Virus record (IMG/VR): IMGVR_UViG_3300005663_000150 | Location: 1-31,558 of that record | DNA from: a virus | Reading direction: 5' to 3' (one strand) | DNA length: 31,558 nt | Part shown: in pieces, positions 1-31,558 of the stretch | Numbering within the stretch: the first letter of the stretch is position 1 | How the letters are laid out: the number at the start of each line of letters is the position of its first letter | Notes under the pieces: generated by a model | Databases searched by the model: none | Told to the model about the DNA's origin: nothing | The model's input: the letters and a program-made list of their open reading frames with translations, nothing else | Translations under genes and position numbers: made by a program

Positions 1-1
1 G

Positions 2-259
2 GTTAAATGCAAACATCTTTATATTTGTGGTCAGGTCAAGCCCTACTCCACCGACATCGCCACCGCTATGACGCTATTGCCAGATATTATCAAAGCTGGC
101 TATCACATTGCGATTTGTCAGTCTCTTGACAGGAAAAGCACATCGGTTTCAATCGTTTACTGCACCCAAATAATAATGCAGGAGCAAGGGATAGACATAG
201 ACAAAGTATTAGCGAAGGCCATATCTGGAGCCTGGTTGAAATGGAAGGAGAACGCATGA
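2..259 (+). CDS. Hypothetical protein, 5' end cut by window edge
   Basis: The frame is open from the left edge to a TGA at 257-259, giving at least 85 residues. An internal ATG at 68 has no Shine-Dalgarno (SD) sequence before it, so I think the true start lies outside the window. The C-terminal part looks like a genuine small soluble protein ending in an amphipathic helix (KVLAKAISGAWLKWKENA). It resembles no family I recognise. Its stop overlaps the start of the next gene as ATGA, so the two are probably translationally coupled. Confidence concerns the reading frame, not any function. Confidence 0.6.
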   Translation, partial: VKCKHLYICGQVKPYSTDIATAMTLLPDIIKAGYHIAICQSLDRKSTSVSIVYCTQIIMQEQGIDIDKVLAKAISGAWLKWKENA

Positions 260-492
260 AAGGCTCTCACCGCGTCCATTTGAAAGATCATTGTGAGGCT
301 TGCGAGAGGGTGCTTGGTGCGGGAGGTTTGACCATTCACCACATCTCAAGCCGTGCCGATAACGGGTCAAAGAACCTGCAAACACTTTGTTATGTTTGTC
401 ACAGCTTTTGGCATAATATTAATAGTAAAGTGAAACGTGGCCCAAAACGTAACCCATCTGGGAGAATGCCCAAGCTGTTTAAGGGAGAATAG
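256..492 (+). CDS. HNH endonuclease-like small protein
   Basis: This 78-residue protein has an HNH nuclease layout: Cys13-x2-Cys16, His28-His29 after a short strand (LTIHHI), Asn40, Cys45-x2-Cys48 and His53. The paired cysteines would bind structural zinc, and His/Asn/His form the metal-dependent nicking site. ATG 256 is preferred over ATG 241 because AAGGAG lies just upstream and the ATG overlaps the preceding stop (ATGA). HNH proteins often assist terminase or act as homing-type nucleases in phages; here it closes a rightward operon and converges on the late genes. The tail after residue 60 is basic (KRGPKRNPSGR), fitting DNA contact. Confidence 0.8.
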   Translation: MKGSHRVHLKDHCEACERVLGAGGLTIHHISSRADNGSKNLQTLCYVCHSFWHNINSKVKRGPKRNPSGRMPKLFKGE

Positions 493-562
493 TTTAGACA
501 AGGATTAAATTTGCTTTAATATAACAATTATGTTATCTTACTTTATATATTACCTCCTTCCA

Positions 563-594
563 ACACTTCGGGTTCTCCCCCCTGCCCGGAGTGT
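563..594. terminator. Hairpin between convergent operons
   Basis: A 10-bp stem (ACACTTCGGG at 563-572 with CCCGGAGTGT at 585-594, one G-T pair) closes a 12-base loop between the convergent HNH and holin genes. The U-tract is poor on both strands (CTTTAAT on +), so intrinsic termination may be weak, but the position fits a bidirectional terminator. Confidence 0.5.
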
Positions 595-596
595 CT

Positions 597-1040
597 TTAA
601 TGCCTGTCATTTACCTTCTTGGTTTTCTCGTAAGAACGCATAGCTCCCAAGCCCAGGATTCCGCCAAGTATTGTTAAAAGAAGTCCTGTCTCAATAGCAG
701 GGGGGAACACGTTGGGAAACCAGATAGCTGTTACCCATGATATAAGCGGGTGCAGTATCAACTGATAGAAGAGTCCTATAACGCATGTCCAGCCAACTGC
801 GGGTCTCCAACCAGCTACGAAGATACTGGCATGTCCGGCTTCAGCCTTATTGATGGCGAGTTGGGCAATCGTTACCTGAGATTCAAGCTCAAGTGCTTTA
901 GTCTCAAGGCTTGCTCTTTTATCAGGGTCTAGCTCACCAGTAATTGCAGCCCTTAAATCCTTGGCAAGCGAACCCGCACCCTCCATTAACTTACCAGCAC
1001 CAGCGGCCCCACCTCCAAATAACATAGACGCTAATCCCAT
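597..1040 (-). CDS. Holin, GTA-type three-transmembrane family
   Basis: The 147-residue protein has a soluble helical N-terminal half (Gly/Ala-rich start, then KRASLETKALELESQVTIAQ as a probable coiled coil). Hydrophobic segments follow at about 72-103 (FVAGWRPAVGWTCVIGLF onward) and 116-135 (ETGLLLTILGGILGLGAM), then a basic tail. The FVAGWRP..G motif and the GGILGLGAMRSYEK ending are typical of the holin family described for gene-transfer-agent release. It would make membrane lesions that free the endolysin. Its start overlaps the endolysin stop as TAATG, and it is the last gene of the late transcript. Confidence 0.8.
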   Translation of the reverse strand: MGLASMLFGGGAAGAGKLMEGAGSLAKDLRAAITGELDPDKRASLETKALELESQVTIAQLAINKAEAGHASIFVAGWRPAVGWTCVIGLFYQLILHPLISWVTAIWFPNVFPPAIETGLLLTILGGILGLGAMRSYEKTKKVNDRH

Positions 1041-1495
1041 TATCTTTTCCTTTCTTGAAAATGTCCTAAGTCATCAAAGTCTTGGTCATGGACATCCCTG
1101 TCTCCATCCCAATCCCCACCCCAATCCAGATGCACTCCCATGCAATCAGCGGTTCCTAATACATAGCCGCCGAAATAATAGAAGCGTCCTAGATCCTTTG
1201 CATATGCCTTTGCGGTTTCCAGATGTACCATACCGTTTTCATCAGGATGAAGTTCTCTCGGCCATCTGACGGGGTATGGGAGTGCGTCTAAGGCATTACC
1301 ATCAAGATGATATGATTCTAAAGTCTTAGACTTTCCTTCGTTAAATAGTTTTATCTGCTCATCAATATCACGAAGTCCACCGTGCTTAGGGATGGTATTA
1401 TCAAAGAATCTCACGACCTGTCTGAACACAGCCTTGATGCCCTTACTGCGGACTGATTCTAAACGGCTTTCAGATGTTTCTCCATATCTTGGCAT
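1040..1495 (-). CDS. Endolysin, M15-type peptidase (L-Ala-D-Glu / D-Ala-D-Ala type)
   Basis: The 151-residue protein carries the M15 zinc-peptidase signature. SYHLDGNALD (61-70) supplies ligands His63 and Asp70, WGGDW (125-129) forms the substrate strand, and DLGHF supplies His145. The preceding GLRDIDEQIKLFNEGKSKT is the usual helix-turn before the first ligand. Family members cut peptide cross-links in peptidoglycan. No signal peptide is visible, so export should depend on the adjacent holin. It overlaps both neighbours as TAATG, with GGAGGTGGG as ribosome site, and forms a three-gene lysis cassette. The acidic insert between WGGDW and the last His (DGDRDVHDQDFDD) is Asp-rich. Confidence 0.85.
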   Translation of the reverse strand: MPRYGETSESRLESVRSKGIKAVFRQVVRFFDNTIPKHGGLRDIDEQIKLFNEGKSKTLESYHLDGNALDALPYPVRWPRELHPDENGMVHLETAKAYAKDLGRFYYFGGYVLGTADCMGVHLDWGGDWDGDRDVHDQDFDDLGHFQERKR

Positions 1496-1707
1496 TACCC
1501 ACCTCCAAACCCACTAAACGCAAGGGCTATAAGATTAAGCACGAGCAATGTAATAACAGTCCAGAACTTCTTATTTAGCGACTCCACCGCTTCCTTCATG
1601 TTTTCTCTCCTTTCCTCACATGCCGATTCTGGTGTAAACTTCTTTAAACTTATAAACTTCGCCACCTCGTCTTTTATAATTGCAATGTCACCTTTATCGA
1701 ATGGCAT
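1495..1707 (-). CDS. Small single-helix membrane protein of lysis cassette
   Basis: The 70-residue protein has a charged N-terminal half (KDEVAKFISLKKFTPESACEERRENMKEAVESLNKK is helical) and one C-terminal hydrophobic segment at about 48-66 (FWTVITLLVLNLIALAF), ending FSGFGGG. Lying directly before the endolysin, it is a candidate pinholin, antiholin or spanin-like partner. No lipobox or second helix is present to decide. It starts one base after the stop of the giant virion protein, with GAGGTAAT upstream, so it is translated as part of the late message. Confidence 0.65.
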   Translation of the reverse strand: MPFDKGDIAIIKDEVAKFISLKKFTPESACEERRENMKEAVESLNKKFWTVITLLVLNLIALAFSGFGGG

Positions 1708-1708
1708 A

Positions 1709-4700
1709 TTATTCCATTACCTCATTTATCTTTCTAGTGAAAGCGGTTCTGGCCCTGTTCTTTTCTTCCGCACTTATTTCAGGGTCTTTTATTATTCGGG
1801 ACAACGCAAACCTCAACTCAAGCATTCGAGCCTTCTTAGCTTTAGCTGTTTGAATAGGAGAAGGAGCCACCACGTTAAATCCAAATACCCTGCCTATGGC
1901 GTGTCCGGGTGTGGTGGTTCTGCCATATCTATCTTGCTTGCCAATACGGGAGGCGTAACCCAATGCTCCATATCTGGTAGCAAACGATGGCGCCCATTTA
2001 TTATATAGCCACTCCATTGTCTTGGCGGCTTTACCAGATGGACGGTCTAGTTCGTTGTATATCTCCCTGCCAGTGAATGGGTCTTTAGGTGGCAAATCTC
2101 CCCTCATGCCCTTAAATGCGGCGTATATGTCAAGGAATGGGTTGCCTATGCCAAGCCCTTCCAAGGTTTCTCTGGCATCTCTGTCATACATGGCTCGGCC
2201 CATTCCCATAAGGTTCCCCCAAGGGAAATAATACTCAAGATTAACCCACTGGTAACGACCTTCGGGTGATTTCCAAGGCACTATCATATAACTTTTTTCC
2301 TTCTTTATATATAAAGGCAGTTCTTTCTCTAGCCTCTCCCATTGTTTTTCCGATATATCGTCCCTGTCCTTTATCATCTCAGACATCATATAAGGTATGG
2401 CAAGGTACTTACCTATAACCCAAGGACGTTTTGCCAACGATTCCGCTATAAGTGGAGCCACCTTGTATTGGTAAGATATAAATGGCGCTATGTGGCGGCG
2501 TGCGAACTTGATTGCAGGATGCGCCAGTGAGTAATCCATCCCCCATTTCTGAGCCTGTCTAACAGAGCTAGGCACATCCACTCCCTTGCCAAGCTGTTCT
2601 AAGAACTTAGCCATTTTAAAGAAGTCGTCTATTTTGCCATACTGTTCAGCCACCTTAGACAATCCAGATAATACCTGTTGGTGGGGCTTGTTCTGTAACG
2701 GACGTATGGTGTCAAGCACGTCCTTTATCTCGGCTTGCGCCCAATTAGTTCTAAATAGTCCATTACGTTTGGCCTGTATGTATTCAGGCGTTTGAGCCAG
2801 TATGTGTTGCATTGCCTTAGTCATATGCACGGGTATCATCGGTAAGGGAATGCCCGACATATTAAGCTGGAATATATTTGATATTACATTCCTAAAAGCC
2901 GTGGGTGGGTTCAGCGCCACCTTTGCCACCTTAAATGCCGCCATACCCTTGGCTTCTATCTGCAATGCCGTGTCTACTATCCTTGACAGACCCGTGTTAT
3001 TCATGCTGTAAATGGGCATTATGTCTCTTGCAATGGGCTTACGCACAAAAGCCCCCGCCAATGGCCCGTAAGACTTTGACGTTGGTAATTGCACAAAGTC
3101 CTCTGGCACGTTAGCCGTCTCAGCCATAGCCCTATCAAGGGCTTGCGATAACGCATTGTACTTGGCTTTGATTTCAGGCACGTTAGGCGCTTGCTCGTAC
3201 ACCTCACGCATGACCTTAGTTTCTTCGGCAAGCTTGCCAATGCCCATACTCCTTGCCCTCAACTCACCCGGAAGCTTGATCTTTACCTTAGACGGTTGCC
3301 ATGTCCAGTTGGGATTCTCCGATATAGTGTTGAAGAAATCGTATTTGGCTATATTAGTTAGTGATTGCATAAGTCCAACTGGTGCCGATACCGAAACATC
3401 CTCAACAAGTCCAATAGCTCTCTGCTGTTCCTTTGTCAGGTCTTTTCTCTTCTTCAGATTAGACAAATCCATAGCACCGTTCTGACCGACCTTAATGGGG
3501 TTCTTCTCCCCCAATATATGCTTGAGATATAAATACCGCGTGTACTGACTCTTATTGGCCTGAAAAGTCTCCTCTGTAAGTAAGCCCCTTCTAACAAGCA
3601 TCTTACCCGTCATGTTCATGGTATTCCTTAAAGACTTCGCTAACCCCTGGGCATGGACGGGAATAGCGGTTACGTCCAATTCACCGTCAAGGTAGCGAAA
3701 CATATCTCTTTTAACTTCAGGCTCTAACTTATTGGTTCTCTTCCATATTTTTTTGGTAAAGGATTCAATTCTGTCAAGGTCGCCAAGAGATTTTGACCTC
3801 GCCTTCAGTAGTTTGTCTGATTCGGGAACGGTACTCAGCGGTTGCCAGAACTCTTTGAAACTCTTAGCCGCTTTCTTAGCCATCGCCGTCATTGGCCCCA
3901 CTTCAACGTGTCCGGCCTGTACGTCAATCTTAGGTAACGTGCCAGAGACTACGGCTTCTTCGCCGGGTAAAGCTACCTGTCTCTTGGCGGCTTCTGCCTG
4001 TGCTTGAGTTTGTTTGCGACCTTCAATATCGAATAACCCGCCTCTCTCTATAGGAGCCTCTTCTGCTGGCACTCGTCCCTCAAGTCCTTCACGAGCGCCT
4101 ATGAAATCAGGTTGTGTCGGCTTAACTCTTGGCAATTTAACATCCTGTGCTTTTAGTACAGGAGCCTCCCCTTCTTTCGGAAGCACCTTATCAACTCTAA
4201 TTTGGGAATCTGGTGCAAGTGGCCCAATAGTTTTTCCATCTTCAAGGAATACCTCGCCCTTATCATTAACAGTCTTGGTAAAGGTTTCGTCATCAATAAC
4301 AACTTTTTGCCCCTCTGCAATCTCAAAGTCTACATCTACAGTTTTCTTAGATATGGTATCAAAGTCTTCTTTGCTGGCATCTACAATATCATCTAATATA
4401 GCTTGTCCGCGACCGCTTAACTCCTTATTTTTAAGTGCTGACTTAATAGCACTACGGGCTTCGGCTTTTGTAAAGTCCTTTCCCTTTGTCCATTGTGTGG
4501 TAATGCTATCACCTCCAAATCCAAACACCTCTGGAGTGCCACCTTGCCTGTCAGCTTCTAAGAAAACTTTGCCACCCTTGGAAACGGGTTGGTCAAATAC
4601 TTCATCTAAAAACTCAAGATGGGATTTAGTGGGCGTTACCCCCTTCTCAACAGGTATTTCTGCCGCTACGACCCTCTCAGGAGCGACTATGGGGGCTTCA

Positions 4701-5308
4701 GGCACTTCCTTGGGCTTTATATCCCAGACTATATCAGATACTTTAGGAGCCTTGCCCGCTATCTTAGCCGCAGTCTTAGGCAATGCCCGTCCAGCCGTTC
4801 TCGATATAACTCTTTCTAAAGGACTTTCAAGACCTGCCCCCAGAAGACCACTAGAGACAAGGTTAAATGGAAGTGCGGCTTTAGGATATTTCTCTCCAAT
4901 AACATCCGTCAGCGTTCCGCTTATGGGTTCCGTTGCGGCTGCCGTGCTTCCGCTAAGAAATGCCTTAATAGCCGCCCCTGCCGGAGTAGCACCCCTTGAA
5001 AGGGCCATTTTGCCACCAGCGCCAAAGCCACCAGAAGCGGCTATTGCCGGGTCTATCCAAGGCGCTGTTTCGGCTGTGCGTTCTGTTTCAAAGTCCTTTA
5101 ATTGCGCCCTTATCTGAGTATATGACTTACCCTCTGCAAGCCCCTCAGTCACATGGCCTTGCAAAGAAGGCACTTGAGCAACCTGCTGCTCGACATAGTT
5201 TTTGTCGTCCATGTTATCCCACTTAATATCGGTGGCAATAACAGATTCGGCCTTACTTGGCTCATCCCATTTTATGTCACTTTTCAGGGGCAATGGTTCC
5301 GTCTCCAT
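1709..5308 (-). CDS. Giant internal virion / polyvalent-type ejection protein
   Basis: About 1199 residues from ATG 5308; a TTG at 5356 would add 16 but overlaps the upstream gene by 80 bases. The N-terminus has two DIKWD motifs (about 12-30). An Ala/Gly-rich stretch (85-170) follows, then a module with EVFGFGGDS and an EARSAIKSALKNK helix (about 260-310). A strand-rich acidic segment (FEIAEGQKVVIDDETF) comes next, then a long helical C-terminal half with KVALNPPTAFRNVISNIFQLN-like residues. This layout resembles large polyvalent proteins packaged in virions and injected with DNA. I see no catalytic motif, and the N-terminal half may be mosaic. It follows three smaller ejection-like genes and precedes lysis. 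Confidence 0.7.
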   Translation of the reverse strand: METEPLPLKSDIKWDEPSKAESVIATDIKWDNMDDKNYVEQQVAQVPSLQGHVTEGLAEGKSYTQIRAQLKDFETERTAETAPWIDPAIAASGGFGAGGKMALSRGATPAGAAIKAFLSGSTAAATEPISGTLTDVIGEKYPKAALPFNLVSSGLLGAGLESPLERVISRTAGRALPKTAAKIAGKAPKVSDIVWDIKPKEVPEAPIVAPERVVAAEIPVEKGVTPTKSHLEFLDEVFDQPVSKGGKVFLEADRQGGTPEVFGFGGDSITTQWTKGKDFTKAEARSAIKSALKNKELSGRGQAILDDIVDASKEDFDTISKKTVDVDFEIAEGQKVVIDDETFTKTVNDKGEVFLEDGKTIGPLAPDSQIRVDKVLPKEGEAPVLKAQDVKLPRVKPTQPDFIGAREGLEGRVPAEEAPIERGGLFDIEGRKQTQAQAEAAKRQVALPGEEAVVSGTLPKIDVQAGHVEVGPMTAMAKKAAKSFKEFWQPLSTVPESDKLLKARSKSLGDLDRIESFTKKIWKRTNKLEPEVKRDMFRYLDGELDVTAIPVHAQGLAKSLRNTMNMTGKMLVRRGLLTEETFQANKSQYTRYLYLKHILGEKNPIKVGQNGAMDLSNLKKRKDLTKEQQRAIGLVEDVSVSAPVGLMQSLTNIAKYDFFNTISENPNWTWQPSKVKIKLPGELRARSMGIGKLAEETKVMREVYEQAPNVPEIKAKYNALSQALDRAMAETANVPEDFVQLPTSKSYGPLAGAFVRKPIARDIMPIYSMNNTGLSRIVDTALQIEAKGMAAFKVAKVALNPPTAFRNVISNIFQLNMSGIPLPMIPVHMTKAMQHILAQTPEYIQAKRNGLFRTNWAQAEIKDVLDTIRPLQNKPHQQVLSGLSKVAEQYGKIDDFFKMAKFLEQLGKGVDVPSSVRQAQKWGMDYSLAHPAIKFARRHIAPFISYQYKVAPLIAESLAKRPWVIGKYLAIPYMMSEMIKDRDDISEKQWERLEKELPLYIKKEKSYMIVPWKSPEGRYQWVNLEYYFPWGNLMGMGRAMYDRDARETLEGLGIGNPFLDIYAAFKGMRGDLPPKDPFTGREIYNELDRPSGKAAKTMEWLYNKWAPSFATRYGALGYASRIGKQDRYGRTTTPGHAIGRVFGFNVVAPSPIQTAKAKKARMLELRFALSRIIKDPEISAEEKNRARTAFTRKINEVME

Positions 5309-5957
5309 ATTCAACCATACGTTTACCCGTCTTCTTATCAACACCAGTTCTGACAACAGTTGCCGCCTGTTTCATCTGAGCCTCAAGTGCGGCCTTTTGC
5401 TTGGCTGGTATATATTTCATTAATTCAGCTATTTCGTCATCATATGCTTTACGGCTTTCAGGAGATATTTCGCCATAGAACTTTGCCTTATCTATTTCCT
5501 TATATATAACACTGATGCGTTTAAGTGCTTGCCGTGGCGTGGGGGGCTTGCCAGTTGTGGTAGTGGGTTTAAATCGTGGCCCTCTGCCAATATCTTTCAT
5601 CCCACCAGCCGTAGTGTATTGCTGAGAAACAACCTCTTCTCCTTCTATACGGGTGCTGGCAGTTGGCTTAACAAGTCCAGCCGCCATTCTGTCCTGCTCA
5701 TTCATCATCTGGCTTTTCTTGTATTCGGCAGATAACTCATTGGCCCTTCGATCTATAGCGCCTTTGATTCCACCACCATAAGCCAACGCTCCAGCCGCTA
5801 CAGGGCTTTGCCCCATCCTTTGCGCTATAAGGGCAGATGCCGCCGCACCAAGGACAGAACCCCATCGTGCCGCTGGCGACACGCCAAGCACGCTCTTGCC
5901 GGAGGGGGATTCCTCTCTTATTCTTGCACGCTCTCGTTCAAACGCTTCATTTGCCAT
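5277..5957 (-). CDS. Putative ejection / internal virion protein
   Basis: The 226-residue protein starts MANEAFERERARI after an AGAGG ribosome site. It has a short Ala/Gly-rich hydrophobic patch (about 30-65: SVLGAAASALIAQ...AAGALAYGGGIKGAI) that could insert in a membrane. A Thr/Pro linker (about 115-140) and a charged helical C-terminal region (QALKRISVIYKEIDKAKF onward) follow. I do not recognise a named family. Its place between a Pro-rich protein and the giant virion protein suggests it is one of the proteins released into the host at infection. Its last 32 bases overlap the giant gene if that starts at 5308. Confidence 0.65.
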   Translation of the reverse strand: MANEAFERERARIREESPSGKSVLGVSPAARWGSVLGAAASALIAQRMGQSPVAAGALAYGGGIKGAIDRRANELSAEYKKSQMMNEQDRMAAGLVKPTASTRIEGEEVVSQQYTTAGGMKDIGRGPRFKPTTTTGKPPTPRQALKRISVIYKEIDKAKFYGEISPESRKAYDDEIAELMKYIPAKQKAALEAQMKQAATVVRTGVDKKTGKRMVEYGDGTIAPEK

Positions 5958-5968
5958 GCGTTCCCTCT

Positions 5969-6562
5969 CTATCCAAACGGCCTCATAGTTCTAGGGTCTA
6001 TTGGCACGGGGCCACCCATTAACCCCTGTATCTGTCCCTGCGGGGCATTACCAGCAACTGGAGCGCCACCACTTGGGGCGGGGCCAAACCTTCTCGGCTG
6101 TATAAGACTGCCAAGCACGGGGCCAGCCGCAGTAGCCGCCGCAAGCCAAAATTCGGGATTCTGCCATATGCTCTCTCCACCTTCACCCATAAAGTCAGGA
6201 GCATTCACCGACTTATCCATCTCAGATGGGCCAGCAGGGCCTGTAGCTTCAGCCTTTCTTTTCGCTTCCGTAGGCGCGGGTATAGGCGTAGGTGTTGTGG
6301 CTGTAGATGGTTTACTTCTCTCGTGTAAAGCACCCATAACGGGAACGGGTGGGACAAACTCGGTATTGGCAATTCCTGAAACCACACCCGGCCCTCCGGG
6401 TATTCCTCCGGGTTGATTCTGCCCCAATATCTCACCCGTAGTAGGTGGAACGGTGGGAGGTGGGCCAACAACTCCAAGCCTAACCAGTTCTTCGTAAGAA
6501 AGTCCCGCCAATGGGTCTGTTCTGTACGGGCCTTCATATCTATATGGAGCGTTATGTGGCAT
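5969..6562 (-). CDS. Pro/Gly-rich putative internal virion protein
   Basis: 197 residues from ATG 6562, chosen for the GGAGGTAGATAAC leader; it starts one base after the upstream stop. The first 130 residues are Pro/Thr/Gly-rich and probably disordered. A conserved-looking helical patch follows (EFWLAAATAAGPVLGSLIQP, about 147-166), then a second Gly/Pro-rich tail. No enzyme motif is visible. The pairing of a disordered region with one Ala-rich hydrophobic helix is like neighbouring genes and fits a pore-forming or DNA-ejection role, which is inference from context only. Confidence 0.6.
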   Translation of the reverse strand: MPHNAPYRYEGPYRTDPLAGLSYEELVRLGVVGPPPTVPPTTGEILGQNQPGGIPGGPGVVSGIANTEFVPPVPVMGALHERSKPSTATTPTPIPAPTEAKRKAEATGPAGPSEMDKSVNAPDFMGEGGESIWQNPEFWLAAATAAGPVLGSLIQPRRFGPAPSGGAPVAGNAPQGQIQGLMGGPVPIDPRTMRPFG

Positions 6563-6563
6563 G

Positions 6564-6812
6564 TTATCTACCTCCAATCATGTAGGGATTTGCACCCATT
6601 ACAGAACCTTGCATGAAGGGATTGCTTTGCATAAACGTAGGTGGGGTAACGGGAATGTTTGACTGATAAGGACTTGCTATCTGGTTTTGCCCACTGTCTG
6701 CACCACCTACTGGTTGAACACCCTCTGGCGTCTCACCTACCTGATTAGGCTTTGGCCCAAATATCTGATAGCCCAATCCCGCCCCCGCTATTGCCGTTGC
6801 TGGATCGCCCAT
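6564..6812 (-). CDS. Small Gly/Pro/Gln-rich virion-region protein
   Basis: The 82-residue protein opens MGDPATAIAGAGLGYQIFGPKPNQ. This N-terminus (about 5-18, Ala/Gly-rich) could be a short membrane-active helix. The rest is Pro/Gln/Asn-rich and ends NPFMQGSVMGANPYMIGGR, with repeated NP-F/Y-M motifs. GGAGGTAAGTGAG lies directly upstream of the ATG. It sits in the chain of ejection-like genes, each starting 1-2 bases after the previous stop. No family recognised. Confidence 0.6.
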   Translation of the reverse strand: MGDPATAIAGAGLGYQIFGPKPNQVGETPEGVQPVGGADSGQNQIASPYQSNIPVTPPTFMQSNPFMQGSVMGANPYMIGGR

Positions 6813-6813
6813 C

Positions 6814-7503
6814 TCACTTACCTCCCGACTCTGGCACTGTGCCTACATTTGTAGCTTCACCGCCAAAGTCCCCTGTGGTTAAGTTGCGGCGGTTCATTAG
6901 CGTTTGCCACGGAGCCAACTGCTGCTCCTGGAACTGCTGTTGAGCCGCATTCATCATCTGCTGGTTCATGCCTTGCCTAGCCGCACCTATACCAAACTGT
7001 GCCGCTTCTGGAGCAAAGGCTACTTGTGGAGCCATACCAACGGCTTGCATCTGACGGCCTCTTTCCTGCTGGTAGTTCTGCCCGTATATCTCATTTGCCG
7101 TCCTTGCAAAAGCCTCTCCGGTTTGAGCCGCCTGCGCCCCGCTGCCAAAACGTCCGGCTGAAACAGCGGCAGTAGTTACGGGGTTGACGTATTGTTCTGT
7201 AGCGCGTTTAAAGGTTCCCTCTAAATAAGGATTGGTAGATGGGTCGAGATACTTACCAGCCAAGGTTTCATCCACAACACCCCTTGCGCCGTGAAGCGTG
7301 GTTCCTCCACCTCTTAATGCGGCTAAAGACGTATCCATAGCCCCTGTCTGGGCCGGGTCAAATCCCGCTACCCTGTCGCCACCATAAGCTTGCATCTCCG
7401 GCAAATCCCATGCCTGTTGAAACATATTTTCCAAATACGGCTGTTGTGGCCCCCAAGGTGCGGAGGTAGAGGCCATGTCTACATTATTTTGAGGATCACC
7501 CAT
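6814..7503 (-). CDS. Putative ejection protein (internal virion protein)
   Basis: 229 residues from ATG 7503; GGAGGTGAAGCCG precedes it and the GTG at 7512 lies inside that ribosome site. The start (APWGPQQPYLENMFQQAWDL) and later motifs (RVAGFDPAQ, LDPSTNPYLEGTFKRA, SAGRFGSGAQAAQTGEA) are of a kind I associate with internal proteins of environmental podovirus-like phages. The C-terminal half is helical and Gln-rich (MNQQMMNAAQQQFQEQQ). It overlaps the GNAT gene by 8 bases. Function in DNA ejection is inferred from position and composition. Confidence 0.65.
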   Translation of the reverse strand: MGDPQNNVDMASTSAPWGPQQPYLENMFQQAWDLPEMQAYGGDRVAGFDPAQTGAMDTSLAALRGGGTTLHGARGVVDETLAGKYLDPSTNPYLEGTFKRATEQYVNPVTTAAVSAGRFGSGAQAAQTGEAFARTANEIYGQNYQQERGRQMQAVGMAPQVAFAPEAAQFGIGAARQGMNQQMMNAAQQQFQEQQLAPWQTLMNRRNLTTGDFGGEATNVGTVPESGGK

Positions 7504-7954
7504 CGGCTTCACCTCCTAACTCTTTTGCAAATTCTACAAAAGTTGGCTTATACCCTTGTTTTTCCATGCGTTTTTCAAACCCCTTAGTTCGTATTGTCCA
7601 GAATCTTATTATATCACAACTGTATTTTACAGCCACTTCTTCAATATGTTGCAACCCAAAAGCGTAGGCATCTCTTGGCGTTCCCGGCCTCATGTAGGCA
7701 TGGACAATGGTAAGTATTTTCTTGCCCTGTGGCACATCGGTATAGTTCGTGGTGTAGAACCCAATGTACTTCTTGCCCATAAAGCCCACCCATAGCGTGA
7801 GTTCGCCGCGAATGAGTTTTTGATATACATTACTCAGGCTCGATTCGCCGTGGCTGTATTTCAACACGCTCTCCATACCCTCTATGTAATGGCCCCATGT
7901 CTTGGCAATTACGCCGGGGTCGGCAATCATCATTAAACGGTACTTTTCTTCCAT
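7496..7954 (-). CDS. GNAT-like acetyltransferase domain protein
   Basis: The 152-residue protein has GNAT-like order. A helical N-terminus is followed by strands around GELTLWVGFMGKKYIGFYTT and KKILTIVHAYMRPG. A helix follows (YAFGLQHIEEVAVKY), then a CDIIRFWTIRTKGFEKRMEKQGYKP ending. The last part matches the usual helix-strand end of GNAT folds (R.KGFEKRMEKQGYKP). The acetyl-CoA loop (Q/RxxGxG/A) is not clear; MRPGTPRDAYAFG occupies its place, so activity is uncertain. Such genes recur among virion genes of uncultured podovirus-like phages. Overlaps the fibre gene upstream as TAATG-like contact at 7954. Confidence 0.6.
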   Translation of the reverse strand: MEEKYRLMMIADPGVIAKTWGHYIEGMESVLKYSHGESSLSNVYQKLIRGELTLWVGFMGKKYIGFYTTNYTDVPQGKKILTIVHAYMRPGTPRDAYAFGLQHIEEVAVKYSCDIIRFWTIRTKGFEKRMEKQGYKPTFVEFAKELGGEADG

Positions 7955-8742
7955 TACTTCACCCCTATTTGACGAGAGCCGTCGGTGTTGAATATTGTAT
8001 GAAAGCCTACGGCAATGCCATAGGGATTACTTGATGGCGCTGTCCCGGCAGAAGCTATGCGTCTTATCTCAAAAACGATATATGAATCTAACTTTTTTCC
8101 TGTGCCTGATATGGTCCCTAAAGACGATACAATATGTGATTTAGCATCTGTGCTTGCGGGTATGGTTGCGTCAACGGATATTTGTGTTGATGCCGGGAAA
8201 GCCGCATCGAATGGCGCGGCAAAATCTCCATTTGCCATTGTGTATTCAAGTTGCCATTTCACGCCACGGTCTGTCCCATCGGAACTCTGTGTTGCCCAAT
8301 GGATATGGGCATCTATATCTGCGCCCTCTTTGTATCCATGTATTGCTTCACTCACACCATAAAGATAATCACCTACAGAAAATGTGTATTGCTTTATATT
8401 CCCTTGTAAAGTGTTAAGGCTTGGCACACCAGACCCTCCAACCTTCGCTGTAATCAGCGGAGCAGGAGGAAATTCATCCCATACTTCTGCTGCATGTGGG
8501 AGCCAAGTAGTTAATGTAGTATCATAGCGGTAGTATCCGGCTCCACCGCCACCAGGACTCCAATTTGTTCCATCTGCATAGGCTATCATGCCGTCACGCA
8601 GGAAATTGGCGGAAGGCTCGGCCTGTCCAAGCCTTGTGGGGTTTACAATCGGAGACGCAAACTTCAGGGTGTCGAAAAGCCTGTTTATAAGGCTTCTCTC
8701 TTCCTCCGGTCTCTGTCCTCCAGCTACGTCTAAATCAGACAT
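7954..8742 (-). CDS. Putative tail or head fibre protein
   Basis: The 262-residue protein has an N-terminal attachment-like stretch with a Gly-rich linker (NWSPGGGGAGYYRYDTT, about 60-76). A beta-rich C-terminal domain follows, with DAHIHWATQSSDGTDRGVKW and QLEYTMANGD. These motifs are typical of structural jelly-roll-like domains in environmental phage particles. No enzymatic residues stand out. It starts by TAATG overlap with the gp10-like gene, so the two products are likely made in a fixed ratio and assembled in the same tail complex. Confidence 0.6.
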   Translation of the reverse strand: MSDLDVAGGQRPEEERSLINRLFDTLKFASPIVNPTRLGQAEPSANFLRDGMIAYADGTNWSPGGGGAGYYRYDTTLTTWLPHAAEVWDEFPPAPLITAKVGGSGVPSLNTLQGNIKQYTFSVGDYLYGVSEAIHGYKEGADIDAHIHWATQSSDGTDRGVKWQLEYTMANGDFAAPFDAAFPASTQISVDATIPASTDAKSHIVSSLGTISGTGKKLDSYIVFEIRRIASAGTAPSSNPYGIAVGFHTIFNTDGSRQIGVK

Positions 8743-10253
8743 TAACGTCTACCTCTCTTTATAGCGTCCACTTGAATATCCTTTATACCGCTGTGGTCGC
8801 CTGTGGTTACTTCTACTCTTAAATAACGCCCACTTGCCCTCACATCGGCATAGCCATTACTTCCCACAGTTCGCGAACTCGAATAACTCACGCCATCGTT
8901 TTCTTCCCACCTATATCCGATACGAACGCCAACGTCTGTTATATAATCCTGAATACGAGGCCGTACCCTTGTCACCATTAAAACATAGTCATCGTCATCT
9001 CCCGTTGCCTTGTCATGACTTTTGGCCTCACCTGTTTCTATAAGTCCGGTAAGGGTATTGCCATTTAACGTGGCAACTTTTAGATCGCTGGAATCAAGAC
9101 AGCTCATAATAAATGTATTGGCTTGATAAGCCCTATTGTCCATATTGTATGGCATAACCGTTCCCGTTGGGTCGGCGGCGTTGTATTCCATCCAATCATA
9201 ACCAGAACTGTCCATATCAATAGCTCCGGTGTGAAGCCCCATAAGACAATACATTGGTATGTCCAGTTGAGTAAATCTCTTGAATTTATAGTTATAGGCA
9301 AGCACTTTATTGGGGATGGTGTTAGCTCCTGTTGGATAACTCCACCATATTATTCCATTTGCAACGTCATGCTTTGCCGTCACCTTATGAAGCTTTGCCA
9401 CGTTAAGGCTGTCAATGACGTTGTTGCGAACACCAAAACCTATGGGTGTTACCGTCTGACCATCGAATTGATATATGTCGTCCTCTCCCCAGAAGAAAAG
9501 CAGGTGGCCTATGGATATAAGGCTACCCGGCACATAGCATCCGATATTTTTAATGCGGTTATGCTGAAATGAGAACGTGTAAGGTGCGCCAGTGTATTGA
9601 CCCGTGGTTATGCTACTCTCGTGTATAACAGCGATAATACCGTTCACAAGGTCAATGCCTGTTATATCGCCCTTGCCATCAGGGAATACCTGTGAGTCGG
9701 CTCCAGTGCTTATAGATTGCGTCCAACTCTCCGGGTCTTCAAGTCCCGCCCACTGTATCTTGCGGGGATTAGTTGATAAGTTCGCTACAATATAATGGCC
9801 TTTATGCAAGAGTGAGTATTTCCCCTGTGGAGGAGTGCCGCCAAGGGCGACAAACTTTGAAGTGTCTGTCATGTCCTTCTTGACTTGAATTACGTCTCCA
9901 TAATTAGTGGCTATAACCCAATCCCCAAACTGTTCAAAACTCCACACGTTATCGCCTGTTGAGTATGCCCCACCAGCCGCCCTTGAGACATCGGTAGCTG
10001 TCGTGCTTGAAAGATGATAAAGTTTAAGCGTGGTTCCTATCGCTCCATAGTAAACTCCGCTATTAGCCTTATATTCAACTGCGTTCTGAGGCTCTTCAGC
10101 CAAAGCCGCCGCCGAATAAGCTTTTTTGTCCTGTGCTTTGCCGTAATATTCGTCAAGAGGCAAGAGGTTTTCAGCCTTGATAAGCGCACCCGGAGGCATA
10201 CCAAATGGTATCAGGTCGGGCATCCATCCCCTATCTATCGGTATAGTTATCAT
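8742..10253 (-). CDS. Tail hub / packaged-DNA stabilization protein, P22 gp10-like
   Basis: The 503-residue protein opens with PDLIPFGMPPGALIKAENLLP, then successive strand-rich blades with Tyr/Trp (YGAIGTTLKLYHLS, VWSFEQFGDWVIATNYGDVIQ, GHYIVANLSTNPRKIQWAG, EDPESWTQS). This is the beta-propeller-like order of P22 gp10-type proteins, which plug the portal channel and carry the needle and fibres. The C-terminal 120 residues form a separate beta-sandwich-like part (VLMVTRVRPRIQ, YLRVEVTTGDH). Its start overlaps the upstream stop as TAATG. I am fairly sure of the class but not of every interaction. Confidence 0.75.
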   Translation of the reverse strand: MITIPIDRGWMPDLIPFGMPPGALIKAENLLPLDEYYGKAQDKKAYSAAALAEEPQNAVEYKANSGVYYGAIGTTLKLYHLSSTTATDVSRAAGGAYSTGDNVWSFEQFGDWVIATNYGDVIQVKKDMTDTSKFVALGGTPPQGKYSLLHKGHYIVANLSTNPRKIQWAGLEDPESWTQSISTGADSQVFPDGKGDITGIDLVNGIIAVIHESSITTGQYTGAPYTFSFQHNRIKNIGCYVPGSLISIGHLLFFWGEDDIYQFDGQTVTPIGFGVRNNVIDSLNVAKLHKVTAKHDVANGIIWWSYPTGANTIPNKVLAYNYKFKRFTQLDIPMYCLMGLHTGAIDMDSSGYDWMEYNAADPTGTVMPYNMDNRAYQANTFIMSCLDSSDLKVATLNGNTLTGLIETGEAKSHDKATGDDDDYVLMVTRVRPRIQDYITDVGVRIGYRWEENDGVSYSSSRTVGSNGYADVRASGRYLRVEVTTGDHSGIKDIQVDAIKRGRR

Positions 10254-10693
10254 TAAAACCTTCCCTGCAACATAAGCATTGGCGTTCCCCGGCTTGACTG
10301 TCCGTAATTGAGACCGTAATTGCTTCCGGGTTTGCGCAGAAAGTCGGATATGGCAGATGCCACGAGAGAACCCTGTGCTACTTGACGAGCTTTCTTGCCC
10401 ATAGACTTCTCTATAGACCTTAAATCTCCTCTGTCTTTTGCAACATAGGAGAGCTTGTGAAGAGCGTTAATGTCTCCCATAACACTATTGTCTGTTGCCT
10501 GATTTATCGTGTCTTGCATTTCAAAGCCAGCCCCCGATATTTTAGCCAAGTCATCCCCACTGGCAGGCGTTGTCCAATGTGTGCCTTGCCAATTAAGAGG
10601 TTGATTAAGTCTGTCCGCCTCGACCTGATGGCCCATTTCGTGGCTACCTCCAGTAAGTGCCAATGCAAGTAGTATTTCAGTTAGTCCGGGCAT
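10253..10693 (-). CDS. Small protein with HExxH motif
   Basis: The 146-residue protein starts MPGLTEILLALALTGGSHEMGHQ. It contains one HExxH motif (His18-Glu19-x-x-His22) followed by VEADRLN. This is the core of zincin metalloproteases, directly after a hydrophobic helix. The protein is much shorter than usual zincins and the third ligand is not evident, so either it is a minimal peptidase or the motif is chance. The C-terminal half is helical and basic. It lies between a fibre and the tail hub, starting one base after the upstream stop; a virion-associated role is inferred. Confidence 0.6.
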   Translation of the reverse strand: MPGLTEILLALALTGGSHEMGHQVEADRLNQPLNWQGTHWTTPASGDDLAKISGAGFEMQDTINQATDNSVMGDINALHKLSYVAKDRGDLRSIEKSMGKKARQVAQGSLVASAISDFLRKPGSNYGLNYGQSSRGTPMLMLQGRF

Positions 10694-10694
10694 A

Positions 10695-11549
10695 TTATTC
10701 TATATACCCTATTGTTACCCAACCACGATTACCTTGAACTCCTCCAAAATCATCAAAGGCTGCCGCATCAAACGTACCTGTAGCAAATCGCTCTAATTGT
10801 ATATTTACCGAACCAATTAAACTTACCCCACCTTGTGGCACTCCATCCAGCTGTATTAGTTCTAATTTATAATAATTAGTATCATCATCATCTCTAATAA
10901 TTCCACTAATACTGCGAATGTTTTTATAACTAGCACCTATTCCATGTGCAACATTATGGCTAGAAGCAGCGTCCATATCCCAATCCCCAATTTCTATTAC
11001 TTTTAAGAGAAGGTTTGCTCCACCCCCTTGATCTGTAACAGCTTCTACACCACCATCTTTAATAGTGCAAGAATCTATCGTAACTCCAGCCGCAGCAGTA
11101 AGCTCACTTATGGTATCGGTTGTTACCACAGTCTCCATATACCATACAGTGCCATTACCATACACAAGGTATTCTGCATACTGTACGGCAAGGTTAAGCC
11201 CCGTGCTTGAATAATCGCTACCGTTAAGGGTTTCAGCCCCGGCCTTAGTCTTTAGAACGCCAGTAGACGAGGATATATTGATAAGTCTGTACCGCTTAGT
11301 AAAGGTGGAACTACTCACATTGGCAATGGTAGGTAGCGTGATCGTGTGCGCTCCATTGATAAGCACGGTAGAGTGCTGTTCGGAAAGCTGTAGGTTGCCT
11401 GTAGTAGTTATAACGGCATTTTCCACCTTCAGCACACGCTTGACTTCCCGGATAGCGTTGTTTATCTCGGCGGGTGGACTTGCGCCCTCTGTCGGCGTAG
11501 ATAAATCCAAATCCTTTGGAACCGGGTCTGTTTCGTTATATAAACTCAT
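10695..11549 (-). CDS. Putative tail fibre protein
   Basis: The 284-residue protein starts NETDPVPKDLDLSTPTEG..PPAEINNAIREVKRVLKVEN. This short N-terminal helix-bearing segment is typical of phage fibres that dock on the tail. The middle is strand-rich (TTTGNLQLSEQHSTVLINGAH). The C-terminal part (KVIEIGDWDMDAASSHNVAHGIG, RSISGIIRDDDDTNYYKLE) matches a terminal fibre domain common in marine and groundwater phages. AAGGAGGATTAC gives a strong ribosome site before the ATG. Receptor binding is inferred; no depolymerase motif is visible. Confidence 0.7.
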   Translation of the reverse strand: MSLYNETDPVPKDLDLSTPTEGASPPAEINNAIREVKRVLKVENAVITTTGNLQLSEQHSTVLINGAHTITLPTIANVSSSTFTKRYRLINISSSTGVLKTKAGAETLNGSDYSSTGLNLAVQYAEYLVYGNGTVWYMETVVTTDTISELTAAAGVTIDSCTIKDGGVEAVTDQGGGANLLLKVIEIGDWDMDAASSHNVAHGIGASYKNIRSISGIIRDDDDTNYYKLELIQLDGVPQGGVSLIGSVNIQLERFATGTFDAAAFDDFGGVQGNRGWVTIGYIE

Positions 11550-11569
11550 GTAATCCTCCTTGCGTAGTT

Positions 11570-12208
11570 CTATACCACGTAATCACTTATTCGCTCAGGT
11601 GGTGAGCCATCCCATTCGTTATCTATCTGAACATCTATGATGTCGCTAAAGGCCTCATTAAACTTAACCATCCAAGCCTTGGCTTCCTCAACGTCTTTAA
11701 CGAACATACTTGCCTCTACAAGCGCACGATACATAAGCACTTCCCAATAATTATCCGTCCACCAGTTGGTATCGCTATCGCTTGAAAGCTCGGCACTATA
11801 GGCGTAGTAGTACAGGTTATACGTGTACGTCTGGTCAATTGTTGGCCTTATAAGGAACTGGCTATTAGCATCGTCATCACACGCCATCTCAGGAAAGCCC
11901 TTGTAATCGGTAATGTAGGGCCATACCGACAAGGCATGTCCAAGAGAAGTCTTTTTAATAAGCTGGTACTTGCCACTCGTGTCCTGAACATAAAACGCCT
12001 GAATAGCCTTATACCTTGTCGGGTAGGTAAGCGTGTAGTCATCCACTACGAACGTGCCAGTGGCATATGACCTCATGTACTTAAAGTTATGCTTGGGGCT
12101 GTTCTCTATCTTCCTCATAGCTATATTGATAAAATCGCCCACTTGGCTACTGAGGTCAGACCTGTTAAGCCAATCGGCAGTCGTTGTCTTCAAGGTAGCA
12201 AATGTCAT
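11570..12208 (-). CDS. Head-to-tail adaptor, SU10/P22 gp4-like
   Basis: The 212-residue protein starts TFATLKTTTADWLNRSDLSSQVGDFINIAMRKIE. This opening helix pattern is typical of portal-bound adaptors of short-tailed phages. A strand-rich centre (TYPTRYKAIQAFYVQ, YQLIKKTSLGHAL) and a C-terminal helix bundle follow (YWEVLMYRALVEASMFVKDVEEAKAW). Length fits the family. It would form a dodecameric ring under the portal and receive the tail hub. It begins immediately after the upstream stop (TAGATG). Confidence 0.75.
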   Translation of the reverse strand: MTFATLKTTTADWLNRSDLSSQVGDFINIAMRKIENSPKHNFKYMRSYATGTFVVDDYTLTYPTRYKAIQAFYVQDTSGKYQLIKKTSLGHALSVWPYITDYKGFPEMACDDDANSQFLIRPTIDQTYTYNLYYYAYSAELSSDSDTNWWTDNYWEVLMYRALVEASMFVKDVEEAKAWMVKFNEAFSDIIDVQIDNEWDGSPPERISDYVV

Positions 12209-12529
12209 CTACGCCTCCTTTGGGTGCATCATCCTTGTGTGAGAGGAAAGTCCCGCACCCTGTTTAACGAGCTTGCTACATATGGGACAAGGCACTGTCT
12301 CGAATCGGCTCTTCTTGAATTGGCGAGGTTTCTTATCTGGCCCGCGCTCTCCTTGACCCCTGCCCTTCTTTTTAATGGGCTTGGGTGGCTTGTCGGGTTT
12401 TGTACCGTTGCCGCCAAAATACTCATCAACACTATCGGCAAGTACGGTTTCTTCAGCCTCAGATTGATAAACCTTGCCGTCATCACCAACATAAACTTCT
12501 ACATCGTTTCTACCTTCATAATGTCCCAT
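12209..12529 (-). CDS. Late-region protein with C2H2-type zinc finger
   Basis: The 106-residue protein has an acidic N-terminal half, a Lys/Pro/Gly-rich linker (KPDKPPKPIKKKGRGQGERG, about 44-63) and a C-terminal Cys-x2-Cys-x12-His-x4-His finger (CPICSKLVKQGAGLSSHTRMMH, about 81-102). Such a finger normally binds nucleic acid or protein. The basic linker also suggests DNA contact. AGGAGGATTT gives a strong ribosome site. Being inside the virion gene cluster, it may be a small structural or packaging-associated protein, or a regulator of late expression; neither is shown by the sequence. Confidence 0.7.
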   Translation of the reverse strand: MGHYEGRNDVEVYVGDDGKVYQSEAEETVLADSVDEYFGGNGTKPDKPPKPIKKKGRGQGERGPDKKPRQFKKSRFETVPCPICSKLVKQGAGLSSHTRMMHPKEA

Positions 12530-12546
12530 AAATCCTCCTTCTTTAG

Positions 12547-13875
12547 TTATACTATCGCCAATGCTAAACCAGCGTTATGTATCTTCTCTATTTCGTTCAT
12601 ATCAAGTACTCTGTTCCAAACTGCTACTTCATCAATCATCCCATCCCAATAACCCAACCCATTCAAATATCCAATACGGTCTTCTATATCTGCATCAGCA
12701 AGGATATTTCCGGTAGTGGTGTCAGGTGTACCGGCTACCAAGTCGAGATAAGGAATTAGATTTGTTCCATCCCATGTAAATGTAACCATGTGCCATGTAT
12801 CTTGAGTAAGATCTGCCGTTCTAACACCACCATCTGTTGTTCCTCCAGTGGTGGTGGTTATATGTAGGCGTAAATATGACTCCGCATTCACTCCCCATAA
12901 CCAAGGAGTTCTTTTGTTAAGACCACCACGAGCAAAAACACCTCTTTCCCCAGACACAATACCACCAACAAAAGGAATTGTGTCAGCCTTCACCCATATA
13001 TTAATTGTAAATGCTTTCGCTCCATCAAGCATCGTAGTCAAACCAAAACTAAGATATTGGTTTATTCCATCAAAACTGCCACTACGCCCTAGCTTGCCAC
13101 CTGCGATAGTTGTTACACCATTAACGGCCTTTCCGTGGTTATAATTATTCGTTATTGCCGACCCCGTAGTAGCTACAAATGGCCCCAACGCGGATGAGTT
13201 TTCCAACTGCATGTCTGTGAATGTATTTATCCCTTGGGCAGTGACCAGCCATGTTCCAGAACCATCAGTATTAACAGCGGGATAGTAATCAGCCCTTGCA
13301 AAAGTATTGCTAGTGCCATTATTCTGCAAAGTAAGACTGACAAGTAAGTCAGTTCCAACTTCTTCAATAGATGTAGCATAAGGGGCTACTGTACCACCAC
13401 CCGTGCTTTTAGAAGTGATGGTCTTATTGTATGGGTCTATTGTTATCCCTGCTTGAATACTTGTCCCTCCGATGTAGAGCCATATCATAATACCTGCGTA
13501 ATAGCTTGGAGCAGAACCTTTGATTGGCACTTTACAACTCATCGTATAGAAATCTTCATCCTCTATAGGATTAACTGTAAATAATACACCTTCCATCGCC
13601 CCAGCATCATCGTCCTCTAATGTGGTAGATGTTACTATAGGCGTACCAGAAGAAGACCATCCGGCAGCGGTGAGATCGTTTGAATTTAGTATTAAATTCT
13701 GAGAAACTGGCCCACTCTTGCCGGAACTGTCTTTTACTTCCCCGATTGAGCCTTCCCAAGCACTTTCTTCCATGCGCCAATAAGCTACAAGGCCAACGGT
13801 TAAAGGCGAGTATAAAGCAGACGCGCCTAAAGCAATGCTTTGGTCATGCCTTGTAGGTTTATACAAATTAGACAT
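12547..13875 (-). CDS. LamG-domain virion protein with inserted beta domain
   Basis: The 442-residue protein begins a concanavalin A/LamG fold (GLVAYWRMEES..VKDSSG, about 28-52). The fold is interrupted by about 180 residues and resumes at NHGKAVNGV..KLGRSGSFDGINQYLSFG (about 246-277), running to the typical end GMIDEVAVWNRVLDMNEIEKIHN. The insert (NLILNSNDLTAAGWSS.. to DMQLENSSALGPFVATTGSA) has the order of carbohydrate-binding-like domains of phage head fibres. The protein probably binds cell-surface or matrix glycans. It overlaps its upstream neighbour as TAATG. It lies next to the sugar-modifying cassette, so it could also be a target of it (inference). Confidence 0.75.
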   Translation of the reverse strand: MSNLYKPTRHDQSIALGASALYSPLTVGLVAYWRMEESAWEGSIGEVKDSSGKSGPVSQNLILNSNDLTAAGWSSSGTPIVTSTTLEDDDAGAMEGVLFTVNPIEDEDFYTMSCKVPIKGSAPSYYAGIMIWLYIGGTSIQAGITIDPYNKTITSKSTGGGTVAPYATSIEEVGTDLLVSLTLQNNGTSNTFARADYYPAVNTDGSGTWLVTAQGINTFTDMQLENSSALGPFVATTGSAITNNYNHGKAVNGVTTIAGGKLGRSGSFDGINQYLSFGLTTMLDGAKAFTINIWVKADTIPFVGGIVSGERGVFARGGLNKRTPWLWGVNAESYLRLHITTTTGGTTDGGVRTADLTQDTWHMVTFTWDGTNLIPYLDLVAGTPDTTTGNILADADIEDRIGYLNGLGYWDGMIDEVAVWNRVLDMNEIEKIHNAGLALAIV

Positions 13876-14228
13876 TATGAACTATCCTCTAATTCAAGGG
13901 TGAAGTCGGCATCACCACCACTTCCAGTATATGTTTTAAGGTTCCCTCTGATTCTGGAAGCAAGTTTGTCTGAAGAGAAGAACCCCGCCGCAAGAGCGGT
14001 TATTTCATCAGCGGTATATGTATGTGTTACAAGCGTAAACCATGTAGCATCGGCATCAAGAACACCTGCCGGGTCTGCACTCCACTCAACATCAATTTTT
14101 ACCACTGTTACAGTGTCTCCATTTGCTACCCAAAAAGACTTGAAAGCAAAAAACCTCTTCGGCTTTTCAAACGTCTTTGAACTTCCCGCACCTGTAACTG
14201 CAACTCCATTAAGCAGCACGTCTCCCAT
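13875..14228 (-). CDS. Hypothetical virion-region protein
   Basis: The 117-residue protein is mostly beta-strand by composition (VLLNGVAVTGAG, TVTVVKIDVEWSADPAG, WFTLVTHTYTADEITAL, DADFTLELEDSS), without Cys or catalytic motifs. It looks like a small structural or joining protein. GGAGGTATTATC is a strong ribosome site. It overlaps the heptosyltransferase-like gene by 20 bases and the LamG gene as TAATG, so the sugar cassette and the fibre genes appear to be in one transcript. No family recognised. Confidence 0.6.
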   Translation of the reverse strand: MGDVLLNGVAVTGAGSSKTFEKPKRFFAFKSFWVANGDTVTVVKIDVEWSADPAGVLDADATWFTLVTHTYTADEITALAAGFFSSDKLASRIRGNLKTYTGSGGDADFTLELEDSS

Positions 14229-15195
14229 GATAATACCTCCATTGGTCGTAGTAGTTTTGAATTGCGTTTAACACCGTTGCCGGAGCAACGGATGTCATAC
14301 AAAGAGGGGTGTTCGTACCCTTATCCAACACACACGTACTAAGTGAGAAATGCAGTTTATGACACGGATGACACTCTACGTCAGGCTCTATAGACGTACA
14401 ATTCCTCCAATGCCTTGAAAGGTTCTCAGAAGAGGAATGACTTAGCAGAATTACCTTGGGAGTGCTAAAACATCCGGCAGCATTCAATATGCCCGTTTCG
14501 GTTCCTATCACAAGGTCTGCGTACTTCGTCATTATAAGGCTCTTTCTCAACTGCCACTTACCCGATCTCTGAATGGTTCGTGGATGATCCCATTCAAGCA
14601 AACGACACACGTCATCCCCCACGGTAATAATTACGGCATCATCATAGGCATCGAGAAAAGCCCTTGCGGCCTGTTCTGCCATAGGCCATGACTTATGATG
14701 CGAACTGCCGGATAACGACCATAGAATGACGAACTTGCCCTTGTATTTCTTCATCTCATCTCTTGCCCGTAGGCGTTCGACAGCGCTAAAGAAAAGTTCG
14801 CCATTTAATCCCGTCTCGCCTCTGCCTCCAAGCCTGAGAGTTTCGTCATAATAATTCCTGTCGCATTTCTCATGCCTTTTATCGTGAGGCCAGCCAAACT
14901 CTTCCTGATAAGATGTAACTAACAAGCCATTCTCTATAGATGCCGTCAGATTTATATGCTCGTCATATCCCTTGGCAAGTTCGTCAAGGTGCTCGTCCAA
15001 TTTCTCTATCGGAATAGACTCGTCATGGACGATATACTTGTCAATATAAGGGTTATACTTTAAAACTGTCTTGCTATAACCCTTACAGTTCAGAGTTATG
15101 TGGTTGCCCTCTTCTTTAAGAAGTCGCAGAAGTGGGGTAATCATTATCATGTCGCCAATGGCTCCAAGGCGTGTTATGAGTATTCTTTTAGCCAA
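14209..15195 (-). CDS. Glycosyltransferase family 9 (heptosyltransferase-like)
   Basis: 328 residues from TTG 15195, preferred because GAGGAAGG lies upstream and the start becomes MAKRILITRLGAIGD, the usual opening of GT9 enzymes. A GTG at 15207 would add four residues. Motifs: RLGAIGDMIMITPLL at the N-terminus, a SWPMAEQAARAF helix, and the acceptor/donor loop GTETGILNAAGCFSTPKVIL. A Cys-rich end (CHPCHKLHF..CVLD..LCM) is seen in many GT9 proteins. Family members move heptose from a nucleotide donor onto lipid A core sugars. In a phage it may modify host LPS or a virion glycan. Its start overlaps the zinc-ribbon gene by eight bases. Confidence 0.75.
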   Translation of the reverse strand: MAKRILITRLGAIGDMIMITPLLRLLKEEGNHITLNCKGYSKTVLKYNPYIDKYIVHDESIPIEKLDEHLDELAKGYDEHINLTASIENGLLVTSYQEEFGWPHDKRHEKCDRNYYDETLRLGGRGETGLNGELFFSAVERLRARDEMKKYKGKFVILWSLSGSSHHKSWPMAEQAARAFLDAYDDAVIITVGDDVCRLLEWDHPRTIQRSGKWQLRKSLIMTKYADLVIGTETGILNAAGCFSTPKVILLSHSSSENLSRHWRNCTSIEPDVECHPCHKLHFSLSTCVLDKGTNTPLCMTSVAPATVLNAIQNYYDQWRYYHGRRAA

Positions 15196-15322
15196 AACCT
15201 TCCTCACACTTATAGCAGTAATAAGGTGGATGTTCTTCTCTTTTAACGTCCATCTTACGTTTGCAGTTATTGCATATAACTGAAATCTTCAACGGACGTT
15301 TGTGAACGATTATTGTTGTCAT
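15188..15322 (-). CDS. Small zinc-ribbon protein nested between sugar genes
   Basis: The 44-residue frame MTTIIVHKRPLKISVI then has Cys17-x2-Cys20 (CNNC) and Cys36-x2-Cys39 (CYKC), the spacing of a minimal zinc ribbon. GGAGAAAGGCA precedes the ATG. It starts inside the end of the dehydrogenase fusion gene (56-base out-of-frame overlap) and its stop overlaps the GT9 start, so it would couple the two. The four-cysteine pattern and good ribosome site make it likely to be real although short. Confidence 0.65.
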   Translation of the reverse strand: MTTIIVHKRPLKISVICNNCKRKMDVKREEHPPYYCYKCEEGFG

Positions 15323-16427
15323 TGCCTTTCTCCATCCTCCTTGCCGGAATACCAGCCCATGTCTCTCCGGCGGGAATGTCTTGAGTTACTACAGCGCCCA
15401 TACCTATTAACGCTCCAGCGCCAATTACAACGCCTGGCCGGATGCACACACCCGCACCTATCCTCGCACCTACGCATATCAGCGTTTCTTGCCATTTGTC
15501 CTTACCTGAAGGCGGGTACATATCGTTTGAGAAAGTCACCCTTGGCCCTATCCAGGCATTGTCCTCAATAATCACTCCTTCTGGAATAAAGGCATGTGCG
15601 CCAATCCTTACATTGTCGCCAATAACCACGTTATGGCCTATCTCACTGAAAGCCCCGATAGAGACATTTTCCCCTATCTTGGCACTTGGGTATATGTTGC
15701 ATGGTTCCCATATCTTAGGAGCGGTCTCAGACTCTTCTGCGTACTTTAAAACCTCGTCCAACATGGGGTTCGGGTACTGCTCGTTAAGAAGCCTCGTATT
15801 CTGAGTTACGCAGTGACCGCCTATAACATCTGTCAGCTTATCGAATACCGGACGCTGCAAGTCTTCCCCAACATGCAGGTTATAATCCTCATCCCACTGA
15901 CAGGAGTGATGGTAGTCGTCCCCCATTGTCTTCTTCTGATACTTAGCAAACGCTAGGGAAACACCGTATTTAGCCAAGCACATAAGCTTTAACTTCTCTG
16001 TGGTTGACGTAAACGGAGTATATTTCACTTTAAATCCAGCCCCGTCTAAATGAACTTCAAGTTCTGGGTAATGTGCGCCTCCAACCCATTTCCTATATTT
16101 GAGCAAATCCTTTTTCATCCTGTTATGCCGTCCCTGTATAGGACTGTGAACTACACTGCACCCAGAGCTTTTTTCAATACTAAGCGTAGTTCCAATAGGA
16201 ACGGTGCTGTGGATAATGGTTACTTCAGGACTATAACGTTCCTGATAACGCAAAACCGTATCCACAAAATCATCTGAATACGGAATGCAGACATGCATAA
16301 ATTGTACTTGCTCAGGTGACTGAGGAGTAGCTTTATCTACCCCCAGCATATCTGGATAAGCTTCTTTAAGAATCTCAAATAACGGCTGTCCTGTCTCTCC
16401 CAGACCTATTACTATCCCTGTTCGCAT
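15267..16427 (-). CDS. Fusion: UGDH-like dehydrogenase domain plus left-handed beta-helix acyltransferase
   Basis: 386 residues. The N-terminal 230 have a nucleotide-binding start (GIVIGLGETGQPLFEIL, 4-20). HSTVPIGTT (73-81), Lys147 in EKLKLMCLA and GGHC at 203-206 follow, the order found in UDP-sugar 6-dehydrogenases. The usual Asn after the Lys is not conserved and the core is shorter than normal. From about 243 to 365 run hexapeptide repeats (AKIGENVSIGAFSEIGH, RIGAHAFIPEGVIIEDNAW, GVVIGAGALIGMGAVV) ending IPAR. This is a trimeric N- or O-acetyltransferase fold of the WbpD type. GGAGGTTTT precedes the ATG. It probably oxidises or binds, then acylates, a nucleotide sugar. Confidence 0.75.
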   Translation of the reverse strand: MRTGIVIGLGETGQPLFEILKEAYPDMLGVDKATPQSPEQVQFMHVCIPYSDDFVDTVLRYQERYSPEVTIIHSTVPIGTTLSIEKSSGCSVVHSPIQGRHNRMKKDLLKYRKWVGGAHYPELEVHLDGAGFKVKYTPFTSTTEKLKLMCLAKYGVSLAFAKYQKKTMGDDYHHSCQWDEDYNLHVGEDLQRPVFDKLTDVIGGHCVTQNTRLLNEQYPNPMLDEVLKYAEESETAPKIWEPCNIYPSAKIGENVSIGAFSEIGHNVVIGDNVRIGAHAFIPEGVIIEDNAWIGPRVTFSNDMYPPSGKDKWQETLICVGARIGAGVCIRPGVVIGAGALIGMGAVVTQDIPAGETWAGIPARRMEKGNDNNNRSQTSVEDFSYMQ

Positions 16428-17299
16428 AAAACCTCCGATTTTAGTTTGTCAACTATTCGTCTTACCGTCACGTACTGGTTCCAGCCAAACTTTATATTCA
16501 CCATATCCAGATAAGCACTGGAATTGTATTCTGATTCGGAAGACATCATAGCCACGGCCTCATCAACTGAATTGAAGGTATAGCCCTCGAATTGCTGTCT
16601 TGCTCCGGGCCAGTTATGGACAACGGGCTTGATTCCCTTTGCCATAGCCTCTATGACATTGTTGGGATTGCCCTCTGAGATAGCCGTGGAGAGCAAGTAA
16701 TTCTTATACTCAAGCCATGTGTCCATATCCTTAACGTGACCGCTTAGAATCACTTTCACGCCAAGACTTCCGGCAATTACTTGAAGATAATCCATCGTAG
16801 CCGAACACTGAATCTCGCCAGCGATATGAAGCTCGTAGTCTTTTGGCAGCTTAGACATTATCTGAAGAGCCAGGGGCAGGTTCTTCTTCTGATTGACAAA
16901 CCCAACCCACGCCACCTTCTTGCCATGACCACGCTTTTCAAATGACCAAATGTCGGGGTTCACGCCGTTATAGACAACTTCGGGCGTAACACCAGTATGT
17001 TCCCTGAAAATCTCAGCCAAATAGTCATTGACGAATATAACCTTATCCACCTTAGACCAGTCAAAACTTGCAGGGTCGTAAGTAAATATCTCATATCTGC
17101 GACAAAACACAACGTAAGTGCATTGTTTTTCATTGTTATTTATAAAGTCCCGTGTCTTGTCGTCCATCCACATAAATATCATAACGTCAGAATTGTCGTG
17201 CTGTGGCGTTTCAGTCCACTTAACCTCACAGTCATGGAAGACCTTGTTATAGCCCCTGATCCATTGCATGTGGAATTGATTTACTATTTGTATCTTCAT
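16412..17299 (-). CDS. Glycosyltransferase, GT-B fold (GT4-like)
   Basis: 295 residues from ATG 17299, which overlaps the methyltransferase stop as TAATG with GGAG eight bases upstream. A longer frame to 17392 lies inside that gene and is rejected. Motifs: VVYNGVNPDIW before the C-terminal Rossmann domain, then KVAWVGFVNQKKNLPLAL, ELHIAGEI and the donor-site stretch ISEGNPNNVIEAMAKGIKPVV, an E-x7-E arrangement of retaining GT4 enzymes. The first half is short, so the acceptor domain is reduced. The donor sugar cannot be told. It overlaps the downstream fusion gene by 16 bases. Confidence 0.75.
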   Translation of the reverse strand: MKIQIVNQFHMQWIRGYNKVFHDCEVKWTETPQHDNSDVMIFMWMDDKTRDFINNNEKQCTYVVFCRRYEIFTYDPASFDWSKVDKVIFVNDYLAEIFREHTGVTPEVVYNGVNPDIWSFEKRGHGKKVAWVGFVNQKKNLPLALQIMSKLPKDYELHIAGEIQCSATMDYLQVIAGSLGVKVILSGHVKDMDTWLEYKNYLLSTAISEGNPNNVIEAMAKGIKPVVHNWPGARQQFEGYTFNSVDEAVAMMSSESEYNSSAYLDMVNIKFGWNQYVTVRRIVDKLKSEVLCEQG

Positions 17300-17931
17300 T
17301 AATTCTTCTCCAGTGTTATCCATTGATACCGCCGTTTTTCGCCTAAACCCCACTCCTTGAGCAACGTAACCCTTGCATCCGCACCAAGGCACAAATTGTA
17401 AAGGTCGTGAGACTTGAATCCGTGATCGAAATTCCTGTCATGTTCAGTCGTCTTTTCATCCAGGGGATTGTTTATGAACATCATCCCCCTGTCCTTCAGC
17501 ACCCTGCCTATCTCGCTATAGGACTGCTCCCTCTCATCGGGGTGTATGTGTTCAAGGACATCAAAGAGAAATACGGCATCAAACTCGTTATCTTCAAAGG
17601 GAAGATTATCTGCCATAGCCTTAAATGTGTCAAGGCCGAACATCTCTTTTGCCCCCTGGACGAATAATGGACTGACATCGGTGGCTTTGATTGAGATATT
17701 TTTCATATACATCAGGCGAATCATGGCACTGGTTATCCCAATACCACATCCTATCTCCAGAATATTTATATCGGTCATATCGTATTCCAAAAGTTTTTTA
17801 GATATATAGCGCACCTTGGCATAATTCACTCTGATTAACTTTGTTTCCATAGGATTCTTGCCGCTGTAACAATTAGTAGCCACGGCATCCCAATACTCCT
17901 CTGTAGTTGGCTTTCTCTCTTTTGTTAGCAT
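17299..17931 (-). CDS. Class I SAM-dependent methyltransferase
   Basis: The 210-residue protein has motif I NILEIGCGIGITSAMIRL (about 56-72), an acidic residue for the ribose in IKATDVSP (Asp85), motif FDAVFLFDVLEHIHPDE (about 117-133) and GRVLKDRGMMFINNP after it. This is the pattern of small-molecule, often sugar O-methyltransferases found in polysaccharide clusters. With glycosyltransferases on both sides and 7-base and 1-base overlaps to them, it most likely methylates the same glycan, possibly capping it. A DNA-methylating role is less likely because no NPPY/DPPY motif is present. Confidence 0.8.
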   Translation of the reverse strand: MLTKERKPTTEEYWDAVATNCYSGKNPMETKLIRVNYAKVRYISKKLLEYDMTDINILEIGCGIGITSAMIRLMYMKNISIKATDVSPLFVQGAKEMFGLDTFKAMADNLPFEDNEFDAVFLFDVLEHIHPDEREQSYSEIGRVLKDRGMMFINNPLDEKTTEHDRNFDHGFKSHDLYNLCLGADARVTLLKEWGLGEKRRYQWITLEKN

Positions 17932-18986
17932 TTCGCCACCTTGTGATATAACCCCTCAAGCTTGTCTATATGTCTCTCCATTGTGAATTGCTGTCTAATC
18001 TTTAAAAGTTTCTCACGGCATATTTTATGTTCGCCCCACCTGTTGGTTAGTTCTTTTAATGATTCGACCCGAATCCCTATCCCGTGTTCTTCAACAAATT
18101 CTCCACAGTCACGGGCGTTAATCGCCACAATGGGTACTCCTGCCGCTATGTACTCAAACAGCTTGTTGGGCATGGCGACATCCCACTCCGCTGTTTTCAT
18201 TATATTCCCAAGCAAACCCCAATCGTGCCTAGCCACATGAGCCAACATCTCCTCAAAAGGTAGGGCTGCATGGACAAAGGCTATGTCATCATAAATATCC
18301 ATAAATGGCTGATCTGTACGTGTTGCGTATATATGAAAATCCATACCCAAGTCATTAGCATGTTTCGCAAAGTCCTCATAAACGGCGTACTGAAAACCAC
18401 GCATACGGGCGGTCTTATCTATATCTGACTGTATATCACATCTTCCCTCGTAAACCAGACCACCAAGCCAGGACTTGCCATGATACTGATAGAATTGCCG
18501 TGGAACATATGAGGGGAGGACGATATAAGGCTTGTCTATTTTAAATTCATTTAGAATTATATTGGCAAATTTCTGAGAAGGAAAAACCAGAGCATCGGCC
18601 AGTTGGAAGTTGTTGCGCTCCTCTACGCTAACCCTGAAGGTATCAAGCCCCTCCTTGCGTTGTGCGTCTTCCTCTTCGGGAGTTGTTCTTGCAAGAAACG
18701 AATCATGGACATCTAGCACAACAGGGACATTGCATTGTTCTTTAATTGCCGTTACAAACCACGAAGGCTCGTTATGTACGTGGAATACATCTGTTACGCC
18801 TGAGTGCATTTCGATTGCATCTATATAATTGTTTACACCAAAAGTGTATGTGAAGGTTTTATACCACTCAACAAATGGCACTTCCTTCTTGGCAATCAAT
18901 CTAACATCGTGTCCTCTATCCATTAACGGTATCCCCATCTTATGAACCCGTATGCATGCATGTCCGGCCACCTTTGTTATTCTCAA
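17925..18986 (-). CDS. Glycosyltransferase, GT4-like, TTG start
   Basis: The 353-residue protein starts at TTG 18986 with GAGG six bases upstream; no ATG gives a better start. N-terminal half: RITKVAGHACIRVHKMGIPL..RGHDVRLIAKK, a GT-B first strand and helix. FHVHNEP and VVLDVHDSF are characteristic of GT4 acceptor domains. The C-terminal half has LGMDFHIYAT and the donor motif MPNKLFEYIAAGVPIVAIN with GEFVEEHGIGI. It is the first gene after the capsid terminator and probably acts first in the cassette. The sugar and acceptor are unknown. Confidence 0.8.
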   Translation of the reverse strand: MRITKVAGHACIRVHKMGIPLMDRGHDVRLIAKKEVPFVEWYKTFTYTFGVNNYIDAIEMHSGVTDVFHVHNEPSWFVTAIKEQCNVPVVLDVHDSFLARTTPEEEDAQRKEGLDTFRVSVEERNNFQLADALVFPSQKFANIILNEFKIDKPYIVLPSYVPRQFYQYHGKSWLGGLVYEGRCDIQSDIDKTARMRGFQYAVYEDFAKHANDLGMDFHIYATRTDQPFMDIYDDIAFVHAALPFEEMLAHVARHDWGLLGNIMKTAEWDVAMPNKLFEYIAAGVPIVAINARDCGEFVEEHGIGIRVESLKELTNRWGEHKICREKLLKIRQQFTMERHIDKLEGLYHKVAKC

Positions 18987-19013
18987 ATGTATCCTCTTCT
19001 AATTATTAAGACA

Positions 19014-19038
19014 GGGGGTGGCCCTAGAAACCACCCCC
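19014..19038 (-). terminator. Terminator-like hairpin after capsid genes
   Basis: An 8-bp perfect stem (GGGGGTGG / CCACCCCC) with a 9-base loop lies 11 bases after the stop of the capsid-associated gene. On the minus strand it is followed by TGTCTTAATAATT, a poor U-tract. It may reduce read-through from the highly expressed capsid genes into the sugar cassette. Confidence 0.6.
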
Positions 19039-19048
19039 ATATCTTTAT

Positions 19049-19570
19049 TTAAGCGTAATCGTCATCCTTGACCCAGTTCGTACTGAACTGTCGTACCCAG
19101 TCAACGAAGAACGCCACCGAACCACCGATAGTACCGATGTTTGATGTACCGTTGGCGGTAGTAGCTGAAGCAGTCCTTATCTTCAGATACCTTCCATCCT
19201 CCACTTCCTGTGAAGCGAGGTTTGAACCGCTTTTTGAAGCAATGATGTGGATAGCCGTGCGTCCCGTGGCCTGAGCCACAAGATGAGCGGTTCCCATCAC
19301 AACCGAAGCAGTACCGCTTGAGTTCGTCTTCAGAAGACGGAACGGCAACCAGTCTGACTCGTTTGTTGCAGGAGAGGACAAGGTAGCAAGCACCTTGCAA
19401 CCAAACCTTAGAATCTTAATCGGGCCTTTAGGCTGCCAGCGAGTGATTTTGTCACTCGTTGTAGCACTACCAGAAAGAACAATAGCCGTACCTGAGCCAC
19501 CGTGCTTTTGGGTGAGGCCAAACCATTTGCGCTCGACAACTCCAAACATGCTTTCGTCATAAATCGCCAT
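19049..19570 (-). CDS. Putative capsid-associated (decoration-like) protein
   Basis: 173 residues from ATG 19570, chosen over 19603 for GGAGGA eight bases upstream. The sequence is Ser/Thr/Ala/Gly-rich with many strands (GTAIVLSGSATTSDKITRW, RYLKIRTASATTANGTSNI) and ends GGSVAFFVDWVRQFSTNWVKDDDYA. It directly follows the major capsid gene and precedes a terminator, the usual place for a small, abundant head protein. No named family is recognised, so decoration is an inference from place, size and composition. Confidence 0.6.
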   Translation of the reverse strand: MAIYDESMFGVVERKWFGLTQKHGGSGTAIVLSGSATTSDKITRWQPKGPIKILRFGCKVLATLSSPATNESDWLPFRLLKTNSSGTASVVMGTAHLVAQATGRTAIHIIASKSGSNLASQEVEDGRYLKIRTASATTANGTSNIGTIGGSVAFFVDWVRQFSTNWVKDDDYA

Positions 19571-19587
19571 ATTGTCTGTCCTCCTTT

Positions 19588-20547
19588 CTAGGCCGAATCC
19601 CATTTGATAATACGAGAGTTAGCTGCGGTATCCCAGTAAATCTTAAACCCGCCAAGGAAGTACCAAGCCAGGCCGTGTGAACGCCCATAATCCGATTTTT
19701 CCTTGACACGTATCTCTTCGGGAATCGCAATAGCTTCCTTAACGGTCTCGCCGCCGAATAAATAGGCATCGAGACTTTTTGTGCCTGTCCACGATTTAGC
19801 AGTGGCTGTACGAGCGGTGGAACTATAGGTGAATCGAGAAGCGAAACCATCTTCGACAAACCTTACGCCGTAGTACCTACCCATCTCACCTTCAAGAAGC
19901 TTTTTAAGCCCCCTGTCGCTGTACTGGTAGATTGACTCCAGCGCACCAGTCAGACCCTCCATTGCTTCATGTGAACATATCATCACGTAATCGCCGCCGA
20001 GCTTGCCGTAGCCGGGTACGTTACGTTTCTTGAGTTCCAGAATCATTTTACGCACATGGTAAGTGTTCAGGATACTCGTGTTAGTCGCCGTAGCGGTTCC
20101 GTTCGTGGTAAGGACATAGCCACCCGTAGCGGTTCCGACATAGCGGAGTTTGGTCTGGTTAAACTCGCGCTCCACCAGACCATCCAAGCACTTCGCCTTG
20201 TCGTCCTTGAGGCCACCAGTTATGATCTTCTCAAGTTCGAATTTGGAAAGCGTAGTAACCTTCTGAGTGAAAGGTATGCTGTTGCCTTCCTCGTACATCG
20301 TAAGCGTTCCCCACGATTTGGCCTGTGTGGATTCGTGCATGGTATTTGTTTCGGTAAGTCTGCCGCCAAATGTTCCGAGGTCGGCTACCCTCATCCAGTT
20401 GACAGACTCGCCTTCGTGTTTACCAAGGGCTGATTTAATATCCGTAAACTGTCTGAACTTCTCAAGAGGTTGTGAAGAAAACACAAACTTCTTGGACAGT
20501 TTAGTGTTTGATAAATAACCGCCTTGGTCTACCCAAGTTTCAGCCAT
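19588..20547 (-). CDS. Major capsid protein, N4-gp56 family
   Basis: The 319-residue protein is within the usual range for the N4-gp56-type HK97-fold capsid family. Typical stretches are GTLTMYEEGNSIPFTQ, the Thr/Asn-rich loop before LNTYHVRKMILELKKRNVPGY, YVMICSHEAMEGL, YGVRFVEDGFASR and LDAYLFGGETVKEAIAI. It forms the icosahedral shell together with the scaffold encoded just upstream. Start at ATG 20547 has AAAGG about nine bases upstream. Confidence is high from motif order and position between scaffold and decoration-like gene. Confidence 0.88.
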   Translation of the reverse strand: MAETWVDQGGYLSNTKLSKKFVFSSQPLEKFRQFTDIKSALGKHEGESVNWMRVADLGTFGGRLTETNTMHESTQAKSWGTLTMYEEGNSIPFTQKVTTLSKFELEKIITGGLKDDKAKCLDGLVEREFNQTKLRYVGTATGGYVLTTNGTATATNTSILNTYHVRKMILELKKRNVPGYGKLGGDYVMICSHEAMEGLTGALESIYQYSDRGLKKLLEGEMGRYYGVRFVEDGFASRFTYSSTARTATAKSWTGTKSLDAYLFGGETVKEAIAIPEEIRVKEKSDYGRSHGLAWYFLGGFKIYWDTAANSRIIKWDSA

Positions 20548-20571
20548 ATCTTATGCCTTTCTCCCGGCACA

Positions 20572-21627
20572 TTACATAATTGACTTCTTATGCCTATCAA
20601 GAAAGTAATCTTCCTCATAGCTACCGGGTTCTTTTTTAGGTTTCTCGAACCCGTCTCCAGCTTTTTCCACAGATGTTGGTTCATCCTTCACCTCTTTATC
20701 AGAGATGCTTTTCGTCTTGGCGATAATGCCCTCAAGCTCAACTATCTTTGCCGTTTTAACCTGAAGGTCATGGAATGCGCCAACTATCTTCGGTATCATG
20801 TTACCCAAAGGATATTGAACGTCTCCCCGCTGAGTTCGGATATTAATTACCGCAGTCGGAGATGTGAGAAAACCAATGTCTTCCCTTGTGAAGCCGTAGT
20901 TATCTACCGCCATCTGGTTTAACGATTCAACCTTCTCGTCATATTCGGGAACTGCTTTTCTCACGTTGTCAAACACAGTTGTTGACACAGCCACGTCTCT
21001 TGTGTTGTCAGTCTGTGCGAACATATACTGCTCCATGAGATGATCCCGAAGATTCCTGAGTTTGATGACATCCTCACCTAACGGGTCTTCACTTTCCTTT
21101 TGCGATATAGCCGTTCTTAACTCTGCCAAAACTCCCTGTGGATTTTCCGCAAACATCTGGTCAACTGTCTTTTGGCCCTGTTGGGGCTGTGGTTGCTGGA
21201 TACGGGTTTCTATCTCCTCAAGCCTCTTTTTGAGTTCGCCCCTTTCCTGAAGCTTGGCGGTGAGACCACCCTGAACAGCGTTGATAGCCAACTGCTGGTC
21301 TTGAGTGAGTCTGCGCCTGTCAAGTTGTGGGACTTCCTCTTTAAGAAGCGCCTGAACCTCCTCGTTGGTATAGGGTATTACGTCCTCTTCCTTCTGAGGC
21401 TCCGCAGGGGTCTCCTCCGGGGGTTTCTCATCGGGTTCAACGGAATCCTTACCTTCAGGTTCGATTTGTTCTGGAGACAACTCATCTTCGTCTCCGTCTG
21501 CTACGGGTTCTGGCTCGTCAGGGGTAGTTGATTCCTCACCCTCTACTTCAGGCGCTTCTTCCTCAACGCTCTCGAACCGCATTCCCTCTGCTATTTCAAC
21601 TTCCTGTTCCTGTTCTTCTGTGCTCAT
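20572..21627 (-). CDS. Scaffolding protein
   Basis: 351 residues from ATG 21627; the preceding CAAGGAGGTTTT is an ideal ribosome site, and a GTG 15 bases earlier lies within it. The first 110 residues are extremely acidic and Pro-rich (Glu/Asp runs). A coiled-coil-like helix follows (KLQERGELKKRLEEIETRIQ, about 130-150), with a Gln-rich linker. The charged C-terminal region ends DRHKKSIM, a basic tail like those that contact the capsid in other scaffolds. Size, charge and place immediately before the capsid gene all fit. Confidence 0.8.
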   Translation of the reverse strand: MSTEEQEQEVEIAEGMRFESVEEEAPEVEGEESTTPDEPEPVADGDEDELSPEQIEPEGKDSVEPDEKPPEETPAEPQKEEDVIPYTNEEVQALLKEEVPQLDRRRLTQDQQLAINAVQGGLTAKLQERGELKKRLEEIETRIQQPQPQQGQKTVDQMFAENPQGVLAELRTAISQKESEDPLGEDVIKLRNLRDHLMEQYMFAQTDNTRDVAVSTTVFDNVRKAVPEYDEKVESLNQMAVDNYGFTREDIGFLTSPTAVINIRTQRGDVQYPLGNMIPKIVGAFHDLQVKTAKIVELEGIIAKTKSISDKEVKDEPTSVEKAGDGFEKPKKEPGSYEEDYFLDRHKKSIM

Positions 21628-21648
21628 AAAACCTCCTTGCACGCCCTG

Positions 21649-21954
21649 TTAAACGGGGTGGTGCTCTATTGGTTCTTCTTTCTCTGCCTCAAAAGCGAAC
21701 TTGCCATTCAAGACAAAGGTCTCAAGTGTCTGTTTTAACTGCTTTATTCCCGCCATCTGGTATTTCATACTTATCATGCCTTCAGAAGTCCATTCTTCAG
21801 GTGGAGATTCAAGAGCCATTTCCCTAAACTCCTCCTCCGCTGCCTTGAAGAATAGCTGCAATGTCGGGTGGTGCAATAGCTCCTGCGCCTCCCGGCCCAA
21901 CTCCTGCTGCTCCTTGGGGCTGCGCTCCTGGTATTCCTGCTCCTGCTCCTCCAA
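21649..21954 (-). CDS. Small helical protein overlapping portal gene
   Basis: I place the start at TTG 21954, where GGAGGTG lies four bases upstream, giving 101 residues. An ATG at 21819, five bases after the portal stop and also behind GGAGGAGGAG, would give only 56. The longer form is a continuous acidic helical protein (LEEQEQEYQERSPKEQQELG; HPTLQLFFKAAEEEF; MKYQMAGIKQLKQTLETF). Its length and spacing match small helical proteins seen after portals in other phages. If right, 131 bases are read in two frames. Function unknown; possibly head assembly. Confidence 0.6.
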   Translation of the reverse strand: MEEQEQEYQERSPKEQQELGREAQELLHHPTLQLFFKAAEEEFREMALESPPEEWTSEGMISMKYQMAGIKQLKQTLETFVLNGKFAFEAEKEEPIEHHPV

Positions 21955-23866
21955 GTCCCACCTCCTGTGGTTTTCTATCCAATATAAACTTAGACGTATT
22001 CCTATATCCAAGGTCTTCCCACATATCCTGAAGAATGTTCTTGATATGCTCTGGCGTGAATATCATCATAGTCTTCTCTCCAAGAAGACTTGCTATTTGT
22101 CCATAGATATTAAGCATTTGCACCTTCTGTTGGTACTGCATATCCTTTGAACCCGTGCCGCTACCAACTTCTATAACGACATCGTACTTGCCGCTTATCA
22201 TCTCTGGATTTATTGTTTCCCATTTCTCGCCAATTTTGATATTCTCTTCCTTATCGAAGTAATCAAGATTCATCTGTACCAAGGCTTCAACCAAATCCTT
22301 AAACCCCGTCTCGGCGAATATCCTAGCCATAAGCTCGGTACGCTTCTGAGAGGCGTTCATTATCTGGGTAATACCAGTGGCGGTCTTGTTAAGGCTTTTA
22401 GCGTCAAGCCCTTGACTGTATTTGGTAACGCCAGTTCTATTGGCCTTTATCTCATCCGAATACTCAAGCATTTTAAGTACGTGAGGTGCTATGGGTTGAA
22501 CGGGAAGGTCGTATATGGCATCACTTGGATTTGTGTCGTACCGGGTAAACGCCACACCGCCGGGCTTGTTGCCGTTGAGATAGCTGTCCACATCAATGCG
22601 ATATTTATTGATTATTCTAAAGCCGTTGTTTTGAAAGTAAATATTATCAAGTATGTACCTGATAAGTGCGGTATGAAGTCTTTGAATCTCCACAACCAGT
22701 TCGGCAACGCTTCTGCCACAAAGCCTGTGCGTGATAAGGATTGGAGATAATACACAGAACGGCGGTTTCTTGTAACTGTTCTTCTTTGGAGTGCCAAGTA
22801 TCTTACGCCCGAACAAAAGCGCTTTCATGGGAACTTTCTCACCGTCTTCATCGTAATCGTTATAATAGCACTCATATATATAGACATGAGTTACCTGGTC
22901 TATCTCTTCCTCATCGGTTACGAAAGAGCGGCCTCCAAGGTCTTCGAGACGGGCTATCTTGAGATGTTCTCCCTCTGTCGTGGCATCGAAATAATCCACC
23001 TCACCCGTAATGTCTTCCCTTGTAAGGCCGTACTTTTTAAGCTTTTTCCAATGCACTTTCTTTCTGTGGGCGCAAACGCTATCGCCTAACTTCTTTGTCC
23101 TTATATCAAACATAAACTCTTCCGGTGGCACGCTCTCTATCACTGGCTTGGATATTTTCTCTACAACGATTTTCCCGTTAAGCTCAAACAAAGCGTCTGG
23201 GTAAAGGTCTATATTCTTCAAAACATCTGTCTTTATTGTTTTCATTCCGCCATCAACAAGTAACGTGGCCTTTACGGAAGTTACTATAAACTTCGGATCT
23301 GAGACTATAAACATGATCTCATCTGCCGAAAGGTCTTTATAGCTTTTCTTCTCGGTAACGTCTCGTTTCTCCCACCAATACTTAACAACGCCCATCTTAT
23401 ACATAAGAGAATCTTTGATAAATTCGTAGATAACTTTAAATCCTTCGTTCTGTTTCTGGATGTCAAAGTTTATCTTCTCTTCCATAAACTTGGCATTGTC
23501 TTCATCCTGCTGACCGCTTCGCCCCGTGATTTCCACCACGTTCTTGCCGCCGTAAAATATCTTCATAAACTCCGGCATAAGTGCTTCTATAGTGTCGTGG
23601 ACATCGGACATAACAACCTGAGAACGTCCAGAGGCGGCTTTGTCTCCCTTTTCGGCAAGGTAGTATTCGTGGAGTTGTGATCGGGTAGTGGTTAGCTTAT
23701 CCATATCCGTCTTCATGGCGGAGAGGGCACGAAGAAGCCTTTTTTCCAAATCAGTTTCTTCAGCACTTGAGGGTATGCCGACATTGCCTCTGGAAGTACC
23801 TGTTATAGAAGTTGACTCTAACGGCTTTGCGTTCTTTGGATATGCGTTTTTATCGTCATATGCCAT
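21824..23866 (-). CDS. Portal protein
   Basis: The 680-residue protein is long, like portals of P22-like and other short-tailed phages. It has a helical N-terminus (LEKRLLRALSAMKTDMDKL), then IEALMPEFMKIFYGGKNVVEI and INFDIQKQNEGFKVIYEFIKDSLMY. The latter resembles the wing of portals that take up internal proteins. A YILDNIYFQNNGFRIINKY segment follows, then the NRTGVTKYSQGLDAKSLNKTATGI stretch common in this class, and KRTELMARIFAE. The last 50 residues are Gly/Ala/Pro-rich (GAGIPGAQPQGAAGVGPGG) and overlap another gene. ATG follows the terminase stop directly (TAAATG). Confidence 0.85.
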   Translation of the reverse strand: MAYDDKNAYPKNAKPLESTSITGTSRGNVGIPSSAEETDLEKRLLRALSAMKTDMDKLTTTRSQLHEYYLAEKGDKAASGRSQVVMSDVHDTIEALMPEFMKIFYGGKNVVEITGRSGQQDEDNAKFMEEKINFDIQKQNEGFKVIYEFIKDSLMYKMGVVKYWWEKRDVTEKKSYKDLSADEIMFIVSDPKFIVTSVKATLLVDGGMKTIKTDVLKNIDLYPDALFELNGKIVVEKISKPVIESVPPEEFMFDIRTKKLGDSVCAHRKKVHWKKLKKYGLTREDITGEVDYFDATTEGEHLKIARLEDLGGRSFVTDEEEIDQVTHVYIYECYYNDYDEDGEKVPMKALLFGRKILGTPKKNSYKKPPFCVLSPILITHRLCGRSVAELVVEIQRLHTALIRYILDNIYFQNNGFRIINKYRIDVDSYLNGNKPGGVAFTRYDTNPSDAIYDLPVQPIAPHVLKMLEYSDEIKANRTGVTKYSQGLDAKSLNKTATGITQIMNASQKRTELMARIFAETGFKDLVEALVQMNLDYFDKEENIKIGEKWETINPEMISGKYDVVIEVGSGTGSKDMQYQQKVQMLNIYGQIASLLGEKTMMIFTPEHIKNILQDMWEDLGYRNTSKFILDRKPQEVGLGGAGAGIPGAQPQGAAGVGPGGAGAIAPPDIAAILQGSGGGV

Positions 23867-25558
23867 TTAAACAATCCCCATTTCCATGTATACTGGTTTA
23901 CGATTCATATCAATCGGGTCTGTGTATTTAATGCCGAAGTTCGTCCAACGATAAAGACTTTCGGGAAAGTCATCGTCTTCTTTCTTTGGCTTGCCTTTGT
24001 CGTCAAATACCCACCGCATCATCTGGTGGCGGTGCATGTTGCAGGTATCGAAGAAAAATAGCGTTGGCAATCCATTTGGCCCCTTAAACTTTCGCCTGAT
24101 ATTATCTATTCCACTGGATTTGTCCTTACTACCCACTTCTAAAATTATGCCGTGCTTGGATAGCCTGTTTCGGATAATGGTAAATGAGTTCTCCATATTG
24201 CCGCTATTTGTCATGCGGTTCTTCATAAAGCCCAAATCACCTTTACTTAAAGGATCAATAAAGGCCATCTCAAGCCTCCAAGTATTCTTGAGTTTCTTCC
24301 TTATAATGTCATCGGCAATGTCTTCAGAAGACATATTTTCAAACACCTCGTCAATAACGTACTCCATTGAAGACGGGTTAATGGTGTAGTACGATATGGC
24401 GTGTGGTTTTTCAAGATGAAAGTCAATGCCAGCCACAACGGGCCAATCAGTTGGTATGTCAAAAGGCTCGACATCGTGAATGCCGGGGTTGTATTCCTTA
24501 ACGACTCTGCCTATTAAAGACTTGAACTGACCAAATAAACGGGGCATACGGTCTTCATCTGCAATGTCCTGCACAAATCTTTCAATATAAAGATTGGGTA
24601 TAAGGTCTCCCCACATAATATCGCCGTCTATCTCGCCGTGAAGCTTGATAAGCATGTTCTTTAGCACGTCCGGCCCCTGCTTGCTTTTCATACTCTCTTG
24701 AAAATAAATCTCTATATTCTCATCACTTAAACCCGTCTTTTTCAATTCCGCCATATCGTGATTGTAAAGATAGGGGTTGTCCCAGATATTAACGTCATCA
24801 ACTATGCCCACATCGGGCCTACCCGAAAGCACGAGTTCGTCAAGTACCCAAGCCTCTCTAAGGGGAGTTGTTGGCATTAACACCTTGCCTCCCGTCATAA
24901 ACAGGCCACGGGCCATAGCAGACCAGATGGGATAGGGCGGGGGTTCGTCAGGCCACCAGCCATCCCCAAGCCAGGACTCGAAGAGCTTAACGTCCTGGTC
25001 ATGGGTCATTATCTCAATGGTGGAGCCGTTATGCCACTTCCATAAGAACTCCACCCCCTGGCTGTTCTTTCTTGTCGTGTACGCCCCTCTGGGAGCCCAT
25101 TTCTTGAGTTCAGGGATGATCGTTTGACCAATAGAGTGCGTCCAGTCCTCACCAGTTACCCTGATACGAACGGGGGGGTCTTTACCAAGGGAGGATTTCT
25201 TAAAGAACTCGCCATTGACCTCTACGGCATCAGTTGTTCCACGTGGAACACGGCTCCAAGGTTCATAACCCAGACACCACGAAATAACGATATTTGAGGC
25301 AACAGCGGTCTTGCCAACCTTATTGGATACGGGGGCGAGAACTATTTTCTTGCCTTGATGGAATAGATCAATTATGGTTTGCTGGTAGGGGTTGTCTCGT
25401 CTGGAGGACTTGAATGGCTCGAAAAAATAGGTAAGATTCTCTTCCTTAAATTGGGAGGAAAGCCTTACCTTTTCCTGAAACTCCTGCTTTAGCTTGGCAA
25501 GTTCTTCACGTTTCTCCTGAAGCTCTGTTTTCTTAACGTGTTTCAGGCAACGCCACAC
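23867..25558 (-). CDS. terL: Terminase large subunit
   Basis: 563 residues as written. Walker A is APVSNKVGKTA (75-85). The acidic pair is in WWPDEPP (204-205) and LMPTTPL (228-233) is the coupling motif. Nuclease acidic residues lie in AGIDFHLEK (Asp379) and FIDPLSKGD (Asp435), with a late Asp cluster. It packages DNA into the prohead and cuts it. The GTG at 25558 sits inside the GGAGGTG ribosome site, so it can hardly be the start. The frame has no other ATG, GTG or TTG nearby; CTG 25546, nine bases after the site, is the best candidate. The promoter just upstream (25585-25613) predicts a 32-base leader. Confidence 0.9.
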   Translation of the reverse strand: MWRCLKHVKKTELQEKREELAKLKQEFQEKVRLSSQFKEENLTYFFEPFKSSRRDNPYQQTIIDLFHQGKKIVLAPVSNKVGKTAVASNIVISWCLGYEPWSRVPRGTTDAVEVNGEFFKKSSLGKDPPVRIRVTGEDWTHSIGQTIIPELKKWAPRGAYTTRKNSQGVEFLWKWHNGSTIEIMTHDQDVKLFESWLGDGWWPDEPPPYPIWSAMARGLFMTGGKVLMPTTPLREAWVLDELVLSGRPDVGIVDDVNIWDNPYLYNHDMAELKKTGLSDENIEIYFQESMKSKQGPDVLKNMLIKLHGEIDGDIMWGDLIPNLYIERFVQDIADEDRMPRLFGQFKSLIGRVVKEYNPGIHDVEPFDIPTDWPVVAGIDFHLEKPHAISYYTINPSSMEYVIDEVFENMSSEDIADDIIRKKLKNTWRLEMAFIDPLSKGDLGFMKNRMTNSGNMENSFTIIRNRLSKHGIILEVGSKDKSSGIDNIRRKFKGPNGLPTLFFFDTCNMHRHQMMRWVFDDKGKPKKEDDDFPESLYRWTNFGIKYTDPIDMNRKPVYMEMGIV

Positions 25559-25584
25559 CTCCGCGATTTATATATCTCTAATTT

Positions 25585-25613
25585 GTTATACATCATTTTT
25601 CCTTCAATGTCAA
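25585..25613 (-). promoter_or_regulatory. Sigma-70-type promoter before large terminase
   Basis: On the minus strand TTGACA (25613-25608) is followed after exactly 17 bases by TATAAC (25590-25585), one mismatch from consensus. A start near 25578 would give a short leader carrying GCGGAGGTG. It lies five bases beyond the end of the tRNA-like gene, so large terminase and the structural genes can be expressed apart from the small genes upstream. Confidence 0.75.
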
Positions 25614-25618
25614 GGCTG

Positions 25619-25695
25619 TGGTGGCAGGGCCGGGACTCGAACCCGATTTAAGATGGGCATGAGCCACCTTGAGATTCCAAGACCTCCCCCCTGCA
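25619..25695 (-). tRNA. tRNA-like gene, anticodon CAT, with encoded CCA
   Basis: The minus strand folds as a cloverleaf: acceptor TGCAGGG / CCCTGCC, then discriminator A and an encoded CCA. The D arm is GAGG / TCTC with TTGG in the loop. The anticodon arm GGTGG-CTCATGC-CCATC has T33 and anticodon CAT (Met, or Ile if modified). The variable loop is TTAAA and the T arm is TCGGG-TTCGAGT-CCCGG. Odd points: the first acceptor pair is T-C, positions 8 and 14 are not the usual T and A, and one extra base lies between D and anticodon stems. A 1:72 mismatch is a feature of bacterial initiator tRNA, but the three G-C pairs of initiators are not all present (TGG/CCA). It may be functional or degenerate. 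Confidence 0.65.
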
Positions 25696-25699
25696 TCCA

Positions 25700-25852
25700 T
25701 TATTCCTTCACCTCACAAGTTACGGGTTTGCCATCGTCAACGACCATCATAGGGCCGCCCTCAGATGGAACGTGGTATAACACGCCATTGATACATAAAT
25801 CTGCGGGGCCTGTTATCATGAGCACCAGCAATATGGACAGGAGGAGTTTCAT
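25700..25852 (-). CDS. Small exported protein with signal peptide
   Basis: The 50-residue frame starts with a typical signal sequence (MKLLLSILLVLMITGPADLC). Short Lys-bearing n-region, hydrophobic core to residue 14 and a possible cleavage near Ala17, or Cys20 as first residue of a lipoprotein-like site, though the lipobox is imperfect. The mature part (INGVLYHVPSEGGPMMVVDD) is a short strand-rich peptide with one more Cys. The ATG overlaps the previous stop as ATGA. This is the last gene of the mini-gene chain and lies four bases before the tRNA-like gene. Function unknown. Confidence 0.6.
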   Translation of the reverse strand: MKLLLSILLVLMITGPADLCINGVLYHVPSEGGPMMVVDDGKPVTCEVKE

Positions 25853-25959
25853 GGCGTACACAGCCCTGAAGAAGCCCATATAGAATACAAAAAATTAAGA
25901 GCTATGGCTAAAAATATAATAAATAATATAGGTGCTAAATCATCACTGTTAAATATCAT
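25849..25959 (-). CDS. 36-residue single-helix membrane peptide
   Basis: The frame MIFNSDDLAP then continues with about 17 hydrophobic residues (ILFIIFLAIALNFLYSI) and a short tail WASSGLCTP. It overlaps both neighbours as ATGA (starts on the previous stop, ends on the next start), which strongly suggests genuine coupled translation despite its size. A small inner-membrane peptide is likely, for example an exclusion or lysis-timing factor, but no family is recognised. Confidence 0.55.
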   Translation of the reverse strand: MIFNSDDLAPILFIIFLAIALNFLYSIWASSGLCTP

Positions 25960-26099
25960 ACGTCCTCCAAGTCAGAGCCACACCAAGGGCAGAAACTTCT
26001 AGTATGGTTGATAACTTCAAATGGCCCCTTCCACTCGCCGGGCTTGTGTACGTACCAACTAGTCTCTCTTTCCCACTCTATACATGAGCACCATTTCAT
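25956..26099 (-). CDS. 47-residue zinc-ribbon-like protein
   Basis: The frame starts MKWCSCIEWERETSWYVHKP and ends with SFCPWCGSDLEDV. Cys4-x-Cys6 and Cys37-x2-Cys40-Gly form two knuckles about 30 residues apart, the spacing of a small zinc ribbon with five Trp. It overlaps the neighbours on each side as ATGA. Small phage proteins ending FCPWCG are common among early genes; the role is unknown. Confidence 0.65.
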   Translation of the reverse strand: MKWCSCIEWERETSWYVHKPGEWKGPFEVINHTRSFCPWCGSDLEDV

Positions 26100-26281
26100 T
26101 TAAACACCCCCCTGTCTTGTGATTGCCAAGAAAGACCGCCATCGGGAATCCTGATATATCTTTTCCATGCCAAACACATATAGTCAGCTCTTTTCTCACA
26201 CTCCCGCACATTATCGCTATCGCACCCCACGCAAGGGCTTTCGGGGGTGTCTTTGTTATGCTTGGGGTATCTTATGGGCAT
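26096..26281 (-). CDS. 61-residue Cys-rich protein
   Basis: From ATG 26281 (AAGGCGGGAAA upstream) the frame is MPIRYPKHNKDTPESPCVGC, with Cys17-x2-Cys20-x7-Cys28-x7-Cys36, a plausible four-cysteine zinc site, followed by a basic/aromatic segment (LAWKRYIRIPDGGLSW). A longer GTG frame to 26323 runs through the previous gene and is not preferred. It overlaps the upstream gene by ten bases and the downstream one as ATGA. No family recognised. Confidence 0.65.
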   Translation of the reverse strand: MPIRYPKHNKDTPESPCVGCDSDNVRECEKRADYMCLAWKRYIRIPDGGLSWQSQDRGVFK

Positions 26282-26424
26282 TTTCCCGCCTTGTAATCGC
26301 TTACCCCCATGAAGTACAGACACTCCTCCTCGGCACTCACGGCCTCGTCACGACACTTAAACGGGCCTTTGAGCCTTACACCGTCCATTACCACGTAATA
26401 CTCGTCTCCGTCTACCTCTATCAT
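26272..26424 (-). CDS. 50-residue hypothetical protein
   Basis: The frame starts MIEVDGDEYYVVMDGVRLKG and has Cys24, Cys35 and Cys49. The order strand-turn-strand then helix (FKCRDEAVSAEEECLYFMG) looks like a folded mini-domain. GGCGGGGGCGTGAA lies before the ATG. The stop overlaps the next start by ten bases (ATGCCCATAA). It lies in the chain of coupled mini-genes; its product is acidic, unlike the basic Cys-rich neighbour downstream. Confidence 0.6.
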   Translation of the reverse strand: MIEVDGDEYYVVMDGVRLKGPFKCRDEAVSAEEECLYFMGVSDYKAGKCP

Positions 26425-26466
26425 TTCACGCCCCCGCCACCATGTAGCTTATCGTTAAGTTATTCA

Positions 26467-26580
26467 TTACACCACCTTTATTCCAAAACAACATGAACAT
26501 ATACAGTCATCCACGCCTACCCATAAGTCCTCAAATCCATATAACTTATGGCATATATCACACGGCCTTGTCATGTTCAT
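26467..26580 (-). CDS. 37-residue Cys-rich peptide, zinc-knuckle-like
   Basis: The frame MNMTRPCDICHKLYGFEDLW then VGVDDCICSCCFGIKVV carries Cys7-x2-Cys10 and a Cys26-x-Cys28-x-Cys30-Cys31 cluster, enough for a zinc knuckle. Its ATG overlaps the upstream stop as ATGA (start 26580, stop of the neighbour at 26577-26579). A 13-codon frame follows from its stop to the next gene, which I regard as spacer. Function unknown. Confidence 0.55.
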   Translation of the reverse strand: MNMTRPCDICHKLYGFEDLWVGVDDCICSCCFGIKVV

Positions 26581-26726
26581 GCTTCACCCCCTGTCCATAT
26601 GGTCTTATTATTAGGCTCCCACTCCCATCCACATGCTATCTGTATATATGGCTCACTACAATTACATAACTGACCCTTAATATCATTAGGACACCCAATA
26701 CATACCCGTTTATCAATGTATATCAT
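26577..26726 (-). CDS. 49-residue Cys-rich protein, first of mini-gene chain
   Basis: Preceded by ATAAGGAGACCTT, a good ribosome site. The frame starts MIYIDKRVCIGCPNDIKGQL and has Cys9-x2-Cys12, Cys21-x-Cys23 and Cys32, then Trp-rich ACGWEWEPNN. This is a compact metal-binding pattern (ferredoxin-like spacing is not met). It is the first gene after the small terminase and a G/C-rich hairpin, with a possible promoter about 20-45 bases upstream. Ends with ATGA overlap. Confidence 0.65.
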   Translation of the reverse strand: MIYIDKRVCIGCPNDIKGQLCNCSEPYIQIACGWEWEPNNKTIWTGGEA

Positions 26727-26741
26727 AAGGTCTCCTTATAT

Positions 26742-26770
26742 AACATATTGGTTATAGACCCCTTTGTGAA
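26742..26770 (-). promoter_or_regulatory. Possible sigma-70-type promoter for mini-gene chain
   Basis: TTCACA (26770-26765), 17 bases, then TATGTT (26747-26742) on the minus strand: 5 of 6 and 4 of 6 matches. Transcription would begin just before the ribosome site of the gene at 26726. Weaker than the two terminase promoters, so listed as tentative. Confidence 0.35.
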
Positions 26771-26804
26771 AAAATTGTCTGAGGTGGATACTTAATAATG
26801 AGCA

Positions 26805-26828
26805 GGGGGGTGGGGTGTGTATCCCCCC
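26805..26828. other. G/C-tract hairpin between small terminase and mini-genes
   Basis: A run of six G (26805-26810) pairs with six C (26823-26828) around a 12-base loop, inside a 183-base non-coding gap (26727-26909). Further G runs follow (26812-26815, 26838-26840, 26851-26855), so the plus strand could instead form a G-quadruplex. It may attenuate transcription after the small terminase gene or mark a packaging site. No U-tract follows on either strand. Confidence 0.45.
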
Positions 26829-26909
26829 TACCCCTCGTGGGTGTGTGTATGGGGGTCAATGTCTGTGTCTGATAAGGTATATTATGTAAAGTTATTGAAT
26901 ATATCATTA

Positions 26910-27398
26910 TTAATCAATGCCCTTTTCTTCACAACTGGCTATATCTTGCTCTAGCTTCTTGATATTACTATCCATAACGTGTAGTTCTTGTACGCTATGC
27001 TCGTATGAACGTACATTGACATTGCTGGTGGCCTTGCCCTGGACCAGCATGGATTTATCGGTAAGAATGGCAAAAGCTGTACTTAACTGTTGGATTTCAC
27101 TAGGTTTTTCAGGGATGAGGTTATCATTTATGATAGCATGGTCTATGTTGCTTAGAATACCCGCGCGAACATTGTCAATTAATTCGGCTTCTTTATCCCT
27201 GTAAGTCTTTAATAACTCACCATTCTTTTTAAGCCTGCTAATCATTGCATATATATTTGAGGTATCACATCCGACACGCTCTGCAATGTCCTTAACAGGC
27301 ATATCCCCTTGAATGAGGGCTACGGTTAGTTCTTGATCTATCTTATATCCAGCTGTCTTGAGAGGTTTGGAAGGTTTCTCTGTCTGTGCCTTAGACAT
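26910..27398 (-). CDS. terS: Small terminase-like HTH protein
   Basis: The 162-residue protein has a basic N-terminal tail, an HTH at about 33-56 (MPVKDIAERVGCDTSNIYAM) and a helical middle containing QLSTAFAILTDKSMLVQGKAT. That phrase is typical of small terminases and related phage HTH proteins. The end is a coiled coil (MDSNIKKLEQDIASCEEKG). It would recognise the packaging site and recruit the large subunit. A stray HTH regulator of other function is possible, because the large terminase is about 1.3 kb away with eight elements between. There is no ribosome site: the ATG coincides with the predicted transcription start, so the message looks leaderless. Confidence 0.75.
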   Translation of the reverse strand: MSKAQTEKPSKPLKTAGYKIDQELTVALIQGDMPVKDIAERVGCDTSNIYAMISRLKKNGELLKTYRDKEAELIDNVRAGILSNIDHAIINDNLIPEKPSEIQQLSTAFAILTDKSMLVQGKATSNVNVRSYEHSVQELHVMDSNIKKLEQDIASCEEKGID

Positions 27399-27404
27399 GA
27401 GCTA

Positions 27405-27433
27405 ATTATACTTGAATGGTGTAAGTATGTCAA
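27405..27433 (-). promoter_or_regulatory. Perfect sigma-70 promoter, leaderless small-terminase message
   Basis: On the minus strand TTGACA (27433-27428), exactly 17 bases, then TATAAT (27410-27405): a full consensus match. Six bases (TAGCTC) separate the -10 box from the ATG at 27398, so the predicted first base is the A of the start codon. No Shine-Dalgarno sequence is possible in such a message. Confidence 0.85.
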
Positions 27434-27444
27434 TAGGTTTATAC

Positions 27445-27458
27445 GTCTCTATCGAGAC
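27445..27458. promoter_or_regulatory. Inverted repeat just upstream of small-terminase -35
   Basis: GTCTC-TATC-GAGAC is a perfect 5-bp inverted repeat about 47-60 bases before the predicted start. Its arms resemble those of the palindromes at 27906, 27925 and 28006, but with different spacing. It could be an activator site for the late promoter, or a simple hairpin. Confidence 0.4.
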
Positions 27459-27612
27459 AAGTCATTTGTTGGGAGTCATTGGGCATCTAAGCACATACAC
27501 GAAACACGTGACGTGGTCTGAAGGACTAGGGGCATCTTTATTATAAGCACTTGAGACTGGGGCTTGTCAAATAAGGTGAACTTATAGGTGCGTAATGTTT
27601 GACATTCAATGC

Positions 27613-27798
27613 CTTGCAGGGATATTTCATTCATTTCTATTGCGATAGAGTCTCAGTTCTAATTAAGAACGGTTATTAACTGGGGGATTTGTGGGGGCTG
27701 GCTATCCCTGCAAGCCATCATGCGTATCACTAGCGGATCACCTTACAAAGCACAGTAGGATGGCCCTGTCCGTACTCATGGGGTGTTCACCAGCCCCC
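27613..27798. other. Nested long-range inverted repeats, possible structured RNA
   Basis: This gene-free stretch has three perfect pairings: CTTGCAGGGATA (27613-27624) with TATCCCTGCAAG (27703-27714); GGGGGCTGG (27693-27701) with CCAGCCCCC (27790-27798); and, inside that, GCCATC (27714-27719) with GATGGC (27759-27764). Small hairpins lie between (CTAT-TGCG-ATAG; GTTCT-AATTA-AGAAC). The first and second sets could be alternative folds, as in a switch. A TTGACA at 27599-27604 with a weak -10 (GATATT) could start a rightward transcript. A replication origin or packaging-related site is an alternative. Confidence 0.4.
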
Positions 27799-27855
27799 GA
27801 AAAGTATGTGCTACCTTCCACATTCATTATAACATACCCGCGATCCTTTGTGTAA

Positions 27856-27882
27856 GGGCTGGTAGTCACAAGCCCGCTTGTG
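27856..27882. other. Overlapping small hairpins
   Basis: GGGCT (27856-27860) can pair with AGCCC (27871-27875), and CACAAGC (27867-27873) with GCTTGTG (27876-27882). The two stems exclude each other. They lie just before the first palindrome of the sigma-54 region; role unknown. Confidence 0.35.
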
Positions 27883-27905
27883 TATCATCAATCGGCTTTC
27901 AGTAG

Positions 27906-27937
27906 TCTCAAAATGAGATTTCAGTCTCAAAATGAGA
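27906..27937. promoter_or_regulatory. Two tandem palindromic activator sites (UAS-like)
   Basis: TCTCAAAATGAGA occurs at 27906-27918 and again at 27925-27937, 19 bases apart (about two helical turns). Each is a 5-bp inverted repeat around AAA. They lie about 170-200 bases before the predicted start of the sigma-54 promoter, a normal distance for sites of a bacterial enhancer-binding protein. Repressor operators would look similar. Confidence 0.65.
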
Positions 27938-27958
27938 TTTAAACATAAAATGCTATTT

Positions 27959-27971
27959 AATCAATACGTTA
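27959..27971 (+). promoter_or_regulatory. IHF-type bend site
   Basis: AATCAATACGTTA matches WATCAANNNNTTR at every defined position and has AT-rich DNA upstream. It lies between the distal palindromes and the proximal one, where IHF bends DNA at sigma-54 promoters. Confidence 0.55.
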
Positions 27972-28005
27972 GCGACTAGCAAGTCTTGATAATAAGTAAA
28001 ACCAG

Positions 28006-28018
28006 TCTCAAAATGAGA
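28006..28018. promoter_or_regulatory. Third palindromic activator site
   Basis: TCTCAAAATGAGA again, exactly 100 bases after the first copy; the match extends to 23 bases including flanks. It is centred about 95 bases before the predicted start. A half-site (ATCTCAAAA, 28068-28076) lies closer to the core. Confidence 0.65.
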
Positions 28019-28080
28019 TTTCAGTCAATTTGTCTTCACGATGGCCAGTTGATTTATAACGATTATTTATCTCAAAACTT

Positions 28081-28096
28081 TGGCACGGAGCTTGCA
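28081..28096 (+). promoter_or_regulatory. Sigma-54 (-24/-12) promoter
   Basis: TGGCACGGAGCTTGCA matches the sigma-54 consensus TGGCACG-N4-TTGCA without a mismatch, with GG (28082-28083) and GC (28094-28095) separated by ten bases. Transcription should start near 28107, about 20 bases before the ATG at 28127. Palindromes and an IHF site upstream complete the arrangement of an enhancer-dependent promoter. Confidence 0.8.
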
Positions 28097-28126
28097 TCTA
28101 TACAGGCAGAAAGTGAGGGCGCGAAC

Positions 28127-28363
28127 ATGGCAAAGTCAATAACAGTCAGGTTTCACGAAGCGGGCCGCAAGTTCTATTTCACAGACAAGGGCATGGAAGC
28201 CCGGAGTTCAAGGAATGGAATAGAGAAGGCACACATGCTGTTTGAGGCCGTGGAGGCCGTGACAGGCCGTCAGTACCATTTCGGGACTAAGAGGTTCAAG
28301 GCATTTGCAAGAGGCTTTAACGGAGCATGTTCACATGATGGCGAGAGGACAATATACGCATAG
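28127..28363 (+). CDS. First gene of rightward early operon, hypothetical
   Basis: 78 residues from ATG 28127 (GTGAGGGCGCGAAC upstream). An open frame from 27986 runs through the sigma-54 promoter and is rejected. The protein is basic (MAKSITVRFHEAGRKFYFTD, later FGTKRFKAFARGFNG), with a strand-turn-strand start and a helix (EKAHMLFEAVEAVTG). It might bind nucleic acid. As first product of an enhancer-controlled operon it may act early on the host. No family recognised. Confidence 0.75.
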   Translation: MAKSITVRFHEAGRKFYFTDKGMEARSSRNGIEKAHMLFEAVEAVTGRQYHFGTKRFKAFARGFNGACSHDGERTIYA

Positions 28364-28410
28364 CTTAAACATTCCCGGTAGGGCTCTATGCCTTGCCGGG
28401 AGTAGTTAAG
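28364..28410 (+). other. Intergenic hairpin after first early gene
   Basis: Starting directly after the stop, CTTAA (28364-28368) pairs with TTAAG (28406-28410), and within it TCCCGG pairs with CCGGGA around a 19-base loop holding a smaller GGGC/GCC stem. There is no U-tract, so it is more likely an mRNA-processing or stability hairpin than a terminator. Confidence 0.45.
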
Positions 28411-28442
28411 GAATGAACACTAACCAGATGGAGGATGAGGAC

Positions 28443-28595
28443 ATGACGAAAACAAATGAAGATAAGTTTATTAAAAAGGTAGGAATGATTATAAGCAAAC
28501 TCATGGACTTGAGAGCCTTGGGGGCTGATTCGGCAACGGTGCAGCATATTATCGATAGCGTCAATGACCTTGAGGGTGACACTATCCGCTCCTAG
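28443..28595 (+). CDS. 50-residue helical protein
   Basis: Start at ATG 28443 behind GGAGGATGAGGAC; an ATG at 28413 would add ten acidic residues. The frame MTKTNEDKFIKKVGMIISKL continues with two amphipathic helices (LMDLRALGADSA, VQHIIDSVNDLEG). The leader plus first codons (AACCAGA-GGAGG-TGAGGACATGAC) are nearly identical to those at 28814-28838 before another gene, showing duplication. Likely a small helical, possibly dimeric, accessory protein; no family recognised. Confidence 0.6.
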   Translation: MTKTNEDKFIKKVGMIISKLMDLRALGADSATVQHIIDSVNDLEGDTIRS

Positions 28596-28601
28596 CCCTT
28601 G

Positions 28602-28624
28602 CCTTGGCTCTACAGGGGCCAGGG
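28602..28624 (+). other. Intergenic hairpin
   Basis: CCTTGGC (28602-28608) pairs with GCCAGGG (28618-28624) across a 9-base loop (one G-T pair), directly before the repeated leader at 28621. Similar GC-rich hairpins occur between other early genes. Confidence 0.4.
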
Positions 28625-28670
28625 TTGGCGATAGGAGTTAAACCTTAATAGAGAGGGGTTTGGATATGAA
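28621..28670 (+). repeat. Repeated leader, copy 1
   Basis: Fifty bases shared with 29039-29088. Identical are the first 18 (AGGGTTGGCGATAGGAGT) and the last 20 (GAGAGGGGTTTGGATATGAA), with a 12-base variable centre of equal length. It carries the ribosome site and ATG of the gene at 28666. Confidence 0.85.
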
Positions 28671-28794
28671 CGTAGAGAATATTGCAAGGCTGGTGGCTGT
28701 TAAGGTCAGATTATTCGACCCTAAACCCTTAACGTATGACGAGCAAAAGGACCTTAGCTTGTTATTGCACAAAATATGGGAAGAAGAGGCCTAA
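28666..28794 (+). CDS. 42-residue hypothetical protein
   Basis: The frame MNVENIARLVAVKVRLFDPK continues PLTYDEQKDLSLLLHKIWEEEA: two short helices and a proline break. GAGAGGGG lies six bases before the ATG in the repeated leader. The following TAACATG starts the next gene, and that junction is itself duplicated at 29328-29355. Too short for the usual ORF cut-off but well supported by leader and spacing. Confidence 0.6.
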   Translation: MNVENIARLVAVKVRLFDPKPLTYDEQKDLSLLLHKIWEEEA

Positions 28795-28795
28795 C

Positions 28796-29038
28796 ATGCC
28801 AGAGCTAATCATAAACCAGACGGAGGGTGAGGACATGACCAGAACAGAACTTAAAAGGAAAGCACAAGCAGAGATACTTGATGCGGCTATGCAGTCAACA
28901 ATTAGAACGGCGGAGATGAACCTTGACGGCTTAAATGATAAAGACATGGCAGACTTGATGGCTGAAATGGATAGCCAGCTCAAGCGTATTGAGAAGATGT
29001 TTGGATACGTACCAGGTTCATGGATGAGAGGGGCATAG
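28796..29038 (+). CDS. 80-residue helical protein, duplicated start
   Basis: From ATG 28796 (MPELII) the frame continues NQTEGEDMTRTELKRKAQAE, then a long helix with IRTAEMNLDGLNDKDMADLM and DSQLKRIEKMFG, ending VPGSWMRGA. MPELII recurs at the start of the gene at 29337, and GGAGGGTGAGGAC before Met14 (28835) recurs before 28443. Translation could therefore start at either ATG, giving 80 or 67 residues. An acidic coiled-coil-like accessory protein; no family recognised. Confidence 0.6.
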   Translation: MPELIINQTEGEDMTRTELKRKAQAEILDAAMQSTIRTAEMNLDGLNDKDMADLMAEMDSQLKRIEKMFGYVPGSWMRGA

Positions 29039-29088
29039 AGGGTTGGCGATAGGAGTATTAACCAGCACGAGAGGGGTTTGGATATGAA
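29039..29088 (+). repeat. Repeated leader, copy 2
   Basis: Second copy of the 50-base leader at 28621, again ending in the ATG and first bases of a gene, but the gene that follows is unrelated to the one after copy 1. Confidence 0.85.
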
Positions 29089-29335
29089 AAAGTGGGAAGT
29101 CAGTGGATGGCATGGGCATATCAATATCATTACGGATGATGAGATTATAGCAACAATAACAGACATTACCGCTAACGGATACGCTAACGCCCGCCTCATA
29201 GCCGCCGCACCGGACATGCTGGAACTGCTCAAGATGTATCCATGGGAATGCACTTGCAAAGAGGACGGGAGATTAACAGAGGGTACTTGTTATGGATGTC
29301 GGTTAACGGCCCTCGTTGAAAGCCTGGAGGCCTAA
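29084..29335 (+). CDS. 83-residue protein with ANARLIAAAP motif
   Basis: Start at ATG 29084 behind GAGAGGGG. An N-terminal strand pair (KKWEVSGWHGHINIITDDEI, IATITDITA) is followed by NARLIAAAPDMLELLKMY, a motif widespread in small phage early proteins. A Cys-rich end then follows (CTCKEDG..GTCYGC), able to bind zinc, so this is a fused version of the module at 29779. The role of the family is unknown. The last codons lead into the duplicated CCTAACATG junction. Confidence 0.75.
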   Translation: MKKWEVSGWHGHINIITDDEIIATITDITANGYANARLIAAAPDMLELLKMYPWECTCKEDGRLTEGTCYGCRLTALVESLEA

Positions 29336-29336
29336 C

Positions 29337-29462
29337 ATGCCAGAGCTAATCATACGTTGCCCGATATGTAACGGGGTGTGCGCTATTCATGGCAGGTTCG
29401 TGGAGTGCAGGGTTCATGGGTTCTTCATTGGAGCGGATTTATTAACGGTTATTGAGTATTAA
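29337..29462 (+). CDS. 41-residue zinc-ribbon-like protein
   Basis: The frame MPELIIRCPICNGVCAIHGR continues FVECRVHGFFIGADLLTVIEY, with Cys8-x2-Cys11, Cys15 and Cys24, plus His18 and His27 as further ligands. GGAGGCCTAAC precedes the ATG. The first six residues and 28 bases around the start are the same as at 28796. A small metal-binding early protein; function unknown. Confidence 0.6.
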   Translation: MPELIIRCPICNGVCAIHGRFVECRVHGFFIGADLLTVIEY

Positions 29463-29485
29463 CCTTTTAAATGTAGGGTTTGATT

Positions 29486-29719
29486 ATGGCAATAGATATG
29501 AGAAAAGAAAGCGCATCAGGAAGAAAGCAATGGTACGGTGTAGGAATAAGTTATGCCAAGATTCATGCAAATGCAATATCCAGCTATATGACTGAACTAG
29601 CACACGGTTCCACAGGTGAACGGATAGCTTTAATGGAAGAGGTAGATTTCCATATAACAAAGTTATCTGAGAGATTGGATACACTAAGGGAAATACTTGC
29701 TATAGAACGCAAGGCCTAG
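29486..29719 (+). CDS. 77-residue helical protein
   Basis: From ATG 29486 (TAGGGTTTGATT upstream): MAIDMRKESASGRKQWYGVG, then two helices (AKIHANAISSYMTELAHG; ERIALMEEVDFHITKLSERLDTLREILAIERKA), the second with heptad hydrophobics suggesting a coiled coil. A TTG at 29480 would add two residues. It looks like a small dimerising protein. No family recognised. Confidence 0.65.
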   Translation: MAIDMRKESASGRKQWYGVGISYAKIHANAISSYMTELAHGSTGERIALMEEVDFHITKLSERLDTLREILAIERKA

Positions 29720-29730
29720 CATAAGGGAGA

Positions 29731-29749
29731 GCCGGATCAACCACCCGGC
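29731..29749 (+). other. Intergenic hairpin
   Basis: GCCGG (29731-29735) pairs with CCGGC (29745-29749) around a 9-base loop between two early genes; no U-tract follows. Confidence 0.4.
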
Positions 29750-29778
29750 GAGGGATAACCGCAACAATGGAGGGTATC

Positions 29779-30027
29779 ATGGAAACATGGGAAGTAGGAT
29801 TAGGGCCTCACAAGGCTGTTATTTATTCAGATGATGGAACCATTGCCAGCGTTACAGATGAAATGGTGGACTGGCAAGCAAATGCCCGCCTCATTGCCGC
29901 CGCACCTGAACTGCTGGACATGCTCAAGGATGTACTTAATGATTACCTCGATTTTAATCATCCTTGCGAACTTTCAAGCATTACCATTAACAAGGTTAAG
30001 GCTCTTATATCAGAGGCCGCCTCATGA
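29779..30027 (+). CDS. 82-residue protein, paralogue of the 29084 gene
   Basis: Start at ATG 29779 behind GGAGGGTATC. The strand pair (METWEVGLGPHKAVIYSDDG) and the motif NARLIAAAPELLDMLK repeat the plan of the 29084 product, with clear DNA similarity in the motif region (GCCCGCCTCAT-GCCGCCGCACC). Here the end is helical (SSITINKVKALISEAAS) without the Cys cluster. It overlaps the next gene as ATGA. Confidence 0.75.
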   Translation: METWEVGLGPHKAVIYSDDGTIASVTDEMVDWQANARLIAAAPELLDMLKDVLNDYLDFNHPCELSSITINKVKALISEAAS

Positions 30028-30125
30028 GCCAATGCACGGACTGCCAGGGGTATCACGAAACAGGGTTAAGAACCTGCCCGCACTGTGGGTGCTGGCTGAG
30101 TATTCCTTTAACCAATGGAGGGTAA
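30024..30125 (+). CDS. 33-residue zinc-ribbon-like peptide
   Basis: The frame MSQCTDCQGYHETGLRTCPH continues CGCWLSIPLTNGG, with Cys4-x2-Cys7 and Cys18-x2-Cys21-Gly. This four-cysteine pattern is typical of minimal ribbons. The ATG overlaps the previous stop, and its last codons contain the GGAGGG ribosome site of the following gene. That compactness argues for genuine coupled translation. Confidence 0.6.
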   Translation: MSQCTDCQGYHETGLRTCPHCGCWLSIPLTNGG

Positions 30126-30129
30126 GAAG

Positions 30130-30261
30130 ATGAAACTCATAATTCTTGAAGAAGTTGAAACCGCATCAGAGCTTGTTGATTTACTTCAACATATTGCAGG
30201 TTTAATTGAAGGTGGGAACACATCCGGATACCACCCCGGCTGGAGAATAGAACAAGCCTAA
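30130..30261 (+). CDS. 43-residue protein with SGYHPGWRI motif
   Basis: The frame MKLIILEEVETASELVDLLQ continues HIAGLIEGGNTSGYHPGWRIEQA. A helix leads to a loop with Gly/Tyr/His/Pro/Gly/Trp, a motif I have seen at the end of many small phage early proteins. GGAGGGTAAGAAG lies before the ATG. Function unknown. Confidence 0.6.
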   Translation: MKLIILEEVETASELVDLLQHIAGLIEGGNTSGYHPGWRIEQA

Positions 30262-30330
30262 CCCCCCGACCTCCGGGCGTGTCTCGTACATGCTCCGGGG
30301 CCAGTGGTTAGCTGGAGAAAGAGAGGGATT

Positions 30331-30501
30331 ATGAGAGTTAAAAAGATACCTAAAACATCAAGACTCTATCAGAGATATGCAAAGGGCAGCGAAGTTCTCT
30401 ATCATGCAACGGGCAAAGATAAGCTAGGCTATAAAGTAAACATTGTGGGAACAAAAGCTTTTATTGATAAAACCACTAACCACGGAGGTGGCCATGAGTA
30501 A
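30331..30501 (+). CDS. 56-residue basic protein, copy 1 of paralogue pair
   Basis: From ATG 30331 (GAGAGGGATT upstream; a GTG at 30304 lies in the leader). The frame MRVKKIPKTSRLYQRYAKGS is followed by EVLYHATGKDKLGYKVNIVG and a divergent tail ending HGGGHE. It is nearly identical over 41 residues to the gene at 31053. Basic and strand-rich; possibly nucleic-acid binding. Overlaps the next gene by eight bases (ATGAGTAA). Confidence 0.7.
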   Translation: MRVKKIPKTSRLYQRYAKGSEVLYHATGKDKLGYKVNIVGTKAFIDKTTNHGGGHE

Positions 30502-30805
30502 TAAATTCAGCAAGTTAAAAGGGGTAGAAGTTGAAGTAATCAATCCAAGCGGTACAAGCGGTAAATGTTTTGTTGCTGATATTGATTACGAAAAAGGTAT
30601 AACTATCAAGAGTCTTGAAGAACAAAAAAACGTTCTGTGCCTGAATAAATATAGTATTGCAAGCTACCTCAATTACGAGGATACTTTCAAATATCTTGTG
30701 GCACGAATCAAAGAAGGAAAGATTTCGCGTAAAAATACTTTCAGGTATTTAACTGGTGATGAATCACCCATGAGAGGAAAACAAGCATCTTGTGCTTTTG
30801 AATAG
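30494..30805 (+). CDS. 103-residue hypothetical protein
   Basis: Start at ATG 30494 behind GGAGGTGGCC; a frame reaching 30443 lies inside the previous gene. The first 50 residues look like a small beta-barrel (GVEVEVINPSGTSGKCFVAD, GITIKSLEEQKNVLCLN), the rest helical (DTFKYLVARIKEGKIS). SH3-like or OB-like folding is possible but unproven. No catalytic motif. Confidence 0.65.
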   Translation: MSNKFSKLKGVEVEVINPSGTSGKCFVADIDYEKGITIKSLEEQKNVLCLNKYSIASYLNYEDTFKYLVARIKEGKISRKNTFRYLTGDESPMRGKQASCAFE

Positions 30806-30849
30806 CCATTAACGCCGTGCGTGTTCACCCTTTAACTGGAGGTGGTGTC

Positions 30850-31026
30850 GTGGGAAACATGAGCTATTGCAGATTTGAGAATACACTTAGAGATTTACGG
30901 GATTGTTGGGAAGCTCTCGGCGAAATGCCTGACACAAAAGAGTTAAGCCCTAGCGAGAAAGAAGCCATGAAAACATTAATCCTACTTTGTGGCGACATTT
31001 ACGGTGACTTCGAGGACTTTGAATAA
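30850..31026 (+). CDS. 58-residue protein of MSYCRFENT type
   Basis: GTG 30850 is seven bases after GGAGG and gives MGNMSYCRFENTLRDLRDCW; ATG 30859 would remove three residues. The SYCRFENT...DLRDC opening recurs in small proteins of many phages and plasmids. The end (EKEAMKTLILLCGDIYGDFEDFE) is helical and acidic. Four cysteines are scattered, without ribbon spacing. Function unknown. Confidence 0.65.
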   Translation: MGNMSYCRFENTLRDLRDCWEALGEMPDTKELSPSEKEAMKTLILLCGDIYGDFEDFE

Positions 31027-31052
31027 CAATAGCAATCGAAAGGAGCGAGTAA

Positions 31053-31208
31053 ATGAGAGTTAAAAAGATACCTAAAACATCTAGGTTATATCAGAGATAT
31101 GCCAAGAACAATGAAGTTCTCTATCATGCAACAGGCAAAGATAAGTTGGGCTATAAAGTAAACATTGTAGGAACGCTGGATTTTATTAAAAAATATGAGG
31201 AGGTGTGA
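31053..31208 (+). CDS. 51-residue basic protein, copy 2 of paralogue pair
   Basis: AAAGGAGCGAGTAA precedes the ATG. The frame MRVKKIPKTSRLYQRYAKNN followed by EVLYHATGKDKLGYKVNIVG matches the 30331 product almost residue for residue, with a different end (TLDFIKKYEEV). Codon differences are mostly silent (for example TCA AGA CTC versus TCT AGG TTA), so selection on the protein seems to act. Its end supplies the GAGGAGGTG ribosome site of the next gene. Confidence 0.7.
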   Translation: MRVKKIPKTSRLYQRYAKNNEVLYHATGKDKLGYKVNIVGTLDFIKKYEEV

Positions 31209-31209
31209 G

Positions 31210-31374
31210 ATGAGCTACTTTGGACATGGGACAGTTAAGGAAGATATTTTAATCGGTCTAAGGGAAGTTGAAGAAAGGTATGGCTATACTCCGGCACAAA
31301 TGATTGCGCTTGTTATTAGAGTTTTACAATATTACTCTGATGATATTTCTATGGATAAGGAGAATGGCCAATGA
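31210..31374 (+). CDS. 54-residue helical protein
   Basis: Starts one base after the previous stop, behind GAGGAGGTGTGAG. The frame MSYFGHGTVKEDILIGLREV continues EERYGYTPAQMIALVIRVLQ and an acidic tail. Two helices are likely. It overlaps the following HTH gene as ATGA. No family recognised. Confidence 0.6.
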   Translation: MSYFGHGTVKEDILIGLREVEERYGYTPAQMIALVIRVLQYYSDDISMDKENGQ

Positions 31375-31558
31375 AACCACAAACAAGTAAGGTACGAGCG
31401 CATCTGATGAAAACAGGCTCTATCACGCCCATACACGCCTTTAAGTTCATGGGCATCTACCGCTTGGCTTCACGGATATGCGAGTTGAGGGCGTCCGGCA
31501 TGATGATCGTAACCAAGCAGAAGAAGTCTGCACGGGGCAAGATGTATTGCAAGTACAC
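31371..31558 (+). CDS. Helix-turn-helix protein, cut by window edge
   Basis: The frame starts MKPQTSKVRAHLMKTGSITP and runs off the window with 62 complete codons. HLMKTGSITPIHAFKFMGIY then RLASRICELRASGMMIVTKQ is the pattern of a short winged-helix family common in phage genomes (GSITP.EA....G..RLAARI..LR..G). The following KKSARGKMYCKY should be the wing. It may regulate the early operon or assist replication. Start supported by ATGA overlap and GGAGAATGGCCA upstream. Confidence 0.75.
   Translation, partial: MKPQTSKVRAHLMKTGSITPIHAFKFMGIYRLASRICELRASGMMIVTKQKKSARGKMYCKY

Follow-up and report, generated by a model that had tools for sequence, protein, structure and literature searches.

Glycosylation of virions as such is already known. 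In work by Freeman et al. (2023) that PMC12619734 and PMC12363180 cite, phage-encoded glycosyltransferases have been reported to glycosylate capsid and tail-tube subunits of mycobacteriophages Che8, Corndog and Myrna. The locus described here lies in a 31,558-nt stretch of viral DNA (IMG/VR record IMGVR_UViG_3300005663_000150; the window) and shares with the mycobacteriophage system the presence of phage-encoded glycosyltransferases. Che8 gp108–110, however, had no significant blastp similarity to any enzyme of the cassette found in the window; the genes of gp108–110 occupy the extreme right of the genome rather than a place next to the major capsid protein (MCP) gene; and neither a GT9 enzyme nor a sulfotransferase is annotated there.

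Other described systems resemble single parts of the locus. GT9 enzymes (WaaC/WaaF, the solved structure 3tov) have in common with the GT9-type enzyme of the window the GT-B fold, the conserved Asp and Lys, and a four-Cys cluster located about 106–115 residues past the Lys. In comparison with WaaC/WaaF, however, the window enzyme scored under all curated LPS-enzyme cut-offs; its family resides in phage head modules and in relatives is frequently fused to a methyltransferase. TibC modifies protein, on serines (PMC4358343). With TibC/Aah the window enzyme shares a GT-B fold match (E about 5e-9) and Asp and Lys in matching order; its four cysteines are similarly spaced, but this is a general GT9 trait, and it has neither a TIGR04414 match nor the N-terminal beta-barrel domain. 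As to O-antigen conversion (gtr), no member of the GtrA flippase or GtrB polyprenyl glycosyltransferase families was seen among the six cassette proteins; gtr systems have a membrane transferase, whereas the highest 19-residue hydropathy in these six proteins was 1.8.

The first-pass annotation had placed a six-gene glycan/methyl cassette between capsid genes and genes of the fibre/adaptor side. All six genes are present at 14209–18986 on the minus strand, the enzymes with Pfam, profile or fold support, and the known active-site motifs of the enzymes are intact. In the order of genes, GT4 glycosyltransferase a (353 aa; 17925–18986; PF13439, E 4e-8, and PF13579) has relatives at the same place that are 44–57% identical; it is followed by a class I SAM-dependent methyltransferase (210 aa; 17299–17931; PF08241, E 2e-16) with intact EIGCGIG motif, and by GT4 glycosyltransferase b (16412–17299; PF00534, E 3e-10) with the E-x7-E motif. 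For GT4 b the ATG at 17299 is a more likely start than the GTG at 17392, where the ORF opens, as judged from alignment of homologues and from gene overlap. Next come a fusion protein (386 aa; 15267–16427) described below, a 44-aa zinc ribbon (15188–15322; CxxC...CxxC) overlapping both its neighbours, whose relatives at the equivalent locus were found only in L002, L003 and L114, and the GT9-type glycosyltransferase (14209–15207). The cassette genes mostly overlap, as had been claimed; a gap of 62 nt separates GT4 a from the gene upstream, thus not every gene overlaps.

On one side of the cassette is the MCP region. The MCP gene (19588–20547, minus strand; PHROG 1357 major head protein, E 3e-19) overlaps by 16 nt the gene of a 184-aa protein (19049–19603, minus strand), a probable head decoration protein; the latter had no significant Pfam or PHROG family, and its homologues were observed only directly after MCP, at loci sharing this GT4 set. 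On the other side, downstream of GT9, are a 117-aa protein (13875–14228, minus strand), a LamG/ConA-like virion protein (12547–13875, minus strand; PF13385, E 5e-17; 'virion structural' in PHROG), followed by a zinc finger and an adaptor of SU10 type. The position of the cassette among these genes suggests that it is late and cotranscribed. A promoter scan of the window found sites no more numerous than in shuffled sequence, with no clear break.

The C-terminal half of the fusion is a left-handed beta-helix (LbH) sugar N-acetyltransferase (PF00132, E 4e-19), with nearest solved relatives among sugar N-acetyltransferases (7s43, WxcM-like 4mzu, QdtC 3fs8, 3mqg). The N-terminal half is weakly UGDH-like (PF03721, E 0.05, 13.6 bits versus cut-off 27); it contains GxGxxG, HSTVPxGT and GGHC motifs, and no UDP-binding C-terminal domain was recognisable in it. 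The combination of PF03721 with NAD, central and UDP-binding domains expected of a UDP-glucose/GDP-mannose dehydrogenase was thus not found in this protein. Searches with the fusion produced a single further IMG/VR contig (55% identical), and the structure model built from this two-sequence alignment was unusable (pLDDT 35). The fusion most resembles sugar N-acetyltransferases and UDP-sugar dehydrogenases of diamino-uronic acid pathways (WlbB/WbpD, WbpA, WlbA): the LbH half matches acetyltransferases of this kind, and relatives have a Gfo/Idh/MocA protein at the equivalent position. In contrast to these pathways, the dehydrogenase half forms part of a fusion, has diverged strongly and is devoid of a detectable UDP-binding part, and an aminotransferase was not seen here.

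The GT9-type enzyme could be assigned with the help of its family. The family profile matches the solved GT9 structure 3tov (E 1e-6), and the AlphaFold model (pLDDT 94.8) has GT9 enzymes as best structural matches in Foldseek (3tov, E 6e-16; WaaF, 8e-14; also WaaC and TibC); according to this model the product of 14209–15207 would have a GT-B fold nearest to GT9 members. PF01075 did not match the window protein itself, but did match relatives in L171 (30.6 bits) and L172 (27.6 bits) at a cut-off of 22. The first-pass annotation had named catalytically dead enzymes in relatives as a finding that would speak against its readings; this does not hold for GT9, as all 96 of the 96 dereplicated sequences retain Asp19 and Lys172, the catalytic Asp and the donor-binding Lys (their correspondence to TibC D110 and K230 was judged from order and motif rather than from superposed structures). 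The family had no match among 50,697 phage records. TIGR04414 (TibC/Aah) was not among the NCBIfam matches of the window protein at E <= 0.01; a TIGR04414 search of 274 genomes had no matches, with controls giving none either. The model has no N-terminal beta-barrel, its first Rossmann strand starting from residue 8. We also considered a TibC-like four-Cys iron finger as a sign of a protein acceptor. C279, C282, C292 and C303 are conserved in the family; a like motif is present in 37 of 41 cellular GT9s, therefore it is no pointer to a protein acceptor.

Comparison of gene content in related phages, which had been proposed along with the cassette, was made for more than 100 related contigs seeded by MCP or by GT9; presence of MCP at a locus was judged from six-frame profile searches and ORF lists. 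GT9 was found downstream of MCP on the same strand in all 59 informative MCP-seeded viral contigs, and MCP was found upstream in 61 of 61 informative GT9-seeded ones (the remaining contigs were truncated). GT9-bearing sequences cover 41 MCP groups at 80% identity. Hold-out genomes agree, with MCP upstream in L178 and a connector after GT9 in L177. The module also occurs in a prophage of a cultured strain, Pseudothauera rhizosphaerae (L165). What phages of different backbone have in common is the block from MCP, its head-side edge, through GT9, its tail-side edge, these two being its constant members: homologous loci outside numbered 130 for MCP, 127 for GT9, 12 for each GT4 and 19 for the methyltransferase, while for the scaffold, LamG and 117-aa proteins no homologous loci were found in phages of different backbone. 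The portal is 14–21% identical, whereas MCP is 49–62% identical in the closest group. The genes lying between MCP and GT9 are exchanged among relatives (sulfotransferase, Gfo/Idh, GT2, GT17, radical SAM, Maf-like), the enzymes being mostly of glycan-tailoring type. Furthermore, in alphaproteobacterial prophages whose HK97-type MCP is unrelated (PF05065 in L171 and L172; assigned by gene order in L181 and L182), the same GT9 family occupies the same slot, between the MCP/decoration gene and the connector; late genes of such prophages should be silent in the lysogen.

Judging from this pattern in sequence, the cassette is probably a capsid-glycosylation module embedded among the head genes. GT9 would place the first sugar, in the cytoplasm late in infection, on a candidate head protein (MCP or its small downstream neighbour); both GT4 enzymes would lengthen the glycan, the fusion may provide a nucleotide sugar (an acetylated amino or acidic one), and capping of the chain would fall to the methyltransferase. 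Benefits could include particle stability or masking. In relatives GT9 is retained and the rest exchanged (sulfotransferase, radical SAM, other glycosyltransferases, a methyltransferase fused to GT9); related phages would thus wear different surface sugars. Since a single gene (GT9) is predicted to be necessary for the whole coat, the model permits a clean test. The LamG protein, earlier put forward as acceptor, is missing from cassette-carrying relatives, which leaves that proposal unsupported.

Of the two readings offered by the first-pass annotation, virion glycosylation thus gained strong indirect support, while a change of LPS at release lost support. According to the latter, the cassette alters host LPS or capsule late, sparing released progeny re-adsorption to debris or infected cells, and GT9 is a core heptosyltransferase. 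Surface polysaccharide clusters typically hold GT4, UGDH-like and acetyltransferase genes, gene types found in the cassette; WaaC and WaaF do belong to the GT9 fold family, and a cytoplasmic core-LPS enzyme needs no membrane partner. We nevertheless consider this reading unlikely, because GT9 keeps with MCP and the head module across phages whose portal and tail modules are dissimilar, and because its scores against NCBIfam LPS heptosyltransferases I/II/III were 17–19 bits, far under the equivalog cut-offs of 134–467. Two further observations argue in the same direction: HK97-type prophages, too, have GT9 among their head genes, and the cassette of the window lacks flippase, polyprenyl-glycosyltransferase and any strongly hydrophobic segment.

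One could also suppose that MCP and GT9 are mere neighbours in one recombining block, with the sugar genes being morons of mixed or unrelated targets. Neighbouring blocks do get exchanged among phage genomes, and the genes lying between MCP and GT9 vary greatly. The correlation between MCP and GT9 sequences, 0.38 overall, became 0.01 as a partial correlation given portal; the apparent co-evolution was gone once portal relatedness was removed, and a specific GT9–MCP contact is left without support from co-variation. Still, some lineages should lose passengers, yet GT9 was present in every informative uncultured locus, its catalytic residues are invariant, and an unrelated MCP has acquired a neighbour of this family at the equivalent position; we see passenger status as rather improbable. 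A role of the enzymes in glycosylating phage DNA, with hypermodified bases as the product, instead of protein is very improbable: DNA-acting phage glycosyltransferases are known (Pyle 2024, as cited in PMC12619734), but the cassette is located among head genes rather than with replication genes (the early region being outside the contig), and swapped methyl-, acetyl- and sulfotransferase sets are unlike base glucosylation.

With regard to the acceptor within the capsid-glycosylation module, a Thr-rich MCP hairpin (TTNGTATATNT) was considered. Its motif, [ND]G[TS], was present in 60 of 79 GT9-linked MCPs and absent from GT9-less isolates. The latter, cultured E. coli and Vibrio phages in which MCP functions without GT9, form one clade in a quick tree, and 19 linked MCPs have no motif; the hairpin was not accepted and remains a lead.

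More broadly, the evidence is evenly balanced on whether this is a portable capsid-coat module, widespread in uncultured phages, in which an MCP, a dedicated GT9 (its family recruited next to two or more MCP families that share no detectable sequence similarity) and swappable enzymes would generate a lineage-specific, serotype-like glycan. If true, capsid glycosylation would not be a mycobacteriophage rarity, but a fixed trait of a large uncultured phage group present in many metagenomes. The role of phage sulfotransferases has been called unclear (PMC10580990); a function would then be offered for many phage glycosyl-, methyl- and sulfotransferases that are currently classed as auxiliary metabolic genes or as modifiers of the host.

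On the minus strand of the linear IMG/VR viral record (31,558 bases) the genes run in the order terminase, SU10-type portal, scaffold-like protein, major capsid protein (MCP, PHROG 1357; 19588..20547), 184-aa protein (19049..19603) and cassette (14209-18986); 3′ of the cassette follow a 117-aa protein, the LamG protein (12547..13875), a zinc finger, an SU10 adaptor and tail/virion genes. The six cassette genes of the first-pass annotation (GT4a, methyltransferase, GT4b, UGDH-like/acetyltransferase fusion, zinc ribbon and GT9) are present as described; its statement that all overlap fails for GT4a, which is preceded by a 62-nt gap. The more probable start of GT4b is ATG 17299, not GTG 17392, and from this ATG it would overlap the methyltransferase stop by one base. 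Consensus scans, which are weak evidence, found no clear transcription break. Elsewhere in the window, a tRNA-Met (cat) gene (25619-25695) precedes the terminase gene on its strand, and searches of Pfam, PHROG and PADLOC gave no match for a 1,215-aa protein in the virion gene region (1709-5356).

We retrieved viral contigs by MCP and, independently, by GT9, and sought the partner gene with six-frame profile searches. Every informative MCP-seeded locus (59 of 59) had a GT9 gene downstream of MCP, at 0.43-5.6 kb (25 contigs stopping <3.7 kb past MCP are outside this count), and every informative GT9-seeded locus (61 of 61) had MCP upstream (with 12 incomplete contigs set aside); some entries in these counts repeat a contig. 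The 79 different MCP sequences accompanied by an observed GT9 cluster into 41 groups at 80% identity. Because the search patterns are biased towards close relatives, the 100% linkage is valid for that circle. One clade of cultured E. coli and Vibrio phages, nested in the midpoint-rooted tree, has the MCP but no GT9, so GT9 was either lost there or never gained. Once portal relatedness is accounted for, GT9 sequence shows no covariation with MCP.

The MCP is 49-62% identical in the nearest group, and the portal is only 14-21% identical between the window and most MCP relatives; thus, the window backbone differs from theirs. When profiles built from the window lineage were run against the other loci, matches were found for MCP (130 loci), GT9 (127), methyltransferase (19), GT4a (12), GT4b (11), the 184-aa protein (10) and the UGDH-like/acetyltransferase fusion (6); scaffold, LamG and 117-aa proteins matched in none, and the shared block therefore has MCP and GT9 as its ends. 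Only the window lineage (L002, L003) shares the zinc ribbon.

One scan of prokaryote genomes found the GT9 family in 11 records, seven with the same MCP (L162-L164 and L166-L168 by profile, L165 by its ORF). L162, Thaumarchaeota MAG contig JAGWFS010000009.1, is binned as archaeal and bears this phage head module; a binning error is possible. L171 and L172 are HK97-type prophages with a PF05065 MCP (L171 additionally with PF04860 portal and S78 protease), with GT9 placed between the MCP/decoration gene and the PF05135 connector; inspection of the reading frames in two IMG/VR contigs, L181 and L182, showed the same arrangement. Genome samples of the two host classes (385 and 369) each gave one new GT9 member besides the query genome; MCP is upstream of GT9 in L178, and a connector-like protein is downstream of it in L177. 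The GT9 domain had no match in any of 50,697 annotated phage records; one phage-record search gave matches to the fused methyltransferase part only.

Pfam gave clear assignments for the two GT4s, the methyltransferase and, within the fusion, the acetyltransferase half; the other, UGDH-like half has diverged, with motifs that suggest descent from a sugar dehydrogenase. The window GT9 protein (14209..15207) had no GT9 match in Pfam; its family profile matches GT9 structure 3tov, and its predicted model (pLDDT 94.8) matches 3tov, WaaF, WaaC and TibC. Among 96 dereplicated sequences Asp19, Glu92 and Lys172 are invariant and four cysteines near-invariant; judged by these conserved residues, the protein is under selection as an enzyme. 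The TibC-like cysteines are common to GT9 enzymes in general and do not point to a protein acceptor.

Enzymes between MCP and GT9 are swapped among relatives. In L005-L016 a sulfotransferase (PF00685; e.g. L005:1852-2484) is the sole one recognised, which suggests a sulfated capsid sugar. L017-L019 carry GT4, methyltransferase, GT4, Gfo/Idh/MocA and sulfotransferase (L023 the same minus methyltransferase); L002 has a second GT9, fused to a methyltransferase; the alternative cassette of L003 (2734-6978) encodes an MptE/Maf-like transferase-methyltransferase fusion, a radical SAM/SPASM protein, a sulfotransferase and a small kinase-like protein. Further relatives have GT2, GT17-methyltransferase, Wzy-like and other proteins; in one, L108:2598-4196 of this interval encodes an O-antigen-ligase-like (Wzy_C) protein with TPR repeats. 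The GT9 has an N-terminal extension of >120 aa in 28 of 40 lineages, with a methyltransferase in most extensions scanned. Fusions of about 1,040 aa immediately after MCP (L122:4962-8072, L124:9362-12544) join methyltransferase, GT9, nucleotide-sugar transferase and FkbM methyltransferase, and could possibly act as one-protein glycan factories. Five loci (L008:3490-3996, L009, L012-L014) have, between sulfotransferase and GT9, a 168-aa HNH-like, zinc-knuckle protein with no Pfam match that looks like a homing endonuclease; in these the GT9 N-terminus differs.

Lysogenic conversion is disfavoured by the location next to temperate-phage head genes, since by established phage biology such genes should be silent in the lysogen. 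The LamG protein, named earlier as one example of a possibly glycosylated virion protein, is excluded as a general one by its absence from the other loci. Among the proteins found, MCP alone is as constant as GT9, which favours MCP as the putative acceptor. MCP residues 147-157 (window 20077-20109) form a Thr-rich hairpin, TTNGTATATNT; its motif [ND]G[TS] is present in 60 of the 79 GT9-linked MCPs and absent from the GT9-less E. coli/Vibrio clade. This hairpin is a possible glycan acceptor, the pattern representing one evolutionary event only. In the simplest account, the cassette would build a capsid glycan, with GT9 as the fixed first transferase and the remaining enzymes extending and capping it.

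Our literature search, which reached few subscription journals, found no report of this module. The feature is real and conserved, a head-module glycosylation cassette whose target is most likely the capsid. Virion glycosylation itself is already known; what is unusual here is the degree of fixation and swapping.

Follow-up and report, generated by a model that had tools for sequence, protein, structure and literature searches.

Can a bacteriophage place a block of its genes under an enhancer-dependent promoter read by the sigma-54 polymerase of its host, and whose activator would then switch it on? Enhancer-dependent sigma-54 promoters are textbook knowledge: the polymerase opens them only together with an activated AAA+ protein, the upstream activator sites lie some 80–200 bp from the start, and an IHF site between the enhancer and the core is common, if not obligatory. 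The question is raised by a virus record of 31,558 bases in IMG/VR, classed as linear and analysed here at its full length (the window), for which an original prediction made from the letters alone had described a complete promoter of this type in front of the early genes. What apparently is new is the use of such promoters, and of host activators, by phages. In the open-access literature we found no account of early phage genes being driven by sigma-54 promoters; for Salmonella, four genes of the Fels-2 prophage are given as lower in the rpoN strain than in the rpoN mutant in the part of the source consulted (PMC3844500).

The window consists of two gene blocks that diverge from a central gap (Table 1). 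The leftward block encodes holin, endolysin, virion proteins, the major head protein, an SU10-type portal and, by a weak match, the terminase, and the rightward block carries small ORFs up to the end of the record. A family match was obtained for two of the five rightward proteins scanned (Pfam and PHROG; one of the five against Pfam only), and from gene order and layout this block is probably an early operon. Its first protein has no match in Pfam or PHROG, no relative among viral contigs in a peptide-pattern scan for exact short peptides and only a chance-level match (E 9) among named phages. Upstream of the ATG, the reading frame of its gene stays open as far as a TTG at 27986, so that on the plus strand an open frame from there to 28363 spans palindrome 3 together with the sigma-54 core, and the ATG at 28127 represents a choice of start. 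Scans for exact short peptides likewise revealed no relative of the terminase among viral contigs and none of the portal among genome contigs, blastn of positions 27400–31558 against named phages gave no match, and no Rfam family matched within the window. Within the structural block, positions 15267–17392 (minus strand) hold a glycosyltransferase-like gene and a gene of unknown families, weakly similar to genes of bacterial loci, and a tRNA with a CAT anticodon (25619–25695, minus strand) adjoins the terminase gene.

Table 1. Features of the window around the gap between the two gene blocks; distances with a minus sign are relative to the predicted start at 28107.
Feature	Positions	Strand	Remarks
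Gap between leftward and rightward blocks	27399–28126		728 bases
Opposing sigma-70 promoter of the leftward structural block	27405–27433	−	TTGACA-N17-TATAAT; 12 of 12 hexamer bases, 17-bp spacer
Putative enhancer palindrome 1, TCTCAAAATGAGA	27906–27918	+	exact copy, centre about −195
Putative enhancer palindrome 2, TCTCAAAATGAGA	27925–27937	+	exact copy, centre about −176, 19 bp after copy 1
IHF-like site, AATCAATACGTTA	27959–27971	+	consensus match only, between palindromes 2 and 3
Putative enhancer palindrome 3, TCTCAAAATGAGA	28006–28018	+	exact copy, centre about −95, 100 bp after copy 1
Half-palindrome, TCTCAAAA	28070–28077	+	directly before the −24 element
Sigma-54 core, TGGCACGGAGCTTGCA	28081–28096	+	TGGCACG-N4-TTGCA, GG-N10-GC
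First rightward gene	28127–28363	+	78 aa

The sigma-54 consensus is TGGCACG-N4-TTGCW, and the core was assessed as GG-N10-GC within this string. As originally predicted, TGGCACGGAGCTTGCA at 28081–28096 matches the −24/−12 consensus without a mismatch over its 12 specified bases and lies shortly before the ATG at 28127; the GG at 28082–28083 and the GC at 28094–28095 predict transcription from 28107. A form of it, tGGcacg and tTGCt, is given for Desulfovibrio in the part of the source consulted (PMC4641369). An exact core occurred in none of 5,000 dinucleotide shuffles of 27399–28126, in which the best match had one mismatch and was seen in 13 shuffles. One could still argue that the core arose by chance, being a rare match of the kind that could be selected if many DNA stretches are scanned, and that transcription of the rightward genes starts from a sigma-70 promoter, for instance at the upstream site 27599–27626 (TTGACA-N16-GATATT, 10 of 12 bases). 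Sigma-70-like sites are, however, common here by chance (20 found, shuffle mean 13.0), while the exact core occurs once in the window, close in front of the first start codon, the next-best matches there having two mismatches, and its joint chance with the three palindromes is very small; we regard a chance core as quite improbable. The leftward block is faced by a perfect sigma-70 promoter, and different host polymerases may therefore serve the two blocks. From this promoter (27433–27405) transcription is predicted to start at the very ATG (27398) with which the first leftward gene begins; the gene possibly gives a leaderless transcript, and its product of 162 aa has a weak match to the MarR family.

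The palindrome TCTCAAAATGAGA occurs exactly at 27906, 27925 and 28006 and at no other place within the window, which bears out three upstream copies with the first and the third 100 bases apart, and the 13-mer was absent from all 5,000 dinucleotide shuffles of 27399–28126. Copies 1 and 3 have 23 bases in common, AGTCTCAAAATGAGATTTCAGTC, and give the impression of a duplication, 100 bp apart, of paired 19-base units; the 21-base repeat of the window was found in no other viral contig. All three identical palindromes lie at the distance of upstream activator sites and could be bound by an activator. Palindrome 3 is separated from the core by 62 bp, as compared with 50–77 bp in bacterial and phage examples from scans that allowed 48–78 bp. 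Regarding the IHF consensus that had been called between the palindromes, match and position are correct, yet with three matches in the window against 1.76 expected the site is near chance and, therefore, weak on its own.

The palindrome resembles the binding site of SypG. In the part of the source consulted, the SypG site is given as TTCTCANNNTGMDWN, the LuxO site as TTGCAWWWTGCAA, and SypG-responsive regions of qrr1 are placed between −175 and −60 (PMC10162802). All three window copies, GTCTCAAAATGAGAT, fit TTCTCANNNTGMDWN as given there except for the first base, that is with one mismatch, and share the 5-N3-5 geometry with the SypG promoters of Vibrio (syp polysaccharide locus, qrr1), while the LuxO-type site has the same 13-bp 5-N3-5 layout with different arm sequence (PMC10162802, as far as seen). 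In contrast to the SypG promoters, the promoter of the window belongs to a phage, precedes phage genes and carries three fully symmetric copies together with the IHF-like site. The palindrome string does not appear in the parts seen of the main text of two sigma-54 regulon papers, whose motifs are given in figures (PMC6615313, PMC4641369).

Searching 257 Gb of bacterial and archaeal contigs for the pair of palindrome and core (TCTCANNNTGAGA-N48..78-TGGCAC-N5-TTGC) yielded at least 116 stretches, compared with about 14 expected from uniform bases (2 strands × 31 gaps × 257e9 / 4^20). Among the 80 matches listed are Vibrio/Aliivibrio, Ignavibacteria, Planctomycetota, relatives of Bdellovibrio, Acidobacteria, Clostridia and others. 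Of the 116 genome loci, fetched as stretches of up to 8 kb, 39 carry a GAFTGA-type sigma-54 activator gene, whose product has a T-x-Y-R recognition helix in 36 cases. The loci are not independent, since a single Vibrio/Aliivibrio orthologue seems to account for 18 of the 39, and helices of the T-x-Y-R type also occur in other activator groups; the helix is for both reasons supportive, not diagnostic. In Vibrio/Aliivibrio the exact TCTCAN3TGAGA with a core mostly stands in front of a glycosyltransferase-like gene, at about 1.1 kb from the preceding SypG-like activator gene, presumably sypG itself. Inspected by eye at 80 of the 116 loci, the genes downstream of the pair include glycosyltransferases and proteins with signal-peptide-like starts, and proteins with such starts, again judged by eye, follow the pair promoters of Ignavibacteria. 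The sigma-54 promoters of the latter often have paired palindromes 19–20 bp apart before the core, like copies 1 and 2 of the window, although there the paired sites lie 50–72 bp before the core, whereas in the phage the pair is further away and a third site takes the position 62 bp before the core.

The same pattern was found in seven stretches of viral contigs (G001–G007) against two for a reversed control. These contigs were chosen for at least one pattern match and contain one palindrome and one core by construction, so the evidence is only the excess, and they represent about five lineages, because G001 and G005 share the stretch and G002 and G004 are near copies there. Beyond the pattern, sites with no more than one mismatch were counted. 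An end region of 5.3 kb with small ORFs in G006 (L142:13500–18808) has 34 palindromes, with none for five control motifs, and 20 sigma-54 cores, with 0–2 for three controls; in G007, a 15-kb region with small ORFs (L141:2000–17000) has 42 palindromes (controls 0–3) and seven cores (controls 0–1). Elsewhere, 40 kb in G006 and in G007 gave 0–1 palindromes and 1–2 cores per 20 kb, and the 40 kb at the other end of G006 held two palindromes and three cores in total. Of the exact palindromes, the whole record of G007 contains 14, 13 of them within 26.3–40.8 kb. Palindromes and cores exceed controls in the same stretches in G006, G007 and G001. They are not strictly tied, since the 13.5 kb between the two parts of G006 hold only two palindromes but 12 cores (controls 0–2). 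G006 encodes a major head protein, tail sheath and RIIB, and G007 a DNA polymerase and clamp loader. Both resemble the window in having small-ORF regions with palindromes and cores in the same stretch and a GC content of about 0.46; they differ in having many more sites and in being different phages, without protein similarity in the parts compared. The layout of the window recurs in G004, in which a leftward block with a P22/SU10-type portal gene is followed by a stretch with the palindrome and three rightward cores, also present in G002. By eye, G007 moreover shows two sites followed by a sigma-70-like TTGCCT-N17-TATACT. That the pair recurs in bacteria as well as in unrelated phages speaks for an enhancer-type sigma-54 promoter as first proposed, with the IHF part remaining its weak member. 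A portal alignment gave 80 relatives, the best of at least 599, with best segments of 30–35% identity, too distant for the conservation of the promoter to be assessed from them. The exact core is absent from 714,817 bases of these 80 distant relatives, indicating that the trait is not general in the portal family, with the proviso that many of the stretches are short and may miss the matching gap.

The palindrome is also found outside any sigma-54 context, which bears on a further explanation, namely that the copies in the divergent gap serve a phage regulator as operators or a replication origin as iterons, whether or not the core is real. Tandem TCTCAN3TGAGA is present in 67 viral contigs (L266–L332), picked irrespective of sigma-54 and mostly without a nearby core: at up to one mismatch, a core lies on 3 of 134 sides of the tandem palindromes against 18 of 2,280 random sides. 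In 48 of the 67 contigs the tandem palindromes are inside an ORF of at least 120 aa, and in 44 of these 48 they encode S[HQ]xE repeats; the other 19 contigs have a core (up to one mismatch) on 3 of 38 sides, two of which are one element in two contigs. A general role of the palindrome as a phage enhancer was accordingly rejected, the 67 contigs showing no clear link to sigma-54 and most being coding repeats; judged from these sequences, TCTCAN3TGAGA has at least one other, sigma-54-independent use in phages. At L300:8508–8957, in a distant relative whose portal is 34% identical to that of the window, the tandem palindromes are inside the gene of a 149-aa protein that looks winged-helix-like by eye, and in-gene copies of this kind are possibly origin sites inside an initiator gene. 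The GC skew of the window turns near 27 kb, which would suit an origin, though gene direction turns there too. Against operators or iterons stands the intergenic position of the window's palindromes, −95 to −195 relative to a perfect core, the longest open frame across the tandem pair being 49 codons and thus unlike the in-gene repeats; against them stand also the joint excess in G006, G007 and G001 and that of the pair over uniform chance in bacterial genomes. We consider this explanation unlikely, if less so than a chance core. The reading that we prefer, and hold with reasonable confidence, is that the sigma-54 promoter drives the rightward, probably early, operon and that the palindromes are sites for a SypG-like activator of the Fis type, most likely that of the host.

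The window had been said to encode no activator, and indeed no Sigma54_activat domain was found in it. The same holds for 46 further viral records with tandem cores (0 of 47 in all), which indirectly supports an activator of the host, with the reservation that all these records may be fragments. The seven palindrome contigs gave a single Sigma54_activat match, inside a clamp-loader-like AAA protein, and none of HTH_8 over the cut-off. A linear record of 31,558 bases is often a fragment, so that absence from the window is no proof, and a real sigma-54 promoter could be served by an activator encoded on the missing part of the phage genome; against the domain searches just described, which the fragment status of the records qualifies in turn, we judge such a phage-encoded activator to be rather doubtful. 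The host was sought by blastn with positions 11600–31558. It was not found among 30 candidate genomes, where the sole hits were two palindrome pairs in one Ignavibacteria genome. Larger searches, with two candidates scored per genome, returned short hits in 5 of 391 genomes of the Ignavibacteria class (one of them, G009, being also the genome with hits among the 30), in 11 of 395 genomes from the phylum of G022 and in 6 of 290 from the phylum of G014, the host being found in neither phylum. For the Ignavibacteria class, the palindrome pairs are the only link to the window among the 391 genomes searched. None of 20 blastn hit loci inspected showed a repeat array such as CRISPR, three hits in the phylum of G022 having come with no locus, and tetranucleotide correlation named no host.

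How common sigma-54 cores are in phages was addressed by a scan of viral contigs for two cores 10–40 bp apart, with no palindrome required. At least 120 viral stretches were obtained, where about one would be expected if the collection comprised some 58 Gb, an assumed size; the suggestion that phage promoters of this kind are rare is, consequently, doubtful. On re-reading, the pattern was confirmed in 118 of 119 loci (L343–L461, counted without de-replication and including cases on the same contig such as L406 and L416), and 113 of 122 array strings are distinct. The base before TGGCAC is T or C in 135 of 159 array cores and the base after TTGC is A or T in 145 of the 159, so bases outside the search pattern carry the sigma-54 signature. 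Arrays lie outside ORFs of at least 100 aa in 114 of 160 cases, compared with 945 of 2,380 random places. The contigs bearing them range in GC from 0.34 to 0.67 and show tandem, divergent and convergent cores, with start-to-start spacings that favour 26, 43–46 and 54 bp. Six of ten large ORFs from nine array loci matched head, packaging or connector families; relatives among named phages, sought for three of the 119 loci, were short patches for two and none for the third. The exact TCTCAN3TGAGA occurs in only 2 of 122 viral array regions, from which it follows that most such phages must use other activators or that the arrays do something else. They could be promoters or sinks for the sigma-54 polymerase.

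For the phage of the window, a sequence of events can be envisaged from these elements. Host sigma-54 polymerase would sit in a closed complex at 28081–28096 until a Fis-type activator that recognises a SypG-like site has been switched on and occupies the palindromes. Two adjacent dimers (27906 and 27925) and the nearer one (28006) would load a hexamer, which would reach and remodel the holoenzyme by DNA looping, perhaps helped by IHF at 27959–27971, and the rightward operon would wait on the host state that the activator reads. Since the activator is most likely the host's, the gene block would be on only in cells in which it is active, and similar promoters in other uncultured bacterial viruses suggest that, in some viruses, gene expression may be coupled to the condition of the host. 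More broadly, we tentatively propose, at somewhat less than even confidence, that a large and undescribed set of phages puts gene blocks under host sigma-54 polymerase and host activators, some of them (the phage of the window, G006 and G007) with a SypG-type enhancer and others with core arrays. If true, part of the infection by users of the SypG-type enhancer would hang on a surface, secretion or polysaccharide programme of the host, and tandem and convergent core arrays could drive many transcripts or sequester sigma-54 polymerase. The sequence test used here yields many more candidates. As sigma-54 needs an activated AAA+ protein, the phage operon would, unlike operons under sigma-70, be conditional on host physiology, and if real, this promoter would provide a direct and testable link between the signalling state of the host and the development of the phage.
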